Shown: positions 1 to 64,000, numbered from the stretch's first letter. The stretch is DNA of 64,000 bases from Amorphus orientalis (GCF_030814015.1 NZ_JAUSUL010000002.1:248001-312000), one strand, 5' to 3'. Numbers and translations: made by a program. Notes: a model not told the origin generated them from the sequence alone.

Positions 1-159
1 CTGGTCGATCTGCTCGAGCACCGCCTGGAACCCGCGCTTCATGTTGTGGCCGTGGTCGCCGTCGCCGATCGCGCTGTCGAGATCGGACAGCTCCTCGGAA
101 TGGGCAATCAGCGTTTCGGCAACCGCCTGGATCGCCGGCTTGAGCCAGTCAGCGGACAC
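1..159 (-). CDS. dhaL: DhaL-type dihydroxyacetone kinase subunit, 3' end cut by window
   Basis: Only the first 53 codons lie in the window. The visible N-terminus contains LDSAIGDGDHGHNM, the Mg-ADP binding signature of the DhaL (ATP-binding) domain of dihydroxyacetone kinases. In that family DhaL works with DhaK to phosphorylate dihydroxyacetone or a related short ketose in the cytoplasm. The start is a GTG at 159 with AGGAGG about seven bases upstream. It overlaps the end of the preceding ATPase gene by 11 bases, so it is probably translated in the same operon. This position behind a sugar/polyol importer suggests the imported compound enters metabolism as a triose or tetrose. The C-terminus and any DhaK partner lie outside the window. 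Confidence 0.82.
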   Translation of the reverse strand, partial: MSADWLKPAIQAVAETLIAHSEELSDLDSAIGDGDHGHNMKRGFQAVLEQIDQ

Positions 160-1303
160 TGTGTACCTCCTCCGCCTGTGTTTCGGACCCGTCCGGTCCG
201 TCCGTCTGCAGCCGCTGCGTCAGGTCGCGGGCGGCCTCGACCAGGGAGACGAACGCGGCCGCGTTCCTGTCGCCGGTCCGCACGGGCAGCCGGTTGCCGT
301 CGCGGTCGAACGCGAGCGCGAAGGCCGGCTCGATCCGGACTGCGATCCGCCCGGCAACGCCTCCGACGGGCGCCGGCGGCTGCGCGGCATAGACGGTGGT
401 CCCGCCGGCGCTCACGGTGATGACGTCCTCCGCTCCCAGACGTTCCGTCCTCACCACATCTCCGAGCGTGTCGTCCGGCCCGGCCTCGGCGGCCGGCACG
501 ATGCGAACGTGTTCCGGCCGGATTCCGATACGGTCGATGCCCGAACCGGTGAGACCGAGAGCCTCGGTTGAAAACAGATTGATCGGCAGATGGCCGACCT
601 GCTGGGCCACGGCGACGTCGGCCGGCGTCTCGTAGAGGACTTCCGGCGCGTCGATCTGGTGCAGGCGGCCGTCGATCAGGACTCCGACCCGGTCGGCAAG
701 CGTCATCGCCTCGACCTGGTCATGGGTCACATAGAGGATTGTGGCGCCCAGCTCCACCTGCAGATGCTTCAGTTCCGCCCTGAGCTCCTCGCGCAGCTTC
801 GCGTCCAGCGACGACAGCGGCTCGTCCATCAGGAAGCAGGCCGGTTCGCGCACCAGCGCGCGGCCGATCGACACGCGCTGCATCTCGCCGCCCGACAGCC
901 GGGTCGCCTTGTTGCCGAGCTTGTGCTCGATGCGGAGCTTCTCCGCGACCGCCTCCACCCGTGACTTGATGTCCTTGTCCGACAGGCGCTTGCCCGGCGC
1001 CTTCAGGGGGAAGGCCAGGTTTTCGAACACGGTCAGGTGCGGATAGAGCGAATATTGCTGGAACACGAACGCGACGTCGCGCTGGGGCGGCGACAGCGAG
1101 GTCGCATCGCGCCCCCCGATCAGGATACGGCCGTAGTCGGGCCGCTCCAGCCCCGCGACGAGGCGGAGCGTGGTCGTCTTCCCGGCCCCGGTCGGGCCGA
1201 GCAGCGCGAAGAACTCGCCGTCCTGCATGGTGAAAGAGAGGGATTCCACCGCGCGGGTGGCGCCGAAATCCTTGGTGACGGCCTGAAACGCGATCTCAAC
1301 CAT
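149..1303 (-). CDS. Sugar/polyol ABC transporter ATP-binding protein (second of two)
   Basis: A 384-residue ABC ATPase of the MalK/UgpC type. It has Walker A GPTGAGKT at residues 36-43, an LSGGE signature, Walker B with MDEPLSSLD, the H-loop THD, and a C-terminal TOBE-like regulatory region of about 140 residues. I chose the ATG at 1303 because GGAGG lies just upstream; an in-frame start further upstream would extend into the previous gene. It overlaps the upstream ATPase gene by 8 bases. Having two different ATPases in one sugar importer operon resembles the rhizobial glycerol transporter (GlpS and GlpT), which probably form a heterodimer. Family assignment is firm; the substrate is inferred from neighbours. 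Confidence 0.9.
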   Translation of the reverse strand: MVEIAFQAVTKDFGATRAVESLSFTMQDGEFFALLGPTGAGKTTTLRLVAGLERPDYGRILIGGRDATSLSPPQRDVAFVFQQYSLYPHLTVFENLAFPLKAPGKRLSDKDIKSRVEAVAEKLRIEHKLGNKATRLSGGEMQRVSIGRALVREPACFLMDEPLSSLDAKLREELRAELKHLQVELGATILYVTHDQVEAMTLADRVGVLIDGRLHQIDAPEVLYETPADVAVAQQVGHLPINLFSTEALGLTGSGIDRIGIRPEHVRIVPAAEAGPDDTLGDVVRTERLGAEDVITVSAGGTTVYAAQPPAPVGGVAGRIAVRIEPAFALAFDRDGNRLPVRTGDRNAAAFVSLVEAARDLTQRLQTDGPDGSETQAEEVHSVR

Positions 1304-2438
1304 GGGAGGCCTCCGCATGGAGCATCGGGGTGTGGCCGGCTGCGGTTTCCGGCGGGGTCGTGCGATTGAGCGCAAGGCCGGTGTCGGCGTCGAACAGGAT
1401 CGCCCAGGCCGGGTCGACGCCGACTCCGATCCGGTCGCCGATCTTCAGGGCGAGCCCCTTGGCGACGCGGGCCCTGAGCCGGCCGGCCGGTGTCTCGATG
1501 ACGACGAGCCGGTGCGAGCCGAGATATTCGGTGGCGAAGACGGTGCCGGAAATCGGCTCGTCCGCGCCGACCTTCAGGTGCTCCGGCCGGATGCCGAGGA
1601 CCAGCTTCTGGCCCGAAGCTCCCTCCGGCAGGGCGGGCACGGGAAGCTCCGGCGCGCCGGGCAGGGCCGCCTGCGCCGACGTGGCCCCGGGCGCGAGCGG
1701 CCCCTCGATCTCGATGAAGTTCATGGCGGGCGAGCCGACGAACCCGGCCACGAACAGCGAGGCGGGGTTGAGATAGAGCTCCATCGGCGGGGCTGCCTGC
1801 AGCACGTCGCCCTTGCTCATGACGGCGATGCGGTCGGCCATGCTCATGGCCTCGATCTGGTCGTGGGTCACGTAGACGGAGGTCGCGCCGATCCGGTCGT
1901 GCAGCCCGCGAAGCTCCTCGCGCATCGCGCTGCGCATCTCCGCGTCGAGGGTGCCCAGCGGCTCGTCCATGAGGAACGCGCGCGGCCGGCGCACCATGCC
2001 GCGGGCGAGCGCGACACGCTGCCGGTCGCCGCCGGCAAGCGACGAGATCCGGCGTTTCAGGAGATGCTCGATCCTCAGCACCCTGGCGACCTCGTCGATC
2101 CGCTCCTTGCGTTCGGACGCCGGTATCCCCTGGGAGCGGAGCGGGTAGGCGATGTTGTCCTTCACCCGCAGGTGCGGATAGAGCGCGAACATCTGGAACA
2201 CGAAGGCGATGTCGCGCTTGGCGGCGCGCACGGAGGTCACGTCGCGCCCGTCCAGTTCGATGCGGCCCGAGGTCGGCATCTCCAGGCCGGCGATCATGCG
2301 CAGCGTCGTCGTCTTGCCGCAGCCGGAGGGGCCGAGCAGGGCGAAGAACTCGCCCTCGTGAATGGTGAGCGTCGTGTCGCGCACCGCGACGAAGTCGTCG
2401 AAGGCCTTGCGCAGATTGACGAGGCGGATTTCGGCCAT
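1296..2438 (-). CDS. Sugar/polyol ABC transporter ATP-binding protein (first of two)
   Basis: A 380-residue MalK/UgpC-type ATPase with Walker A GPSGCGKT at residues 36-43, Walker B MDEPLGTLD, H-loop THD and a C-terminal TOBE-like domain. Its signature motif reads LAGGD instead of the usual LSGGQ, so one of the two ATP sites formed with the partner ATPase may be weak. Starts with ATG seven bases after the stop of the small membrane protein gene, and overlaps the next ATPase gene by 8 bases, so it sits in one operon with both. It should energise import through the two permeases encoded upstream. Confidence 0.9.
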   Translation of the reverse strand: MAEIRLVNLRKAFDDFVAVRDTTLTIHEGEFFALLGPSGCGKTTTLRMIAGLEMPTSGRIELDGRDVTSVRAAKRDIAFVFQMFALYPHLRVKDNIAYPLRSQGIPASERKERIDEVARVLRIEHLLKRRISSLAGGDRQRVALARGMVRRPRAFLMDEPLGTLDAEMRSAMREELRGLHDRIGATSVYVTHDQIEAMSMADRIAVMSKGDVLQAAPPMELYLNPASLFVAGFVGSPAMNFIEIEGPLAPGATSAQAALPGAPELPVPALPEGASGQKLVLGIRPEHLKVGADEPISGTVFATEYLGSHRLVVIETPAGRLRARVAKGLALKIGDRIGVGVDPAWAILFDADTGLALNRTTPPETAAGHTPMLHAEASHG

Positions 2439-2445
2439 GACGGAT

Positions 2446-2667
2446 CTACTCGGGAAAATGGCTGACGATCATGAAGCCGACCGTTCCGGCCAGCACGAAC
2501 CCGAACGAGGATCCGAAGACGGCGATCGAGAAGGGCTGGCACATCATCACCACGCCGATCGCGATCAGGGCCATGGCGATCAGCTCCAGCGGTCCGCGGG
2601 CCAGCACGCGGGGCCAGCGGCTTTCGGACGCTTTGGGCGGCGGGGGCGGCGTTTCCGGGTTGGTCAT
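2446..2667 (-). CDS. Small two-helix membrane protein, GlpU/DUF2160-like
   Basis: A 73-residue protein with a proline-rich, charged N-terminus (residues 1-22) followed by two hydrophobic stretches (about 28-45 and 48-69). It sits between the second permease gene and the first ATPase gene with gaps of 11 and 7 bases. A small membrane protein in this position, with two ATPases and two permeases, is also found in the rhizobial glycerol importer operon (glpSTPQUV), where the small gene is glpU. I assign it by position and shape rather than by clear sequence identity. Its role in the transporter is unknown. Confidence 0.62.
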   Translation of the reverse strand: MTNPETPPPPPKASESRWPRVLARGPLELIAMALIAIGVVMMCQPFSIAVFGSSFGFVLAGTVGFMIVSHFPE

Positions 2668-2678
2668 CTCGGGTGTCC

Positions 2679-3623
2679 TCACCTGACGGCGCCGAAGGTG
2701 ATGCCGGCCAGGAGGTACTTCCTCAGAAGCACCGTGAAGAACAGGACCGGCAGGATGAAGAGCGTGGTGGCGGCGGCGACAGCCGGCCAGTCGAGCCCGC
2801 CTTCGCCGATGATCAGCGGAATGAAGGGCGGCGCGGTCTGGGCGTTGCCCGAGGTCAGCAGGATCGCGAAGTTGTACTCGTTCCACGAGAAGATCAGGCT
2901 GAAGATCGCGGTCGCGGCGATGCCGGCCTTCGCCTGGGGCAGCACCACCTTCATGAAGGCCTGGAACCGGCTGTAGCCGTCGACCATCGCCGCTTCCTCG
3001 TATTCGCGCGGGATCTCGTCGATGAAGCCTTTCAGCAGCCAGACGGCGAGCGACAGGTTCACCGCCGTGTAAAGCACGATCATGCCCAGATGCGTGTCCG
3101 ACAGGCCGAGCTCTCGGTACATGAGGAAGATCGGGATCGCGACGGCCACGGGTGGGAACATGCGGGTCGACAGGATGAAGAACATCAGGTCGTCCTTGAG
3201 GGGGACCTTGAAGCGCGAGAACGCGTAGGCCGCCATCACCCCCAGGACCACGGTCAGGAACGTCGATCCGAATCCGATGATCAGCGAGTTCGTGTAGCGG
3301 TCGGCGAAGCGCGACGGGCCGGTGATGACCATGTTCCGCTTGCGCACCAGCTCCTCGTACCAGGTCTCCGCCGGCGGCAGGTTGGCCATGTATTCCGGCG
3401 ACTGGCGCGAACGCGAGGTGAACACGTTCACGTAGCCTTCGAGCGTCGGCTCGAAGAAGACCTTCGGCGGATAGGCGATCGCGTCGGTAGGCGACTTGAA
3501 GCCGGTCATCACGATCCAGACGATCGGGATCAGCGTCAGGAGCGCGTAGGCCGCGACCAGGATGCCGGCGACCCATTTGATGCGCGGGCCGGGCTCGACG
3601 ATGGAGTGGGCGGAGGTGCTCAT
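2679..3623 (-). CDS. Carbohydrate ABC transporter permease (MalG type)
   Basis: A 314-residue inner-membrane permease with six predicted helices and the EAA loop EEAAMVDGYSRFQAF, which docks the ATPase. The N-terminal helix and long periplasmic loop (about residues 40-125) are typical of MalG/UgpE-type subunits. The ATG at 3623 overlaps the stop of the upstream permease gene as ATGA, indicating translational coupling. It pairs with the other permease to form the membrane channel for the sugar or polyol delivered by the binding protein encoded at 4696-6012. Confidence 0.9.
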   Translation of the reverse strand: MSTSAHSIVEPGPRIKWVAGILVAAYALLTLIPIVWIVMTGFKSPTDAIAYPPKVFFEPTLEGYVNVFTSRSRQSPEYMANLPPAETWYEELVRKRNMVITGPSRFADRYTNSLIIGFGSTFLTVVLGVMAAYAFSRFKVPLKDDLMFFILSTRMFPPVAVAIPIFLMYRELGLSDTHLGMIVLYTAVNLSLAVWLLKGFIDEIPREYEEAAMVDGYSRFQAFMKVVLPQAKAGIAATAIFSLIFSWNEYNFAILLTSGNAQTAPPFIPLIIGEGGLDWPAVAAATTLFILPVLFFTVLLRKYLLAGITFGAVR

Positions 3624-4567
3624 CGCTGCTTCACCGTGTTCCAGGCCTTCACGTAGATGTTGGCGAAGCCGAACACCGTGACGAAGAGAATGACGGCAAG
3701 CGCGGCCGCGTAGCCGGTGCGCCACTTCTCGAACGCTTCCCGCTTCAGGAAGATGTTGGCGAGTTCCGTCACCGAGCCGGGCCCGCCGGAGGTCAGCTCG
3801 ACCACCATGTCGAACATCTTGAAGTTCTCGATGCCCCGGAACAGGACGGCGAGCATCAGGAAGGGCAGCACCATGGGCAGGGTGATGGTCACGAACTGGC
3901 GCAGCGGGCTGGCACCGTCGATCTCGGCCGCCTCGTACAGGTCCTGGGGCACCGAGCGCAGGCCCGCCAGGCAGATCAGCATCACGAACGGCGTCCACAT
4001 CCAGGTGTCGACCAGCACGATCGCCCAGGGAGCGAGGTCGCGGTCGGCGATCATGGAGAAGTGGGTGGAGCCGGTGAAGAAGCCGACGATGGCGTTAAAG
4101 ATACCCACCTGCGGCTGGTAGAGATAGGTCCAGAAGGTGCCGACCACGGCCGGCGACAGCATCATCGGCAGCACGATCAGCGTGGTCCAGAGGCCCGACC
4201 CGCGGAACTGCTTGTTGATCAGCCAGGCAAGCGCGAAGCCGATCACGACCTGGAAGAACAGCGACCAGGTCACGAAGTGGGCGGTGTGCTGCAGGGATTC
4301 CCAGACGTCGTCCTGGCCGAGCAGGCGTTCGTAGTTGCCGGTCCCCATGCCGCGCACGTCCATCCCCGGACGGTTGGCGCGGTAGTTGGTGAACGACAGC
4401 CAGATGTTCCAAAGCAGCGGGAAGATGTTGATCGCCAGAAGGAGCGCGATCACCGGCGCGATGAAGACCCAGGCGAGCGCCCGGTCTGAGAGGCCCCGGC
4501 GGCGCGGGGGCGGCGGAGGGGCCGCCTCGGCGGCTCGGACGGTGTCGGGATGATCGGGCGCGTTCAT
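3620..4567 (-). CDS. Sugar ABC transporter permease (MalF/UgpA type)
   Basis: A 315-residue permease with a proline-rich cytoplasmic N-terminus, six predicted helices and an EAA loop (YEAAEIDGASPLRQF) for contact with the ATPases. I placed the start at the ATG at 4567. Another ATG at 4579 is possible, and neither has a strong ribosome binding site; a weak GAAG precedes the first. It follows the binding-protein gene after a 128-base gap containing a strong stem-loop, and overlaps the next permease gene by 4 bases. Confidence 0.87.
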   Translation of the reverse strand: MNAPDHPDTVRAAEAAPPPPPRRRGLSDRALAWVFIAPVIALLLAINIFPLLWNIWLSFTNYRANRPGMDVRGMGTGNYERLLGQDDVWESLQHTAHFVTWSLFFQVVIGFALAWLINKQFRGSGLWTTLIVLPMMLSPAVVGTFWTYLYQPQVGIFNAIVGFFTGSTHFSMIADRDLAPWAIVLVDTWMWTPFVMLICLAGLRSVPQDLYEAAEIDGASPLRQFVTITLPMVLPFLMLAVLFRGIENFKMFDMVVELTSGGPGSVTELANIFLKREAFEKWRTGYAAALAVILFVTVFGFANIYVKAWNTVKQR

Positions 4568-4604
4568 GGCACTTCGCATCGCATCGAAACGGATCGGAAA
4601 GGGA

Positions 4605-4645
4605 GGCCGGCGGGCATCCGGTCAGGGGAGAGGCGCCCGCCGGCC
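4605..4645 (-). promoter_or_regulatory. Stem-loop between binding-protein and permease genes
   Basis: A perfect 11-base inverted repeat (GGCCGGCGGGC at 4605-4615 and its complement at 4635-4645) with a 19-base loop. No T-run follows in the direction of transcription. Placed directly after the binding-protein gene, it probably protects the upstream message from 3' decay or attenuates read-through, so that more binding protein than permease is made. Confidence 0.6.
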
Positions 4646-4695
4646 GGCTTCGCGGGTGGCGGGCGCAGGAAGCGTCCGCCACGGGAGGAAGCGGC

Positions 4696-6012
4696 TTATT
4701 TCTTGCCGACGGACTCGAAGGTGAAGTCCCAGTCCTCGATCGTGGCGTCGAGGGCCTCCTGAGCCGTGCCCTGATCGGCCACGATGTAGTCGTGCATGTG
4801 CCGCTGCATCGACTGGAGCAGCTCCGCGTAGGTCGGCTCCTGCCAGAAGTCACGCACGTTGGACATGGCCTCCAGGAACTGCCCGGCGAACGGCTGGGAG
4901 TCCACGAAGCCGGGGTCTTCAAGGACGGCTTTGTGGACCGAGTAGCCACCCAGGTCCCACCACCGCTGCTGCACGTCCGGCTGGGCGAACCACTTGATGT
5001 ACTCCAGCGCGTCGTCCTTGTTGTCGGAGTAGGACACGACCGAAATGCCCTGGCCGCCGAGCACGCTGGCCTCTGTCTTCGCGCTCGGATTGACGAAGAA
5101 TCCGGAGACCTCGCCGCCGACCGCCTCGTCCTTGGCGATGCCGGGGAAGAAGGCGAAGAAGTTCATCTGCATGGCCGTCTGGCCCGACTTGTAGGCGTCG
5201 AGATTGTCGACCATGTAGGCGTCCGAGTGGCCCGGAGGCGTACAGCACTCGTAGAGTTCCTTGTAGGCCTCGAGCGCTTCCACGGCGGCTTCGGAATTGA
5301 AGTAGCCCTCCATCTCGTAGGGCTGGTCCGGGTTGTCGTACTCGACGTCCCAGGCATAGAGCGCGTTGGTCACGCCCATGGTGATGCCTTCGGAGCCGCG
5401 TTCGGTGTAGAGCGCGATGCCGTACCGGGTCTGGCCGTCGATCTCGCGGCCCTGGAAGAACTTCGCGGTTTCCAGAAGCTCGTCCCAGGTCTCCGGCGGG
5501 GCCAGTTCACGTCCGTACTCCGCCTGGAAGGCCTCGCGGATCTCCGGCATGGCGAACCAGTCCTTGCGGTAGACGTAGCCGACCGCATCGCCCATCGCCG
5601 GGAGCGCCCAGTAGTTCTCCGATCCCTTCGGCCAGGTCGCGTAGTTGTAGACGCCGGCGGGAAGGAAATCGTCCATCGAGATCCCTTCCTGCTCGAAGAA
5701 ATCGTTCAGCTGGACGTAGTGACCGAATTCGGCGCCCAGGCCGAGCCACTGGCTGTCGCCGATCATCAGGTCGCAGAGCTTGCCCTGGCTGTTCAGCTCG
5801 TTGAGGAACCGGTCGGCGAAGCTGGTCCACGGGACGAACTCGTAGTTCATCTCGATGCCGGTCTTCTGGGTGAAGTCCTTGCCGAGTTCCTGCAGGGCGT
5901 TTGCGGGGTCCCAGGCCGCCCAGCAGAGCGTCAGTTCGCCCTCCTGCGCTTCGGCCGCCGACACGCCCAGTCCCATGGCGAGCGCGCACGCCGCCGTCAT
6001 AAGTCGCTTCAT
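4696..6012 (-). CDS. Periplasmic sugar/polyol-binding protein of ABC transporter (family 1)
   Basis: A 438-residue extracellular solute-binding protein with an N-terminal Sec signal peptide ending near AEA-QEG (about residue 22). The mature protein has the two-lobed pattern of the MalE/UgpB class, including YALPAMGDAVGYVYRKD in the hinge region. Starts with ATG preceded by GGGAGGGAGAG. It is the first gene of the minus-strand importer operon. The mature chain carries several cysteines (for example ECCTPPG near residue 244). The ligand is not readable from sequence; the downstream dhaL suggests a polyol or short ketose. Confidence 0.88.
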   Translation of the reverse strand: MKRLMTAACALAMGLGVSAAEAQEGELTLCWAAWDPANALQELGKDFTQKTGIEMNYEFVPWTSFADRFLNELNSQGKLCDLMIGDSQWLGLGAEFGHYVQLNDFFEQEGISMDDFLPAGVYNYATWPKGSENYWALPAMGDAVGYVYRKDWFAMPEIREAFQAEYGRELAPPETWDELLETAKFFQGREIDGQTRYGIALYTERGSEGITMGVTNALYAWDVEYDNPDQPYEMEGYFNSEAAVEALEAYKELYECCTPPGHSDAYMVDNLDAYKSGQTAMQMNFFAFFPGIAKDEAVGGEVSGFFVNPSAKTEASVLGGQGISVVSYSDNKDDALEYIKWFAQPDVQQRWWDLGGYSVHKAVLEDPGFVDSQPFAGQFLEAMSNVRDFWQEPTYAELLQSMQRHMHDYIVADQGTAQEALDATIEDWDFTFESVGKK

Positions 6013-6086
6013 CTCTCTCCCTCCCTCGTTCGGCTGACGCGTTGTTTTTTGAGGCGAGCGTCAGACCGCAACATGGAGAGGAGAGT

Positions 6087-6169
6087 GTTTACCTACTAAA
6101 CAATTCTGTAAAGCGTTTTCCATGCTGCACCGCGCCTGGGCGAGCGTGCGCTGCACAAATTTGTTTAGT
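6087..6169. promoter_or_regulatory. Operator cluster upstream of the sugar/polyol importer
   Basis: This lies 75 to 157 bases upstream of the binding-protein start. It holds GTTTA-N5-TAAAC (6087-6101), an LacI-like imperfect palindrome TGTAAAGCGTTTTCCA (6107-6122), and ACTAAACAA (6095-6103), which is exactly repeated in inverted orientation as TTGTTTAGT at 6161-6169. The arms are 57 bases apart. AT-rich paired sites in otherwise GC-rich DNA suggest binding of a repressor, possibly by looping. No regulator gene is adjacent within the window. Confidence 0.5.
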
Positions 6170-6190
6170 GAAAATTCAAATGGCGTATCG

Positions 6191-6214
6191 GCGGCCGGGG
6201 CCGATGACGGCCGC
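6191..6214 (-). terminator. Candidate terminator stem after the TRAP operon
   Basis: An inverted repeat GCGGCCG (6191-6197) and CGGCCGC (6208-6214) lies 33 bases after the dctM-like stop. It lacks a T-run, so it could be a Rho-assisted or processing stem rather than a classic terminator. Confidence 0.35.
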
Positions 6215-6246
6215 AATCGGCGCGCTACGGAACACGGCCCGCAGGC

Positions 6247-7560
6247 TCAGTTCATCAGATTGGGCAGGAACAGCGCGATCTCCGGCACCAGCACCAGAAG
6301 CAGGATCAGGAGCAGGGTGCAGGCGATATAGGGCGCCGCGGCGCGCGCGACTTCGCCGAGGGTCGTGCCGGGCGGCCCCACGCCCACCATCAGGAACAGC
6401 AGCATGCCGAAGGGCGGGGTCGCCAGGCTGAGTTCCAGCGCCAGCAGCATAACCACCCCGAACCAGATCGGGTCGAGCCCGAGCGACTGGATCAGCGGCA
6501 TGAAGATGGGCAGCGTCAGCATCATCATGGAGAGCTGGTCCATGAACATGCCCAGCACGATCAGCGTCAGGAGCATGGCGAAGAGCATCACGTGGGGGCC
6601 CACGTCGAAGCTGGTCGCCCAGGACAGCAGCCCGGACGTGGCGCCGGAAAAGGCGAGCACCTGGGAGAACGTCGACGATCCGAGGATGATCAGGAACATC
6701 ATCGCGGTGACGGCGAGCGATTCCGTCAGCGATTTGACGATCGCGTCCCAGGTCAGGGCCCGGTAGCAGATCGCCAGCACCACGACTGACAGCACGCCGA
6801 ACGCCGCGCTTTCGGTCGGGGTGGCCCAGCCGAGCAGGATCAGTCCGATCACCGAAAAGACGATCAGCCCCATCGGCAGAACGTTGACGGCGAATGCCCT
6901 GATGATCTCACTGAGCGATGCGCGCTCGGTGGCGTAGCCGGGAGCGGCGTCCGGATCGCGGGCGATCAGGATGCGGATCGTCACCACGTACAGGACGGCG
7001 AGGATCAGTCCCGGCACGATGCCGGCGATCAGGAGGGCGCCGACGTCGATGCGCGCGAGCGAGCCCAGCAGCACCGCCAGCGTGGACGGCGGGATGATCA
7101 TGGCAAGCCCGCCCGTCGCCAGGATCGGGCCCATGATCATGTGCTTCTTGTAGCCCCGCTTCAGCATCTCCGGCGTCATCAGCGAGCCGAGCATGGCGGT
7201 GTTGGCCATCGAGGAGCCGGAGAGCGTGGCGAACAGCGTGCCGCCCCCCACGGTCAGATAGGAGAGGCGGCCGCGGACGCCGCCGAGGCACTTGTCGAGG
7301 GCGTCGAACACGCGCATCGCAAGTCCCGTGTGGAAGAACAGCTCGCCCATGATCATGAACAGCGGGACGGGCACCAGCGTGAACGTGGTGACGGTGCCGC
7401 TGGCGTTGTCGACGAGCTGGTCGATGCCGGCCATGCCCCCCATGAACACCAGCACGCCCACGATGTTGATCGTCAGGAACGCGAAGGCCACCGGCACGCC
7501 GAGGGCCATCAGCACAACGATGCCGCCGAGGAGAAGGACTGCTGCCTGAGGCCAATCCAT
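6247..7560 (-). CDS. dctM: TRAP transporter large permease (DctM)
   Basis: A 437-residue membrane protein with about 12 hydrophobic segments, matching the usual length of DctM-type large TRAP subunits. Family-typical motifs include GVPVAFAF near the N-terminus, GGVRGRLSYLTVGGGTLFATLSG, and the GMFMDQLSMMMLTLPIFMP stretch in the second half. This subunit moves the substrate with sodium. The gene starts 3 bases after the DctQ stop, so it is translated from the same message. The substrate is probably an organic acid or acylated amino compound, inferred only from the upstream enzymes. Confidence 0.93.
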   Translation of the reverse strand: MDWPQAAVLLLGGIVVLMALGVPVAFAFLTINIVGVLVFMGGMAGIDQLVDNASGTVTTFTLVPVPLFMIMGELFFHTGLAMRVFDALDKCLGGVRGRLSYLTVGGGTLFATLSGSSMANTAMLGSLMTPEMLKRGYKKHMIMGPILATGGLAMIIPPSTLAVLLGSLARIDVGALLIAGIVPGLILAVLYVVTIRILIARDPDAAPGYATERASLSEIIRAFAVNVLPMGLIVFSVIGLILLGWATPTESAAFGVLSVVVLAICYRALTWDAIVKSLTESLAVTAMMFLIILGSSTFSQVLAFSGATSGLLSWATSFDVGPHVMLFAMLLTLIVLGMFMDQLSMMMLTLPIFMPLIQSLGLDPIWFGVVMLLALELSLATPPFGMLLFLMVGVGPPGTTLGEVARAAAPYIACTLLLILLLVLVPEIALFLPNLMN

Positions 7561-7563
7561 CGC

Positions 7564-8070
7564 TCAGGCTCCGCTGCCGTGCTGGTTGCCGAGCGCCGTC
7601 CGGCCGAGGATCAGAAGACGCAGGAATTCCGTCGCGCACAGGATGAGACCCAGCGACAGGAGCGCGTAGGCGACCCAGCCGGGCACGTCGATGGACCGGA
7701 TGTCGACCGCGCCCCGGTCGATGGCGTCTGCGGCCAGAAGCATCGCCCGCCAGCCGAGAAAGGCACAGACGCCGAGGGACAGGATCATGCCGGACACCAG
7801 GATCGTCCTGTAGGCGGGACCCGGCAGCTGCTCGATCAGGCTGCCGACCGCGACGTGTCCCTTGCGCCGGACGAGCCAGGGCGCGCCGCCCATGGTGGCG
7901 GCGAGCATCGCGTACTCCACGAGCGCGCTCGCGAACCGCAGCGGCTGCAGACCGAAATTGCGCAGGAGGACGTCCGCCACGATCAGCGCCGTGGAGACGG
8001 CGAGCGTGGCGGCTCCGGCAACGGCAAAGCCGATGATGAGGGCATCGTAGCAGCGGATCAGCGCGCGCAT
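7564..8070 (-). CDS. dctQ: TRAP transporter small permease (DctQ)
   Basis: A 168-residue protein with four predicted transmembrane helices, the usual size of DctQ subunits. It sits between the DctP and DctM genes in the common P-Q-M order. The motif RRKGHVAVGSLIEQLPG matches the conserved RKGxHV region between helices 2 and 3. It is separated from the binding-protein gene by 76 bases carrying a stem-loop. Confidence 0.9.
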   Translation of the reverse strand: MRALIRCYDALIIGFAVAGAATLAVSTALIVADVLLRNFGLQPLRFASALVEYAMLAATMGGAPWLVRRKGHVAVGSLIEQLPGPAYRTILVSGMILSLGVCAFLGWRAMLLAADAIDRGAVDIRSIDVPGWVAYALLSLGLILCATEFLRLLILGRTALGNQHGSGA

Positions 8071-8102
8071 CGGGTCTCCGGCGGGGCGTCGGAACGACAG
8101 GA

Positions 8103-8125
8103 ACCGGCGGTCTGCTGCCGCCGGT
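8103..8125 (-). promoter_or_regulatory. Stem-loop between dctP-like and dctQ genes
   Basis: Perfect 8-base inverted repeat ACCGGCGG (8103-8110) and CCGCCGGT (8118-8125) with a 7-base loop, 22 bases after the binding-protein stop in transcription order. No T-run follows. It probably sets the ratio of binding protein to permease. Confidence 0.55.
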
Positions 8126-8146
8126 CCCGGTTGCTGCTGAGTTGTC

Positions 8147-9142
8147 TCAGCGGTCGTAGTAAGCGTCGCGCAGATCGTCGTAGTGGGCGCTTCCGCTGTC
8201 CTTCAGGCGCTTCCAGGCGGTCGCGAATGCCTCGTCCAGATAGGCCTGACGGGCGTCACCGGTGATGTCGATCACCTGCATTCCGTCGGCGCGGACGGCC
8301 TCGTCGGTTTCCTTGATCACGGTCTGATAGTGATCATAGGATTCCTTCTCGTACTCGATCGCGGCCTTGGTCAGGATTTCCCGGGCCTCTTCCGGCAGCT
8401 CGGCCCACTTTTCGGCGTTCATCATGATCGCCAGGTCGGTCTGGAAGAAGGGCGGATCGATCCGGTACTTCAGGAACTCGTCCCACGAGAGGTCGGTGAT
8501 GCCCACCAGCGGCCAGCCGATGCCGTCGACGACGCCGCGCTCGAGCGCCGTATAGACTTCCGGAACCGGCACGGAGACCGTCGTCGCGCCGAGCGTATCG
8601 AAGAATTCGCGGTAGATCGGCTGGCTGCGCAGCTTCAGGCCGGTGAGATCCACGCCGCCGTCCGCCGTGCGCTCCGGCTCTTCCGTCAGGTAGATGTGGA
8701 AGTCCACGCCGGTGTCGATGTGCGCGAGGAGATAGGCGCCGAGCCCTTCCTTGTAGACCTCCTGCATGATGGCGAAGCCGCCCTTCTCGCGGCCCTCCAT
8801 GGCGCTGACGGTGGAGCCGACCCAGGCGTCCACTTCCGGCATTTCGCCGAGATAATAGGTGCCCGGGCCGTACTGCATGTCGATCACGCCGCGGCGGATC
8901 GCCTGGGCCTGCTGCGGCGGCGGGATCACCTCCGGGCCGCCCATATAGTTGATCTGGAAGACGCCTTCGCCCATCTCGTTCGCCTTCTCCACGAAGCGCG
9001 CGAAGCTCTTGGCGAATTCGACCGGTTTCGGGAAGGCGGTCACGGCCTTGATCTCGATCTCCTCGGCGTGGCCGGGAGCGGCGGCAAATGCGGCGAGCAG
9101 CGCGCCGGCCGCCACCGACTTGAGGCAGGTCTGGAAGGTCAT
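8147..9142 (-). CDS. dctP: TRAP transporter periplasmic binding protein (DctP)
   Basis: A 331-residue protein with a Sec signal peptide ending at GHA-EEI (about residue 26). The mature part has the DctP pattern, including GLKLRSQPIYREFFDTLGA with the ligand-carboxylate arginine, and VSVPVPEVYTALERGVVDGI. Such proteins bind carboxylated ligands in the periplasm. Start ATG is preceded by AGAGGGG. A very stable UUCG-loop hairpin lies just upstream of the ribosome binding site. It is followed by dctQ and dctM. Confidence 0.91.
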   Translation of the reverse strand: MTFQTCLKSVAAGALLAAFAAAPGHAEEIEIKAVTAFPKPVEFAKSFARFVEKANEMGEGVFQINYMGGPEVIPPPQQAQAIRRGVIDMQYGPGTYYLGEMPEVDAWVGSTVSAMEGREKGGFAIMQEVYKEGLGAYLLAHIDTGVDFHIYLTEEPERTADGGVDLTGLKLRSQPIYREFFDTLGATTVSVPVPEVYTALERGVVDGIGWPLVGITDLSWDEFLKYRIDPPFFQTDLAIMMNAEKWAELPEEAREILTKAAIEYEKESYDHYQTVIKETDEAVRADGMQVIDITGDARQAYLDEAFATAWKRLKDSGSAHYDDLRDAYYDR

Positions 9143-9160
9143 TGCTTTTCCCCTCTGCTT

Positions 9161-9176
9161 GGGCGCCGAAGCGCCC
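9161..9176 (-). promoter_or_regulatory. UUCG tetraloop hairpin in the dctP leader
   Basis: On the transcribed strand the sequence reads GGGCGC-TTCG-GCGCCC, a six-base GC stem closed by a C(UUCG)G loop, the most stable tetraloop class. It ends 18 bases before the dctP start, just ahead of the ribosome binding site. No T-run is present, so I read it as a processing or 5'-stabilising element inside a longer transcript, not as a terminator. Confidence 0.55.
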
Positions 9177-9234
9177 GAGATCGTTCGACAGGTCTGGTGG
9201 TGCGATTTTTCTTTTCAGGTCGTTTGGCCGGACC

Positions 9235-10209
9235 TCACGCCGGAGGGCGTGCAAGGTCCAGCAGGCGAAGCTGGTCGAGCAGGCGGCCGAGCCGTTCCTT
9301 GCGATAGGCGTCCACGTCGCGGTCGCGATAGTCGAAGAAGCCCTGGCCGTCGCGCAGTCCGTTGCGGCCCTCCTGCATGTTGCGGTCGATGATATCGGGC
9401 GCCTTGAAGCGCTCTGCACCGGTCGCCCCGGTCATGTAGCGGCTGGCATAGTAAAGGATATCGTTGCCGCCCCAGTCGATGAACTCCAGCGCGCCGAGCA
9501 CGGCGAAGCGGAACCCCATTCCGTAGATCAGGGCCTTGTCGATGTCCTCGGGAGAGGCGACGCCTTCCTCCGCCATCCGGGCGGCCTCGTTCATCACAAG
9601 GGTCTGGGTCCGCGGCACGATGTAGCCCGGCGAGGCCTTCAGCCGGACCGGCACCTTCCCGATCTCCGACAGAAGCGCCTCCAGTGCGGCCGTCGCCGCT
9701 TCGGCGGTGCGCTCGGACGGCATCAATTCCACCAGCGGGATCAGATAGGCCGGATTGAGCCAGTGCGCGTTCAGGAACCGGTCGGGCCGCGACACCATGT
9801 CGATCAGGTCGTCGACCAGGAAGGTGGAGGTGGTGGATGCGACCACGGCACCCTCGGCCAGATGCGGATCGACCAGCGCGAAGGCCTCGGCCTTGGCTTC
9901 CTTCACCTCCGGCACGCCCTCGAAGACGAAGGAGGCGCCGGCGAGCGCCTGGTCGGCCTCGCTGCGGCGGCAGACCCGGATCCGCTCGAGGATGCGGTCG
10001 ATGGCGGAGGGCTCGAACAGGCCGAGCTCGGCCAGCATGGACAGCGCCGCGCGGATGTCGGCCAGGGCTTCGGACCGCAGCCGCTCGAAGTCGGCTTCCG
10101 GCCGGTCCTTGGCGTCGAGCAGCGTGACCTCGGAGCCGGCATAGGCGAACACATGGGCGATGCCGCGCCCCATCCGTCCCGCACCGACGGCGCAGATCCG
10201 CGGTGCCAT
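9235..10209 (-). CDS. 3-hydroxyacyl-CoA dehydrogenase family protein
   Basis: A 324-residue NAD-dependent dehydrogenase. The N-terminus has the Rossmann motif GAGRMGRGIA (residues 9-18). STTSTF and AHWLNPAYLIPLVE match the catalytic Ser-His-Glu region of the 3-hydroxyacyl-CoA/L-carnitine dehydrogenase family, and SPGYIVPR starts the C-terminal domain. It may oxidise a 3-hydroxy group, but its length and the HWLNP motif leave open a non-CoA substrate. The gene starts 1 base after the stop of the opine-dehydrogenase-like gene, so the two are coupled, and it is followed by the TRAP genes. Confidence 0.86.
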   Translation of the reverse strand: MAPRICAVGAGRMGRGIAHVFAYAGSEVTLLDAKDRPEADFERLRSEALADIRAALSMLAELGLFEPSAIDRILERIRVCRRSEADQALAGASFVFEGVPEVKEAKAEAFALVDPHLAEGAVVASTTSTFLVDDLIDMVSRPDRFLNAHWLNPAYLIPLVELMPSERTAEAATAALEALLSEIGKVPVRLKASPGYIVPRTQTLVMNEAARMAEEGVASPEDIDKALIYGMGFRFAVLGALEFIDWGGNDILYYASRYMTGATGAERFKAPDIIDRNMQEGRNGLRDGQGFFDYRDRDVDAYRKERLGRLLDQLRLLDLARPPA

Positions 10210-10210
10210 C

Positions 10211-11296
10211 TCAGATCCCCTCGCGCAGAAGGTCGATCATTTCCTGCCGGTTCAGGGCGGCCAGGCCGAGTTTCTCCAAGGTACGCCCCTGGGCTTCGAA
10301 GTCCTCGCCGACCATCGCGCCTCCGATCGCGAACAGTCCGGCAGCGACGGGCGTCGGCGTCCCGAGCCAGCGCCCGACCGACACGATGAAGCCGAGTCCG
10401 AGGGCCAGGTCCTCGCGCATGTAGCGATGGGTGTAGAGGTCCAGCTTCTCCCGCCAGTCGCCGGAGTCGGTGAGCTTGTCGTGGGCGAGCGCGCCGTACA
10501 TCCACTCGTCCCCGTCGGCGGAATAGTGGTCCGCCAGCGGGAAGTGCGGGGCGGCGTAGCCAAGCGCCTCACGCACGGCGATGCGTTCGCCATCGAGCGT
10601 CGTGGTGACGGCACGGATCGTGGGCTGTGTGCCCTCGTTGTGGATGTCCCAGTGCTCGAAATGCTGGATCGGGCCGGCGTTCATCACGATCAGCGGGGGG
10701 TGGATGATCGGTCCCGCATTCATCAGCGCGCCGGACAGCGCGTCCTCGACCGGCTCGATCGCGCCGGGGAAGGCCTGTTCGATCACCGCCAGGGCCCGCT
10801 CGGAATGGCGCGCTGGAAAAACGCCGGTGGGCAGCCGTGTCGCGCGCGTGGTGATGGCGATCAGGTTGTCGCCGTGCTTGCGGCACAGCCAGGGGAGCGT
10901 GCCGGTCTCGGCAATCGCCACGTCGGCGGTGCAGCCGGCCTCGCGCAGGGCCTTCATCATCACATAGCTGCCGAACGTGCCCGGCGGCAGGTAAATGACC
11001 TGGCCGTCGCTCAGATACGGAGCCAGCGCCTTTGCAAGGTCTTCCTGTCCGAAGGCGGGGATGGGCGCGACGATCAGCTCGGCGCCTTCGACGGCCTGGC
11101 CGAGATCGCTGGTGATCTCGGCGAGCGGCACGAACCGGGTCCCCTCGAAATCCTTGAGCTCGATTCCCCCCGCGGCCCTGGCCGGCCCGAGGGCAGCGGG
11201 ATCCCGCCGCCAGAAGCTCACCTTGTGGCCGCGCAGCGTGATGTCGACGGCCGCCGCGAAGGACCCGTTTCCGCCACCGATAACCGTTGTCTTCAA
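10211..11296 (-). CDS. NAD/NADP octopine/nopaline dehydrogenase family protein
   Basis: A 361-residue protein with an N-terminal nucleotide-binding GGGNGSFAAA motif (residues 7-16) and the C-terminal opine dehydrogenase domain, including NAGPIIHPP with the family's catalytic histidine. Known members join or split an amino acid and a keto acid through a secondary amine; many relatives have no known substrate. It starts with TTG at 11296, supported by GGGAG seven bases upstream. It leads an apparent operon with a hydroxyacyl-CoA-dehydrogenase-like gene and a TRAP importer, which suggests catabolism of an imported opine-like or amino-acid-derived compound. Confidence 0.84.
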   Translation of the reverse strand: MKTTVIGGGNGSFAAAVDITLRGHKVSFWRRDPAALGPARAAGGIELKDFEGTRFVPLAEITSDLGQAVEGAELIVAPIPAFGQEDLAKALAPYLSDGQVIYLPPGTFGSYVMMKALREAGCTADVAIAETGTLPWLCRKHGDNLIAITTRATRLPTGVFPARHSERALAVIEQAFPGAIEPVEDALSGALMNAGPIIHPPLIVMNAGPIQHFEHWDIHNEGTQPTIRAVTTTLDGERIAVREALGYAAPHFPLADHYSADGDEWMYGALAHDKLTDSGDWREKLDLYTHRYMREDLALGLGFIVSVGRWLGTPTPVAAGLFAIGGAMVGEDFEAQGRTLEKLGLAALNRQEMIDLLREGI

Positions 11297-11475
11297 GAAA
11301 GCTCCCCCGCCGCGCTGAAAAAGATGCCGCCGATCGCGGCGCGGCTAAAATCTATGCATATTCATGTAAACCGCGCAACCGGCCTTAGTCCCCGTAAAGA
11401 CGTCGATGGCCTGGCATCGAGGAAGGTTCTGCCGGGCACGGACCGGAAATCGCGGTCTTTCGGGCCGGGGTGCCC
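11297..11475. promoter_or_regulatory. Intergenic region with AT-rich palindrome, candidate promoter
   Basis: This 179-base gap precedes the opine-dehydrogenase/TRAP genes. Around 11350-11372 it contains an AT-rich stretch with the palindrome TATGCATA and, read on the minus strand, TTTACA, a possible -35 element. I could not place a convincing -10. Nothing coding is visible. Confidence 0.35.
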
Positions 11476-12549
11476 TCAGTCGGTTGTTGTGGATGCGTCC
11501 TTGCGCCAGTAGGCGGCAGCCAGTCGGCTCGACTTGTGGAGACCGCGTTCCTTGTCGAGGAAGGACCGGATCCGCCGCGTGGCGGCCTGCTCGGCGGCGA
11601 CGAACACGAAAATTCGCTCCGGCAGGGCGTTCCAGTCCAGGTCGCGGACGGCACGTTCCAGGAGATCGCTGTCGCCTGCGGCGGTCGCCCCCCGGTGCAG
11701 CCAGCCCAGATCGAGATCGGCTGCCGTCGCGATCGGCTGTTCCTCATCCTGGTCCGCGATTTCGATCCGGGTGATCAGACGGGCGCTCGCCGGCAGCGTT
11801 TCGGCCATGCGGGCGATCACCGGCAGCGCGGTCTCGTCGCCGGCGAAGACATAGGCGTCGGCTTCCGGCGGCCTGCCGCTTCCGCCAGGACCGAGGAGGC
11901 CGACGCGGTCGCCAAGAGCAATGCTCTGGGCCCAGCGCGTGCCCGCCGACCCGTCGTGCAGGACCACGTCGATCGCGATCTCGTTGGCTGCGAGATCGAC
12001 GCTGCGGACGGTGTAGACCCGCGGGGTCAGGGCATCGGGGCCGGTCGGCCAGATGGTGCGTCCGTCGGGGGCGGCGTGCGGCCAGACCGGGTCGCGGCCT
12101 TCCGGCGCGATCAGGACGCGAACATGATAGTCGCCGGTATCGTAGTGGGCGGCGTCGCCTTTCAGGATCACGCGCCGCATCCGGGGCGTGAGCTGCCGGG
12201 TGCCGACCGCCACGAGTTCGCGCAGATAGGGGATGTCGCGACGTGCCGCGTCCGCTCCCGACCAAGCGAACGCGGGCACCGTCCCCGTCGCCAGCTCGTG
12301 GAGGTGCTCGGCGAACACCGACTTCATGACCGAAAGCCGGGTGTCGTCCACCCCGGACACGCGGACATGAAGCGTGCCGGCGCTGACGCTCAGGTCGGCG
12401 TCGCCATAATAGCTGTCGATCCGGGCGACGTTGCCGTCGACCGTGACCTCGGCATGCTCTTTGAGATGCTCGCAGAGACGGGCGTGGACCGCCTGGGCAT
12501 CTTCCAGCGGCACGACGGCTTCTGCGGTCAGGCGGTCCTGGGTGGTCAT
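11476..12549 (-). CDS. Siderophore-interacting protein with N-terminal DUF2218 domain
   Basis: A 357-residue predicted flavoprotein. Residues 1 to about 90 match the DUF2218 domain often fused to these proteins. From about residue 100 follow an FAD-binding ferredoxin-reductase-like domain (TPRMRRVILKG, PRVYTVRS) and a C-terminal siderophore-interacting domain (VFAGDETALPVIARMAE). Family members (ViuB/YqjH) reduce ferric iron from imported siderophores in the cytoplasm with NAD(P)H. It lies 55 bases after the FhuB stop on the same strand, consistent with release of iron after Fhu uptake. Starts with ATG. Confidence 0.9.
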   Translation of the reverse strand: MTTQDRLTAEAVVPLEDAQAVHARLCEHLKEHAEVTVDGNVARIDSYYGDADLSVSAGTLHVRVSGVDDTRLSVMKSVFAEHLHELATGTVPAFAWSGADAARRDIPYLRELVAVGTRQLTPRMRRVILKGDAAHYDTGDYHVRVLIAPEGRDPVWPHAAPDGRTIWPTGPDALTPRVYTVRSVDLAANEIAIDVVLHDGSAGTRWAQSIALGDRVGLLGPGGSGRPPEADAYVFAGDETALPVIARMAETLPASARLITRIEIADQDEEQPIATAADLDLGWLHRGATAAGDSDLLERAVRDLDWNALPERIFVFVAAEQAATRRIRSFLDKERGLHKSSRLAAAYWRKDASTTTD

Positions 12550-12604
12550 GGGGATGCGGGTTCCGGTCTTGGAGGGACGGGGAGGCGGCCTTGCCGCGGT
12601 CGGC

Positions 12605-14581
12605 CTATTGCCGCCGGCGCAGGAGCAGGAGCAGGAACGGGGCGCCGACCAGGGTGGAGAGCAGTCCGGCCGGAAGCTCGTAGGGAAAGCCGGCGTTGCG
12701 GCCGAAGAAGTCGGCGACGATCATGATCGCCGCACCGGCGATGGCGGCGCCGACCACCTGGGGCAGAGCCCGGCGCAGTCCCAGTTCGCGGGCGAGATGG
12801 GGGGCCATCAGTCCGACGAAGGACAGGGGTCCGACCACCAGCGTTCCCGCCGCAGTGAGCGCCACCGCGATCAGAAGCATGACCGCCTGGACGCGCGAGG
12901 TGGCGACGCCGATGGCCCGGGCAGCGGATCGTCCGAGCGGCATGATGTCGAGCCAGCGCGCCGTGAGGCAGGTTGCGCCGGCGAGGACGAGCATCAGCGC
13001 CAGCGAGATCAGCGCGGTCGACAGGTCCATGCCGTAGGTGGTTCCCGCCATCCAGCTCAGAAGCTGCAGCGCGCGCGGATCGCCCGAGGCCGAGACCAGG
13101 CCGATGAAGGCGTCGAGGAGGGCCAGCAGCGCGATACCCGTCAGCACGATCCGTTCCGGCGCGAAGCCGGATTTGCGTCCCATCGCGAGGATCGCGACCA
13201 GGACCAGTCCCGCTCCGAGGGTTGCGGATCCGAGCAGGACGGTGAGCGTCGGGGCAGCGGTCACGAACAGGGCGATCCCGAGCCCCATGGTCGCGCCTGC
13301 GGACACGCCGATCACTTCCGGGCTGACCATCTCGTTGGACGTCAACCGCTGCAGGATCGTGCCGGCGACGGCCAGCATCGCGCCTGCTGCGATGGCCGCA
13401 AGCACCCTCGGGATGCGCCAGGGCAGGACAGTGGAGAGCGCATCGCCGCTGGCGATGACCCAGCCGCCGTCCACGCCTCGGCCGAGCATGACCGCGAGGG
13501 CGAACAGGACCGCAAGGCCGACGGCGACGGTACCGAGCACGACCGGCGGCCGCGCCGTATTCGGCGGGCGGGGGGCGGACGGCAGCGGCTCACGCCGGTC
13601 GCTCGCCTTCAGCCGGGGCAGCAGAAGGAGGAGAAGCGGCGTGCCGAACAGCGCGGTGACCGCGCCGGTCGGAAGAAACGTGGCCAGCGGGCCGGCCGCG
13701 AGGCTGACCACGGCGTCGGTGAGCCAGAGCAACCCGGCTCCGATCACCGGGGCCCAGACAAACTGGGCTCCGAGACGGCGGGCGCCGGCAAGCCGCGCCA
13801 CGGTCGGCGCGACGAGGCCGATGAAGCCGATCACGCCGACGGAGCTGGTGATCACGGCAGCCAGCGCCAACGCGATCGCCACCCCGCCCCAGCGCACCAG
13901 CGCGATCTTGAGGCCGAGCGAACGGGCCTGGGCGTCGGAGAGGGTCAGCAGACCCAGCGGCCGGATCAGCAGGGCGGCTGCGATCGCGAGGAGCCCGAGC
14001 CGCGGCAGGAGATCCAGCGGGATGCTCCAGTCCTGCTGGTGGAGCGACCCCGATCCCCAGATGAACAGGCTCATCAGGTAGCGGTCGTGCAGCAGGATCA
14101 GGATCGTGGACAGCGACTTGCAGTAGAGGCTGACGATCAGGCCCGCCAGCACGATGGCCACGGGCGCGAAGTTGCGCCGGGCGCCGATCGCGAACACCGC
14201 GAGCCCGGCCAGTGCGCTGCCGACGAGCGCAAGCAGGTCCCGGCCGAACACGAGGAGGCCGGGTGCGAACAGGGTGGCGATCGACAGCGCCAGTTCCGCG
14301 CCCGCCGACAGCCCCAGCGTGGTGGGCGAGGCGAGCGGATTGCGCATCACCTGCTGCAGGATGACGCCGGAAAGGCCGAGCCCGGCGCCGGCGAGCAGGG
14401 CTGTGGCCAGTCGCGGCAGGTCAGCATACAGCAGCACCAGCCGGTCCACGTCGAAGCCGGTCCCGGCCGGAGCGCCGAGCCGCATGAGCTCCGGACCGAG
14501 GGCTATGAGAGTGAGCGCGGCGGCCGGACCGAACAGGAGCGCCGCGATCACCGGCAGCCGGAGGGCGATGGGCGTCGTCAT
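12605..14581 (-). CDS. fhuB: Fused double-length Fe(3+)-hydroxamate permease (FhuB)
   Basis: A 658-residue permease made of two homologous FecCD-type halves (about residues 1-330 and 345-658), each with about ten helices. Each half has the RIPR-like or RLAT motif region followed by GAALGLSG-type sequence (GAGLGLSGVILQQ in the first half, RVLAAIAAGAMLAVAGTILQR in the second). The fused form is characteristic of FhuB. The ATG at 14581 overlaps the binding-protein stop as ATGA. It works with the ATPase at 15485-16297 to import ferric siderophores across the inner membrane. Confidence 0.91.
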   Translation of the reverse strand: MTTPIALRLPVIAALLFGPAAALTLIALGPELMRLGAPAGTGFDVDRLVLLYADLPRLATALLAGAGLGLSGVILQQVMRNPLASPTTLGLSAGAELALSIATLFAPGLLVFGRDLLALVGSALAGLAVFAIGARRNFAPVAIVLAGLIVSLYCKSLSTILILLHDRYLMSLFIWGSGSLHQQDWSIPLDLLPRLGLLAIAAALLIRPLGLLTLSDAQARSLGLKIALVRWGGVAIALALAAVITSSVGVIGFIGLVAPTVARLAGARRLGAQFVWAPVIGAGLLWLTDAVVSLAAGPLATFLPTGAVTALFGTPLLLLLLPRLKASDRREPLPSAPRPPNTARPPVVLGTVAVGLAVLFALAVMLGRGVDGGWVIASGDALSTVLPWRIPRVLAAIAAGAMLAVAGTILQRLTSNEMVSPEVIGVSAGATMGLGIALFVTAAPTLTVLLGSATLGAGLVLVAILAMGRKSGFAPERIVLTGIALLALLDAFIGLVSASGDPRALQLLSWMAGTTYGMDLSTALISLALMLVLAGATCLTARWLDIMPLGRSAARAIGVATSRVQAVMLLIAVALTAAGTLVVGPLSFVGLMAPHLARELGLRRALPQVVGAAIAGAAIMIVADFFGRNAGFPYELPAGLLSTLVGAPFLLLLLRRRQ

Positions 14582-15480
14582 CGGTTCACCGTCGTCATCG
14601 CGTCCGTGATGAGTTCGGCGAAGCGGACGGCGGAGGGAACGGCGCCATAGGCGAGCACCGCGGGAAGCGTGATGGTGCGGCCGGCGGCGATCGCCGGAAG
14701 CCGGTTCCACAACTGGCTGCGCGCGAGGATCGGCTCGATCTCGTCCTCGTAGAAGGGCCGGACCACGACGATGGTGGACTCCGGGTCGGCTTCGGCGAGC
14801 TTCTCGACGCCGACGGTCTGGAATCCCCAGTAGTTGGTCGGGTGGGGCCAGCCGTTTTCCAGGCCGATCCGGTCGAGCACGTTCTGGAACAGGGCGTGCG
14901 CGCCATAGACCCGGGCGTGCCGGGGATCGATCATGTGCACCAGCACGACGGGTCCGGGAGCGGCCGCGGCGATCCGCTCGCGGCAGGCGGCAAAGGTGGC
15001 GTCGGCTTCGGCCAGATAGGCGCGCGCAGCGTCGACGCGATCGATCCGTTCGCCCAGTTCCCGGGTCGCCGCGTAGGACCGGTCGAGCGGCTCGCCGTCG
15101 GGTGCGTAGAGGGTGAGGCTCAGGACAGGGGCGATTTCGGAAAGGCGCGAGCGGAGGGCCTGGGTGTAGGGCGTGGCCAGGATCAGGTCCGGCTCGAGAG
15201 CGGCGAGCCGCTCCATGTTGATCAGGCGGTCCATCCCGAGGTCGACGACGCTGTCGGGAAGCGGCGGCTCCTGGACGAACCTGTCCCAGCCGTCGGCCGC
15301 CGCGATCCCGACCGGGGTCACGCCGAGCGCCATCGCGGTGTTGGCGAGCCCGTAATCGAGGGAGACGATCCGAGGCTCGTCCGCTGCAGCGGTCTGCCGG
15401 CCGGCGGTGGCGGCGGCCACGAACGCGGCGGCCCCGGCGAGCAGGCTGCGGCGGCTGAGAAAACCGGGTCCCGACGTCAT
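14578..15480 (-). CDS. fhuD: Ferric siderophore-binding protein (FhuD type)
   Basis: A 300-residue periplasmic binding protein. The N-terminus has a twin-arginine signal (SRRSLLAG) with a hydrophobic stretch and AAA processing region, so it is probably exported folded by Tat. The body follows the class III (BtuF/FhuD) pattern with RIVSLDYGLANTAMALGV near the start and repeated acidic helices. It overlaps FhuB by 4 bases and starts 4 bases after the FhuC stop. It carries the ferric siderophore from the outer-membrane receptor to FhuB. Confidence 0.9.
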   Translation of the reverse strand: MTSGPGFLSRRSLLAGAAAFVAAATAGRQTAAADEPRIVSLDYGLANTAMALGVTPVGIAAADGWDRFVQEPPLPDSVVDLGMDRLINMERLAALEPDLILATPYTQALRSRLSEIAPVLSLTLYAPDGEPLDRSYAATRELGERIDRVDAARAYLAEADATFAACRERIAAAAPGPVVLVHMIDPRHARVYGAHALFQNVLDRIGLENGWPHPTNYWGFQTVGVEKLAEADPESTIVVVRPFYEDEIEPILARSQLWNRLPAIAAGRTITLPAVLAYGAVPSAVRFAELITDAMTTVNR

Positions 15481-15484
15481 CGCA

Positions 15485-16297
15485 TCAACCGGCGCACGCG
15501 ATCGGGATGCCGAGCGTGGGATGGGCGAGGATCTCCATCTCCACGCCGTAGATGGCGGAGAGGGAGGCCTGGGTCATGATCGTCTCCGGCGTGCCCCCGG
15601 CAATCAGCCGGCCGGCCTTCAGAGCGTGCAGCCGGTCGCAGAACCTTGCGGCCATGTTGACGTCGTGAAGCACCACGATCGCCGTCAGTCCGCGCTCGTG
15701 ACAGAGCCGGCGAACCAGGGCGAGCACCTCGATCTGGTGGGCGATGTCGAGGGCCGACGTCGGCTCGTCGAGAAGCAGGCAGTCCGGGTTCTGGGCGAGG
15801 CACATGGCGATCCAGGCGCGCTGGCGCTCACCGCCGGAGAGCGTGTCGACCATCCGGTCGGCGAAGTCGGTCATGCCGCATTGCCGGATGGCTTCCTCCA
15901 CGTGGGCCTGATCCTCGGAACCGAAACGGCCGAGCGCGCCGTGCCAGGGATAACGGCCGAGACGGACCAGTTCGCGCACGGTCAGCCCGACGGAGCCGGG
16001 CGTCTGCTGCGGCAGATAGGCGACGTGGCGCGCGAACGTGCGCTCGGGCCAGTCCGTCACCGGCTTGCCGGCGAAGGTGAGGGCGCCGCCGGACGGCTTG
16101 ATCTGTCCGGCCATCAGCTTGATCAGCGTGGACTTGCCGGAGCCGTTGTGGCCGATCAGCCCGGTGACCAGACCGGGCTGGATGGCGAGGTCGATCCCGT
16201 CGAGGATCGCGTGATCGTCGATGCGAAACCCGAGTGCCCGCGCCTCGAAGGGAGACGCGGGCAGGTCGGTTTGCTTCGCTGCAGAAGCCGGTTCCAT
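15485..16297 (-). CDS. fhuC: Fe(3+)-hydroxamate ABC transporter ATPase (FhuC)
   Basis: A 270-residue ABC ATPase of the iron-siderophore class with Walker A GHNGSGKS (near residue 48), signature LSGGERQRAW and Walker B LLDEPTSALD. The AYLPQ Q-loop is typical for FhuC/FepC. Starts with ATG, 9 bases after the receptor gene stop, so receptor, ATPase, binding protein and permease form one minus-strand operon. It powers FhuB. Confidence 0.93.
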   Translation of the reverse strand: MEPASAAKQTDLPASPFEARALGFRIDDHAILDGIDLAIQPGLVTGLIGHNGSGKSTLIKLMAGQIKPSGGALTFAGKPVTDWPERTFARHVAYLPQQTPGSVGLTVRELVRLGRYPWHGALGRFGSEDQAHVEEAIRQCGMTDFADRMVDTLSGGERQRAWIAMCLAQNPDCLLLDEPTSALDIAHQIEVLALVRRLCHERGLTAIVVLHDVNMAARFCDRLHALKAGRLIAGGTPETIMTQASLSAIYGVEMEILAHPTLGIPIACAG

Positions 16298-16306
16298 GGG
16301 CGCGGT

Positions 16307-18379
16307 CTAGAACCGGTAGCGCAGGCTGCCGATGATGGTGCGGCCCGGATCCTTGTAGCAGTAGCCGTCGGCACAGATCGTGCCGCGCTCGTCGAACAGG
16401 TTCGTGGCGTTGACCTGCAGGCGGACGCCCTCGAGCTTCGGAGTGCGATAGTCGAAGTCGTAGTGGAGGGCGGCGTCGACGAAGGTCCGCGCATCGTTCT
16501 TGATGATGTTGTAGTCGTCGCCGTAGCTCTCGCCGAGATAGCGGACGCCCAGTCCGCCGCCGAGACCGGCTGCAAAGCCCTTCTGGAAGGTGTAGTCGGC
16601 GAAGATCGCGGCCTGATGGAACGGCACGCCGTTCAGCTTGTTGCCCTCGGTGTCGCGGGCGCCTTCCTGGATCTCGATGTTGTTGTAGCCGTACGAGGCG
16701 GTCAGGCTGAGGCCCTGGGTGAGGCTGGCGACGGCTTCGATCTCGAAGCCCGTGTTCAGCATGTCCTGCTGAACCTGCTCGTTGATGCCGGTGGAGGCGT
16801 CGAACACCACGCCGTCCGTCATGTCGATCTGGTAGACCGAGGCGGTCACGAGCGCGTTGTAGCCGGGGATGGCGTATTTCACGCCGCCTTCGACCTGGGT
16901 GGCGCTGGTCGGCTTGGCGGGCGCGCCGGTGATCAGCGTGCCCACGTTGGGCGTGAACGTCGTGCCGTAGCTGACATAGGGAACGAGGCCCCAGGGCGTC
17001 CGGTAGGACAGCGCTGCCCGGTAGGTCCACTCTTCGTCGTTCTGTTCCACCGGTGCGGCGGCAGCCGTGTCGGTGTCGGCGTGCAGCCAGTCGTAGCGGG
17101 TGCCGAGATTGATGATGAAGTTGTCGATCTCGATCTCGTCGTTGGCGTAGATGCCGAACTGCTGCTGGGTCTGGCTCTCGTTCCAGGTGGCCACCGGCGG
17201 TGCGCCGTCGCGCGGCAGGGTGCCGTAGCCAAGGTAGTTGTCGTAGTCGACCCAGTTGTAGGCCGCGCCGACCAGGAAGGTGTGGCTGGCGATGCCGGTG
17301 TCGAACTCCGCCTTCAGGAAGTTGTCCGTGACGAAGGTATTCATGTTGTCCTGGGCCAGGCCGGCATAGTGGGTGCGCGGGGTGAGCGTGGCGATGCCGG
17401 AATATTCTTCGTTCACGTCGACGGCGGCGTAGCGGCTGTTGGAGAACACCGAGAACGTCTCGTTGAAGCGGTGTTCGAACTCGTAGCCGACCCGCCACTG
17501 GTCCTGGCTGAACTCGTTGTAGGACGGATCCGGCTCCGGAATGTCGAGAACCTCGGTGCCGTCGAAATAGTAGAAGGTGCTGCCGCCGGTGGAGGCGTTC
17601 ATGTATTCGCCGAGCACGGTCAGCGTGGTGTCGTCGGTCGGCTTGAAGGTGATCGCCGGGGCAATGTAGACGCGGTCGTCGGGGACGGCGTCCATCTCCG
17701 TTCCGGAATCGCGAAGCACGCCGGTCAGGCGGTAGAGCACCGTTCCTTCGTCGTTCAGCGGGCCGGACAGATCCATGTTGCCCTGAATGCGGTCATAGGT
17801 GCCGCCTTCGACCATGACTTCGCGGAAGGGCTGCTCGGTCGGCTTCTTGGTGACCAGGTTGACGATGCCGCCGGGGCTCGACGCGCCGTAGAGGGTGCCG
17901 GACGGGCCCTTCAGGACCTCGATGGCTTCCAGTCCGTAGGTTTCCGACCGGAACTGGCCGTTCGGCGAGGCGAACTGGCGCAGGCCGTCACGGTAGAGAC
18001 CGTTATAGGTGACGCTGAAACCGCGCAGATAGAACGCATCGAAGCGGGGCTGGAAGCCGAACGCACCGGTGGTCACGCCGGGAACGTAGGACACGGCCTG
18101 GTCGACGGCCTGGGGGTTGAGGTCTTCCAGCTGCTTCTGGGTGACGATGGAGATCGACTGGGGGATGTCGACGATCGGCGTTTCCGACTTGGCGCCGATG
18201 CGGCCGGAGATGGGCACGTAGCCGTCCTGGACGAGACCCTGGTTGCTCTGGGCCTGAACGTCGATCGTATCGAGGACGATCGCCTGGTCCTGGGCGAAGG
18301 CGGGAGAGGCGGCCAGGGGAAGAACGAGGGCCGCGGTCGCGAGCCTCTGGGAAGTCCGTCTCGACGTGTGATCTGGCAT
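16307..18379 (-). CDS. TonB-dependent siderophore receptor
   Basis: A 690-residue outer-membrane receptor with a Sec signal peptide ending AFA-QDQ (about residue 29). A plug domain runs from about 60 to 180 (VDIPQSISIVTQKQLED, YLRGF, GLEAIEVLKGPSGTLYG, GGIVNLVTKKP) and a beta-barrel follows, ending in the terminal aromatic signature RYRF. Length and plug motifs match FhuA/FoxA-type ferric hydroxamate receptors. ATG start with AAAGGA upstream. A TGA-N9-TCA iron operator lies 191 bases upstream of the start. With no siderophore synthesis genes nearby it may serve to use siderophores made by others. Confidence 0.92.
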   Translation of the reverse strand: MPDHTSRRTSQRLATAALVLPLAASPAFAQDQAIVLDTIDVQAQSNQGLVQDGYVPISGRIGAKSETPIVDIPQSISIVTQKQLEDLNPQAVDQAVSYVPGVTTGAFGFQPRFDAFYLRGFSVTYNGLYRDGLRQFASPNGQFRSETYGLEAIEVLKGPSGTLYGASSPGGIVNLVTKKPTEQPFREVMVEGGTYDRIQGNMDLSGPLNDEGTVLYRLTGVLRDSGTEMDAVPDDRVYIAPAITFKPTDDTTLTVLGEYMNASTGGSTFYYFDGTEVLDIPEPDPSYNEFSQDQWRVGYEFEHRFNETFSVFSNSRYAAVDVNEEYSGIATLTPRTHYAGLAQDNMNTFVTDNFLKAEFDTGIASHTFLVGAAYNWVDYDNYLGYGTLPRDGAPPVATWNESQTQQQFGIYANDEIEIDNFIINLGTRYDWLHADTDTAAAAPVEQNDEEWTYRAALSYRTPWGLVPYVSYGTTFTPNVGTLITGAPAKPTSATQVEGGVKYAIPGYNALVTASVYQIDMTDGVVFDASTGINEQVQQDMLNTGFEIEAVASLTQGLSLTASYGYNNIEIQEGARDTEGNKLNGVPFHQAAIFADYTFQKGFAAGLGGGLGVRYLGESYGDDYNIIKNDARTFVDAALHYDFDYRTPKLEGVRLQVNATNLFDERGTICADGYCYKDPGRTIIGSLRYRF

Positions 18380-18564
18380 GACGCGTCCTTTACTGAGCTT
18401 CCGGCGGGCCGAAGGCGTCGCCTGTTTGTCTTGCCGGCGGACACCGACGGAGGTGTCGGTCCGGTCCGATCCGCCGGGCCTGTCCGCGCAGTTGGCAGGT
18501 GACGTCTCTGGCCAAGGCGTCTCGGGGCTGCCAGAATGTCGGCGCGGACGGGTGGCGACCGGAT

Positions 18565-18589
18565 ATTCTTGACCTCAGTAGTCAAGAAT
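18565..18589. promoter_or_regulatory. Iron-responsive operator (RirA-type IRO box)
   Basis: A perfect inverted repeat of ATTCTTGAC and GTCAAGAAT around a 7-base spacer. Inside it lies TGA-N9-TCA (18570-18584), the core of the iron-responsive operator bound by RirA in alphaproteobacteria. It is upstream of the siderophore receptor on the minus strand and should repress the uptake operon when iron is sufficient. A Fur-family regulator is less likely because the classic Irr/Fur spacing is not seen. Confidence 0.72.
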
Positions 18590-18934
18590 CGAATTGACGG
18601 TCAATGCAGGTAAGTGACGCTTGCGTGTATCTGTTGCCGAGCCGCCACAGGCTGAGCGCGGCAGCTTCTGTCAGAACGATTCCAACAAGCGACGTAAGGT
18701 GTTAGCCGAGCAGGGGTTACCGTTCTGAGCGGCCCGCGCGCGGCAAACGGGAAGGTTTTTGGCGGCGGCTCGCGTTCGGGTCGCGCCGCCTTCCTGGCGT
18801 ATACCCGAGGTAGGTCGGGGTCCGGCCATCGCCCCTCTTGGGATCTCATATCCGGATCGCTAGAGTACCGAATCTGTCGGAAGGGGCGCCACGCGAAGCG
18901 CCCGCCGCCGGGTGGAGCGAACCGAGGCACACGC
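18590..18934. other. Non-coding stretch between the iron operator and acyl-CoA dehydrogenase
   Basis: No gene that I can support. The minus-strand open frame here reaches into the antisense of the acyl-CoA dehydrogenase and has no family features. The stretch presumably carries the plus-strand promoter for the dehydrogenase gene; I could not place -10 or -35 elements confidently. Short GC-rich inverted repeats are present but none is striking. Confidence 0.4.
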
Positions 18935-20077
18935 ATGGATTTTTCGTTTAGCGAGGAGCAGGCCGCGATCCGGGAGATGGCGCTCTCCTTCGCTGCCGAC
19001 GAGCTCGCCCCGCACGCGATCGACTGGGACCAGTCAAAGACCTTTCCGGTGGAGACGCTGCGCAAGGCAGCCGCACTCGGCATGGGCGGCATCTATGTCG
19101 CCGACGATGTCGGCGGCTCGGGGCTGACCCGTCTCGATGCCGCGCTGATCTTCGAGGCGCTGTCCACCGGCTGTCCGTCCGTCGCCGCCTACATTTCCAT
19201 CCACAACATGGCCGCCTGGATGATCGATCGGTTCGGCTCCGACGACCAGCGCAGCACCTTTCTCCCGGATCTGTGTTCGATGGACCGGCTGGCGAGCTAC
19301 TGCCTGACGGAGGCGAACGCCGGGTCGGATGCCTCGGCCCTGCGCACCAAGGCGGTGCGCGACGGCGATCACTATGTCGTGGACGGGCAGAAGCAGTTCA
19401 TCTCCGGCGCCGGCTCGACCGACCTTCTGGTCGCCATGGTCCGCACCGGCGGCGAGGGGCCGAAAGGCATCTCGACCCTCGTGATCCCGAAGGACACGCC
19501 CGGCGTCAGCTTCGGCGCCAACGAGGCGAAGATGGGCTGGAACGCCCAGCCGACACGCGCGGTGATGTTCGACGGGGCGCGCGTCCCTGTGGACAACCGG
19601 CTCGGTGACGAGGGCGACGGCTTCAGGATCGCCATGGCCGGGCTGGACGGCGGGCGGCTCAACATCGCCGCCTGCTCGCTCGGCGGGGCCCAGGCCGCGC
19701 TGGACAAGACGGTGCGCTACATGGGCGAGCGCAAGGCCTTCGGCCGACACCTGCAGGAGTTCCAGGCGCTGCAGTTCAAGGTCGCCGACATGGCGATCGA
19801 GCTGGAAGCGGCACGCACCTTTCTGTGGCGGGCCGCGGTTGCGCTGGACGGGAAGGCGCCGAACGCGACGCGGCTGTGCGCCATGGCCAAGCGCTTCGTC
19901 ACCGACACCGGCTTTACGGTCGCCAACGACGCGCTGCAGCTCCACGGCGGCTACGGCTACCTGTCGGAGTACGGGCTGGAGAAGATCGTCCGCGACCTGC
20001 GCGTCCACCAGATCCTGGAAGGCACCAACGAGATCATGCGGATGATCGTCGCTCGGGACCTGCTCGGAGTGCGGTAG
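18935..20077 (+). CDS. Acyl-CoA dehydrogenase, isobutyryl/short branched-chain type
   Basis: A 380-residue FAD enzyme that introduces a 2,3 double bond into an acyl-CoA. It has the N-terminal helical domain, the FAD-binding CLTEANAGSDASAL segment (near residues 120-133), DGQKQFISGAG, and the C-terminal HGGYGYLSEYGLEK region. The catalytic glutamate is in ILEGTNE, at about residue 362, as in isobutyryl-CoA and short-chain dehydrogenases. It is alone on the plus strand, so its pathway is not defined by neighbours; valine breakdown is the likeliest role by similarity. Confidence 0.9.
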   Translation: MDFSFSEEQAAIREMALSFAADELAPHAIDWDQSKTFPVETLRKAAALGMGGIYVADDVGGSGLTRLDAALIFEALSTGCPSVAAYISIHNMAAWMIDRFGSDDQRSTFLPDLCSMDRLASYCLTEANAGSDASALRTKAVRDGDHYVVDGQKQFISGAGSTDLLVAMVRTGGEGPKGISTLVIPKDTPGVSFGANEAKMGWNAQPTRAVMFDGARVPVDNRLGDEGDGFRIAMAGLDGGRLNIAACSLGGAQAALDKTVRYMGERKAFGRHLQEFQALQFKVADMAIELEAARTFLWRAAVALDGKAPNATRLCAMAKRFVTDTGFTVANDALQLHGGYGYLSEYGLEKIVRDLRVHQILEGTNEIMRMIVARDLLGVR

Positions 20078-20260
20078 AGCCTTTTCCGTTAGAATGGAAA
20101 GATCTGAGCAGGAAGTGCACCGGCAGCGGAGAGGGCCTCCGCGCGACGTCGCCAGAAATCCTGCGAGAGGGATGGCGCGATTCCGCTGCCGGCGGGAAGG
20201 GCGTGATGCCGTTGCATCCGCCACTGCCCCGCTTCGCAGGGCAAGGCCTGCCTCCGGTCG
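20078..20260. other. Convergent intergenic region with long inverted repeat
   Basis: Between two genes that end towards each other. It holds CCGGCAGCGGA (20120-20130), repeated in inverted orientation at 20182-20192 with 51 bases between, and a weak TTTCC/GGAAA stem near 20088-20100 close to the dehydrogenase stop. These could act as a bidirectional transcript end, but neither has a T-run. Confidence 0.4.
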
Positions 20261-21100
20261 TCACCTGTCCCGGGGCTTGCCCGTCTCCCCATGCCAGCCG
20301 AGCAGCGTGGAGATGCGCGCGGCAGTCCGGGTGATCTCTTCGGCGAGCCGGTCCCGCAGATCGGCGACGTTCTCGGGGGTGGCGGCAGCGGAGAGGTTGA
20401 TCGCCGCGACGACCTGACCGGTCATGTCGCGCACCGGCGCGGCGATGCTGGCGATGCCCGCCTCGAAGTCTCCGATATGGGCAACGTGGGCGCGGGTCCG
20501 GTCGTCGCGCCATTGGGCAAGGACGGTCGCGAGCGTTTCCGGGCTGGAGACCCCGGTCTTCTGCGCCTCGGAGCGGTAGAGCGCGACCAGGGTGTCCTCC
20601 GCCAGATCGGCCAGCAGCACGCGGCCCATGGTGGTGCTGCGGGCGGGCAGCCGGGAGCCGACATGGACGATCCCGGTCAGCCGGTGCGGCGCCGGCAGGC
20701 GCAGCACGTAGAGCACCGACGTGCCGTCGAGGACGCCCATATGGGCGGACCAGTCGGTGCGGTCCCGCAGGCGTTCCAGCTCCGGATAGGCCACCTCCAC
20801 CACCTCGCGCGTCGCCAGATAGCCATAGCCCAGGCGCAGCACCGCCGGGCCGAGCGCATAGGTCTGGGTGCGCTGGTCGTGCAGCAGGCAGCCGGTATGG
20901 GCGAGGGTATAGACGGTCCGGAACGCCGCCGAGCGGCTCGTCCCCAGAAGCTCCGCGATCTCGCTCAGGCTCAGATTCGGCCGTTCGGGCGTGAAGGCGC
21001 GCAGCACCTCCAGTCCCCGGATCAGGCCTGGAACCAGATACCGGTCCTTGCCGCCCGGCTCTGCGGGACCATCTGAATTTTCGTCGCCTGTGGTGCTCAT
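20261..21100 (-). CDS. IclR family transcriptional regulator
   Basis: A 279-residue regulator with an N-terminal winged helix (LSLSEIAELLGTSRSAAFRTVYTLAHTG, split over about residues 42-69) and a C-terminal IclR effector domain (MGVLDGTSVLYVLRL, TTMGRVLLADL, GIASIAAPVRDMTGQVVAAINLS). I chose the ATG at 21100; a TTG 39 bases upstream would read through an operator-like palindrome. It is divergent from the bicupin gene, so it probably controls that gene and itself. The effector is unknown. Confidence 0.88.
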   Translation of the reverse strand: MSTTGDENSDGPAEPGGKDRYLVPGLIRGLEVLRAFTPERPNLSLSEIAELLGTSRSAAFRTVYTLAHTGCLLHDQRTQTYALGPAVLRLGYGYLATREVVEVAYPELERLRDRTDWSAHMGVLDGTSVLYVLRLPAPHRLTGIVHVGSRLPARSTTMGRVLLADLAEDTLVALYRSEAQKTGVSSPETLATVLAQWRDDRTRAHVAHIGDFEAGIASIAAPVRDMTGQVVAAINLSAAATPENVADLRDRLAEEITRTAARISTLLGWHGETGKPRDR

Positions 21101-21102
21101 GC

Positions 21103-21118
21103 GTTTTGTATATAAAAC
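21103..21118. promoter_or_regulatory. Palindromic operator at the IclR/bicupin divergent promoter
   Basis: GTTTT-GTATAT-AAAAC, an AT-rich palindrome in GC-rich surroundings, immediately upstream of the IclR start and about 92 bases before the bicupin start. Its position fits an autoregulatory IclR site. Confidence 0.5.
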
Positions 21119-21210
21119 ATGGTATCGCCCGCAAAACAACGCGTCGCTAAGGTTGTTGCTATCGAAGGACGGGGCGCGGCCCCGATGGATCCCACCAGAG
21201 GAGCGCTGGC

Positions 21211-22161
21211 ATGAACGTTCACGCCGTGAGTGAGCCCGCCGAGCTGAAGGAGCGTCTGCTCCAGCACGTCGGCCGGTTCGTCGACAAGGAATTCGACTGG
21301 GACGCGTTCCCGAGCAACAGCGGCTTCGCCGAGCTCGAGCGGGCCCAGATGCGCTATATCGGCGCCGGTGGCTCCCCGAAGGTCGGTGACACGACCACTC
21401 TGAAGCCGGACCATTTCACCCTCAGCCTGATCTACAAGGAGCCGGGCAAGTACGCGGCCTGCCACTCCCACGAGATCGAGGAATCCTTCCTCATCATCGA
21501 CGGCGCGCTGATCGTCGGCTGGGAGAAGGACGGCGAGGTCGTCGAGGTCCGTCTCGGCCCGAAGGACATGATCCTGAACGCGCGCGAGATCGGCCACGGC
21601 TTCCGCAACGACGGCGTCGAGCCGGTGCTGATGTCGATCTCCGTCGACGTGGGCAAGCCGCTGCCGCCAGTCTACCACTACCATCCGAAGGAGCACCCGC
21701 CGGAGCTGGCCCGCTCGTTCGGCGCCCAGCCGGGCAAGACCATGCCGTTCGATCCGAAGGGCGCGCATCCGATCCAGCAGCTGATGTCGAAGTTCGTGGT
21801 CCGCCACAACGAGCTGGAGACCCGGTGGGATCCCGCCGGCTTCACCCGCAAGGTCTATGTCGGCCCGGGCGGCATCGACAACGACACCTGCCGCAAGGAG
21901 ATGCTGGGCGTGCCGATGGGCGTCGGCGTGAAGCCGTTCGTCCGCGACGTCGAAGACGCCTTCTTCGTGCTGGAAGGCAGCCTGACCGTCGGTTGGGAAG
22001 AAGACGGCAAGACGGTCGAGGTCGAGCTCGGCCCGCGCGATCTGGTCAAGACGCCGGCCGGCCAGCCGCACTGGTTCCGCAACAACTCCGCGGGCGCCGC
22101 CACCGTCTGGTACGTGATCGGCAGCTCCGCGCCGGAGAGCGTGGTCTTCGAGAAGGCCTGA
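21211..22161 (+). CDS. Bicupin domain protein
   Basis: A 316-residue protein with two cupin domains. The first (about residues 60-150) contains ACHSHEIEESFLIIDGALIVGWEKDG, with histidines and glutamate able to bind a metal. The second (about 215-305) contains the matching EDAFFVLEGSLTVGWEEDG, but lacks the first two histidines of the motif. Bicupins of this shape include ring-cleaving dioxygenases and decarboxylases; I cannot assign a reaction. ATG start with AGAGGAG upstream. It is flanked by two IclR regulators and appears monocistronic. Confidence 0.8.
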   Translation: MNVHAVSEPAELKERLLQHVGRFVDKEFDWDAFPSNSGFAELERAQMRYIGAGGSPKVGDTTTLKPDHFTLSLIYKEPGKYAACHSHEIEESFLIIDGALIVGWEKDGEVVEVRLGPKDMILNAREIGHGFRNDGVEPVLMSISVDVGKPLPPVYHYHPKEHPPELARSFGAQPGKTMPFDPKGAHPIQQLMSKFVVRHNELETRWDPAGFTRKVYVGPGGIDNDTCRKEMLGVPMGVGVKPFVRDVEDAFFVLEGSLTVGWEEDGKTVEVELGPRDLVKTPAGQPHWFRNNSAGAATVWYVIGSSAPESVVFEKA

Positions 22162-22226
22162 CCTCTGCCATTCGTCCGGTCGCGGATCGCCGCGGCCGGG
22201 CACCCGTTTCGAGCCGCGTGATGGCT

Positions 22227-23012
22227 CTAAAGGGCGCAGCCCAGATTCTGGGAAATGTCGCGCGCGGTCCTGCGGATGTCCGCCTCGATGTCCCTGAGCT
22301 TCTCGTTGTCCTTCTCGAACACCCAGTCGGGACCGGACACGTTAATCGCAGCCACCGCCCGGCCGGTCCGGTCGAAGACCGCGCAGGCGCAGGAGCCGAT
22401 ACCCTGTTCGAAGTTCGCCGCGCTCCAGGCAATGCCTGCGGCCCGGTCGCTCGCGATCTGCGCGGCCAGCGCTTCGTAGCTGGTCGCCGTCTTGCTGGAA
22501 AAGCCTTCCATCTCCGCGTCCTTGTAAAGGGCGGCAAGGTCGGCCTCGTCGAGATCGGCGAGCAGGATCCGGCCCATGGTCGTGGCGTGGGCCGGCAGCC
22601 GCGTCCCTTCCCGGACGTTGGACACGAGCTGCGCATTCGGGGATGTGCGCACGAGATACACGACGTCGCGCCCGTCGAGAATTCCGAGATGCGCAGACAA
22701 GCCGGTCTTCTCGGCCAGCGTGGCGAGGCGCGGGCGGCTGACCTGGATGACGTCGCGTCCGTTCATGGAATCGCTGGCCAGCCCGACCAGGCCGAGGCCG
22801 AGCCGGTAGCCGGCGCCGGGTTCGCGCTCCTCGATCATGCGCTCGTCGTGGAGGGTATGGAGCAGCCGGATCAGCGTCGTCCGGTTGATCGACAGGTCCT
22901 TCGCCGCCTTGGAAATGTTCGCGCAGGTGTTGCCGGCGCCGATATATTTGAGAACCGCGATCGCGCGTCGAACGGGCGGGACTTCGTAGGCGGTCGGTTT
23001 CTGGACGTTCAT
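22227..23012 (-). CDS. IclR family transcriptional regulator
   Basis: A 261-residue regulator with an N-terminal winged helix (ISKAAKDLSINRTTLIRLLHTL) and an IclR effector domain (LGILDGRDVVYLVRTS, TTMGRILLADLDEADLAALY, GIGSCACAVFDRTGRAVAAINVSG). The ATG at 23012 is preceded by GGGGGAA. It lies 115 bases downstream of the flavodoxin stop on the same strand as the large catabolic operon, so it may regulate that operon, although the operator found there looks unlike known IclR sites. Confidence 0.87.
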   Translation of the reverse strand: MNVQKPTAYEVPPVRRAIAVLKYIGAGNTCANISKAAKDLSINRTTLIRLLHTLHDERMIEEREPGAGYRLGLGLVGLASDSMNGRDVIQVSRPRLATLAEKTGLSAHLGILDGRDVVYLVRTSPNAQLVSNVREGTRLPAHATTMGRILLADLDEADLAALYKDAEMEGFSSKTATSYEALAAQIASDRAAGIAWSAANFEQGIGSCACAVFDRTGRAVAAINVSGPDWVFEKDNEKLRDIEADIRRTARDISQNLGCAL

Positions 23013-23090
23013 GGCGTTCCCCCCGGGGCGCGCATCTGCCGATGGGCGTCCGGTCACGTGCAACTTGGCTCAAGCGCTCCGGCGGTGTCC

Positions 23091-23106
23091 GTCGGGTGGA
23101 CCCGAC
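23091..23106 (-). terminator. Candidate stem after the flavodoxin gene
   Basis: GTCGGGT and ACCCGAC are separated by two bases, 21 bases after the flavodoxin stop on the minus strand. The two-base loop would open by one or two pairs in practice. It may mark the end of the nine-gene operon. Confidence 0.35.
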
Positions 23107-23127
23107 TCGCGCCGATCGGCAAAGGTT

Positions 23128-23601
23128 CTACGCATCGGAGGCGGCGGACAAGAGCGGTTCGGCCTCGGCGACCCGCTGGTCGGCCCAGTCGGTTGCCAGA
23201 TCTTCCGGCAGGTCTTCGCCCGACGCGTCGTGGGTCAGACGCTCGCCGACCCTGGTGGCGCCGTGCGCGGTCAGAAGCTCTTCCATCCGCTTGGAGCCGT
23301 GGTTGAAGGTCTCGTCGTACTCGCTGTCGCCCATGCCGAAGATCGCGAAGTGGATGCCGGCCAGATCCGGCTTCCTCGCATCCATCGCTTCCGCGAACGG
23401 CTGGGCGGATGCGGGCAGCTCGCCGTCGCCGTAGGTCGAACAGATGACGATGTAGAACCGCGCCTTGTCGAAGCCGTCCGGGTCGAATTCGGCGAGATTG
23501 CTCACCTCGACCTCGTGCGATCCTTCCAGGTGGGACTGCAGGTCCTCCGAAAGCATCTCCGCGTTTCCGGTTTCCGTGCCGTAGAGGATGGTGATGTCCA
23601 T
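23128..23601 (-). CDS. Flavodoxin
   Basis: A 157-residue FMN protein. The N-terminal loop TILYGTETGNAEML binds the FMN phosphate, and CSTYGDGELPASAQPF and FGMGDSEYDETFN flank the isoalloxazine ring, as in the flavodoxin domains of sulfite reductase-like proteins. It carries one or two electrons. Its start overlaps the reductase stop as TGATG, so the two proteins are likely partners: the FprA-like enzyme reduces flavodoxin, which may then feed an oxygenase such as the Rieske protein encoded at 35858-36907. That last link is inference. Confidence 0.88.
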   Translation of the reverse strand: MDITILYGTETGNAEMLSEDLQSHLEGSHEVEVSNLAEFDPDGFDKARFYIVICSTYGDGELPASAQPFAEAMDARKPDLAGIHFAIFGMGDSEYDETFNHGSKRMEELLTAHGATRVGERLTHDASGEDLPEDLATDWADQRVAEAEPLLSAASDA

Positions 23602-24875
23602 CAGCGTGTCTCCCGTTTCGCGCCGGCTGCGGCGAGCATGTCTTCGACCAGCGTGAGCTTGCGCCGGCAGCGTCCGTCGGGAACGTCCGCCGTTTCGGCC
23701 TCGTCGATGCGCAGCCAGCCTTCGTAGTCGGTAACCGTGTCGAACCGCGCGCGGATCGCCGTCGCACCCGGCCGGTCGCCGGCGGGCGGATGTGCCTCCA
23801 GATCGGCGGCGATGCGCTTGGCGAGCTCCTGGGCGTCGGCGCGGTTCTCCGGGATGGTGCCGCGCGGGCCGCGCTTGAACCATCCGGCCAGATAGAGCCC
23901 AGGCTCGACCGCGCCCGCCTCCGCATCGACGGCCCGCGACAGGAGCGCCTCCCGGTCCATCGCCCGATCGTCGTCGAAGCCGATCGCGGTGATCAGAGTA
24001 TCGCAGGCGATCACGAGTTCTTCACCGCCGCCGGCCTTGTGAAAGTGCGCCTCTGAGACGGTGCCATCCGCGCCCGTGGCCCGTTCCGGCACCCATCCGA
24101 AGCGGAACGTCACCGTCTTGTCGGCATCCGACGCGCCGGCCTCCCCCAGTTCGCGGAGCGCTGCCAGGCGCTTGTCCTCGCCGTCTTCGGCAGGCGGCAG
24201 GTCCTCGACCACGAACCGCGTGGCCGACAGCTTGCCGAGCTCGCGGATCATGACCGGATCGAAGCGGGCGGCGTCAGCCGGCGACCGGCCGACGATGTCG
24301 ATGGTCTGAAGCCCGGCCTCCGACAGGCGCTGCGTATGGGTGTCGGCCAGGTCCGAGCCCTCGAATTCGTGGGGCGTCTTGGCGAGAATGCGGAGAATGT
24401 CGATCGCCACGTTGCCGTTGCCGACGATGACGACGTTCCGCCCGAGCCCCGGGATCCGCCCGGCCTCGTCGGGATGGTCGTTCCAGTGCCGGGTCAGGAA
24501 ACCGGCCCGGAAGATGCCGTCCAGTTCCTCGCCGGGAATGCCGAGCTTGCGATCGGCGGACAGACCGGTGGCGAGCACCACCACGTCATAGAACTCGCGC
24601 AGTTCAGCAAGGGTCAGATCGGCGTCGTGCTCGGGATCTCCGATCCTGAGATTGCCGACGAAGCCGACGCCCTGCTTCTCGAACAACCGGGCGAACTGGC
24701 GCACCACGCCCTTCGTGCCCTGATGGTCCGGCGCCACCCCGTAGCGCACCAGACCGTAGGGCACCGGAAGCCGGTCGATCAGGTCGATGTGGATGTCGTC
24801 GCGAAGCTTGCCGAGCGCCTGGGCGAGATAGCATCCCGAGGGGCCGGCTCCGACGATGGCGATCTGGACGGTCAC
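23601..24875 (-). CDS. FAD-dependent ferredoxin/flavodoxin-NADP reductase (FprA/adrenodoxin reductase type)
   Basis: A 424-residue flavoenzyme starting with the FAD-binding IAIVGAGPSGCYLAQAL motif, followed by PVPYGLVRYGVAPDHQ, a hallmark of the adrenodoxin reductase/FprA class. The NADPH-binding region is VVIVGNGNVAIDILRIL, and the C-terminal LYLAGWFKRGPRGTIPEN is also class-typical. It transfers electrons from NADPH to a small carrier, here most likely the adjacent flavodoxin. The gene is 10 bases downstream of the SDR gene, within the catabolic operon. Confidence 0.9.
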   Translation of the reverse strand: MTVQIAIVGAGPSGCYLAQALGKLRDDIHIDLIDRLPVPYGLVRYGVAPDHQGTKGVVRQFARLFEKQGVGFVGNLRIGDPEHDADLTLAELREFYDVVVLATGLSADRKLGIPGEELDGIFRAGFLTRHWNDHPDEAGRIPGLGRNVVIVGNGNVAIDILRILAKTPHEFEGSDLADTHTQRLSEAGLQTIDIVGRSPADAARFDPVMIRELGKLSATRFVVEDLPPAEDGEDKRLAALRELGEAGASDADKTVTFRFGWVPERATGADGTVSEAHFHKAGGGEELVIACDTLITAIGFDDDRAMDREALLSRAVDAEAGAVEPGLYLAGWFKRGPRGTIPENRADAQELAKRIAADLEAHPPAGDRPGATAIRARFDTVTDYEGWLRIDEAETADVPDGRCRRKLTLVEDMLAAAGAKRETR

Positions 24876-24885
24876 GTGCTTTCCC

Positions 24886-25641
24886 TCAGTTGAAGACGAA
24901 GCCGTTGTTGACCGGCAGGGTCTGGCCCGTGAGCGTCAGGGCGTCCGGGCTCAGAAGGAAGGAGATCGTGCCGACGATCTCGTCCGGCCCTTGAGGGCCG
25001 GGAACGGCCCGGCCGGTCTCGTAGAGCCTGTGGCGCTCCTCAGGGACGTATTCCGTCGACGCGGTGGTCAGGATGCCGGGCGCGACCGCCGTCACGCCGA
25101 CGCGGTCCGGCCCGAGTTCGCGGGCGAGCGAACGGGTCATGGCCATCACCGCCCCCTTGGAGGCGGTGTAGGAGATCAGGTTCGGCGCGCCCCACAGCGC
25201 CGTGTCGGACGCCAGGTTCACGATCCGGCCGCTGCCGGAGGCCGCCAGAAGCGGAGCGAGCGCCCGCGTGATCAGCCAGGTTCCGCGCACGTTCACCCGC
25301 ATCACCTTGTCGAAGGTCTCGATGTCGACGTCGCGGAAGCCGATGCCGCCGATCCCGGTGGCGATGGCGCCGTTGTTGACCAGGCCGTGAAGGGTGTTGC
25401 GGCTGGCCGAGATGGCGTCGCCAAAGTGCTCGATCGCGGCCGGATCACCGAGATCCAGGGTGTGGCTTTCCGACGAAAAGCCTTCGGCCTTCAGCGCATC
25501 CGCCGTCTCCGCGCAGCGCGCCTCGTCGATATCGGCCAGGATCAGGCTTGCGCCCTTGCGCGCGCAGTCCAGCGCGATCTCGCGGCCGAGGCCGCCGCCG
25601 GCACCCGTCACAACGACGGAGCGTCCTTCCAGCATGGTCAT
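24886..25641 (-). CDS. Short-chain dehydrogenase/reductase (classical)
   Basis: A 251-residue NAD(P)-dependent oxidoreductase with TGAGGGLG (about residues 12-19), NNGA in place of NNAG (89-92), and a complete catalytic set of Ser145, Tyr158 and Lys162 (SYTASK). I used the ATG at 25641, a usual distance ahead of the cofactor motif. A second ATG at 25683 overlaps the aldehyde dehydrogenase stop as ATGA and would add 14 residues. It belongs to the nine-gene catabolic operon and could oxidise an alcohol or dihydrodiol intermediate. Confidence 0.86.
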   Translation of the reverse strand: MTMLEGRSVVVTGAGGGLGREIALDCARKGASLILADIDEARCAETADALKAEGFSSESHTLDLGDPAAIEHFGDAISASRNTLHGLVNNGAIATGIGGIGFRDVDIETFDKVMRVNVRGTWLITRALAPLLAASGSGRIVNLASDTALWGAPNLISYTASKGAVMAMTRSLARELGPDRVGVTAVAPGILTTASTEYVPEERHRLYETGRAVPGPQGPDEIVGTISFLLSPDALTLTGQTLPVNNGFVFN

Positions 25642-25679
25642 CCCGTTCCGGTTTCCTGTGTTCGCTCCGCCCGGCTGCG

Positions 25680-27173
25680 TCATGACAGTCTCGCCCAGGG
25701 CAGGGGGGCCTCGGACAGGCCGTGATAGATGCCCTTCTGGCGCTGATAGGCACGCAGGCCGGCGCGGCCCTTCTCGCGGCCCATGCCGCTCGCCGCGTCG
25801 CCGCCGAACGGGGTGGAGATGGAGAACTGCTTGTAGGTGTTGATCCAGACCGTGCCGGCCTGGATGGCGCGGGCCACGCGCCAGGCACGGGGGAAATCCG
25901 TCGTCCAGATTCCGCAGGCCAGGCCGTAGTCGTTGTCGTTGGACTGGGCGATCACGTCGGCCTCGTCGTCGAACGGCAGAACGACAAGCACCGGGCCGAA
26001 GATCTCCTCGCGGCAGGTGCGGCTGTCGTTGGCAAGCCCCGCTACGATGGTCGGCTCCAGATAGGCGCCGCTGTCGAACCCGGGTCCGGAGGGACGCTTG
26101 CCGCCGGTCAGGATTTCGCCGCCTTCCTCGCGGGCGAGCGCGATATAGGCTTCCACCGCTTCCCGATGTTCGAAGCCGATCAGCGGGGCGACCTGGGTTG
26201 CGGGGTCGAACGGCGAGCCGACCACGAGCTTCTCCGTCGCCGCCACGAGCCGGGCGACGAAGTCGTCGTAGATCGCGCGCTCCACGAACAGGCGCGAGCC
26301 GGCGATGCAGGACTGGCCGCTTGAGGAGAATATCCCGAACAGGACCCCGGCGATCGCCTGGTCCATGTCGCAATCGGAGAAGACGATGGTCGGCGACTTG
26401 CCGCCGAGTTCCAGCGACACCGGCATCAGCTTGCGACCGGCCTGTTCGCCGATGCGCCGTCCGGTCTCCGTGCCGCCGGTGAACGAGACCCGGCCGATGG
26501 CTGGATGTTCGACCAGCAGGTTGCCGATCTCCCGGCCGGCACCCGGCAGGACCGAGAAGAGGCCCTTCGGCAGGCCGGCTTCCTCGATGATGCGGGCCAA
26601 CTCCAGCGACACCAGCGGCGACCAGCTCGACGGCTTCAGGAGCACCGCGTTGCCGGCGGCGAGTGCCGGCGCGACCTTCTGGGCGTCCGATGCGATCGGC
26701 GAATTCCACGGCGTGATCGCGGCCACCAGTCCGATCGGCTCGTGCACCGACATGGTCAGATGATCGCCGCGGCGGGTGGTCAGGTCCTCGTCGGCGGTCT
26801 CCACGACGGCGGCGAAGTAACGGAATGTGCCGGCCGCGGACATCGCAAGCGCTGTGGTCTCGCCGCGCGTCTTGCCCGTGTCGCGGGTCTGGATGAACGA
26901 GATCCGGTCGATGTTGGCTTCGATGCCGTCGGCGATCCGGGTGAGATAGCGGGCGCGCTGATGGGGCAGGAGATCGCGCCAGGCCGGATCGGCCTGGGCC
27001 GCGATCGCACGGGCGATCGCCCGCTCGCCGTCGTCTCGGGAGGCGCCGGAGAGCCTGCGGTTTTCCGAGCCGTCATGGGAGAAGGTCGAGACGATCTCGG
27101 CGCCCGATCCGGTCTCCCATTCGCCGCCCACGAACAGGCGGCCGTCCGGCAAATCGTAGGTCTTGTGCGACAT
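25680..27173 (-). CDS. Aldehyde dehydrogenase
   Basis: A 497-residue NAD(P)-dependent enzyme of the ALDH superfamily. Catalytic Cys289 lies in SSGQSC, Glu255 in LELGGKS and Asn157 in TPWN, with cofactor Lys180. It turns an aldehyde into a carboxylate in the cytoplasm. Start ATG at 27173 lies 9 bases after the stop of the aspartate-dehydrogenase-like gene. In the operon it may oxidise a semialdehyde formed by ring opening or by the TPP enzyme. The sequence resembles betaine-aldehyde and hydroxymuconic-semialdehyde dehydrogenases in its core, but does not fix the substrate. Confidence 0.92.
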   Translation of the reverse strand: MSHKTYDLPDGRLFVGGEWETGSGAEIVSTFSHDGSENRRLSGASRDDGERAIARAIAAQADPAWRDLLPHQRARYLTRIADGIEANIDRISFIQTRDTGKTRGETTALAMSAAGTFRYFAAVVETADEDLTTRRGDHLTMSVHEPIGLVAAITPWNSPIASDAQKVAPALAAGNAVLLKPSSWSPLVSLELARIIEEAGLPKGLFSVLPGAGREIGNLLVEHPAIGRVSFTGGTETGRRIGEQAGRKLMPVSLELGGKSPTIVFSDCDMDQAIAGVLFGIFSSSGQSCIAGSRLFVERAIYDDFVARLVAATEKLVVGSPFDPATQVAPLIGFEHREAVEAYIALAREEGGEILTGGKRPSGPGFDSGAYLEPTIVAGLANDSRTCREEIFGPVLVVLPFDDEADVIAQSNDNDYGLACGIWTTDFPRAWRVARAIQAGTVWINTYKQFSISTPFGGDAASGMGREKGRAGLRAYQRQKGIYHGLSEAPLPWARLS

Positions 27174-27181
27174 TACGGTCC

Positions 27182-28015
27182 TCAGATTGCGATCGGCACG
27201 AGGCGGTTCATCACCTCGCGGGCGACGCTGTAGGCGGTCGACATCGAGGTCTTCGGATTGTCCGGCGATGCCTTGCCCGTGAGCTGGATGGTGAAGTTCA
27301 CACTCTGGGAGCGGACTTCGTACTCGTGGACGTTGGCCGAAATTCCCGGATCGGCGATCAGGCGCACCTCGGTCCGCTCGAAGCCGGGGCCGGCCAGCGC
27401 CAGGGTGGCAGCCACGTTGGCGTTCTTCGGATAGTCGGTCGCCGCCTGGCGGGCATTGCCCTCGAAGAACACCGTTTCGGAGGTGATCGCGTCCAGATCG
27501 AGCAGCTTTTCGGCCGGCGTGCCCTTCCAGGCGGCCGGAGGCTTGCGGCCCGAATAGACGAGTGTCTCGATCCCCGCGATCCGGGCTGCGGCAAGCGCGT
27601 CCACACCGCCGATCGCGCCGGGCACCAGAACCGTCCGCGTGCGGCCGAGGGCTGCGGCATCCTCGATCCGCGCGGCCGTGTCGGCGTCGGCAAACGCGCC
27701 GACCGACACCACCACGGTCTCGCAGCCCGCTTTCAGGATCTCCGGCACCGTTTCGCGCACCACGTCGTGGGTGGCGCACTCCACGGCCAGATCCGGGCGG
27801 GCGGCGAGGAAGGCATCCGCTGTCTCGTGGATCGTCACCTCTTCGGCGATCACTTCGGCGGCGGTCCTGAGCCGGGCGTCGGCCCGCTCGCTCGCGCCGG
27901 GGCGGGCGAGGATGGCGACCTGCTCGAAGCGCGCGCGGCCGTCCCTGGCGAGAATGTCCAGGAGCGTGGCCGCGATATTGCCGTAGCCGAGGATGCCCAG
28001 GCGCCGCATGCTCAT
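27182..28015 (-). CDS. Aspartate dehydrogenase-like (NadX family) oxidoreductase
   Basis: A 277-residue protein with an N-terminal Rossmann motif (LGILGYGNIA), VPGAIGGVDALAAAR in the catalytic domain, and NARQAATDYPKNANVAATLAL, all characteristic of L-aspartate dehydrogenases. Those enzymes interconvert aspartate and oxaloacetate or iminoaspartate with NAD(P). The ATG at 28015 overlaps the TPP enzyme stop as ATGA. No NAD-biosynthesis genes (nadA, nadC) are nearby, so a role in the catabolic operon, such as removal of an amino group from a ring-derived acid, is more plausible than NAD synthesis. Confidence 0.85.
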   Translation of the reverse strand: MSMRRLGILGYGNIAATLLDILARDGRARFEQVAILARPGASERADARLRTAAEVIAEEVTIHETADAFLAARPDLAVECATHDVVRETVPEILKAGCETVVVSVGAFADADTAARIEDAAALGRTRTVLVPGAIGGVDALAAARIAGIETLVYSGRKPPAAWKGTPAEKLLDLDAITSETVFFEGNARQAATDYPKNANVAATLALAGPGFERTEVRLIADPGISANVHEYEVRSQSVNFTIQLTGKASPDNPKTSMSTAYSVAREVMNRLVPIAI

Positions 28016-29721
28016 GCTCCCTTGCCGGCGGCTCCGGCCGGCGGTCCGGCGAAGGCTTCCGCGAACGGTCCGATGGCGACCATGTCGACCTCGAGGACGA
28101 TGGGTCCCTCGGTCTTCAGGGCGGCATCGAAGGCGTCGGCGAAGTCGTCGATCCGGTCGACGCGCGCATAGGGCATGTCGACGGCATCGCACAGCTTCTG
28201 GAAGTTCGGGGTCTTCAGCGCCGAATAGTGGCGGCGGCCGTCATACTGGGCATCCTGGATGTTCTGGATGACGCCGTAGGCGGTGTCGTTCATCAGCACG
28301 TAGACGAGGTTGGCGTTCTCTTCCACCGCGGTGATGAGTTCCGAAATCCCGAGCATGGCCCCGCCATCGCCGACGAGGGTGACCGCCTTGGCATCCGGAG
28401 AGCCGAGCGCGGCGCCGATGCCCATGGCGATCCCCTGGCCGATGCCGCCGCCGGCGGCGTGGACGCCGAGATTGGGCGCGGCCACGGTCACGTAGCGGTT
28501 GCCGAAGGTGGAATTGGAGATGGTGACGTCGCGCACCCACGGATGCCTGCCGGCGGGGACCCGGGCGAGCAGGTGATCGGCCAGCATCTGGTACGGGCCG
28601 AGCCGGGTGCGCAGCGCCCCTTCGGACCGGGCACGCGCGGTCGCGATGTCGTGGGCGAACGAGGGATCGGTCGAGAGTTTCGCCGGCAGCCGGTCGAGCA
28701 GTCCGCCGAGGGCGCTGGCGGCATCGGCGTGGATGAACTGATCGACCGGATAGTTGCGGCCGCAGCGGCTGGCGTCGGCGTCGATCTGGATGAGCTGGCC
28801 GGGCAGGGGCAGCTTGTTGTTGCGGGTCTCGTTGCCGCGCAGGCGCGACCCAACCACGATCATCAGGTCGCAGCCTGCGAAGATGTCGGCGGCTTCCGGC
28901 GTCATGTTGAAGGCACCGAGGCTCGCCGCGTTGTCTTCCGGCACCACGCCGCGCCCCATGGTGCTGGTGACCGCACCGAAGCCGCGGGCGACCAGCTCGG
29001 TGGCCTCCTTCGAGGCGCCGCGCGCGCCGCCGCCCAGCCAGATCATCGGGCGTTTGGCGGTGCGCACGCGCTCGGCGAGCTCGTCGAGCGCGGCATCGGA
29101 CGCCACCGGGCGCACGGCCACCGGGGGCTGCAGGCGCGGCGAGGCGACCGGCGCCATGCGCTGCACGTCGACCGGGATCTCCAGGCTGACCGGACCCGTC
29201 GGCGCGCTGATCGCCGCGGAGCAGGCCGCGCTCAGCGTTCCGGGTGCACCGGCCGCGTCCCAGATGCGGAAATAGGCCTTGGAAATGCCCTTCAGCATCT
29301 CCGGCTGCTTCGGCACGTCGTGGATCGCGGCGCGGTCCCGGTCGGCGAAGGCGAGGTCGACCTGGGTGGTGATGTGCAGGATCGGCGTTCCGGCGGTGAG
29401 CGCTTCCGCCTGTCCCCCGGCGGCATTGCCGGCCGCCGTGCCGGTCGAGGTCAGCACGACGCCGATCTGACCGGTGACCCGGGCGTAGGCGTCGGCCATG
29501 TTCATGGCGCCGGCCTCGCCGCGTGCAGGCACGAAGCGGATCAGGCCCTGGGCGGCGATGCCGTCCAGGATCGGCATGTTGTGAATGGAGATGACGCCGA
29601 ACACTGTCGTCACGCCGAGGTCTGCCAGACCGCGCGCGATCTGATCGCCGACGGTTTTCAGCTCCACGGAATGGGGTTCGGTTGCTTCAAGCGAAGCGGG
29701 AGACGCCGCCAGAGATCTCAA
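28012..29721 (-). CDS. Thiamine pyrophosphate enzyme (acetolactate synthase/decarboxylase-like)
   Basis: A 569-residue TPP enzyme with the three standard domains. The N-terminal domain has VPARGEAGAMNMADAYAR with the catalytic glutamate at about residue 69. A central domain follows, and the C-terminal domain has the TPP/Mg motif VGDGGAMLGISEL ending near VLMNDTAYG. Such enzymes decarboxylate or ligate 2-keto acids. It starts with TTG at 29721, supported by AGGAG eight bases upstream, overlapping the SDR gene by 35 bases. In context it could decarboxylate a 2-keto acid produced from ring cleavage, giving an aldehyde for the adjacent aldehyde dehydrogenase. Confidence 0.86.
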   Translation of the reverse strand: MRSLAASPASLEATEPHSVELKTVGDQIARGLADLGVTTVFGVISIHNMPILDGIAAQGLIRFVPARGEAGAMNMADAYARVTGQIGVVLTSTGTAAGNAAGGQAEALTAGTPILHITTQVDLAFADRDRAAIHDVPKQPEMLKGISKAYFRIWDAAGAPGTLSAACSAAISAPTGPVSLEIPVDVQRMAPVASPRLQPPVAVRPVASDAALDELAERVRTAKRPMIWLGGGARGASKEATELVARGFGAVTSTMGRGVVPEDNAASLGAFNMTPEAADIFAGCDLMIVVGSRLRGNETRNNKLPLPGQLIQIDADASRCGRNYPVDQFIHADAASALGGLLDRLPAKLSTDPSFAHDIATARARSEGALRTRLGPYQMLADHLLARVPAGRHPWVRDVTISNSTFGNRYVTVAAPNLGVHAAGGGIGQGIAMGIGAALGSPDAKAVTLVGDGGAMLGISELITAVEENANLVYVLMNDTAYGVIQNIQDAQYDGRRHYSALKTPNFQKLCDAVDMPYARVDRIDDFADAFDAALKTEGPIVLEVDMVAIGPFAEAFAGPPAGAAGKGA

Positions 29722-30478
29722 GTTGGGCTCCTGTGATGTAGGAGGCAGCCGGCGAGGCGAGGAAGACCAGCGCGCGCGCTGCTTCCTCGGCCTGGCCGAG
29801 GCGGCCGAGCGGGATGTTCTTCTTGGTTGCGAGGTCGGCGAACCAGGCCTCGCGCGTCTGGGACCGGTCCTCGCGGGCTTCGAACCGGCGCTGCCACTGG
29901 TTGGAATCGACTAGGCCGAGCAGGATCGAATTGACCCGGATGGCCGGGGCAAGCTCCACCGACAGCGATTTCAGCAGGTTCTGAACACCGGCCCGCGCCG
30001 ACGAGGTGCAGACCATGTGCGGTTCGGGCTGGTAGGCCAGCAGCGAGTTCACCGCGACGATGGCGCCGATCCCGCTGGCTTCCAGCGCGTCCTGGAAGGC
30101 GCGAACCGGATTGATCTGGCTGAAGAACTTCAGCTCCAGTTCCTGGCGCCAGTCGTCGTCGCTCGTCGAGGCGAAGGTCGACACGCGCCCCTGGCCGGCA
30201 TTGTTGATGAGGATGTCGACGCCGCCGAAGCGGGCGAGCACGCGCTCGGCGAATGCGCCGAAGGCCTCGGCGTCCAGAACGGAGACGGCCTCCGCCATCA
30301 CCCGGTCCGCGCCGTATTCCTCTTCGAGTGCGCCATGCACCGCGGCAAGCCGCTCGGCGCCGCGCGCGCACAGGGCGACGTTCGCGCCTTCCTCAAGAAG
30401 CTGCCGCACGGCCGCCAGCCCGATGCCGGAGCTGCCGCCGGTGACGACCGCGGTTCTTCCTTTGAGCCCGAGATCCAT
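29687..30478 (-). CDS. Atypical short-chain dehydrogenase/reductase lacking the YxxxK motif
   Basis: A 263-residue SDR-fold protein. The cofactor motif TGGSSGIG (13-20), NNAG (92-95) and a serine near 145 are present. The catalytic Tyr-x-x-x-Lys is replaced by Thr158-Ser-Ser-Ala-Arg162 (CTSSARAGVQNLLKS). It therefore probably binds NAD(P) but cannot use the standard proton relay. The C-terminal LGLVDSNQWQRRFEAR segment is shared with a subgroup of SDRs I recall from aromatic and CoA-ester catabolism. Located 2 bases after the VOC gene in the operon. It might be a dehydratase, isomerase or altered dehydrogenase. Confidence 0.82.
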   Translation of the reverse strand: MDLGLKGRTAVVTGGSSGIGLAAVRQLLEEGANVALCARGAERLAAVHGALEEEYGADRVMAEAVSVLDAEAFGAFAERVLARFGGVDILINNAGQGRVSTFASTSDDDWRQELELKFFSQINPVRAFQDALEASGIGAIVAVNSLLAYQPEPHMVCTSSARAGVQNLLKSLSVELAPAIRVNSILLGLVDSNQWQRRFEAREDRSQTREAWFADLATKKNIPLGRLGQAEEAARALVFLASPAASYITGAQLEISGGVSRFA

Positions 30479-30480
30479 CG

Positions 30481-31395
30481 TCAGGCCTGCTTCAGCTCGG
30501 GAAAGCCGGGATCGGGACGGCCCATCATCACCGCGCGCTGGGCCGGGGTCGGCGGGCCTGCGGTCATCCAGCGGTCCATGGCTTCCGGATCCGTGCGCGG
30601 CCAGACCTTGGCCTCGTGGGTCGCCTCGTCGATCTGCTGCAGCTCCGAGGTGAACTCGATCACGAAGCCCGACGGCGAGACGAAATAGGCGAAGGGGTTG
30701 TTGCCCGGGCCGTGCCGGCCGGGACCCCAGCTCGGCACCTGACCCTTCTGCTTCATGCGACCGATGCCGCGCATGAAGGAGTCCAGGTTCGGCATCTCGA
30801 AGGCCACGTGGTTGACGCTGGCATAGGGGGCGCGCACCAGCGCGATGGAGTGGTGGTCGCTGGAGCAGCGCAGGAACACCATCTGGTCGGCCGAATAGTC
30901 GGACACCCGAAAGCCGAGGGTCTCGCAGTACCAGTCGCGCACGCCTTCCATGTCCGGCGTGTTCAGCACCACGTGGGAGACCTTGCGGGGCAGGGCGAAG
31001 GTGTCCTCCGACGCCTTCATCGTCAGCTCAGTGGTGAAGCGCAGGCGGCGGAAATCCGGGTCCAGGATCTCGAAGCCGTAGCCGCCGATCGGATCGTCGA
31101 ACGGGGCAGGGGCACCCAGCACGGTCGCGCCCCGGTCGATGCACTGGTGATAGAACGCGTCCATCGCCGCCCGGTCGGGCATGCCGAAATGGATGTACTC
31201 GATGCCGAAGGTGTCGGCGTCCTTGAGGCCGTAGAGGAACGGCTCGGGCCCGGTTCCCGCCATGTAGGCGACGCCGTCGCCCTTCTCGGCCAGGGAGAGG
31301 CCCCAGGAATCCACGTAGAAATCGACCGTGGAGGTCATGGCTGGCGCGCGCATCATGATGCCGCGCAGATGTCCGGCTCGCAGAGGTTCAGTCAT
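30481..31395 (-). CDS. VOC family extradiol dioxygenase-like protein
   Basis: A 304-residue protein with two vicinal-oxygen-chelate domains. The second domain has the metal triad expected for type I extradiol dioxygenases: His141 (SHVVLNTPD), His196 (VNHVAFEMP) and Glu247 (GFVIEFTSE), with RHGPGNNPFAYFVSPSGF before the glutamate. The first domain (residues 9-120) lacks a full triad, as usual. It should cleave a catechol-like ring next to the two hydroxyls using Fe(II) and oxygen. ATG at 31395 has a perfect GGAGG five bases upstream and overlaps the hydrolase gene by 8 bases. Good candidate for the ring-opening step. Confidence 0.87.
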   Translation of the reverse strand: MTEPLRAGHLRGIMMRAPAMTSTVDFYVDSWGLSLAEKGDGVAYMAGTGPEPFLYGLKDADTFGIEYIHFGMPDRAAMDAFYHQCIDRGATVLGAPAPFDDPIGGYGFEILDPDFRRLRFTTELTMKASEDTFALPRKVSHVVLNTPDMEGVRDWYCETLGFRVSDYSADQMVFLRCSSDHHSIALVRAPYASVNHVAFEMPNLDSFMRGIGRMKQKGQVPSWGPGRHGPGNNPFAYFVSPSGFVIEFTSELQQIDEATHEAKVWPRTDPEAMDRWMTAGPPTPAQRAVMMGRPDPGFPELKQA

Positions 31396-32254
31396 TGCGT
31401 CCTCCATTGAATTCGGATGCGGCCGCGACCGCCTGGTTCACCCGCCCGGCAAAGGCCGCGGGCTTTTCCAGATAGAAGGCGTGTCCGGCGTCGGGGATGC
31501 GGTGGTAGTCGGGCTCGGGCCCGCCGGCCGACCGGCGCGCGGCGATCGCATCCAGGGTCTGGGCTTCCGGTGTCACCACGTCGCCCTCGGCCCACAGGAA
31601 GGTGGTGGGCGCGGTGACCCGGCCGAGGCTCTCATTCAGCCTGCCGGAAGCCAGCATCCGCACCGCCTGTCCGTAGCCCGGCATCTGAACCGCCGCCATT
31701 CCGCGTTCCACCGCGTTGACGGCGTCGGGATGGGTGTCGGGCTCGAAGACCAGGCGCGGCGCGCGGGTGCGGGCGAACTCCGGCCCGCCGAGCTCGGTCA
31801 AAGCGTCGATGCGGGCCTGAACCTTTTCCGGAAGGGCGTTACCGGGCGTGACCCCGTAGCCCGACGCGCAGGCGGCAAGCGTCAGGCTCGCCAGCCGGCC
31901 GGGATGCCGGACCGCAAAACGGGCCGCCATCAGGGTGCCGAGCGAATGGCCGAGCAGGTGGATCTGATCAAAGTCGACCGCGTCGAGAAAGGCGGCCAGC
32001 GCATCGGCGTAGTCGTCCTCGACGGGCCACGCGTTCGCAAGCGGGACCGAGCCTCCGTAGCCCGGCGCGTTCCACATCACCACGTCGAACTCGGGTGACA
32101 GGTGGGTCAGCAGCGGCAGAAACGACTCCGCCCGGGAGCCGATCCCGTGCAAGAGCACGAGGCGCGGGCCCGGTCCGATCCGGCGCAGAGCGTCGATGCC
32201 GGCCGCGCTGAAGCGCTCGACACCGTCATCCGTTTCTGCCGTGTGTTCGGTCAT
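31388..32254 (-). CDS. Alpha/beta hydrolase (C-C bond hydrolase-like)
   Basis: A 288-residue alpha/beta hydrolase with the nucleophile elbow GHSLG (Ser104), acid AEGDVVTP (Asp225) and AGHAFYLEKP (His258), plus oxyanion HGIGS near residue 36. This is the pattern of the meta-cleavage-product hydrolases (MhpC/BphD) and of ester hydrolases. It is the first gene of the nine-gene operon and is directly followed by the extradiol-type enzyme, which supports C-C cleavage of the ring-fission product. I used the ATG at 32254; the ribosome binding site is weak (GGAG, 17 bases upstream). Confidence 0.86.
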   Translation of the reverse strand: MTEHTAETDDGVERFSAAGIDALRRIGPGPRLVLLHGIGSRAESFLPLLTHLSPEFDVVMWNAPGYGGSVPLANAWPVEDDYADALAAFLDAVDFDQIHLLGHSLGTLMAARFAVRHPGRLASLTLAACASGYGVTPGNALPEKVQARIDALTELGGPEFARTRAPRLVFEPDTHPDAVNAVERGMAAVQMPGYGQAVRMLASGRLNESLGRVTAPTTFLWAEGDVVTPEAQTLDAIAARRSAGGPEPDYHRIPDAGHAFYLEKPAAFAGRVNQAVAAASEFNGGRND

Positions 32255-32284
32255 GGCCAAACCGGGGTGCTCCGGAGTTGCGAT

Positions 32285-32310
32285 TTGTTCTTATATGAAC
32301 GAATCGTTCA
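32285..32310. promoter_or_regulatory. Operator array A, GTTC-N6-GAAC-N5-GTTC
   Basis: Half-sites at 32287-32290, 32297-32300 and 32306-32309 are arranged so that the last two form a perfect palindrome TGAACG-AAT-CGTTCA (32296-32310). The array is 31 bases upstream of the hydrolase start. The same arrangement occurs at 37217-37240, with most bases conserved in the AT-rich flanks. The palindrome style suits a TetR-family repressor, but no such gene lies in the window. Confidence 0.7.
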
Positions 32311-32467
32311 AAATTAGATTTAGTCTCGCCTCCCGATCCTGTCAACGCGGCCGACAGGGCTCTGGCGAAGCAACGAGACGCTTAACTCAGGTTCATCCCC
32401 CCGCTCGGACCGGGTTTTCCGACCCGCGGGGACATAGGCGGACATATCTGTCCGGCCCCGTTTCTGA

Positions 32468-32493
32468 CCGGTCAGGTGCGCTCACCTGACCGG
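32468..32493 (-). terminator. Strong stem-loop after the ABC permease gene
   Basis: A perfect 11-base stem (CCGGTCAGGTG at 32468-32478 and its complement at 32483-32493) with a 4-base loop, 6 bases after the permease stop. The following minus-strand sequence is not U-rich, so termination may need Rho. It separates the transport operon from the promoter of the next operon. Confidence 0.6.
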
Positions 32494-32499
32494 ACGGGT

Positions 32500-33300
32500 T
32501 TAGTGGTCCTCACGGTCCAGGTAGTGGAGCACCCGCTTCTCGAAACCGGCGACGGCGAAGTAGAGGACGATACCGATCAGGGTCAGAAGACCGATGGCGT
32601 TGAACACCATGGCCGTGTTGGCCTGGCCTTCGCCGTAGGTGATCAGGAAGCCGAGCCCGGTGTTGCCGCCGACCAGCTCGCCGACCGTCACGCCGATCAC
32701 GGCGAGGGTGGCGCCGATCCGGAGACCCGCGAACAGCGACGGCATGGACGAGGGGAACTCGATCTTCCGGAAGATGGTCAGCCGCGACATGTTGTAGACG
32801 CGGGCGAGGTTGATCAGGTCGCGGTCCACCGTCTTCATCGACTGCAGCACGTTGACCAGGATCGGAAAGAACACGATCAGCACGGTCACCAGCAGCTTCG
32901 GCAGCACGTTGTAGCCGAACCACATAATGAACAGCGGCGCAAACGCCACCTTCGGCGCGATCTGCAGCGCCAGGATGTAGGGCGACAGCACGCGCTCCCA
33001 GAGCTTGGACAGGCCGAGCAGGTAGCCGAACGCCGCGCCGAGCGCGCTGCCCATCAGGAAGCCCACGATCGAGGTCACCAGCGTCGACATGAAATGCCGG
33101 CCGAGCTCCTCGTAGCGCACCATCCGGAAGAACTCGAAGAAGCAGTCCGTGAACGTCGGGATGATGTATTTCGGCACGTCCAGCAGCGGCGGCAGGATCT
33201 GCCACGCCGCCACGAACACGATGCCGACGGCGATGATGATGCCGAGCTCCGGCATCGCGTTGGTCCATTGCGGCATGGCTTGCCGCAGGGGCCTGAACAT
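32500..33300 (-). CDS. NitT/TauT-type ABC transporter permease
   Basis: A 266-residue inner-membrane permease of the SsuC/TauC class with about six helices and the EAA-like loop NLARVYNMSRLTIFRKIEFPSS, broken here by a variable start. I chose the ATG at 33300 because AGGAG lies seven bases upstream and because a perfect stem-loop occupies 33321-33346, which argues against the GTG at 33375 as start. It works with the ATPase at 34397 and the binding protein at 33372. Confidence 0.88.
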   Translation of the reverse strand: MFRPLRQAMPQWTNAMPELGIIIAVGIVFVAAWQILPPLLDVPKYIIPTFTDCFFEFFRMVRYEELGRHFMSTLVTSIVGFLMGSALGAAFGYLLGLSKLWERVLSPYILALQIAPKVAFAPLFIMWFGYNVLPKLLVTVLIVFFPILVNVLQSMKTVDRDLINLARVYNMSRLTIFRKIEFPSSMPSLFAGLRIGATLAVIGVTVGELVGGNTGLGFLITYGEGQANTAMVFNAIGLLTLIGIVLYFAVAGFEKRVLHYLDREDH

Positions 33301-33320
33301 ATCGGATCTCCTGCCCGGTT

Positions 33321-33346
33321 CCGCGCCCCCGAAGGAGGGGGCGCGG
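33321..33346 (-). promoter_or_regulatory. Stem-loop between binding-protein and permease genes
   Basis: Perfect 10-base GC stem (CCGCGCCCCC and GGGGGCGCGG) with a 6-base loop, 25 bases after the binding-protein stop and 20 bases before the permease start. No T-run is present, so it likely acts in message stability or attenuation. Confidence 0.6.
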
Positions 33347-33371
33347 TGCGGCTCGATGGAGGCGCGGTCGG

Positions 33372-34364
33372 TCACTGCACGAACTCGTTGGTGTAGAGCT
33401 CGTCGATCGGGGTTTCGGAGTTGATGATGCCGGCTTCCAGGTAGAAGTCCTGCACGGCCTTGATCCGCTCCGGATCGAACTTGCCGAGATCGTCCATGTT
33501 CTCGGTGGCGTAGACCAGATCGCCGTAGCGGGTCATCACCTCGGTCAGGAAGGCTTCCTTGCCGTTGAACTGCGGGATCTCCGCGGCCAGCAGCTTGGCC
33601 GAGCCTTCCGGATCGTTCATCACGTCGCGCAGGCCCTTCAGGGTCGCCTGGACGAACCCGCCGACGATTTCCGGCTTCTCCGAGATCGTATCGTCGGACG
33701 CCAGGATGGCCTGGGCCATCGCCGGGAACAGGTCGTTGATCGGCAGCACCGTCAGATCGACGCCGGCGCCCTCGATGGAGGCGGCCCAGTCCGGGGTGCC
33801 GGAGATGGCGTCGAGGTCGCCGGAGATCATCAGCTGGACCATGCCGGCCGGTCCGACCGCCTGGATGTTCACGTCGTTCTTGGACAGTCCGGCGGCTTCG
33901 AGCGCGGCCAGGAGGTTGTAGTAGGTGGTGTCCTGGAACGCCATGACGCCGATCTTCTTGCCCTTCAGACCGGCCACGTCGCTGGCTCCGGATTCGGAGC
34001 GGATGACGAGCTGGGTCAGCGCCTTGCCGCCGAGCACCGCGACGCCCTTCACCGGCAGGCCGTTCGCCCGCACGATGATCGGCGTGTCGCCGATGCCGCC
34101 GCCGAGATCGGCGTTGCCGACCGCCACCTGCTTGGCCACGTCCGCGCCGCCCTTGCCGACCCGGAAGTCGACGTTGAGGCCGGCCTCGTCGTAGTAGCCC
34201 TTCGCCTTGGCCACCTGGAACGGCGTGAAGGCCGGCAGGAAGTCGGGGGCCGGGAACAGGTAGACCACGTCCTCTGCGGCGGCCGCAGCGCCGGTCATCG
34301 TCGCCGCGACGGCTGCGACGGCGAGCGCCCTGCCGAGCGAGCGGCGAATGGTGTGAAACGTCAT
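33372..34364 (-). CDS. NitT/TauT-type ABC transporter binding protein (NMT1/SsuA-like)
   Basis: A 330-residue periplasmic binding protein with a Sec signal peptide ending AAA-EDV (about residue 31). Family features are FQVAKAKGYYDEAGLNVDF near the N-terminus, GNADLGGG, and LKGKKIGVMAFQDTTYYNLL. Relatives bind sulfonates, nitrate, thiamine precursors or aromatic acids such as phthalate. ATG at 34364 has AGGAG seven bases upstream. It shares an operon with a Rieske oxygenase, so an aromatic or heteroaromatic ligand is likely. Confidence 0.87.
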   Translation of the reverse strand: MTFHTIRRSLGRALAVAAVAATMTGAAAAAEDVVYLFPAPDFLPAFTPFQVAKAKGYYDEAGLNVDFRVGKGGADVAKQVAVGNADLGGGIGDTPIIVRANGLPVKGVAVLGGKALTQLVIRSESGASDVAGLKGKKIGVMAFQDTTYYNLLAALEAAGLSKNDVNIQAVGPAGMVQLMISGDLDAISGTPDWAASIEGAGVDLTVLPINDLFPAMAQAILASDDTISEKPEIVGGFVQATLKGLRDVMNDPEGSAKLLAAEIPQFNGKEAFLTEVMTRYGDLVYATENMDDLGKFDPERIKAVQDFYLEAGIINSETPIDELYTNEFVQ

Positions 34365-34396
34365 GGAGAAGCTCCTTCCTCTGGTGCCGCTTGGGA

Positions 34397-35176
34397 TCAC
34401 GCGGCTTGGTCTTCCAAGTGCAGGGTGTCGAACAGGCGTTTGACGTAGGTGCGGGTGCCCGGCTCCATCGAACGCGCCATCGGGTCGTCGCGATGGGGCA
34501 GTTCGATCGGGAAGTCGTCCACGACGGTTCCGGGCCGGCCGGACAGCACCACCACGCGGTCGGACATGATCACCGCTTCCTGCAGATCGTGGGTGATCAG
34601 CAGGCAGGTGACGCCGGTCTCCGCGATGGTCTTGGAAAAGCTCTTCTGCAGGACGACCTTGGTCTGGGCATCCAGCGCCGAGAACGGTTCGTCGAGCAGC
34701 ACGATCTCCGGATCGATCGCCAGCGTCCGGGCAAGGGCCGCGCGCTGGCGCATGCCGCCGGAGAGCTGATGCGGATAGTGGAAGGCGAACTCCGACAGGC
34801 GGACGCGCTCCAGCTCCGCCAGCGCCCGGTCGCGGCGCTCCTTGCGCGACATCCGCTTCTCTTCCAGGCCGAACTCGACATTGTTGACGATGTTGCGCCA
34901 GGGCAGGAGCAGATCCTTCTGCAGCATGAAGCCGACGTCAGAGCGGGTCGAACGGACCCGTTCGCCGCTGATCAGCACCTCGCCCGAGGTCGGCCCGTAG
35001 AGGCCGGAGACCATGTTCAGGATGGTGCTCTTGCCGCAGCCGGACGGCCCGACGACGGAGACCAGCTCGCCGGGCTTCACGGAAAAGGACATGCCGGTGA
35101 CGGCCGTGATGTCCTGGCCGGTCTTTCGGTCCGAGAAGACCTTCGTGATGTCTTTCAGGTCGAGGCTCGATGTCAT
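34397..35176 (-). CDS. NitT/TauT-type ABC transporter ATPase
   Basis: A 259-residue ATPase with Walker A GPSGCGKS, Q-loop FMLQKDLLLPWRN, signature LSGGMRQRAALART and Walker B VLLDEPFSALD, all typical of the SsuB/TauB class. The ATG at 35176 was chosen from the match to family N-termini. It is 32 bases upstream of the binding-protein gene and 47 bases downstream of the pentapeptide-repeat gene, in one operon. Confidence 0.9.
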   Translation of the reverse strand: MTSSLDLKDITKVFSDRKTGQDITAVTGMSFSVKPGELVSVVGPSGCGKSTILNMVSGLYGPTSGEVLISGERVRSTRSDVGFMLQKDLLLPWRNIVNNVEFGLEEKRMSRKERRDRALAELERVRLSEFAFHYPHQLSGGMRQRAALARTLAIDPEIVLLDEPFSALDAQTKVVLQKSFSKTIAETGVTCLLITHDLQEAVIMSDRVVVLSGRPGTVVDDFPIELPHRDDPMARSMEPGTRTYVKRLFDTLHLEDQAA

Positions 35177-35223
35177 CGCTTCCGTCGCATCCAGTGGCAG
35201 GGATCGGTGGTCGGCGTTCGGCG

Positions 35224-35841
35224 TCAGCTCCAGACGTAACCGTAGCTGTGGATCTGGCTGGTCAGGCCGACGCTGCCGGCGGCCGGGCCGTCGGCGACAC
35301 GGGTCCCGCGGACCCATGTCCGGCCATGAACCTCCATGCCGCCGGCATTGAGCCGCGACAGGAAGCGGGCGTTGTTGCACCAGAAGCCGCCCATGATCTC
35401 CGAGCCTTCCAGTGAGGCCGGGCCGGCGATGCTGGTCGCGTCCATGGACAGGTTCGACAACACCTGAAGCGCGTCCAGAAAGGCCGCCTGTTCGAACGTG
35501 GCCCGGTCCAGCACGAACGTGCCGCGGAATTCGGCGCGCGAGAAACTCGCATCGCGCCCAATGGTCGCTCCGTCGAAGCGCGCATCGTGCCAGAACTCGG
35601 CTTCGGTCATGTCGACGCCGCCCTCGAAACGGCACTCCCGAAACCAGGCCAGCCCGGTGAACCGGGCGCCGCGCGCCGTCACCGGCTTGCGGAACACCGT
35701 GCGGGAGAAGTCGACGCTGGTCACATCCATCGCCGACAGGTCGAGAGGGTCGTCGATCACGCGCCCGGACAGATCCTCGGCCACGCCCGGCTTGAAGGGC
35801 GTTGCGAGACGGTCCCGGATGCTGTCGGCTTCGGCAAGCAT
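35224..35841 (-). CDS. Pentapeptide-repeat-like protein
   Basis: A 205-residue protein without signal peptide or membrane segments. From about residue 44 to 122 phenylalanines recur at five- or six-residue spacing (DFSRTVF, ARFTG, WFREC, RFEGG, EFWHD, RFDGA, SFSRA, EFRGT, TFEQA), the signature of a right-handed quadrilateral beta-helix. Known pentapeptide proteins range from DNA mimics to scaffolds, so no function can be assigned. The gene lies 16 bases after the Rieske oxygenase stop and before the transporter genes, which is an unusual partner for a ring oxygenase. Confidence 0.75.
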   Translation of the reverse strand: MLAEADSIRDRLATPFKPGVAEDLSGRVIDDPLDLSAMDVTSVDFSRTVFRKPVTARGARFTGLAWFRECRFEGGVDMTEAEFWHDARFDGATIGRDASFSRAEFRGTFVLDRATFEQAAFLDALQVLSNLSMDATSIAGPASLEGSEIMGGFWCNNARFLSRLNAGGMEVHGRTWVRGTRVADGPAAGSVGLTSQIHSYGYVWS

Positions 35842-35857
35842 CGTGACCGCCGCCGCC

Positions 35858-36907
35858 TCAGGCCGTCTTCTGCTCGGCGGCGGCTTCCTGGGCCTTCAGG
35901 TGCGCCTTGGCCTTGCGGACCATCATCTGCCGCAGCCGGGAAACGCCGATGTCGTGCTGGTAGAGCATCTCGCGCTTGCGGGCGTCTTCCGGGATGGATT
36001 CCAGCATCTCGCGATCCTGCTCCAGAACCGACCAGTGGCGGTCTTCCAGGAAGGCGCGATAAAGGAACCGCCAGGATTCCGCCTCGACGCCCTGGACCTG
36101 ACGGCAGCGCCAGAAGAAGGAGTGGTGGGTGTGCTCGTCGATCGCGGCGGTGAAGCCGATGATCCGGAAGGGGCCGCCCGGGCCGGCGCCGTTCGGATAG
36201 GGGATGTCGAGCCGGAAGTAGATCATGCCCGGCTCCACTACGACTTCGGTCCAGTCGAGGTTCACGCCGCGCTGGCCGGCGCGTTCGATCACGAACCCAG
36301 TGTCGGTCCGCTCCAGCCGCATCGTGTCCTGCTTCGTGCCGTAGGCGAGCGTGAAGCTGTCGGTGTGCAGATAGCTGGCGTGCATCGGATCCGCAGCGTT
36401 ATCCAGCGACAGCCGGTAGCTGCAGTTCCAGCGCGTCATGCAGGGGAAGGCTTCCCACTCGTCGCTGACGAACTCGACCGGCGGGTTGAACTCGGGCGCC
36501 TCGGGCTGGTCCGCGCTGGGCAGGTAGATGAAGACGCCGTCGGCAGCCTCGGCCGTTGCGTAGGAGGTCAGCGGCCGGCGGCCCTCCAGGGCGCAGTCCG
36601 GCATGGCCGGAACGCGCGCGACGGTGCCGGTGCCGTCAATGGCCACACCGTGATAGCGGCAGGCCACGTTTCCCTCCTGAACGACGCCGAGGGACAGCTT
36701 GGCACCACGGTGGGGACAGAAGTCCTCGACACAATGCACCTTGCCGTCGCCGTCGCGCCAGAGAACGAGGTTCTCGCCGGCGATCTTGGTGCCGAACGGC
36801 TTGCCGCCCTTCACCTGAACCGACTTTGCGACCGGAACCCACAGCCCGCGAAGGCCGGAGTTGATGTAGTCGTCGACAGTATCGCGCCCGGAAGTGTTGG
36901 CGGTCAT
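35858..36907 (-). CDS. Rieske-type aromatic ring-hydroxylating oxygenase, alpha subunit
   Basis: A 349-residue oxygenase. The Rieske [2Fe-2S] cluster is bound by Cys64-x-His66 (FCPHRG) and Cys83-x-x-His86 (CRYHG). The mononuclear iron site is in DNAADPMHASYLH, with His176 and His181 as ligands and Asp173 as the electron bridge. Length and layout match the vanillate demethylase/phthalate oxygenase class, which needs no beta subunit but does need a separate reductase. No dedicated reductase or ferredoxin lies beside it; the FprA-like enzyme and flavodoxin at 23128-24875 may fill that role. It is in the operator-B operon. Confidence 0.91.
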   Translation of the reverse strand: MTANTSGRDTVDDYINSGLRGLWVPVAKSVQVKGGKPFGTKIAGENLVLWRDGDGKVHCVEDFCPHRGAKLSLGVVQEGNVACRYHGVAIDGTGTVARVPAMPDCALEGRRPLTSYATAEAADGVFIYLPSADQPEAPEFNPPVEFVSDEWEAFPCMTRWNCSYRLSLDNAADPMHASYLHTDSFTLAYGTKQDTMRLERTDTGFVIERAGQRGVNLDWTEVVVEPGMIYFRLDIPYPNGAGPGGPFRIIGFTAAIDEHTHHSFFWRCRQVQGVEAESWRFLYRAFLEDRHWSVLEQDREMLESIPEDARKREMLYQHDIGVSRLRQMMVRKAKAHLKAQEAAAEQKTA

Positions 36908-36938
36908 GGCTCTCGTTCCCCAGTTCGTCAGGTGGTCG

Positions 36939-37199
36939 TCAGGCGCCGATGCCGTTCTCGGCGTAGGCCGCGTCGTGGGAGGCGTTGATGGCTTTCAGCT
37001 CTGCCTCGAACGTCTCGAGCGTCCACGCGGTGGTCTCGCCCGACGGCTTCTTGGTGCCCTTCTCGTTCAACTCAGCGACAACGGCGGAAAAATCGTGGAC
37101 ACCACGACCGTAAATGTCTTCGAGGTCGGCGGCGAGTGCCGTTTCCGCCTCCGTCAGCGGGCGTCCGCGGGACTGGTATCTGAGGGCTGGATCTTGCAT
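36939..37199 (-). CDS. Small resolvase-HTH-like protein next to Rieske oxygenase
   Basis: An 86-residue soluble protein. The central stretch FSAVVAELNEKGTKKPSGE followed by TAWTLETFEAEL resembles the C-terminal helix-turn-helix of serine recombinases, in which a short gene-family text pattern of LN-x-x-G-x-x-x-P-x-G-x-x-W-x-x-x-x-F is seen. There is no catalytic recombinase domain. Small proteins with this domain are known beside Rieske oxygenase genes. It is the first gene of the operon, 31 bases before the oxygenase. It may bind DNA or, more likely, act as an accessory protein; I cannot tell which. Confidence 0.6.
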   Translation of the reverse strand: MQDPALRYQSRGRPLTEAETALAADLEDIYGRGVHDFSAVVAELNEKGTKKPSGETTAWTLETFEAELKAINASHDAAYAENGIGA

Positions 37200-37216
37200 C
37201 GCTGGCTCCGGAATAT

Positions 37217-37254
37217 GTTCATAAATGAACGATCCGTTCATAATTTGCTATACT
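37217..37254. promoter_or_regulatory. Operator array B with overlapping plus-strand promoter
   Basis: GTTC half-sites at 37217-37220 and 37236-37239 with GAAC at 37227-37230; the last two form TGAACG-ATC-CGTTCA (37226-37240). A good -10 element TATACT lies at 37249-37254 for the plus-strand pair of genes, and the position 17 bases upstream (-35) falls inside the palindrome, so a bound protein would block it. The array is 18 bases upstream of the minus-strand start at 37199. Confidence 0.68.
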
Positions 37255-37335
37255 GACTCAAGATTGATAAGCAGGCAAGGCCTTTTGCTGGGCAACTCTA
37301 CCCGTCGGCTGACGATACAGTGTGAGGTCTTTGCC

Positions 37336-37659
37336 ATGAGCGAGCAGATCATGCTCACCGTCTTTCTCAAGCACGATCAGTCCCAGAATCTGGAAGAGAT
37401 TCAAGGCCACCTGGCCGAGCAGGAATGGTGGACCGGCTTCCCGCCGGAGGGTGCGGAAATCCTGTCCTGGAACGTCGTGATGGGGATCGGACAGATCGTC
37501 ACGCTCAGGATGCCGCCGGAAGTGCTTCCCAAGGTCAACGTCGAGCTGGAGCGGCGCGCCTGGGGCGTGTTTTCCACCGAGTTCTTCCCGACCTACGACT
37601 TTCTTCCCGTCCGCGAGCGGCTGACCCGGGAATGGAAAGACAAGACGGGGAAGGCGTGA
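37336..37659 (+). CDS. Conserved protein of unknown function, about 107 residues
   Basis: A soluble 107-residue protein starting MSEQIMLTVFLKHDQS. Alternating strands and helices (TVFLKHD, LEEIQGHLAEQ, TLRMPPEVLPKVNVELERRAWG) suggest a ferredoxin-like alpha-beta fold such as the EthD or Dabb type. The C-terminal end has FSTEFFPTYDFLP. I recall similar proteins next to ring-oxygenase genes but know of no function. The ATG at 37336 has GAGGT eight bases upstream. It is divergent from the Rieske operon and coupled to the Rid-family gene by TGATG. Confidence 0.75.
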   Translation: MSEQIMLTVFLKHDQSQNLEEIQGHLAEQEWWTGFPPEGAEILSWNVVMGIGQIVTLRMPPEVLPKVNVELERRAWGVFSTEFFPTYDFLPVRERLTREWKDKTGKA

Positions 37660-38048
37660 TGGGGTCCGGCTTCCGTTACGTCACCGCGCCGGACGTCCCG
37701 GCGCCGCCGCCTGGCGTCTTTTCCAATGCGGTGGTCGCCGACAACATCGTCTATGTCTCCGGCATGCATGCCGGCGGTCCCGACGGCATCGTCGGGGGTG
37801 GCTCCATGCTGGAACAGACCCGCGAGGCGCTGCGGCGCACCGTGGCGCTGGTGAAGGCGGCAGGTGGATCGGCCGACCGGATCGTCAAGCTGACGGTCTA
37901 CGTCACCGACATGAGCCTGCGCGCCGAGGTCAGCACGGCCCGCAAGGAGGTCTTCACCGGCCACCTGCCGGCCTCGACCTTTCTCCAGGTCTCCGGCTTC
38001 ATCCAGGACGGGCTTCTGGTCGAAGTCGACGCCGTCGCGCATCTCTAG
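37659..38048 (+). CDS. Rid family protein lacking the RidA arginine
   Basis: A 129-residue protein of the YjgF/YER057c/UK114 family (FSNAVVADNIVYVSGMHAG, LKAAGGSADRIVKLTVYVTD, LVEVDAVA). RidA members hydrolyse reactive enamines and imines using an arginine in a PAR(S/T) motif. Here that position reads PAST, so the arginine is a serine. The protein therefore belongs to one of the Rid1-7 type subgroups, which often sit in catabolic operons and whose activity is less defined. Its start overlaps the previous stop. Presence in this cluster hints at a nitrogen-containing intermediate. Confidence 0.86.
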   Translation: MGSGFRYVTAPDVPAPPPGVFSNAVVADNIVYVSGMHAGGPDGIVGGGSMLEQTREALRRTVALVKAAGGSADRIVKLTVYVTDMSLRAEVSTARKEVFTGHLPASTFLQVSGFIQDGLLVEVDAVAHL

Positions 38049-38093
38049 AGACCTGAAGAGCCGGCGCCCGGGATGGCAGCGGGGGCAGGGGGG

Positions 38094-39068
38094 TCAGCGG
38101 GATCCGGCGTTGCGGACGGTGCCGAGGGCGTGGCGTGAGACCGTCTTGATCTCTCGCAGGATGCCTTGCGGCCGCCACATCAGGATCACGCAGAGCGCGA
38201 CGCCGATCAGCACGATCTGAAGCGAGGCGGCGCGCGCCTGGGAGCCGGACGGGAAGAGCTGCTCGATGACGGCGGCCGATGCTGCCCAGACGCCCCACAC
38301 CAGGACCGCGCCGAGAATGGCGCCCCGGTTGTTGCCGCTGCCGCCGACGATCAGCATCGCCCAGACCTGGAAGGTCAGCATCGGCAGGTAGTTCTCCGGG
38401 GCGATGAAGCCGATGAAATGGGCCTGGACCGCGCCGCCGAGCCCCATGATGGCGCCTCCGATCGCGAACGCCTGGATCCGGAGCCGCATCGGGTTCTTGC
38501 CCAGCGCCTGGGCGGCGACCTCGTCCTCGCGCACGGCGCGCAGCACGCGTCCCCACGGGCTGCGCACGAGCCGCTCCAGGAACAGGTAGACGGCCAGCAC
38601 CGCGAGAATCACGACGCCCAGATTGGCGAAGCTGAACGCGATCGCGTCGCCCTGGAGGCTCTCGAAGGGTTTCGGGACGAAGCCGATGCCGAACGGGCCG
38701 CCGGTCAGGCCCTCCAGGTTGAGCATGGCGAGCTGCACGAGGACCGCGACGCCGAAGGTCGTGATCGCCAGATAGTCGGCACGGAGCCGGATGGTGAGCC
38801 AGCCGATGAAGAGCGCCAGCAGCCCGCTGGCGACCAGTGCACCGGCCCAGCCGACGAGGATCGGCAGATCGAAGCCGCCCACCCGGTCCGGCGTCGGCGG
38901 CGTGGTCAGGATGGCCGAGGCGTAGGCGCCGACCGCCACGAAGGCCGCGATGCCCACGTTGAACAGGCCGGTCTGGCCCCACTGCAGGTTCAGGCCCAGG
39001 CAGATCACCGCGTAGGTGAGGGCCATTGTGAGGAAGAAGGCCGCGTAGGCGAAGGTCTCGATGCCCAT
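38094..39068 (-). CDS. livM: Branched-chain amino acid-type ABC permease (LivM)
   Basis: A 324-residue inner-membrane permease with about nine helices. GLNLQWGQTGLFNVGIAAFVAVGAY, split by variable sequence, and the EAA-like region SPWGRVLRAVREDEVAAQALG are family marks. The ATG at 39068 overlaps the LivH stop as TAATG. With LivH it forms the channel of a Liv-type importer; these take amino acids, amides, urea, or aromatic acids. It is the last gene of the minus-strand livGFHM operon and ends 46 bases from the convergent Rid gene. Confidence 0.93.
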   Translation of the reverse strand: MGIETFAYAAFFLTMALTYAVICLGLNLQWGQTGLFNVGIAAFVAVGAYASAILTTPPTPDRVGGFDLPILVGWAGALVASGLLALFIGWLTIRLRADYLAITTFGVAVLVQLAMLNLEGLTGGPFGIGFVPKPFESLQGDAIAFSFANLGVVILAVLAVYLFLERLVRSPWGRVLRAVREDEVAAQALGKNPMRLRIQAFAIGGAIMGLGGAVQAHFIGFIAPENYLPMLTFQVWAMLIVGGSGNNRGAILGAVLVWGVWAASAAVIEQLFPSGSQARAASLQIVLIGVALCVILMWRPQGILREIKTVSRHALGTVRNAGSR

Positions 39069-39976
39069 TAGGCCCTCCCGAAGATGCCGGTCGGCCGCAC
39101 GATCAGGATCGCCGTCAGGATGACGAAGGCTGCACCCGCGCGCCATTCCGCGCCGACCAGCTGAACCGCGAGCGCTTCGCCGATGCCCACGATCAGGCCG
39201 CCGATGATCGCGCCGGGCACGCTGCCGATGCCGCCCAGGATCGTTGCCGCGAACAGCGGAAGCAGCAGGTCGAAGCCCATATAGGGACGGATCTGGACCA
39301 GGATGCCGGAAATCACGCCGGCCGCGCAGGCAAGCGCCGCCCCCATGATCCAGACCAGCCGGATCACCTGGTCGACGTCGACGCCGACGAGGCTCGCGAG
39401 CGACGGGTTCTCGCTGACGGCGCGCATGGCGCGTCCCTGGGGCGTGCGGGTGAGCAGCAGGTGGATGCCGAACACGAGCGCTGCGGTCAGTCCGATCGCG
39501 AACAGCTGGTCCGGGGTGGCGCGCACGCCGCCGCCGAGCGGCATCGCGATCTGCAGCTCCCGGGTGAAGTAGGCCGGCTGGGCGGTGTAGATGAACTCAA
39601 GCGCGCTCCTCAGCGCCATGGAGGCGCCGAAGCTCGCCATCACGATGATGATCATCACGGCGCCCTGGTTCCTGAGCCGCTTGAACAGGAGCCAGTCGAG
39701 GGCCAGCGCCAGCGCGCCGGTCAGCCCCATCGCCAGCACGAAGGCGATGATCAGCCCCCAGCCGAACGAGAACGGCCCGATCGGATCCATCGAGGCGCCG
39801 ACCGCCCCGCCGATCAGCGCGCTGACGGTCAGCGCCAGATAGGCGCCCCAGGCGATCAGCTCGCCGTGGGCGAAGTTCGGGAAGCGCAGGATGGAGTAGG
39901 TGAGGGTGACGCCGATCGCGCCGAGCCCGATCATGGACCCGGCCACGAGCCCGTTCATCAGGATCTGAAGCGTCAC
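39068..39976 (-). CDS. livH: Branched-chain amino acid-type ABC permease (LivH)
   Basis: A 302-residue permease with about eight helices, starting LQILMNGLVAGSMIGLGAIGVTLTY, the usual LivH N-terminus, and containing LLTRTPQGRAMRAVSENPSLASLVG for ATPase contact. It starts with GTG at 39976, which overlaps the LivF stop as GTGA. It pairs with LivM in the membrane. Confidence 0.93.
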   Translation of the reverse strand: MTLQILMNGLVAGSMIGLGAIGVTLTYSILRFPNFAHGELIAWGAYLALTVSALIGGAVGASMDPIGPFSFGWGLIIAFVLAMGLTGALALALDWLLFKRLRNQGAVMIIIVMASFGASMALRSALEFIYTAQPAYFTRELQIAMPLGGGVRATPDQLFAIGLTAALVFGIHLLLTRTPQGRAMRAVSENPSLASLVGVDVDQVIRLVWIMGAALACAAGVISGILVQIRPYMGFDLLLPLFAATILGGIGSVPGAIIGGLIVGIGEALAVQLVGAEWRAGAAFVILTAILIVRPTGIFGRA

Positions 39977-40722
39977 GACGAGACCTCCTGTTCCGATCCG
40001 GAGCCGAGAAACAGCTCGCCCATGTTGGGATGTGCGGCGAGCTCTTCCGCCGCCATGTCCGCGCGCAGCTTTCCGTCCACGAGCACGATCGCCCGCGACA
40101 CGATCTTCAGCGCCGCGCGCACGTTCTGTTCGACCAGCACGATGGTGACGCCGGTCTCGTTGATCGCCTTGAGGGTCTGGAACACGTCGCCGACGAGTTT
40201 CGGGGAGAGGCCGGCGGACGGCTCGTCCAGCACCAGCACCGACGGCGACACCAGCAGCGCCCGGGCGGTCGCCAGCATCTGCCGCTGTCCGCCCGACAGG
40301 CTGCCGGCCGGCCGGTTCGGCCGTGCGGCGAGATCGGAAAACTGGGCGAACATGGCGTCGATCCGCGCCTCCCGCTCGCCCGCGGGCAGGATCTGGGCGG
40401 CGAGCTGCAGGTTCTCTCGGATGGTCAGCCGGGCGAAGATGTTCTCCGTCTGGGGCACGAACGCCATGCCGCGCCGGATGATCTGGTTCGGCTTCAGTCC
40501 GGCGATCTGCTGGCCGACGAGCTCCACGTCCCCGCCGAAGACGGGAACCGTGCCGGCGATCGCCTTGACGAAGGTGGACTTGCCCGCCCCGTTGGGTCCG
40601 AGGATCGCGACCATCTCGCCCTCGGCGATCTGGAAGTCCACGCCCTTGACGATCGGCAGGTCGCGCTCGTAGCCGGCGACGAGGCCGCGGGTGACGAGGG
40701 GCGGCGGGGCGGGCTGGCTCAT
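39973..40722 (-). CDS. livF: Liv-type ABC transporter ATPase (LivF)
   Basis: A 249-residue ATPase with Walker A GPNGAGKS, Q-loop VPQTENIFARLTIRENL, signature LSGGQRQMLATARAL and Walker B VLDEPSAGLSP, the combination typical of LivF. ATG at 40722 overlaps the LivG stop as ATGA. It couples ATP hydrolysis to transport with LivG. Confidence 0.93.
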   Translation of the reverse strand: MSQPAPPPLVTRGLVAGYERDLPIVKGVDFQIAEGEMVAILGPNGAGKSTFVKAIAGTVPVFGGDVELVGQQIAGLKPNQIIRRGMAFVPQTENIFARLTIRENLQLAAQILPAGEREARIDAMFAQFSDLAARPNRPAGSLSGGQRQMLATARALLVSPSVLVLDEPSAGLSPKLVGDVFQTLKAINETGVTIVLVEQNVRAALKIVSRAIVLVDGKLRADMAAEELAAHPNMGELFLGSGSEQEVSS

Positions 40723-41522
40723 GCCTCCACCTCGCCGAGATAGACGCCGACCACTTCCTCGTTGGCTGCGATTTCGGCGGGGGTGCCCTCGACCAGCATC
40801 TGGCCGGCCGCCATCACCACCACCCGGCCGCACAGCCGTTCCACCATTTCCATGTTGTGCTCGATCAGCAGGATCGACACGCCCGTCCGGTTGATCTCGA
40901 TGATCCGGTCGCAGATCAGGTCGAGCAGCGCCGGATTGACGCCGGCTGCCGGCTCGTCGAGCAGCAGCACCGCCGGATCGGCGATCAGGACGCGGGCCAG
41001 TTCCAGCAGCTTGCGCTGTCCGCCGGACAGCTTGCGGGCCGGTTCGTCGGCCAGCCGCGTCAGCGACACGAATTCGAGGATCTCCCGGGCGCGCTCGACG
41101 GACGCGCGCTCCTCCTTCGCCACCCGGAACGGCCGGAACACGTTCGACAGCACCCGCTCGCCGCTCTGGTGCTGGACGGCGGTGAGCACGTTCTCCAGCA
41201 CCGTCATCTCCGAGAAGGGACGGGGGATCTGGAAGGTGCGGCCGAGGCCGGAGGCGAGCCGGCGCTGCGGCGCATCCGCCGTCACGTCGCGCTCCTTCAG
41301 CCGGATGCTGCCGGCATCGGGCTTCAGGCTTCCAGCCAGAAGGTTGAAGACGGTGGTCTTGCCGGCCCCGTTGGGCCCGATCAGTCCCGCCATTTCGCCC
41401 GGGGCGAGCGCGAGCGACATGCCGTCCACCACGCGCATGCCGCCGAAGCTCTTGGCGAGGCCGGTCGCCTCCAGCACGGGGCGCTCTGCGGAACGGGAGG
41501 TCTGCTGCTCGGCGGCCGACAT
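40719..41522 (-). CDS. livG: Liv-type ABC transporter ATPase (LivG)
   Basis: A 267-residue ATPase with Walker A GPNGAGKT, GLGRTFQIPRPFSEMTVLENVL, signature LSGGQRKLLELARVL and Walker B LLLDEPAAGVNP, typical of LivG. It is the first gene of the minus-strand transporter operon, starting about 93 bases from the nearest TGATCA operator in the region shared with the divergent GntR gene. Confidence 0.93.
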   Translation of the reverse strand: MSAAEQQTSRSAERPVLEATGLAKSFGGMRVVDGMSLALAPGEMAGLIGPNGAGKTTVFNLLAGSLKPDAGSIRLKERDVTADAPQRRLASGLGRTFQIPRPFSEMTVLENVLTAVQHQSGERVLSNVFRPFRVAKEERASVERAREILEFVSLTRLADEPARKLSGGQRKLLELARVLIADPAVLLLDEPAAGVNPALLDLICDRIIEINRTGVSILLIEHNMEMVERLCGRVVVMAAGQMLVEGTPAEIAANEEVVGVYLGEVEA

Positions 41523-41614
41523 GGGATGCGGCTTTCTCCTCCGCGCCCGCGGGCGCTCGATGCAGGTGGATCTCTTGGGCCGTCGGGGCGGTTCGCCGCC
41601 GCGCGCCACTCGTG

Positions 41615-41672
41615 TGATCAGCCAGCCGGATCAGCTATCCGATTTTTGTGATCACATATTTACATGATCACA
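41615..41672. promoter_or_regulatory. Tandem TGATCA operators between liv operon and GntR gene
   Basis: TGTGATCA (41647-41654) and TGATCACA (41665-41672) form an 8-base inverted repeat around 10 bases, and the first is itself part of the perfect palindrome TGTGATCACA (41647-41656). A third TGATCA lies at 41615-41620. FCD-type GntR proteins bind short palindromes of this kind. The location between divergent operons suggests that the adjacent GntR controls both. Confidence 0.66.
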
Positions 41673-41759
41673 GATCGGGCATAGTGTAAAGTGCCTATCG
41701 ATTGATCGCCGGCAGTCGCCGCCGCGGCGCTCGGGGGCAGGGAGAGAAGAGGAACAAGG

Positions 41760-42521
41760 ATGGCGCACGCGCCGATCGCCTCGAAAGAACCCGTCGGAAC
41801 GGCCCCCTCGGTCGTGCCAGGCGGGCTGTCCGCGCTCGCCCCGGTCGCCCGGCAGACGGTCCAGGACCAGGTCTACGGCGAGCTCCGCGAAAACCTGATC
41901 CACGGCATGTTCGATGCCGGCGAGGTCCTGAAGATCCGCGATCTCGCCGAGCGGCTGTCTGTCTCCACGATGCCGGTCCGCGAGGCGCTGGGGCGGCTGG
42001 TCTCCGAGCATGCGGTGGAGCCGATGGCGAACCGCTCGGTGCGCGTTCCGCTCATCACCCGCGAACGGCTCGACGATCTCGCCCGCGTCCGCCGTCTGAT
42101 CGAGGGCGAACTCACCGCGCTTGCCGTGCCGCTCCTGTCGCCGGCCGACATCGACGAGCTGAAACGCCTGACGGACGCCTATGACGCGCTGGCCGGCGGC
42201 CTGATCCGCGCGGCCCGAGAGGTGAGCCGGCTCAACCACGCCTTCCATTTCACCATCTACCGGGCGGCCGGATCTCCGGTCCTGATCCCGGTGGTGGAGA
42301 GCCTCTGGATGCAGTCCGGCCCCTATGTGCGCGCGGCGGCCGCCGTCTATGACGGCAGCGACGGCGCCGGGGCGACCAACTATCACCGCCGGCTCATCGA
42401 GGCGATCGATGCGCGCGATGCCGATGCGGCCCGCGCCGCCCTTTCGGCCGATATCGGCCGCGCGTTCGATCTCCTGCGCGGTAGGGTCGGGGACGCGGAA
42501 GGGAGTGCGGCCGATGACTGA
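41760..42521 (+). CDS. GntR family regulator, FCD subfamily
   Basis: A 253-residue regulator with an N-terminal winged helix (about residues 32-95: VYGELRENLIHGMFDAGEVL, IRDLAERLSVSTMPVREALGRL) and a C-terminal FCD ligand domain with the metal-ligand positions RRLIEGELTAL, LNHAFHFTIYRAAG and NYHRRLIEAI. ATG start with GAAGAGG-rich leader. It precedes four genes on the plus strand and faces livGFHM. The ligand is unknown, likely the imported compound. Confidence 0.9.
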   Translation: MAHAPIASKEPVGTAPSVVPGGLSALAPVARQTVQDQVYGELRENLIHGMFDAGEVLKIRDLAERLSVSTMPVREALGRLVSEHAVEPMANRSVRVPLITRERLDDLARVRRLIEGELTALAVPLLSPADIDELKRLTDAYDALAGGLIRAAREVSRLNHAFHFTIYRAAGSPVLIPVVESLWMQSGPYVRAAAAVYDGSDGAGATNYHRRLIEAIDARDADAARAALSADIGRAFDLLRGRVGDAEGSAADD

Positions 42522-42873
42522 CGACAGCTTCGAGCTCTACGACCTCAAGGTCGAGGTGATCGCGCCGGAAGGGGCGAAGATCTACTGCGGCGCCAACCCC
42601 GGCGACTATTTCGAGCTGCGCGGCGAGATGCTGCATCTGCCGCCCGGCCAGGGCTTCTCCATCTACTCCCTGGCGGCAGTCCTGCCGCTTCTGGCCGCCA
42701 AGCAGCGGCCCACAGACGCGGCCGACTGGATGTCCACCGACGCCGACGTCGCCTGTCCGGACCCGAATTGTCCGACCCGGATGCGCATCACCCGCACCGG
42801 CAAGCGCCGTTTCCGGCACGCCGATACCACCGCCGTGCCGCTTTCCTCCGATTCCGATACGTCAGGCCAGTAA
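42514..42873 (+). CDS. TIGR04076-like protein
   Basis: A 119-residue soluble protein resembling the TIGR04076 family of unknown function: DLKVEVIAPEGAKIYCGANPGDYFELRGE, here with breaks, followed by FSIYSLAAVLPLLAAKQRPTDAADWMSTDADVACPDPNCP. Several cysteines (in YCGANPG, VACPDPNCP) might bind a metal or cluster. It overlaps the regulator gene by 8 bases and is followed after 5 bases by the aldo/keto reductase gene, with which such proteins are often adjacent. Confidence 0.78.
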   Translation: MTDDSFELYDLKVEVIAPEGAKIYCGANPGDYFELRGEMLHLPPGQGFSIYSLAAVLPLLAAKQRPTDAADWMSTDADVACPDPNCPTRMRITRTGKRRFRHADTTAVPLSSDSDTSGQ

Positions 42874-42878
42874 GTCTC

Positions 42879-43928
42879 ATGAACCGCGTTGCGCTCGCCC
42901 CCGACTACGACATCTCCGAGGTCATCCGCGGCGGCTGGCAGCTCGCCGGCGGCCACGGCCAGATCCAGCGGGACCGTGCCGTTGCAGATCTCGTGGAATG
43001 CGCCGACGCCGGCATCACGACGTTCGACTGCGCCGACATCTACACCGGCGTCGAGGAGATCATGGGCGCGTTCCGCCAGCGCTACCGCGAGTTGCGTGGC
43101 GAGGAAGCGCTGGCGCGGATCCGGGTCCACACCAAATTCGTGCCGGATCTCGCCGTTCTGCCCACGATCTCCCGATCCTATGTCGAGGGCGTGATCGATC
43201 GCTCCCTCAAGCGACTGAGGACCGAGCGGATCGATCTCGTCCAGTTTCACTGGTGGGACTACGAGATCCCGGGCTGTCTCGACACGGCTCATTGGCTCGC
43301 TGAGCAGCAGAAGGCCGGCAAGATTGCGCTTCTGGGCGGGACCAATTTCGACACCGATCACGTGGTGGAGCTGGCCGACAACGGCTACCCGCTGAAGACC
43401 ATGCAGGTGCAGTATTCGCTGCTGGACGCCCGTCCGGCGCGCAGGATGGAAGCTGCCGCCGCTGCGCGGGACATCCAATTCCTCTGCTACGGCACCGTCG
43501 CGGGCGGTTTCCTGTCGGACCGCTGGCTCGGGATGCCGGAGCCGGGCGAGCCGCTCGAGAACCGCTCGCTCACCAAATACAAGCTGATCATCGACGATTT
43601 CGGCGGCTGGGACCGGTTCCAGGATCTCCTGAAGGCCCTGCGCGGCATCGCCGATGCCCACGACAGCGACATCGCGACGGTCGCGAGCCGCGCCGTCCTC
43701 GACCGCCCGCAGGTCGCCGCCCTGATCGTCGGCGCGCGCAACCGGGCCCATCTCGATGCCAACCTCGCCATCTCCCGGATCACGCTGAGCGACGACGATC
43801 GGGCAGCGATCGCGGCGGTCGTGCCGGAGGGCTGCGGCCCGGAGGGCGATGTCTACTCCGTGGAGCGCGACCGCGACGGGCGGCACGGCGCCATCATGAA
43901 GTACAACCTCAACGAGGCGACCGCATGA
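42879..43928 (+). CDS. Aldo/keto reductase
   Basis: A 349-residue NADPH-type oxidoreductase. The catalytic tetrad is visible: Asp50 and Tyr55 (FDCADIYTG), Lys86 (VHTKFVP) and His124 (VQFHWWDY). It probably interconverts an aldehyde or ketone and an alcohol in the cytoplasm. The ATG at 42879 lies 5 bases after the preceding stop. The C-terminus carries the cofactor-binding VAALIVGARNRAHLDANL. Neighbours suggest it acts on the compound brought in by the Liv importer. Confidence 0.9.
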   Translation: MNRVALAPDYDISEVIRGGWQLAGGHGQIQRDRAVADLVECADAGITTFDCADIYTGVEEIMGAFRQRYRELRGEEALARIRVHTKFVPDLAVLPTISRSYVEGVIDRSLKRLRTERIDLVQFHWWDYEIPGCLDTAHWLAEQQKAGKIALLGGTNFDTDHVVELADNGYPLKTMQVQYSLLDARPARRMEAAAAARDIQFLCYGTVAGGFLSDRWLGMPEPGEPLENRSLTKYKLIIDDFGGWDRFQDLLKALRGIADAHDSDIATVASRAVLDRPQVAALIVGARNRAHLDANLAISRITLSDDDRAAIAAVVPEGCGPEGDVYSVERDRDGRHGAIMKYNLNEATA

Positions 43929-44350
43929 GCCTGGGCGATCTCGCCGCCTGCGCCGGACGCGAGGTCGAGGCGCGCCACGACTTCTTCGTGGACTGGTTCG
44001 CCGGCCGGGCCGGCGAGGCCGACCTGATGCGGTCCCGCACCGCCTTCGATCCGGGCTTCGTCCGCATCGCGCCCGACGGCACCGTTCAGGACCTGGACGC
44101 CGTCTTTTCCATGCTGGCTGCCCGCCGCGGCTCTGTCCCGGCCGGAGCCCTGCAGATCGAGACCGAAATCGAGACGGCAGTCGCGCTGCCGGGCGATGCG
44201 GTCCAGCTTCTCTATATCGAGCGCCAGCGCACGCCCGACGGGCCCACTGCGCGCCGCTCTTCCGCTCTGTTCGTCGCCGACCCGACCGCACCGGAGGGTG
44301 TGGTCTGGCGGTGGCTGCACGAGACTTGGGTCGACCAAGCACAGGCCTGA
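43925..44350 (+). CDS. NTF2/SnoaL-like protein
   Basis: A 141-residue soluble protein with the alpha-plus-beta pattern of the NTF2/SnoaL-like fold: an N-terminal helix (AGREVEARHDFFVDWFAG), a middle loop and a C-terminal curved sheet ending VVWRWLHETWV. Its function is unknown; proteins of this fold act as small isomerases, hydrolases or binding proteins. It overlaps the aldo/keto reductase stop as ATGA. Confidence 0.7.
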   Translation: MSLGDLAACAGREVEARHDFFVDWFAGRAGEADLMRSRTAFDPGFVRIAPDGTVQDLDAVFSMLAARRGSVPAGALQIETEIETAVALPGDAVQLLYIERQRTPDGPTARRSSALFVADPTAPEGVVWRWLHETWVDQAQA

Positions 44351-44385
44351 TCCGATCGGGCCGATCATAAACCAGGGGAACTGAC

Positions 44386-45648
44386 ATGATGCATTTCAGG
44401 AAATGGGCTCCGGCGGCGCTCCTGTCCGCCGGTTGCGTTGCCTTCGCGGCACCTGCATTCGCGTGCGAGACCACCGTCGGCGTGGTCATGAGCCTCACCG
44501 GGCCTGCGGGCCAGTACGGCCAGGCCGGCGCGAAATCTGTGGAAATGGCGTTCCGCGACATCAACGAGGCGGGCGGCGCCAACGGCTGCACGCTGGTCAC
44601 CGATGCCCGTGACGCCCAGAGCCAGGGCAACGTGGCCGTCGATCAGGCCCGCCAGCTGGTCAACATCAAGGACGTGCCGGTCCTCATCGGCGGCATCATC
44701 TCGTCGGTGTCGATTCCGATCCTGACGTCCGTGACCGCGCCTGCGGAAGTGGTCCAGGTCTCGCCGGCCTCGTCCTCGCCGACGCTCACCAAGCTCGCAC
44801 AGGAAGGCAAGACCAACGGCTACTTCTTCCGCACCATCACGTCGGATGCCCTGCAGGGCACGGCGGCGGCCAAGTACGCCATCGATCAGGGCCTGACCAA
44901 CCTCGCCATCATCCACGTCAACAACGACTTCGGCGTGAACATGGTCCGCGAGTTCCAGACCGCCTTCGAGGCGCTGGGCGGAACGATCACCTCCGTCACG
45001 CCCTACAACGAAAAGCAGGCCAACTACAGCGCCGAGGCGACCAGCGCGCTGAACGGCGATCCCGAGGCTCTCTATCTGGTCTCCTATCCGGTCGACGGCG
45101 CCACCATCGCCCGCGCCTGGATCTCCCAGGGCGGTCCGCAGAAGTTCCTGCTCAATGACGGCATGAACTCCAAGGAGTTCATCGAGAGCGTCGGCGCGAA
45201 GTTCCTGAACGAGGCCTACGGCACCTCTTCGGGCACCACCGAGACCCCGTCCACCGAGTACTTCTACGCCAACTACGAGGAGTTCTCCGGTGGCATCGAG
45301 CCGAGCGCTCCGGCCGCAGACCGCTCCTATGACGCCGGCGCCATCGTCGGCCTCGCCATCGCCAAGGCCGGCTCGACCGAGCCGTCTGCCATCCGCGACG
45401 CCATCCACGAGGTCGTCGCCGAGGGCGGCGAGGTGATCTATGCCGGTCCGGAAGAGTTCAAGAAGGCTCTGGCGGCGATCAAGGACGGCAAGGCCATCAA
45501 GTACGAGGGCGTCATCGGTCCGGTGACCTTCGACCAGTACGGCGACATCACCGGTCCGTTCCGCCTGTGGCGGATCGAGGACGGCGAAGTCGTCACCACC
45601 GGCCAGATGACGGCCGCAGAGGTCACCAAGATCAAGGCCGATCTCTGA
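44386..45648 (+). CDS. Branched-chain amino acid-type ABC binding protein
   Basis: A 420-residue periplasmic binding protein (Leu/Ile/Val-binding family) with a Sec signal peptide ending AFA-CET (about residue 26). The mature protein begins with VGVVMSLTGPAGQYGQAGAK and has VSPASSSPTLTKL and NDFGVNMVREFQTAFEALGG. A cysteine next to the cleavage site gives a possible lipobox-like AFAC, so lipid anchoring is conceivable. Start at the first of two adjacent ATGs, with AGGGGAA seven bases upstream. It supplies the permease and ATPase subunits encoded on the other strand. Confidence 0.91.
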   Translation: MMHFRKWAPAALLSAGCVAFAAPAFACETTVGVVMSLTGPAGQYGQAGAKSVEMAFRDINEAGGANGCTLVTDARDAQSQGNVAVDQARQLVNIKDVPVLIGGIISSVSIPILTSVTAPAEVVQVSPASSSPTLTKLAQEGKTNGYFFRTITSDALQGTAAAKYAIDQGLTNLAIIHVNNDFGVNMVREFQTAFEALGGTITSVTPYNEKQANYSAEATSALNGDPEALYLVSYPVDGATIARAWISQGGPQKFLLNDGMNSKEFIESVGAKFLNEAYGTSSGTTETPSTEYFYANYEEFSGGIEPSAPAADRSYDAGAIVGLAIAKAGSTEPSAIRDAIHEVVAEGGEVIYAGPEEFKKALAAIKDGKAIKYEGVIGPVTFDQYGDITGPFRLWRIEDGEVVTTGQMTAAEVTKIKADL

Positions 45649-45682
45649 TCGGTCCGGCCTCACCAGCCTGACTGGACGTTCG

Positions 45683-45716
45683 GGACGGCGTGGAGCGATC
45701 CGCGCCGTCCTTTTTT
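45683..45716. terminator. Rho-independent terminator between convergent operons
   Basis: Stem GGACGGCG (45683-45690) and CGCCGTCC (45703-45710) with a 12-base loop, followed by TTTTTT. It ends the plus-strand GntR-to-binding-protein operon and lies just before the convergent CoA-transferase stop. Confidence 0.88.
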
Positions 45717-45721
45717 GTCTC

Positions 45722-46888
45722 TCACTCCGACGACGCCGGACCCTTGAGAGCGCCGTCGGCGATCAGGCTGCGGACGCGATCCGCATCGATGCCCCAGCCG
45801 GCGAGCGCCTGATCCGGATCGCGGTCGGGGGGCGAGGGCGGCCGCGGCGGCGCGGCCGGCGTGCCCGAGAAGCGCGGGGCAGGGGCCGGCTGCGGTACAC
45901 CCTCGACTTCGATGAAGGTGCCGCGGGCCCGGTTGTGGGGATGGTCCATCGCTTCGTCCCAGTCGAGGATCGGGCTGACACAGGCGTCCAGTCCCTCGAA
46001 AATGGTTGCCCATTCGTCGCGTGTGCGGCTGGCAATGATCTCTTCCAGACGTGCCCGGAAGCCGGGCCACAGGCTCCGGTCGTCCTGCGGCTGGAAGTCG
46101 GCCGGGTCGAGCCCCAGCGTGGTCAGGAGCGTCGCCAGGAACTGCGGCTCGATCGCCCCGATCGCCAGGTGGCGTCCGTCGGCGCAGGCATAGACGCCGT
46201 AATAGAACGCGCCGCCGTCCAGCATGTTCTCCGCCCGTCCGCCGGGCCACCAGCCGCCTGCGCGCATGCCGTGGATCATCGCGGACAATGCGGCCGCCCC
46301 GTCGACCATGGCGGCGTCGACCACCTGGCCGCGGCCGCTCGTGCGGGCGCTCAGGATTGCGCAGACCATGCCGAACGCGAGCAACATGCCGCCTCCGCCG
46401 AAATCGCCGATCAGGTTCAACGGAACCACCGGCTTTTCCGGTGTCCCGAGCCCGTTCAGGATGCCGGTCAGGGCGATGTAGTTGATGTCGTGGCCGGCGC
46501 GCGGCGCCAGCGGGCCGTCCTGTCCCCAGCCGGTCATCCGTCCGAACACGAGGGCGGGGTTGCGCTCCAGGCAAATGTCCGGCCCGAGACCGAGCCGCTC
46601 CATCACGCCGGGGCGGAAGCCTTCCATCATGCCGTCCGCCTGCGACACGAGGTCCAGCAGACAGGCGCGTCCGGCGTCGGATTTCAGATCGAGCCCAATG
46701 GACAGGCGGTTGCGGGCCAGCACGTCGGAGGCGGAGTTCAGGTTGCCGACGGTGCCGCGCGCCTTCACCGGATGGATGCGCAGGACCTCCGCGCCCATGT
46801 CGGCAAGCATCATCGCAGCGAACGGGGCGGGGCCGATCCCGACCAGTTCGACGATACGCACGCCTGCCAGCGGTCCGCTTCCGGTCAC
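45722..46888 (-). CDS. CaiB/BaiF family CoA protein, alpha-methylacyl-CoA racemase-like
   Basis: A 388-residue class III CoA enzyme. The N-terminal GPLAGVRIVELVGIGPAPFAAMMLADMGAEV, shown here in two parts, together with GHDINYIALTG (His133) and GDFGGGG (Asp162) correspond to the His/Asp acid-base pair of the racemase Mcr/AMACR rather than the single aspartate of the transferases. It probably epimerises 2-methylacyl-CoA esters so that a dehydrogenase can act. GTG start at 46888 with GGAG seven bases upstream, 31 bases after the acyl-CoA dehydrogenase gene. Confidence 0.84.
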   Translation of the reverse strand: MTGSGPLAGVRIVELVGIGPAPFAAMMLADMGAEVLRIHPVKARGTVGNLNSASDVLARNRLSIGLDLKSDAGRACLLDLVSQADGMMEGFRPGVMERLGLGPDICLERNPALVFGRMTGWGQDGPLAPRAGHDINYIALTGILNGLGTPEKPVVPLNLIGDFGGGGMLLAFGMVCAILSARTSGRGQVVDAAMVDGAAALSAMIHGMRAGGWWPGGRAENMLDGGAFYYGVYACADGRHLAIGAIEPQFLATLLTTLGLDPADFQPQDDRSLWPGFRARLEEIIASRTRDEWATIFEGLDACVSPILDWDEAMDHPHNRARGTFIEVEGVPQPAPAPRFSGTPAAPPRPPSPPDRDPDQALAGWGIDADRVRSLIADGALKGPASSE

Positions 46889-46919
46889 CGAGTTTCTCCC
46901 CCTGCCGCCGGACTCCTGA

Positions 46920-48053
46920 TCAGGCTGCCAACGCGCGGCCGATGACCATGCGCTGGATGTCGCTGGTTCCCTCGTAGATCTGGCAGACGCGGACGTCGCG
47001 ATAGATCCGTTCGACGGGGAAGTCGGCCGTATAGCCGTAGCCGCCGAAGGTCTGGATCGCGTCGGAGCACACCCGTTCGGCCATCTCCGAGGCGAACAGC
47101 TTGGCCATCGACGCCTCCTTGAGCGAGGGCTGGCCGGCGTCGCGCAGGCTGGCGGCGTGCAGCACCAGCTGACGCGCCGCCTCGATCTGCGTCGCCATGT
47201 CGGCAAGGCGGAAGGCGACGGCCTGATGGCCGACGAGCTTGCTGCCCATGCTGTCGCGCTCCTTCGCGTAGGCAAGCGCGGCCTCCATCGCCGCGCGCGC
47301 CATGCCCACCGACTGGGCGGCGATGCCGATCCGCCCGCCCTCCAGGTTGGACAGCGCGATGCGGTAGCCCTGGCCTTCCTCGCCGAGCAGGTTCTCCGCC
47401 GGCACCTCCAGGTCCTCGAACGCGATCTGGGCCGTGTCCGACAGGGTCTGGCCCAGCTTGCGCTCGATGGAGGCGACCCGGTAGCCGGGACTGTCGGTCG
47501 GCACGATGAAGGCGGAGATGCCCTTCTTGCCGGCCTCCGGATCGGTCACGGCGAAGACGATGGCCACGTCCGCGGTCTGTCCCGACGTGATGAACTGCTT
47601 CACCCCGTTGAGGACCCAGCCGGAATTGGTGCGGCGGGCGCGGGTCTTCAGGTTGGAGGCGTCGGAGCCGGCGTGGGGCTCGGTGAGACAGAAGGCGCCG
47701 AGGGTCTCGCCGCGGGCCATCGGCCTCAAAAAGCGCTCCTTCTGCTCGTCGCTGCCGTAGCGCAGGATCGGCACGCAGCCGACGGAGTTGTGGACGCTCA
47801 TGATGGTGGAGACGGCGCCGTTGCCGGCGGCGATCTCCTCCAGCGCCAGCGCATAGGCGACGTGGTCGGTCATCGACCCGTCCCACTCCTCCGGAACCAG
47901 CATCCCCATCAGCCCGAGGCTTCCCATCTCGGCGATCTCGGCCTTCGGGAAGGTGTGGTCACGGTCCCATTCAGCCGATTTCGGCTCCAGACGTTCCGCG
48001 GCAAAGCGGCGCGCCATGTCGCGGATCATCTCCTGGGTCTCGGTCAGAAGCAC
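46920..48053 (-). CDS. Short-chain acyl-CoA dehydrogenase
   Basis: A 377-residue FAD enzyme with [24 protein letters not shown] and a C-terminal [20 protein letters not shown]. The catalytic glutamate lies in IYEGTSD (about residue 361), typical of short-chain and butyryl-CoA enzymes. It is followed by the racemase-like gene, which together suggest degradation of a 2-methyl-branched short acyl-CoA. ATG start; electrons go to the electron-transfer flavoprotein, encoded elsewhere. Confidence 0.92.
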
Positions 48054-48232
48054 CGGCGGTCTCCTCTCCTGCGCGGTCGTCGCAGCAAGGCCTCGGTGTC
48101 TCGTGGCGGCGCGGCCGTGGCCGCGGCCGCGGATCGCCTCGGCCGTCTTTTTCGGCGAGCCTATCCCGGCAGTCCGGCTTTGTCACAGCGCCATTTCGAC
48201 TTGCCGGACGCGGGATCGGTGACAGTCTTGTC

Positions 48233-48267
48233 CTGCCGATCTCCGGGGAGGGAGCTTGCGTCGGCAG
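48233..48267 (-). terminator. Inverted repeat after the isochorismate synthase-like gene
   Basis: CTGCCGA (48233-48239) and TCGGCAG (48261-48267) with 21 bases between, directly after the stop on the minus strand. No T-run. A weak candidate for transcript end or processing. Confidence 0.3.
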
Positions 48268-48271
48268 CGCG

Positions 48272-49483
48272 TCAGCCGGCGCGGGACAGCTGCGCCGGCC
48301 CGTCCGCCGGACCATCGATCACAGTGCCGACGGTCTTGGTCTTCTCCACCGTCTCCTGCCACTCCACGTCCGGCTTCGACTGGGCGACGATCCCGCCGCC
48401 GACATAGAGATAGGCGGTGCCGCCGATGATCTGGGCGGTGCGCAGGTTGACGAACAGGTCGGTGGCGCCGTCGAAGCCGACCGGGCCCAGGAAGCCGGTG
48501 TAGTAGCTCCGGTCGTAGCCCTCGTGGGCCGTCAGGAAGTCGAGCGCCGGCGCCTTCGGCAGGCCGAGCACGGCGGATGTCGGGTGCAGGCGGGTGAGGA
48601 GGTCGCCCAGGCGCGCGCCGTCCTCGCCTTTCACGTCGGCGGCGAAGTCGGAGCGCAGGTGGACCAGGTTGGCCGCCGCCACGGTCCGCGGCCCCGTCTC
48701 CTCGTGGTCCCGGAAGCCGGCCGCCTCCAGCGCGCGCCTTATATAGGCGGAGACCAGCGCCTGCTCCTCGATGATCTTGTCGGGCCAGCAGATGTCGGCG
48801 AGCGCGACGGCCTCCTGCGCCCACTGGGTGCCGGCGAGCGCGATGGTGGCGAGCCGGCCGTCGCGGACCGAGACCAGCGTCTCCGGCGTGCCCACCAGCC
48901 AGGCGCCTTCGCCAGGAATGCGCACCAGGCACACATACGCGGTCGGCAGCTTCGCCGCGAGCGCCTCGAACAGCGCGATCAGATCCTGTCCCTCCGGCAG
49001 CGGACGCGCCTCGCAGCGCGACGTCACCACCTTGCGGAACGCGCCGGCACCGATCGCCTCCACAGCCCGTTTGACCAGCTTCTCATAGGCCGCGCGGTCG
49101 GTCTGGACCGGCCGGACGCCGCTGTCGTCGGCATGGATCGGCGCGTCGGGGTCGCGGCTCTGCGCGGCGGAGTGGAGCGCGGCCTGCGCGTCCGTGTCCG
49201 GCCCGGCGGCATAGGTCGCTCCGGCGCGGAATGTGATCTCCCCGCCGCGCACCAGCACGTCCCCCTCGATCGCGTCGGCAAGGTTGGCATCCGCCGTGAC
49301 GAACCGGTTGAGGGCGAAGAAGGGGCCGTCATTGCCGTCGCCGAAGATCTGCCTGCGGCCGATCGCGGAACAGCCGACGATGGACTCCGCGCCCGACGCG
49401 TTCGGCCGGCGCCAGACGGCGAACGGTCGGGACGTGTCTGCGGCGGCGCCGAGAAGCGCGCGGACGGTGCGCGAAAGGATCAT
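48272..49483 (-). CDS. Isochorismate synthase-like chorismate-binding enzyme
   Basis: A 403-residue protein. The C-terminal chorismate-binding domain carries FRKVVTSR with the general-base lysine, VGTPETLVSV, LAGTQ, IIEEQALVSAYIRR and HPTSAVLGLPK, as in MenF, EntC and DhbC. These convert chorismate to isochorismate for menaquinone, catechol siderophores or salicylate. No partner gene (entB, menD, pchB) is nearby, so the product's fate is unknown. ATG at 49483 with GGAGG upstream. A perfect ATAGC/GCTAT palindrome lies 83-103 bases upstream, linking it to the neighbouring LysR gene. Confidence 0.85.
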   Translation of the reverse strand: MILSRTVRALLGAAADTSRPFAVWRRPNASGAESIVGCSAIGRRQIFGDGNDGPFFALNRFVTADANLADAIEGDVLVRGGEITFRAGATYAAGPDTDAQAALHSAAQSRDPDAPIHADDSGVRPVQTDRAAYEKLVKRAVEAIGAGAFRKVVTSRCEARPLPEGQDLIALFEALAAKLPTAYVCLVRIPGEGAWLVGTPETLVSVRDGRLATIALAGTQWAQEAVALADICWPDKIIEEQALVSAYIRRALEAAGFRDHEETGPRTVAAANLVHLRSDFAADVKGEDGARLGDLLTRLHPTSAVLGLPKAPALDFLTAHEGYDRSYYTGFLGPVGFDGATDLFVNLRTAQIIGGTAYLYVGGGIVAQSKPDVEWQETVEKTKTVGTVIDGPADGPAQLSRAG

Positions 49484-49565
49484 GCTGGGCGCCTCCACTC
49501 AGGTTTTTTGACGGGCGATCGATGGCAGCAACCCGCCGGCCGGGCCACAGACAACTGTCGGGGAT

Positions 49566-49586
49566 CCGATAGCGTCAGGCTATCGG
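49566..49586. promoter_or_regulatory. LysR-type palindrome upstream of isochorismate synthase-like gene
   Basis: CCGATAGC-GTCAG-GCTATCGG, an 8-base perfect inverted repeat. The right half GGCTATCG recurs at 51479-51486. It lies between the LysR stop and the chorismate-enzyme start, where an activator of that minus-strand gene would bind. Confidence 0.62.
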
Positions 49587-49617
49587 GAAGGCCAACACTG
49601 CTGCAACGCGGCGCGGT

Positions 49618-50526
49618 TCAGCCCTGCGCCTTGTCCAGGCCGAGGTCGCGCGCGGCCTTCATCAGGCACTGGCGGATCGCATCGATCATCTGCGGCGAGC
49701 CGTGGTTGCGGTGATGATGGAGCAGGACCGGCAACCGCGGCGAGGCGGCCAGGGGCACCAGCTTCACGTCGTCGCCGCGCACGTCCGACGCCGTCAGCTC
49801 GTCGACGACCGCGATCCCGAACCCCTCCCGCAGAAGGTTGACCGCCGTCTCCGCGAAGCGTGTCTCGATGGCGATCCTCGGCTCCACGTTCAGCGACGCG
49901 AACATGTCCTTCACCATCTGCCCGTGCGGTGTGTTGGGATGAAAGAACACCAGGTCGACGTCGATCAGGTCGGTGATCTCGATGGCCGCTTTGGCCGACA
50001 GGGGATGGTCCGACGGCAGCAGGCAGATCAGGCCGATGTCGGCGATCTTCCGCGACACGATGAAACTGTCCTCGATCGGAAAGATCGTCACCGCGCAGTC
50101 GCCTTCCGACAGCCAGAGATACTCCTTGGTCTGCTTCAGCGAGAGCGTGTCCATCCGCATCTTCATGCCCGGCTGGGCATCGGCCAGGTGGCGCAGCGCC
50201 CGCGGCGCCAGGGTGTGGGAGACGCTCGGCGACACCCCGATCCGGAAGATCAGGTGCCGGCCGAGCGCGATTTCCTCCACGGTGGCGGAGAGCTGCTCCA
50301 TGCTGATCATCGACGGCTGGATCGCCTCGAAGATCTGCTGGGCCACCCGCGTCGGTACCAGGCGGCTGCCGGTCCGGTCGAACAGCTCCACCTTGAGAAT
50401 GTCCTCCAGCCTGCGGATCGTGTTGGTGACGGTCGGCTGGGCGACATTCAGCTGCTGGGCGGCGGCGCTGATCGAGCCGCACACCATCACGGCGCGGAAC
50501 ATTTCCAGCTGTCGGAAAGAGAGCAT
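49618..50526 (-). CDS. LysR family transcriptional regulator
   Basis: A 302-residue LysR protein with the N-terminal helix-turn-helix (FRQLEMFRAVMVCGSISAAA, QQLNVAQPTVTNTIRRLED) and a C-terminal periplasmic-binding-like effector domain (FRIGVSPSVSHTLAPRAL, HPLSAKAAIEITDLID). It is divergent from the shikimate-dehydrogenase-like gene. Similar boxes flank it on three sides, so it probably controls the isochorismate gene, the shikimate-dehydrogenase-like gene and the ABC operon. Confidence 0.92.
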   Translation of the reverse strand: MLSFRQLEMFRAVMVCGSISAAAQQLNVAQPTVTNTIRRLEDILKVELFDRTGSRLVPTRVAQQIFEAIQPSMISMEQLSATVEEIALGRHLIFRIGVSPSVSHTLAPRALRHLADAQPGMKMRMDTLSLKQTKEYLWLSEGDCAVTIFPIEDSFIVSRKIADIGLICLLPSDHPLSAKAAIEITDLIDVDLVFFHPNTPHGQMVKDMFASLNVEPRIAIETRFAETAVNLLREGFGIAVVDELTASDVRGDDVKLVPLAASPRLPVLLHHHRNHGSPQMIDAIRQCLMKAARDLGLDKAQG

Positions 50527-50637
50527 GGGGGCGGCTCTTGGCGAATCTCCTATTCCATGAAGCTATCGATCCGGCACCAAACCGCCAAGGCTTCCTCCGG
50601 GCCGTTGTGGTTGAAGGGGCCTCGGACGGGAGACACC
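50527..50637. promoter_or_regulatory. Divergent LysR/shikimate-dehydrogenase-like promoter region
   Basis: A 111-base gap between divergent genes. It contains GCTATCG at 50562-50568, the same half-site as in the two better palindromes at 49566-49586 and 51471-51486. The left half is not conserved here, so this is a weak site. I could not define -10 and -35 elements. Confidence 0.4.
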
Positions 50638-51459
50638 ATGGACGACACCACGCCCTTCGCCCCCACGGCCGCGGCCTCGATCGCGTTCATGATCGGCGCG
50701 CCGGTGGCCCACGCGCATCTTCCGGGCGCGTTCAATCGCCGCCTGGCCGAGGAAGGTCTCGACGCCCAGCTCGTGCCGCTGGATATCCCCGACGAGGGGC
50801 TGAAGCCGCTGTTCGCCGCGCTGCGCGGGCTCGGCAACTGCCGGGGCCTGATCGTGACCGCGCCCCACAAGCGCGCGGTGCTGGCACTGGTGGACGAGGC
50901 CAGCCCGCGCGCCCGGTCGCTCGAAGCCGTCAATCTCGTCGTACGCGGACCGGACGGGCGGCTCGTCGGCGACAATGTGGACGGGCAGGGGTTCGTGCTG
51001 GGTCTGACCCGCGGCGGGTTCTCGGTGGCGGGCGCTCGCGCGATGATCTTCGGATGCGGAGGCGCGGGGTCGGCGATCGCCCTGGCCCTGGCGGAAGCGG
51101 GTGCCGCGTCCCTGCGACTTGCCGACGTCGCCGCCGGCCAGGCGGACCGTCTGGCCCGGCTGGTGTCCGGCGCGACCGGCCTTGAGGTCGAGGTCGGGCT
51201 GCCGGAAAGCCTCGCCCCTTACGATCTTGTGATCAATGCGACGGCGGTCGGCCTCGACGGGGTGTCGATGGTGCATCCGCTCGATAGCGTGCGTCCCGGC
51301 GCCCTGGTCGCCGACGTGCTGTCGCGTCCTGAGCCGACGCCCTGGCTCCGGGCGGCCCTTGAGCGGGGCTGCGCGATCCGCGCCGGGTCCGCCATGGCCG
51401 AAGGTCAGTTCGACCTGATCGCCGACCGGTTCGGCTGGAAGGTCGCTTTGGCGCGATAG
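50638..51459 (+). CDS. Shikimate dehydrogenase-like protein with altered substrate site
   Basis: A 273-residue protein of the shikimate/quinate dehydrogenase family. The catalytic Lys78 (VTAPHK) and Asp115 (GDNVDGQG) are present, as is a nucleotide motif GCGGAGSAIALA. The shikimate-carboxylate serines normally found in H-S-x-S-P are replaced: the site reads H25-A-H-L-P29. The enzyme therefore probably uses a different polyol or cyclic substrate. ATG start with GGGAG upstream. It is controlled together with a transporter, so it may act in catabolism rather than aromatic amino acid synthesis. Confidence 0.85.
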   Translation: MDDTTPFAPTAAASIAFMIGAPVAHAHLPGAFNRRLAEEGLDAQLVPLDIPDEGLKPLFAALRGLGNCRGLIVTAPHKRAVLALVDEASPRARSLEAVNLVVRGPDGRLVGDNVDGQGFVLGLTRGGFSVAGARAMIFGCGGAGSAIALALAEAGAASLRLADVAAGQADRLARLVSGATGLEVEVGLPESLAPYDLVINATAVGLDGVSMVHPLDSVRPGALVADVLSRPEPTPWLRAALERGCAIRAGSAMAEGQFDLIADRFGWKVALAR

Positions 51460-51463
51460 AAAG

Positions 51464-51488
51464 GCTGGATTAGCCTGAGGCTATCGCA
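51464..51488. promoter_or_regulatory. LysR-type box upstream of the ABC operon
   Basis: TAGCC-TGA-GGCTA (51471-51483) extended by TCG to give GGCTATCG, shared with the palindrome at 49566-49586. It is about 125 bases upstream of the binding-protein start and just after the shikimate-dehydrogenase-like stop. Confidence 0.58.
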
Positions 51489-51607
51489 TATGCGGGACTC
51501 TTCTATTGCCGGGCGATGGAATTCGCGGTCATCCGCCCGTATCGTGCAACCGATCCGCGGTGCGCAGACATCGCGTCGAATTCAAACGATCCTTAAGGGA
51601 GGATATT

Positions 51608-52639
51608 GTGGGTTTTTCCAAGACACTCCGGCCGTGGCTGGGGGCGACGCTGGTCGCCGCCGTGACCGTTTTCTCCTTCGCCGCGAGCGATGCCGCCCGC
51701 GCGAATGACGAGGTCGTCGTCGGTGCGCTGCGCTTCACGTCCCATTCCGCCGGCTTCATCGCCTACGAGAAGGGTTATTTCGAAGAGGAAGGCCTGGACG
51801 TTGAGTTCAAGTTCTTCCAGGCGGCACAGCCGATCGCCGTGGCCACAGCCTCCGGTGACGTCGATTTCGGCATCGCCGGCGTGACAGGCGGCTTCATGAG
51901 CCTCGCCGACAAGGGCGCCGTGCGTCTCGTGGCCGGCGTCCTTCACGAGAAGAAGGGCGTCGACGGGATGATGATCGTCGCGTCGAACAATGCCTACGAG
52001 AACGGCCTCGATTCCGTTGACAAGCTGCCGGGTCACTCCATCGCCATGACCCAGGTCGGGTCCACCTTCCACTACATGACGTCCCGGATCGCCGACCAGC
52101 AGGGCTGGGACATTGACGAGGTGAAGCTTGTCCCGCTGCAGAAGGTCGGGGCGATGATCGCGGCCGTGAAGAGCGGTCAGGTCGACGCGATGATCATGGT
52201 GCCGCACATCGCCAAGGTCCTGGTGGAGAACGGCGATGCGGAGATGCTCGGCTGGCTCTACGACTACGCCGAGTACCAGATCTCCGGCCTGTTCACCTCG
52301 GTGAAGAACATCGAGGAGCGCCGCGACATGGTCGAGCGTTTCGTCCGGGCCTATGCCAAGGGCATCGCCGACTTCAATCGCGTGATGCTGGCGGAGAACC
52401 CGGACGCGGCCGAGCAGGAAGAGATGGTCCGGATGATCCACAATTACGTCTACAATGACCGTCCCTACGAGAAGGCCGCCCCCTCGATCATCGCCGGCGC
52501 GATGAACCTGAACGAGGACGGCGCGATGGACGTCACCGACATCGAGAAGCAGATGACCTGGTTCCAGGAGCAGGGTCTCGTCTCGAAGGATCTGACGATG
52601 GACGAACTGGTCGACGGCTCCTTCGTCGAGACCTACTGA
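51608..52639 (+). CDS. NitT/TauT-type ABC transporter binding protein
   Basis: A 343-residue periplasmic binding protein with a Sec signal peptide ending ARA-NDE (about residue 33). Family features include HSAGFIAYEKGYFEEEGLDVEF, and GDVDFGIAGVTGG. It starts with GTG at 51608 preceded by GGGAGG. It delivers an unknown, probably carboxylated or aromatic ligand to the permease at 53575. The upstream LysR box and the adjoining shikimate-dehydrogenase-like gene suggest a quinate- or shikimate-related or other hydroaromatic ligand, which is inference only. Confidence 0.88.
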   Translation: MGFSKTLRPWLGATLVAAVTVFSFAASDAARANDEVVVGALRFTSHSAGFIAYEKGYFEEEGLDVEFKFFQAAQPIAVATASGDVDFGIAGVTGGFMSLADKGAVRLVAGVLHEKKGVDGMMIVASNNAYENGLDSVDKLPGHSIAMTQVGSTFHYMTSRIADQQGWDIDEVKLVPLQKVGAMIAAVKSGQVDAMIMVPHIAKVLVENGDAEMLGWLYDYAEYQISGLFTSVKNIEERRDMVERFVRAYAKGIADFNRVMLAENPDAAEQEEMVRMIHNYVYNDRPYEKAAPSIIAGAMNLNEDGAMDVTDIEKQMTWFQEQGLVSKDLTMDELVDGSFVETY

Positions 52640-52647
52640 TCGGACGC

Positions 52648-52698
52648 CGGGCGGCGTTCCGCCCGACACGTCACGGGGAGCGGCTTTGGGCCGCTTCC
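52648..52698 (+). promoter_or_regulatory. Two stem-loops between binding-protein and ATPase genes
   Basis: CGGGCGG-CGTT-CCGCCCG (52648-52665) begins 8 bases after the stop. A second stem, GGGAGCGGC paired with GCCGCTTCCC around a 5-base loop, occupies 52676-52698. Neither is followed by a T-run. They probably stabilise the upstream message or attenuate read-through. Confidence 0.58.
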
Positions 52699-52814
52699 CG
52701 ACCCCGGAGAGGCCGGGTCCGCAAGGCGGTCCCGTGCAAGTCTCCCCCACGGATCCCGGATCCGGCGGACGGCCGAATGCCTCCGGGACCCCCAGTCAGC
52801 CGAGTAAGTGGCCC

Positions 52815-53582
52815 ATGGATCTCGAGATACGGCATCTCACGCACCGCTACGATTCCCTCGACGTGATGAGGGACATCAACCTGACGATCTCCAGCGGCGA
52901 GATCGTCTGCGTCGTCGGCCCGTCCGGGTGCGGAAAATCCACCCTCCTGCGGCTGATCGGCGGCCTCGAGCAGCCGACCGAAGGCGAAATTCTCCAGGTC
53001 GGCCGCCCGCCCGAGGGCTCGCTCAACCCGCTGACCTACATCTTTCAGGATTTCGCCCTGCTGCCCTGGCGCACCGTCTGGGGCAACATCTCGCTGGTTC
53101 TGGAAGGCCATGGTCTGGGCAAGGCGGAGATCGACCGGCGCATCTCCGACGTCCTGTCCCGGACCCGGCTTTCCGACTTCGCCGCCGTCTATCCGCGCCA
53201 GTTGTCCGGCGGCATGAAGCAGCGCGTGGCGATTGCCCGGGCGCTCGCCGTTGGGCCGGCCGTGCTCCTGATGGACGAGCCGCTTTCGGCGCTGGACAGC
53301 CAGACCCGCGAACTCCTGATGGACGATCTCGTGTCGCTGTGGGAGCGGGAGCAGTTCACCGCCTGCTACATCACCCACAATCTCAATGAGGCCGTCCGCC
53401 TCGGCCATCGGGTCGTCGTGTTGTCGCGCCGCCCGGGCGAGATCCGCGAGACGGTGGAGATCACCATCCCCATTCCCGAACGCAGCGTCGACAACCCGCA
53501 TCTCGCCCGCATCCAGCGACAGCTCTGGGAGATGATGCGGGAAGAGGCGCTCAGCGCAGATCGGCAGCTCAACGATGCCTAG
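52815..53582 (+). CDS. NitT/TauT-type ABC transporter ATPase
   Basis: A 255-residue ATPase with Walker A GPSGCGKS, Q-loop FQDFALLPWRTVWGN, signature LSGGMKQRVAIARAL and Walker B LLMDEPLSALD, typical of SsuB/TauB. I used the ATG at 52815, which fits family N-termini; a GTG at 52734 in frame has an AAGG upstream and would add 27 residues. It overlaps the permease gene by 8 bases. Confidence 0.9.
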   Translation: MDLEIRHLTHRYDSLDVMRDINLTISSGEIVCVVGPSGCGKSTLLRLIGGLEQPTEGEILQVGRPPEGSLNPLTYIFQDFALLPWRTVWGNISLVLEGHGLGKAEIDRRISDVLSRTRLSDFAAVYPRQLSGGMKQRVAIARALAVGPAVLLMDEPLSALDSQTRELLMDDLVSLWEREQFTACYITHNLNEAVRLGHRVVVLSRRPGEIRETVEITIPIPERSVDNPHLARIQRQLWEMMREEALSADRQLNDA

Positions 53583-54447
53583 TTCTTCCGTCTCCTCCAC
53601 CGACACCGCTCCGAAAGGCGTCAGCGAACCGACGCCGTTGCGGCCCGTCGCCGACAACAGTGAGCGCCGGCCGGTTCCCTTCCGCGGCGGCGGGTTCGCC
53701 CCGAAGCCGATCTGGTGGATTGCACCGCTGGTCTTTGCCGCGCTGGTGCTGGTCTGGGAGATCGGCTCAGACCGGGGCTACATCTCCCAGCTTGTCCTGC
53801 CCGCGCCCAGCCAGGTGTTCGAAGCCTTCCGCGATCTCTTCGAAAGCGGGATGCTCTACAACCACCTCAAGGCGTCGCTGACCCGTCTGGTCATCGGGTT
53901 CACCTGCGGCGCGACCCTCGGCGTCGTGATGGGGGTGCTGATCGGCCTCTATTCGCTGCCGCGTTCGGCCTTCCGTCCGATGGTTGCGGCGATCTTCCCG
54001 ATCCCGAAGATCGCGCTCCTGCCGCTGTTCATCATCTGGTTCGGCATCGGCGAGGGCTCCAAGGTCGCCACCATCCTGTTCGGCTCCTTCTTCCCGATGG
54101 TCATCGCCACCTATGGCGGGATCGACGCCGTCGACCGGTCATTGATCCGCATGGGCCAGAGCTTCAACATGAGCCGGGCGGCGATCATCCGGAAGATCGT
54201 GCTTCCGAGCGCGCTGCCGGCGATCCTGAACGGCATGCGGATCGCCGCGTCCATCTCCATCATCCTGCTGGTGGCCGCCGAGATGATCGGCGCGGAGTAC
54301 GGCATCGGCGCCTACGTGCTCTTGGCCGGCAACCTGATGGCCACCGACCAGCTGATTGCGGGCGTGATCGTGCTGTCGGTGCTCGGGCTGATCGTGAGCT
54401 GGCTGATTTCGATGGCCGAGCGTCACTTCCTGCGCTGGCGTGCTTAG
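53575..54447 (+). CDS. NitT/TauT-type ABC transporter permease
   Basis: A 290-residue permease with a polar 45-residue N-terminus followed by six predicted helices. RMGQSFNMSRAAIIRKIVLPSALP is the family's EAA-like coupling loop, shown here across variable sequence, and VLPAPSQVFEAF precedes it. It completes the importer with the binding protein and ATPase encoded upstream. Confidence 0.9.
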   Translation: MPSSSVSSTDTAPKGVSEPTPLRPVADNSERRPVPFRGGGFAPKPIWWIAPLVFAALVLVWEIGSDRGYISQLVLPAPSQVFEAFRDLFESGMLYNHLKASLTRLVIGFTCGATLGVVMGVLIGLYSLPRSAFRPMVAAIFPIPKIALLPLFIIWFGIGEGSKVATILFGSFFPMVIATYGGIDAVDRSLIRMGQSFNMSRAAIIRKIVLPSALPAILNGMRIAASISIILLVAAEMIGAEYGIGAYVLLAGNLMATDQLIAGVIVLSVLGLIVSWLISMAERHFLRWRA

Positions 54448-54596
54448 ACGCGGGTCCTTTGCCTAACACCAGCGTTCGGTCGGGATCGGCCGGATCGGAC
54501 CGTTCGGCCGTCCGTGCGGCTGCCGCGAACCGATCCAATTCAGACACTTGAGCGCCGACCCTGACATCGGCGGTCGCGACGGAGTGGACAGTTTCC

Positions 54597-55871
54597 ATGA
54601 GCAGGCAACCTGAATCCGACTATGACGTCATCGTGGTGGGCGGCGGCGCCGGCGGCGTCGGAGCCGCCCTCGGCGCGGCGAAGGCCGGTGCGCGGGTCTG
54701 TCTGGTCGAGAAGTACGGCTTCCTCGGCGGCGCGGCGACCAACGCCCAGGTGCTCGCCTACTGCGGCTTCTTCCAGCAGGGCAACGAGCCGATCCAGGCC
54801 GTCGGCGGCGCCGGCGAGCAGGTGCTGGAGGGGCTCCGCAAGCTGGGCGTCGCGGCCGATCCGTATCATTCGGAGACCACCGGCAACTGGATCGTCCTGC
54901 TCGATCCCGAACGGCTGAAGGTCGCGCTCGACCGGCTGTGCGCCGAGCACGGCATCGACGTCTGGCTGCACACGCGCCTTGCCGCCGTGTCCCGTACGGC
55001 CAGGCGTCTCGAAGGCGTGACGCTCGCCGGCATGGACGGCCGCAGCCAGGTGGGAGCCGAGGCCTTCGTCGACGCCAGCGGCGACGCCAATCTGTCCCTC
55101 GTCTCCGGTGTCGACTTCCGCATCGGCGACGAGGAGAACCGGTTGCAGGCGGGCACGATGCCGCTGCGCGTCGGTGGCGTGAACCCGGACGTGAAGATCG
55201 ACCGCAACGCCATCAAGGCCGCGGTCCGGACCTACAACGAGCGGGGCAACGAGCCGATCCACCGCGACGACGGCGGCATCTATACGCGTGTCCCCGGCAC
55301 CAGCGATTTCTGGTGGCTGATCATCGACCGTGAGATGCCGGACCTGTCGTCGCGCGCCTTCACCCATGCCGAGCGCAGCGCGCGCGAAATGGCGGTCGCC
55401 CTTGTCGACATCCTGCGCGAGCAGGTGCCGGGCTTCGAGCGGGCCTGGCTCGCTCAGACCGGACCCCAGATCGGCGTGCGCGAGAGCCGCCATCCGACAG
55501 CTCGCTACGAAGTCACCTACGAGGACGTGGTCGAGGGGCGCGAGCGCGGTGACGGCATCGCCCGCGCCGCCTGGCCGATCGAGGTCCACAAGGAAGTCGG
55601 GCGGCCGATGTACGAGAAGGTCGGCGGACGCGGCTATTTCCACGTGCCGCTGGATGCCGTCCGCGCCAAGGGCCTCGACAATCTCTGGTACGCGGGCCGG
55701 GTGATCGGCGCCGACAGCCTCGCCTACGGCTCGATCCGGGTCATGGGCACGGCGTTCGCGACCGGTGAGGCGGCGGGGACGGCCGCGGCCCTTTCCACCA
55801 CCGCCGACGGCCGGGCGCCGACGGCCGAACGGGTGCGCGAGCAGCTCATCTCCCAGGGCGCGCTGATCTGA
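54597..55871 (+). CDS. FAD-dependent oxidoreductase (FAD_oxidored family)
   Basis: A 424-residue flavoprotein with the N-terminal FAD motif YDVIVVGGGAGGVGAALGAA, a glycine- and alanine-rich GGAATNAQVLAYCGFF, a middle DASGDANLSLVSG, and the C-terminal NLWYAGRVIGADSLAYGSIRVM. This is the pattern of the FAD_oxidored (PF12831) family, whose members oxidise varied substrates. It is 149 bases after the permease gene on the same strand, probably in the same operon or under the same control. It may oxidise the imported compound, but this is not proven. Confidence 0.85.
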   Translation: MSRQPESDYDVIVVGGGAGGVGAALGAAKAGARVCLVEKYGFLGGAATNAQVLAYCGFFQQGNEPIQAVGGAGEQVLEGLRKLGVAADPYHSETTGNWIVLLDPERLKVALDRLCAEHGIDVWLHTRLAAVSRTARRLEGVTLAGMDGRSQVGAEAFVDASGDANLSLVSGVDFRIGDEENRLQAGTMPLRVGGVNPDVKIDRNAIKAAVRTYNERGNEPIHRDDGGIYTRVPGTSDFWWLIIDREMPDLSSRAFTHAERSAREMAVALVDILREQVPGFERAWLAQTGPQIGVRESRHPTARYEVTYEDVVEGRERGDGIARAAWPIEVHKEVGRPMYEKVGGRGYFHVPLDAVRAKGLDNLWYAGRVIGADSLAYGSIRVMGTAFATGEAAGTAAALSTTADGRAPTAERVREQLISQGALI

Positions 55872-56194
55872 CGCGCGGCCCCGGCGGGCGGTCGGACACC
55901 GCCCGACCGGAGCGCTTGCGCGCACCGCGCGCTTGAGCGTCCTTTAGCGCACGCAGAGCGTTTTGCGCGCACAGGGCGCGCAGGCATGGGCTCCGGTCGT
56001 CGTGACGGCGGCGGTGGCACATCCGGCTCCGCCCGCCATCGCGCGAAGGTGCGGATCTGCTGATCTTTTTTGCAGTTTGGAACCAAACCAGCCTGTCGCC
56101 GCGTTTGTCTTCGACACGAGGCCGGCCGTCTGCGCGCGCATTTTGCGTTTCGCGCAACCGCCGGCTCCGCCTTCAGTCGAAAGGAAGCGGCTCG
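55872..56194. other. Intergenic region with several GC-rich stem-loops
   Basis: No gene is supported in this 323-base gap. Stems include GGGCGGT/ACCGCCC (near 55888-55905, a possible end signal for the upstream gene), the perfect TGCGCGC-ACAGG-GCGCGCA (55964-55982), and TTGCG-TTTCG-CGCAA near 56143-56158. GCGC and TTTTGCG words recur throughout. The right part should hold the promoter of the molybdenum enzyme operon. Confidence 0.45.
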
Positions 56195-56695
56195 ATGAGA
56201 CTCACCGTCAACGGCGTCGACCACGAGTTCGACGCCGACCCGCGCACGTCGCTGCTGGATGCCTTGCGCGACCATCTCGCCCTGACCGGAACCAAGAAGG
56301 GCTGCGACCACGGCCAGTGCGGCGCCTGCACCGTTCTGGTCGAGGGGCGCCGCATCAACGCCTGCCTGACCCTGGCGGTCATGCACGAGGGCGACGAGAT
56401 CACCACCGTTGAAGGGCTGGGCAAGCCCGGCGACCTGCATCCGATGCAGGAGAGCTTCCTGCACCATGACGGCTTCCAGTGCGGCTATTGCACGCCCGGC
56501 CAGATCGTGTCCGCCGTCGGCATGGTCGATGAGGCGAACAAGGGTTGGCCGAGCCATGTCAGCACCGACCTCGACGGTCCGATGGAGCTGACCGATGCGG
56601 AAATCTCCGAGCGCATGAGCGGTAATCTCTGCCGCTGTTCCGCCTATCCCAACATCGTGGACGCCATCCGCGAAGCCAAGGACGGTCACCGATGA
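56195..56695 (+). CDS. paoA: Aldehyde oxidoreductase iron-sulfur subunit (PaoA/XdhC-like small subunit)
   Basis: A 166-residue [2Fe-2S] subunit. Cys37, Cys42, Cys45 and Cys57 ([10 protein letters not shown]) bind the plant-type cluster, and Cys96, Cys99, Cys146 and Cys148 (QCGYC, LCRC) the second cluster. It passes electrons from the molybdenum site to the FAD subunit. Unlike the E. coli PaoA there is no Tat signal ahead of the ferredoxin domain, so the enzyme is predicted to be cytoplasmic. ATG at 56195 with AAGGA upstream; overlaps paoB by 4 bases. Confidence 0.88.
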
Positions 56696-57678
56696 GACAA
56701 TTCGACTATGTCCGGGCGACCGAGCTCGGTGACGCCGGCCGGCTGGCCGGGTCCGAACAGGCCCGCTTCATCGCCGGCGGGACCAACCTGCTCGATCTGA
56801 TGAAGCTGGAGGTCGAGGCCCCGGAGGTGCTGGTCGACATCAACCGGCTGCCGCTGCGCGACGTCGAGGACACCGACGATGGCGGCCTCCGGATCGGGGC
56901 GCTGGTTCCGAACGCCGATCTGGCCGCGCATCCGAGGGTCCGCCGGGACTATCCGGTTCTGTCGCGGGCGCTGCTGGCCGGGGCCTCCGGACAGCTCCGC
57001 AACAAGGCGACCACCGGCGGCAATCTCCTGCAGAGGACCCGCTGCTATTATTTCTACGAGCCCACCGCGCCCTGCAACAAGCGGGAGCCGGGCTCAGGCT
57101 GCGGCGCGATCGGCGGCTTCAACCGGATCCACGCGATCCTGGGCGGAAGCGAGCACTGCATCGCCACGCATCCCTCCGACATGGCGGTTGCCATGCGCGC
57201 CCTCGACGCGGTGGTGGAGACGCTGAAGGAGGACGGGTCCAACCGCGAGCTGGAGCTGGCGAGCCTCTACCGGCTTCCCGGCGACACGCCCTCGGTGGAG
57301 ACCGTTCTGGAGCCCGGCGAACTGATCACCGCCGTGCGGCTTCCGGCACCCTTCGGCGGGCGGCAGGTCTACCGCAAGGTCCGCGACCGCGCCTCCTACG
57401 CGTTCGCGCTCGTGTCCGTCGCCGGCATGATCGAGATGGAGAACGGCCGCATCTCCGATGCCCGTCTCGCCTTCGGCGGCCTTGCCCCGATGCCCTGGCG
57501 CGACGAGGCGGTCGAGCGGCACCTCAAGAGCGAACCGCCGTCGAAACCTCTCTTCGAAGGCGCGGCCGACATCCTTCTGGCCGACGCGAAGGGGCAGGGC
57601 GAAAACGACTTCAAGATCCCGCTGGCGCGCCGGACCCTGGTGTCCGTCCTCGGCGAACTGACGGAGGAAGCGCGATGA
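56692..57678 (+). CDS. paoB: Aldehyde oxidoreductase FAD subunit with extra cysteines (PaoB-like)
   Basis: A 328-residue FAD-binding medium subunit ([15 protein letters not shown] and TTGGNLLQ for FAD). An insert between the two FAD motifs and the C-terminal domain contains Cys118, Cys128, Cys137 and Cys156 ([29 protein letters not shown]), the same spacing type that binds an additional [4Fe-4S] cluster in the PaoABC/YagTSR class. ATGA overlaps at both ends couple it to paoA and paoC. Confidence 0.88.
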
Positions 57679-59891
57679 ACACGCTCGTCATGGACGACGC
57701 GGTCGAAGAGACCCGCCTGGACCGGCAGGGCGAACACATCGTCGGCAAGCCGCTGGACCGGTACGAAGGACCGCTGAAGGTCTCCGGGACGGCGCCCTAC
57801 GCCTACGAGCATCTTGCCGGCGAAGAGGTCGCCTACGGCTTCGTGGTGACGTCGTCGATCAGCAAGGGCCGGATCGTCTCGGTCGACGCCTCCCGCGCCG
57901 AAGCAGAGCCCGGCGTGCTCGCGGTGATATCCGACGACCGGATCCCGCGCACCTCGGCCCAGCCGATGAGCGGCGGCGCCCAGGTGGTCGACGGACGGGT
58001 CCAGCACTACGGTCAGCCGGTGGCGCTGGTGGTGGCTTCCAGCTTCGAGGCGGCCCGTCATGCGGCCCGGCTCGTGGACGTCGAGTACGAAGCGGAGCAG
58101 GGGCGGTACGTGCTCTCCGAGGAGATGGAGAACGCTGTGAAGTCGGAGGGCGGCGTCATGCCCGCCGACACCGAGCGCGGCAAGTTCGAGGAGGCGTTCG
58201 CCGCCGCCGAAATCCAGATCGACGAGACCTACACGACGCCGAGCCATCATGCCGCCGCCATGGAACCCCATGCGACGGTCGCCAAATGGGACGGCGACAA
58301 GCTCACGATCTGGAGTTCCGGCCAGCTTCTGGAAACCAATCTCAAGCAGATCGCCAACGGCGTCGGTATCGATCCGGAGAACGTCCACCTGATGAGCCCC
58401 TATATCGGGGGCGGCTTCGGGTCCAAGCTCGGCATCGGACCGGACGCGATCATGGCGGCCCTCGGCGCGAAGGCGGTCGGCCGTCCGGTCAAGCTGGCCC
58501 TGACCCGGCCCAACGTCTTCCAGGCCACCTCGCGGCGCTCCGAAACGATCCAGCGCATCCGCATCGGTGCCACCGCCGATGGCCGCATCACCGCGCTCGG
58601 CCACGAGACCTGGGCTGCGAACGCGCCGGACAACACCTTCTTCGAGCCGGCGGGCGTTTCCACCGTGTTCCTCTATGCCGGCGAGAACCGCTGCATCCGC
58701 CACCGGCTGGCCGAGCTGGACACCCTGATCACCTCAGCAGTGCGCGCGCCGGGCGAGGCGGTCGGCATGCTGGCGCTCGAAAACGCCATGGACGAGCTGG
58801 CCGAGCGGCTCGATCTCGACCCTATCGAACTTCGCCGCCGCAACGAGCCGGACGTGTCGCCCCAGGGCGACAAGCCGTTCTCCACGCGGATGCTGCTCGA
58901 CTGTTACGAGGAAGGCGCCCGCCGGTTCGGATGGGAGGACCGGCCGAGCAAGCCGGCCAGCCGTCGCGACGGCGAGTGGCTGATCGGCTACGGAATGGCG
59001 GCGGCGTCGCGGGCGAACCAGATCGTCAAGTCGTCGGCGGAGGTCGCCATCGAGCCGGACGGGCGGGTGACGGTGCGCAGCTCCATGACCGATATCGGCA
59101 CCGGCAGCTACACGATCCTGCAGCAGATCGCCGCCGACATGCTCGGCGTGGATCCGTCGGACGTCACGGTGGAGCTCGGCGATACGCGGTTCCCGGCGGG
59201 TGCCGGGTCAGGCGGCTCCTTCGGCGCCAACAGCTCCGGCGGCTCGGTCTACGTGGCCTGCGAGGAGCTGATCGAAGACCTCGCGGAGAAGCTCGGCGTG
59301 GACCCCGGCAGCGTCACGATGAGCGAGGGACACGTCATCGCCGACAACCGCCGCCAACCGCTGACCGAGGTGCTCGGTGGCGAACGGCTCGTCTCTGTCG
59401 GCACCATCGAGCCGGGCGATACGGGCTCCGACTACGAGCAGGCGAGCTATGGCGCCCATTTCTGCGAGGTGGCGGTCAATTCCGTCACCGGCGAGAGCCG
59501 GGTCCGGCGGCTCCTGACGGTGGCGGCCGCCGGCCGCATCCTCAACGAGAAGACCGCGCGTTCCCAGTGTTTCGGCGGTCAGATCTGGGGCATCGGCTCG
59601 GCGCTCACGGAGGAACTGGTGATCGATCCGCGCACCGGTCTGATCGTCAATCACGACCTGGCCGAGTACCACGTGCCGGTGAACGCCGACGTGCCCCAGC
59701 TCGAGGTCGTCTTCCTGCCGGAACGCGATCCGCACTCCAGTCCGCTCCAGGGCAAGGGCGTGGGCGAACTCGCGCTCGCCGGCGTGGGTGCGGCGGTCAC
59801 CAACGCGATCCACAACGCGACCGGCGTTCGGGTCCGCGACTATCCGGCGACCCTCGACAAGGTGCTGCCAGGGCTGCCGGACGCCGCCTGA
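57675..59891 (+). CDS. paoC: Aldehyde oxidoreductase molybdenum-binding subunit (PaoC-like)
   Basis: A 738-residue large subunit of the xanthine oxidase family. It has the N-terminal [22 protein letters not shown], the cofactor-binding [25 protein letters not shown], and the catalytic glutamate in [11 protein letters not shown] (about residue 698). It probably hydroxylates or oxidises an aromatic or aliphatic aldehyde or heterocycle. The dedicated maturation factor (PaoD-like/XdhC) is not encoded next to it. Its stop is followed after about 40 bases by a strong terminator. Confidence 0.91.
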
Positions 59892-59933
59892 CATCGGATA
59901 GTGCAGTTCGCGCGGTACATGACCGCGATAGGG

Positions 59934-59967
59934 AACGGCGTCCTCTCTACCGGAGGGCGCCGTTTTT
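59934..59967 (+). terminator. Rho-independent terminator after the paoABC-like operon
   Basis: Stem AACGGCG (59934-59940) and CGCCGTT (59958-59964), with an inner CCTC/GAGG stem, followed by TTT. It lies 42 bases after the large-subunit stop. Confidence 0.84.
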
Positions 59968-60041
59968 CGTTTGGGCTCGCCCATCCCGAAAGCTAGACAG
60001 GCGGTGGACGGCAAAAGCCGCGATTTCGGGAGGTCAGAAAG

Positions 60042-60974
60042 ATGCGCAAGTCCAAGAAGGCAATCGTCACCTGCGCGGTCACGGGGTCCATCCACACCCC
60101 CAGCATGACGCCGTATCTGCCGATCACGGCCGATCAGATCGCCTCCCAGGCGGTCGCGGCCGCCGAAGCCGGGGCGGCTATCCTTCATCTGCACGCGCGC
60201 GACGAGGCGACCGGCAAGCCGACCCAGGCGCCGGAGGCCTATGCGCGCTTCCTGCCGCGCATCAAGGCGGAGTGCGACGCGGTGATCAACATCACCACCG
60301 GCGGCGGGCTCGGCATGTCGCTGGACGACCGGCTGGCCGCCGCCAAGTGGGCGCAGCCGGAAATCGCGTCCATGAACATGGGCAGCTTCAACTTCAACAT
60401 CTCCGGAGCCGCAGGCCGGATCGAGACCTTCCAGCACGACTGGGAAAAGCCCTATCTGGAAATGACGCGCAATTTCATCCTGTCCAACACGTTCGAGGAG
60501 ATCGAGCGGGGGATCGGGGAGCTGGCGGCCAACGGCACCCGGTTCGAGTTCGAGTGCTACGACGTCGGCCACCTCTACAACCTTGCCCACTTCCTCGAGC
60601 GGGGCCTGGTGAAGCCGCCGCTGTTCGTCCAGGGCGTGTTCGGGATCCTCGGCGGGATCGGCGCGGAGATCGACAACCTGATGCACATGCGCTCGGTCGC
60701 CGAGCGGCTGTTCGGAGAGGACTATTATCTTTCGGTGCTGGCGGCCGGCCGCAATCAGATGCCGTTCGCGACCATCAACGCGATCGCCGGCGGGCACGTC
60801 CGGGTCGGGCTGGAGGATTCCGTCTATATCGGGAAGGGCCAGCTGGCCGAGAGCAATGCGGACCAGGTGGCCAAGATCATCCGCATCCTGAACGAGCTGT
60901 CGATCGAGGTGGCGAGCCCGGCGGAAGCCCGCGAGATGCTCGCCCTGAAGGGGGCCGACAGCGTCGCCTTCTAG
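60042..60974 (+). CDS. Beta-keto acid cleavage enzyme (BKACE, DUF849)
   Basis: A 310-residue TIM-barrel enzyme of the 3-keto-5-aminohexanoate cleavage (Kce) family. Zinc ligands His49 and His51 are in HLHAR, with further conserved parts NITTGGGLGMSLDDRL, SFNFN and GQMP-like NQMPFATI. Members condense a beta-keto acid with acetyl-CoA, giving acetoacetate plus a new acyl-CoA. The substrate subgroup cannot be read by eye. ATG with GGGAGG upstream. It is separated from paoABC by a terminator, so it is a separate transcript. Confidence 0.9.
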   Translation: MRKSKKAIVTCAVTGSIHTPSMTPYLPITADQIASQAVAAAEAGAAILHLHARDEATGKPTQAPEAYARFLPRIKAECDAVINITTGGGLGMSLDDRLAAAKWAQPEIASMNMGSFNFNISGAAGRIETFQHDWEKPYLEMTRNFILSNTFEEIERGIGELAANGTRFEFECYDVGHLYNLAHFLERGLVKPPLFVQGVFGILGGIGAEIDNLMHMRSVAERLFGEDYYLSVLAAGRNQMPFATINAIAGGHVRVGLEDSVYIGKGQLAESNADQVAKIIRILNELSIEVASPAEAREMLALKGADSVAF

Positions 60975-61027
60975 GCGTCGTTCCGGACCCGTCACATCGT
61001 GGCGGCGGGTCCGGTCGGCGGATGTCG

Positions 61028-62116
61028 CTACTCCGCCTGGGTGTCCCGTTCGCGGGGGGACAGCGCGGCCACCACGTCGGCCGGGCGGATGACGCCGATA
61101 TGGTCGCCGTCCTCCGTGGTGACGTTGAGGACGCGGCCCGCGCTCAGCGGCTCCATCACGTCCTGCAGCTTGGTGTCGGCGTGGATCTCCGGCGCATCGG
61201 CCGGAGCCTCGCCTTCCGTCATGATGTCGCTGGCGCGCATCACGCCGAGCGGGTTCATGTGGGCCACGAAGTCCGCCACGTAGGCGTTTTCCGGATTGCG
61301 GATGATCTCCGGCGGCGTGCCGCACTGGACGATGCGGCCGCCCTCCATGATCGCGATCCGGTCGCCGATCTTGAAGGCTTCGTCCAGGTCGTGGCTGACG
61401 AAGATGATGGTCCGCTTCAGGTTGCGCTGGAGTTCCAGAAGCTCGTCCTGGAGCCGGTTGCGGATCAGCGGATCGAGCGCGGAGAAGGGCTCGTCCATCA
61501 GCAGGATCGGGGCCTCGGTGGCAAAGGCGCGGGACAGGCCGACGCGCTGCTGCATGCCGCCGGAGAGCTCGCCGACGAGGCGGTCCTCCCAGCCGTTGAG
61601 GCCGACAAGGTCGAGCTGCTTGCGGGCGCGTTCGTCCCGCTCTTTCCGGGAAAGTCCGGCCAACTCCAGGCCGAAGCTGACATTGTCGAGCACGTCGCGC
61701 CAGGGCAGCAGGCCGAACTGCTGGAACACCATGGCGACCCGGTGCAGCCGGATCCGGCGCAGCGTCTTCGCGTCGGCCGAGGTGACGTCGGTCAGCGTGC
61801 CGTCGTCGTTGACCAGCACGCGGCCCCGGCAGACCGGGTTGAGCCCGTTGACGGCCCGCAGCAGGGTCGACTTGCCGGACCCGGACAGGCCCATGAGCAC
61901 CAGGATCTCGCCCTCGGCGACCTCGAGGGAGCAGTTGTGGACGCCGAGGACCTGACCGGTCTCCTCCTGGATCTCCGGGCGCGACTTGCCGGCATCCATC
62001 AGGGGCAGGGCCAGCTCCGGCTTGTCGCCGAAGACGATGTTCACGTCCTCGAAGACGACGGCCTTGGGACGATCCTCCGAGGCGGTCTCCGGCGTTTCGG
62101 ACGGGGTCGTGTTCAT
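61028..62116 (-). CDS. choV: Choline/glycine betaine ABC transporter ATPase (ChoV)
   Basis: A 362-residue ATPase. The N-terminus has VNIVFGDKPELALPLMDAGKSR, EEILVLMGLSGSGKS with Walker A, signature LSGGMQQRVGLSRAF and Walker B LLMDEPFSALDP. A C-terminal region of about 90 residues resembles CBS domains (DIMTEGE, VMEPLSAGRVLNVTTEDGDHIGVI). This is the layout of ChoV/ProV. The ATG at 62116 overlaps the permease stop as ATGA. It powers ChoW for uptake of choline or betaine. Confidence 0.88.
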   Translation of the reverse strand: MNTTPSETPETASEDRPKAVVFEDVNIVFGDKPELALPLMDAGKSRPEIQEETGQVLGVHNCSLEVAEGEILVLMGLSGSGKSTLLRAVNGLNPVCRGRVLVNDDGTLTDVTSADAKTLRRIRLHRVAMVFQQFGLLPWRDVLDNVSFGLELAGLSRKERDERARKQLDLVGLNGWEDRLVGELSGGMQQRVGLSRAFATEAPILLMDEPFSALDPLIRNRLQDELLELQRNLKRTIIFVSHDLDEAFKIGDRIAIMEGGRIVQCGTPPEIIRNPENAYVADFVAHMNPLGVMRASDIMTEGEAPADAPEIHADTKLQDVMEPLSAGRVLNVTTEDGDHIGVIRPADVVAALSPRERDTQAE

Positions 62117-62952
62117 CGGCGCTTTCCTCCGACGCGAAGCACGCGGTCGAGCATGATCGCCACGACCACGATGATGAAGCCGCTTTCGAAGCCGAGTGCG
62201 GTGTTGACCTGGTTCAGGGCGCGGACGACGGGCACGCCGAGACCGTTGGCTCCGACCAGCGCGGCGACGACCACCATGGACAGCGACAGCATGATCGCCT
62301 GGTTGAGGCCGGCCATGATCTGCGGCATGGCGTAGGGCAGTTCCACCTTGATCAGCTTCTGCCAGCCGGTCGCGCCGAAGGAATCGGCGGCTTCCAGGAG
62401 CGGCATCGGGGTGGATACCACGCCCAGATAGGTCAGCCGGATCGGGGCCGGCAGCACGAACACCACGGTCGCGAGCAGGCCGGGCACCATGCCGATGCCG
62501 AAGAAGACGATCGCCGGAATGAGATAGACGAAGGTGGGAAGCGTCTGCATCAGGTCGAGGATCGGCTGCAGCACCCTGTAGAGGTTCGGCCGGTGCGCCG
62601 CCGCGATGCCGACCGGAACGCCGATGGCCATGCAGACGAGACAGGCGGAGACGACGAGGGTGAGGCTCTCCGTCGTTTCCTCCCAGTAGCCCTGGTTGAT
62701 GATGAACAGGAAGCCGAGGACGACGAAGAGCGCCATCTTCCAGCTCTTCTGCAGCCACCAGGCGAGGAGCGCGAAGGCGGCGACGACCGCCAGCTCGGGC
62801 GGTTCCTGCAGGAGCCAGAGGAACCAGTCGATCAGGGTCCCCATGATGTTGGCGAGGCCGTCGAAGAACCAGCCGCCGTTGGCCTGCAGCCAGTTGAAGA
62901 TATCGCTGGCCCAGGCGCCGACGGGAATCTTGTAGTCGGTCAGGAAATCCAC
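62113..62952 (-). CDS. choW: Choline/glycine betaine ABC transporter permease (ChoW)
   Basis: A 279-residue permease with about seven helices of the ProW/ChoW class. VDFLTDYKIPVGAWASDIFNWL at the N-terminus is ChoW-like, and the coupling region DSFGATGWQKLIKVELPYAMPQIMAG, quoted in part, is family-typical. I chose the GTG at 62952 (AAGGG seven bases upstream); an ATG at 63000 is possible but lacks a binding site. It follows the binding-protein gene after a 249-base gap with a strong stem-loop. Confidence 0.87.
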   Translation of the reverse strand: MDFLTDYKIPVGAWASDIFNWLQANGGWFFDGLANIMGTLIDWFLWLLQEPPELAVVAAFALLAWWLQKSWKMALFVVLGFLFIINQGYWEETTESLTLVVSACLVCMAIGVPVGIAAAHRPNLYRVLQPILDLMQTLPTFVYLIPAIVFFGIGMVPGLLATVVFVLPAPIRLTYLGVVSTPMPLLEAADSFGATGWQKLIKVELPYAMPQIMAGLNQAIMLSLSMVVVAALVGANGLGVPVVRALNQVNTALGFESGFIIVVVAIMLDRVLRVGGKRR

Positions 62953-63155
62953 GCGCGAGCCCTTCTGCTGGTGCCTTTGCAGCGCGCGGTCGCCAGCCAT
63001 CGAGGCTGGGTTCGGGAACCGCGCGAGCCGGCAGTGCGGAATACGACGATAAGGCAGGCCCGGTCCGACGCCGAGCCCCGATTGACGCCGTGGTTTACGT
63101 CCCGGAACGTGAACAGGAAAAGCGCGCCTGCGCCTTTCCGATTCGCGGCCCGGCG

Positions 63156-63182
63156 ATCCGCCCGGGCAGAACCCGGGCGGAT
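63156..63182 (-). promoter_or_regulatory. Stem-loop between choX and choW
   Basis: Perfect 11-base stem (ATCCGCCCGGG and CCCGGGCGGAT) with a 5-base loop, 19 bases after the choX stop. No T-run follows on the minus strand. The rest of the 249-base gap (62953-63201) holds nothing coding that I can support. Confidence 0.6.
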
Positions 63183-63201
63183 GCGGTCGGTGCTGTGCGC
63201 C

Positions 63202-64000
63202 TTAAAGGCCCAGCTCTTTCTTGACGGCCGGCAGGCCCGGCTCGCCGTCGACGGTGGTGACACCCTCGAGCCAGCCTTCGAGCACGTCCGGGTTGGCCTT
63301 CAGCCATTCCTCGGTGGCGTCGTCGGCATCCTCGCCGTCATTCAGGATCTTGCCCATGATCTCGTTCTCCATGGGCAGCGAGAACTCGAGGTTCTTCAGG
63401 AGCTTGCCGACGTTCGGGCACTCCTCGACGAAGCCCTTGCGCGTCACCGTGTTGACGACGCCCTCGCCGCCGAAGAAGTCCTCGCCGCCGGTGAGGTACT
63501 TCAGCGAGTAGGTCGAGTTCATCGGATGCGGCTCCCAGCCGAGGAAGACGATGGCCTCTTCCTTCGGATAGGCGCGGCCGACCATGGCCAGCATGCCCTG
63601 CTCGGAGCTCTCGACGATCTCGAAGCCCGAAAGGCCGAACTTGTCCTCCTCGGTCAGCGAGACGAGGTAGGCGTTGCCCTCGTTGCCGGGCTCGATGCCG
63701 TAGATCTTCTCGTCCAGCTCGTCGCGGAAGGTGTTGATGTCGGCGTAGGTCTTCAGGCCCTTGTCGTAGAGATAGGTCGGCACGGCGAGGGTGTACTTGG
63801 TGCCGGTGAGGTTGGTGTGGACCTTCTCGATCTCGCCGGATTCCATGTAGGGGCCGATCGCGGCCTCCTGAGCCGGCATCCAGTTGCCGAGGAACACGTC
63901 CACGTCGTCGCTCTCCAGGGAGGCGAACGTGACCGGCACGGACAGGACCTTCACGTCGACGTCGTAGCCGAGGCCTTCCAGGACGTGCTTGGTCGCCGAG
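63202..64000 (-). CDS. choX: Choline/glycine betaine-binding protein (ChoX), 5' end cut by window
   Basis: The window holds about 265 codons and the reading frame continues past 64000, so the signal peptide is missing. Visible features are VDVFLGNWMPAQEA, which contains the conserved tryptophan of the quaternary-ammonium site, and IVFLGWEPHPMN with a second aromatic box residue. This is the choline/betaine-binding (OpuAC/ChoX) family. A GTG at 63952-63954 is internal, not a start. It is the first gene of the choXWV operon and is followed by a stem-loop. Confidence 0.87.
   Translation of the reverse strand, partial: SATKHVLEGLGYDVDVKVLSVPVTFASLESDDVDVFLGNWMPAQEAAIGPYMESGEIEKVHTNLTGTKYTLAVPTYLYDKGLKTYADINTFRDELDEKIYGIEPGNEGNAYLVSLTEEDKFGLSGFEIVESSEQGMLAMVGRAYPKEEAIVFLGWEPHPMNSTYSLKYLTGGEDFFGGEGVVNTVTRKGFVEECPNVGKLLKNLEFSLPMENEIMGKILNDGEDADDATEEWLKANPDVLEGWLEGVTTVDGEPGLPAVKKELGL

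Follow-up and report, generated by a model that had tools for sequence, protein, structure and literature searches.

Regulators of the IclR family bind sites built from GTTC/GAAC-like boxes of alternating direction, sometimes three in number, and Suvorova and Gelfand (2021) distinguished two types of IclR motif and predicted three-box alternating-direction sites in 32 of 181 orthologous groups (PMC8222616). External half-sites are known for PcaU, PobR and HmgR, and, according to a passage of that paper citing Popp et al. 2002, the third box is needed for PcaU binding (PMC8222616). Three-box IclR operators are thus already known, and the array described here, GTTC-N6-GAAC-N5-GTTC, fits that kind, although one of its spacings is shorter by a base than published. 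It was found twice in a 64,000-nucleotide stretch of the Amorphus orientalis genome, which we refer to as the window.

Like the operators of PcaU, PobR and HmgR, which are IclR-family regulators of aromatic catabolism, the array combines a GTTC/GAAC-like palindrome with an external half-site in direct repeat. It differs from them in lying downstream of the -10 element and in a target pathway that is neither the beta-ketoadipate nor the homogentisate pathway, and from PcaU (GTTCGATWATCGMAC, with 7 bases between boxes) in having 6 bases in that place. It shares with the three-box motifs of Suvorova and Gelfand a position near the start codon and alternating boxes of which one pair is group-1-like and the other group-2-like (TGRAACAN1-2TGTTYCA). 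The group-2 pair (TGRA...TYCA with 7 bases between GRA and TYC) is matched by TGAACGAATCGTTCA and TGAACGATCCGTTCA, whereas the group-1 pair is spaced as TGT-10-ACA rather than the published TGT-11-ACA, with 6 bases between TTC and GAA and not the 7 or 8 of the published consensus. Alternating boxes at fixed spacing characterise the 104 sites we collected. The Corynebacterium glutamicum PcaR operator (GTTCGC-N3-GCGAAC) also has inverted GTTC/GAAC boxes and an IclR regulator, but the listed motif is one palindrome with 7-base spacing (PMC8222616).

Two three-box arrays and their operons

Operator 1 (32287..32309, plus strand) reads GTTCTTATATGAACGAATCGTTC with box 1 towards the start of an operon headed by a hydrolase gene, and operator 2 (37217..37239, plus strand) reads GTTCATAAATGAACGATCCGTTC and is flanked by the HTH_62/Rieske/ABC operon on the minus strand and a divergent gene on the plus strand. 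Both are exact matches to the pattern at the positions given in the first-pass annotation, which was also right that boxes 2 and 3 form TGAACG-N3-CGTTCA at each site and that an AT-rich flank is conserved, the flank past box 3 being common to both. The consensus of the 104 collected sites is T-GTTC-AWAWWT-GAAC-WNWNT-GTTC-AWAWWT, and the third box is kept at its fixed spacing in nearly all of them. This consensus also holds a weak hint of a possible fourth box. In relatives the catabolic gene is mostly on the box-1 side with its start codon nearby, and where iclR-B is divergent it lies on the box-3 side (17/17 cases), with the array between it and the catabolic gene.

The first operon is encoded on the minus strand and begins with an alpha/beta hydrolase (31388..32254), followed by a VOC / extradiol-dioxygenase-like protein (30481..31407), an SDR oxidoreductase (29687..30478), a ThDP-dependent enzyme of the PRK07064 type (28012..29721), an aspartate-dehydrogenase-like protein (27182..28018), an aldehyde dehydrogenase (25680..27176), a second SDR oxidoreductase (24886..25701), an FAD/NAD(P) reductase that is a candidate electron donor (23601..24875) and a flavodoxin-like protein (23128..23502 being the region scanned, with the N-terminus further upstream). 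The last of these is the final enzyme-side gene before that of the IclR-family regulator IclR-B (22227..23012, minus strand), our proposed reader of the array and the probable last gene of the operon. The second operon, also on the minus strand, encodes an 86-aa HTH_62 protein (36939..37199), a Rieske oxygenase with a VanA_C domain (35858..36907), a pentapeptide-repeat protein (35224..35841), an SsuB/TauB-type ABC transporter ATPase (34397..35176), an NMT1-type substrate-binding protein (33372..34364) and an ABC permease (32500..33300). The divergent gene (37336..37659, plus strand) encodes a 107-aa protein with no family match and is found in the same place in the sister species and in several Rhodobacterales. 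With nine and six genes in the two operons, this small divergent gene and iclR-B as the likely tenth gene of operon 1, the earlier count of about 17 genes holds. Beyond iclR-B, a second IclR gene, iclR-A (20261..21100, minus strand), is divergent from a gentisate-dioxygenase-like cupin (21211..22161, plus strand) whose ortholog in relatives is often directly behind an array. The other regulators in the window are a GntR (at 41760) and a LysR (at 49618).

Further sites in the genome

A count of the plain 12-base pattern over both strands of the whole 4.71-Mb genome gave exactly three occurrences, compared with one when it is read backwards. The third exact site is 15 nt 5' of an FAD monooxygenase gene, the product of which contains FAD_binding_3 and has 3-hydroxybenzoate 6-monooxygenase as its top NCBIfam match, under the cut-off. 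A search with the AT-rich core TGTTCWTWWWTGAAC revealed a fourth strong site (C1:1010072) which precedes an operon encoding a Liv-type transporter together with a molybdenum hydroxylase that has FAD_binding_5 and MoCoBD domains. The four sites are all oriented alike with respect to the box-1-side gene. We scored pattern matches and fetched stretches of this genome with a 31-position matrix trained on 93 sites from other genera only, and obtained 46.0 for operator 1, 43.2 for operator 2, and 40.7 and 38.7 for the two remote sites; the next-best candidate among the near-matches examined scored 16.6, and the null maximum was 14.7 (7.2 Mb of first-order Markov sequence, both strands). Sites with one or two mismatches (e.g. 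C5:265052, C4:138626 and C2:937665) scored 5.7–10.7, which is the random range, and were dropped.

A spacing and orientation control covered eight orientation triples by 49 spacing pairs in 83 related loci (1.5 Mb). The reported arrangement was found exactly 73 times in the 83 loci when both strand readings were taken together, and every other combination at most twice. The array is not a product of chance, which is ruled out as its origin by this control, by the matrix null and by the whole-genome counts, and it is conserved in related genomes. The first-pass annotation had proposed a local regulon, but with two further strong sites outside the cluster in this genome, the regulon would extend beyond it. 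The expectation that the array appears only at the cluster does describe the three nearest relatives carrying it, in which every array (allowing up to one mismatch) is in or beside the cluster, but not this genome with its two remote sites.

Co-occurrence of the array with IclR-B

IclR-B has the IclR N-terminal HTH and C-terminal effector domains (PF09339 and PF01614, both above cut-off), and its top NCBIfam match is TIGR02431 (PcaR/PcaU/PobR) with 142.9 bits, short of the curated cut-off of 284.75, so that we take it to work like PcaR/PcaU/PobR without filing it as a member of the subfamily. The IclR-B proteins form a single clade with 100/100 support. In a test independent of the cluster, four of the 297 genomes examined from the order had IclR-B (E below 1e-45), and all four have exact arrays, while exact arrays were found in only two of the 293 genomes lacking it, at least one being inside a gene. 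That one (G059) is within a long ORF and the other (G284) is between a TRAP gene and an AraC-type gene (named by eye); neither genome has an IclR-B ortholog, and both matches were treated as chance or the work of another regulator.

In the sister species (G017) the whole cluster is syntenic, with arrays before the HTH_62/Rieske and hydrolase operons and a third before a cluster-adjoining FAD monooxygenase gene that is divergent from a second iclR-B paralog. The G088 cluster contig, from a more distantly related member of the order, has IclR-B but no IclR-A and carries two arrays, of which the first precedes iclR-B itself and the second an FAD-monooxygenase operon. In contrast, no array was found in two other members of the order, G147 and G137, where the cluster is accompanied by IclR-A-like or related IclR genes, and this difference suggested a co-occurrence test. 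For this, 80 loci were taken from named genomes by means of the cluster ThDP enzyme, independently of regulator and motif, and three were added from the order. Of the 58 cluster loci carrying an IclR-B relative, 57 contain the array, the exception (L139) having a divergent IclR-B and no array, compared with none of the 12 that have other IclR genes only (Fisher p = 1e-12). An unguided test of 315 cluster proteins also placed IclR-B as the top associated family (55/57 array loci vs 0/17 others), with the aldehyde dehydrogenase second (55/57 vs 3/17), as expected for a version of the pathway that travels with the regulator. This association cannot be fully separated from ancestry, as most loci are from Rhodobacterales and Rhizobiales and the aldehyde dehydrogenase is also strongly associated. 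No array was found directly before iclR-B in the window, where it is a probable tail gene after a gap of ~115 bp; in relatives, 17 sites lie in the regulator's own control region.

The regulator of the array is very probably IclR-B, which is encoded in the window itself. The flanking IclR proteins had been set aside earlier as usually binding other motifs, which is not supported: IclR-A does not track the array, but IclR-B does so almost perfectly, and published IclR motifs, three-box sites among them, use the same half-site logic (PMC8222616). The suggestion that one regulator serves both operons is well supported by a shared true operator, the conservation of the array and its co-occurrence with IclR-B.

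Other readers of the array were weighed against the same loci. The 86-aa HTH_62 protein and IclR-A are of DNA-binding type and encoded in the cluster, and five loci have the array placed between iclR-A and a divergent operon, but of 42 full-length array loci HTH_62 is found in 20 and IclR-A in 15, compared with 41 for IclR-B. The array is absent from loci whose only IclR proteins are IclR-A or its relatives, and some iclR-A promoters carry a different palindrome (TTTTrynnryAAAA), making it very unlikely that either protein is the reader; GntR is ruled out by co-occurrence. The L062 translation of IclR-A was out of frame and was set aside. The first-pass annotation had leaned towards a TetR protein, presumed to be encoded elsewhere, and no TetR gene was indeed found among the window ORFs scanned. 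The 15-bp TGAACG-N3-CGTTCA palindrome looks TetR-like and a TetR gene lies ~2.6 kb away from the remote site before the molybdenum-hydroxylase operon, but no TetR gene was found in the 15-kb cluster contig of G088 either, two TetR queries in a crude tblastn matched no array locus, and the third box is kept at its fixed spacing in nearly all of the collected sites. With the array tracking IclR-B instead, we regard a TetR reader as highly improbable. The LexA proteins of Alphaproteobacteria likewise use GTTC half-sites, but their box is the direct repeat GTTC-N7-GTTC, which is absent from both arrays, and the array is found before catabolic rather than SOS genes. We give an SOS box next to no credence, and no more to a chance likeness of two AT-rich promoter segments, which the matrix null and spacing control exclude.

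Promoter geometry and proposed regulation

A TTGACA-like hexamer (at least 5/6) starts at -41 to -29, upstream of box 3 in the direction of the gene, in 79 of 91 distinct sites, compared with a mean of 5.2 and a maximum of 11 in shuffles and 1 to 4 in equal-width windows elsewhere. In the collected sites a -10-like box follows at about -15 to -6, immediately before the array. Operon 1 has a perfect TTGACA as its -35 box (32340..32345, minus strand) 36 bp before box 3 and inside this conserved band, with a candidate -10 box, TAAATC (32317..32322, minus strand), 17 bp from the -35 box and just upstream of the array. For operon 2 we found a weak candidate -35 element, TTATCA (37265..37270, minus strand), paired with a candidate -10 box, CAAATT (37242-37247, minus strand), the two having only 7/12 matches. 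Since the array covers the expected transcription start, this is the geometry of a repressor. The plus-strand promoter previously placed at operator 2 (37226-37254) fared less well: TATACT is present at 37249-37254, but TGAACG as the -35 element matches only 3/6, no promoter was reported at this place by a consensus scan, and the sister species (L061) has TAGTGT instead of the box.

Building on the observed sites, their conservation, the co-occurrence with IclR-B and the promoter geometry, we are confident, though not certain, in predicting that the array is the operator of an IclR-B repressor controlling both operons and the two remote operons. Ligand-free IclR-B would sit directly downstream of the -10 box and over the transcription start, probably as a dimer on one pair of boxes with the third box stabilising it as a tetramer or in an alternative dimer. 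Bound in this way, it would block operon 1, from hydrolase to flavodoxin, and operon 2 with its HTH_62, Rieske and ABC-uptake genes. The remote FAD monooxygenase operon and that of the molybdenum hydroxylase and Liv transporter have the same operator. The inducer may be a substrate or intermediate of the pathway, probably an aromatic or N-heteroaromatic compound, which would release IclR-B. Its own gene is likely to be part of the operon 1 transcript and would then be under its control as well.

Catabolism of an aromatic or N-heteroaromatic compound is suggested by the genes involved, which encode a Rieske oxygenase, an FAD monooxygenase, extradiol-like and cupin dioxygenases, a hydrolase, dehydrogenases and uptake systems. 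Searches of the literature returned nothing usable on the identity of the pathway, and homarine as the substrate would be a guess that we do not claim. A motif without an assigned regulator becomes a named regulator–operator pair with a testable regulon, which would tie the cluster, the FAD monooxygenase and the molybdenum hydroxylase, three separate regions of the genome, to a single catabolic pathway that is uncharacterised. Judged from sequence, the pairing of array and IclR-B recurs across many bacteria. A broader reading, which we put forward tentatively and think rather doubtful, is that these sites form a more closely spaced class of IclR operator (6 then 5 bases, period 19), with the repressor bridging the three boxes over the transcription start through two different dimer contacts and controlling an undescribed aromatic or N-heteroaromatic pathway across Alphaproteobacteria and SUP05-type Gammaproteobacteria. 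The roughly 100 conserved three-box sites provide good material on whether IclR proteins use two modes of dimerisation.

The sign of control could be the opposite, with IclR-B binding the array and activating the operons in the manner of PcaU, a related protein that is an activator rather than a repressor, or doing both depending on ligand. Both IclR proteins of the window match the PcaR/PcaU/PobR model best and that subfamily includes activators, but we consider activation unlikely as the array comes after the -35 and -10 elements in those 79 of 91 sites, which favours repression by IclR-B.

The fourth array and the sister-species paralog

A fourth, near-perfect copy of the array (the three-box predicted operator GTTC-N6-GAAC-N5-GTTC) was found in the A. 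orientalis genome at C1:1010073 (= L057:10073), upstream of an operon encoding a molybdenum hydroxylase and a Liv transporter. The gene divergent from this operon looks hydratase-like by eye, had no match in Pfam, and suggests a further step in the pathway encoded by the window's catabolic cluster. The sister species has an additional paralog (L062:11159-12226) of IclR-B, the proposed array reader; this paralog is divergent from the FAD monooxygenase gene, with an array in between. A. orientalis has no such second paralog, and its FAD monooxygenase gene lies on a different contig from the window.

Distribution in Gammaproteobacteria

The cluster and arrays also occur in SUP05/Thioglobus-type Gammaproteobacteria (loci L123, L129 and L137), and as the IclR-B proteins of these loci are nested within the alphaproteobacterial clade, their sequences suggest horizontal transfer.

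Small proteins and a second palindrome

Operator 2 (37217-37239) is common to the Rieske/ABC operon and the divergent gene for a conserved 107-aa protein (37336-37659, plus strand), for which no family match was found. The first gene of the operon (36939-37199, minus strand) encodes an 86-aa HTH_62 (recombinase-like HTH) protein, which repeatedly adjoins the Rieske/ABC operon in many genomes. A different palindrome, TTTTrynnryAAAA, is located between the genes for the second IclR protein, IclR-A, and the gentisate-dioxygenase-like cupin (21100-21210; also L062 ~10290 and L064 ~3300); present upstream of IclR-A in 6 of 23 regions, it is a candidate IclR-A operator.
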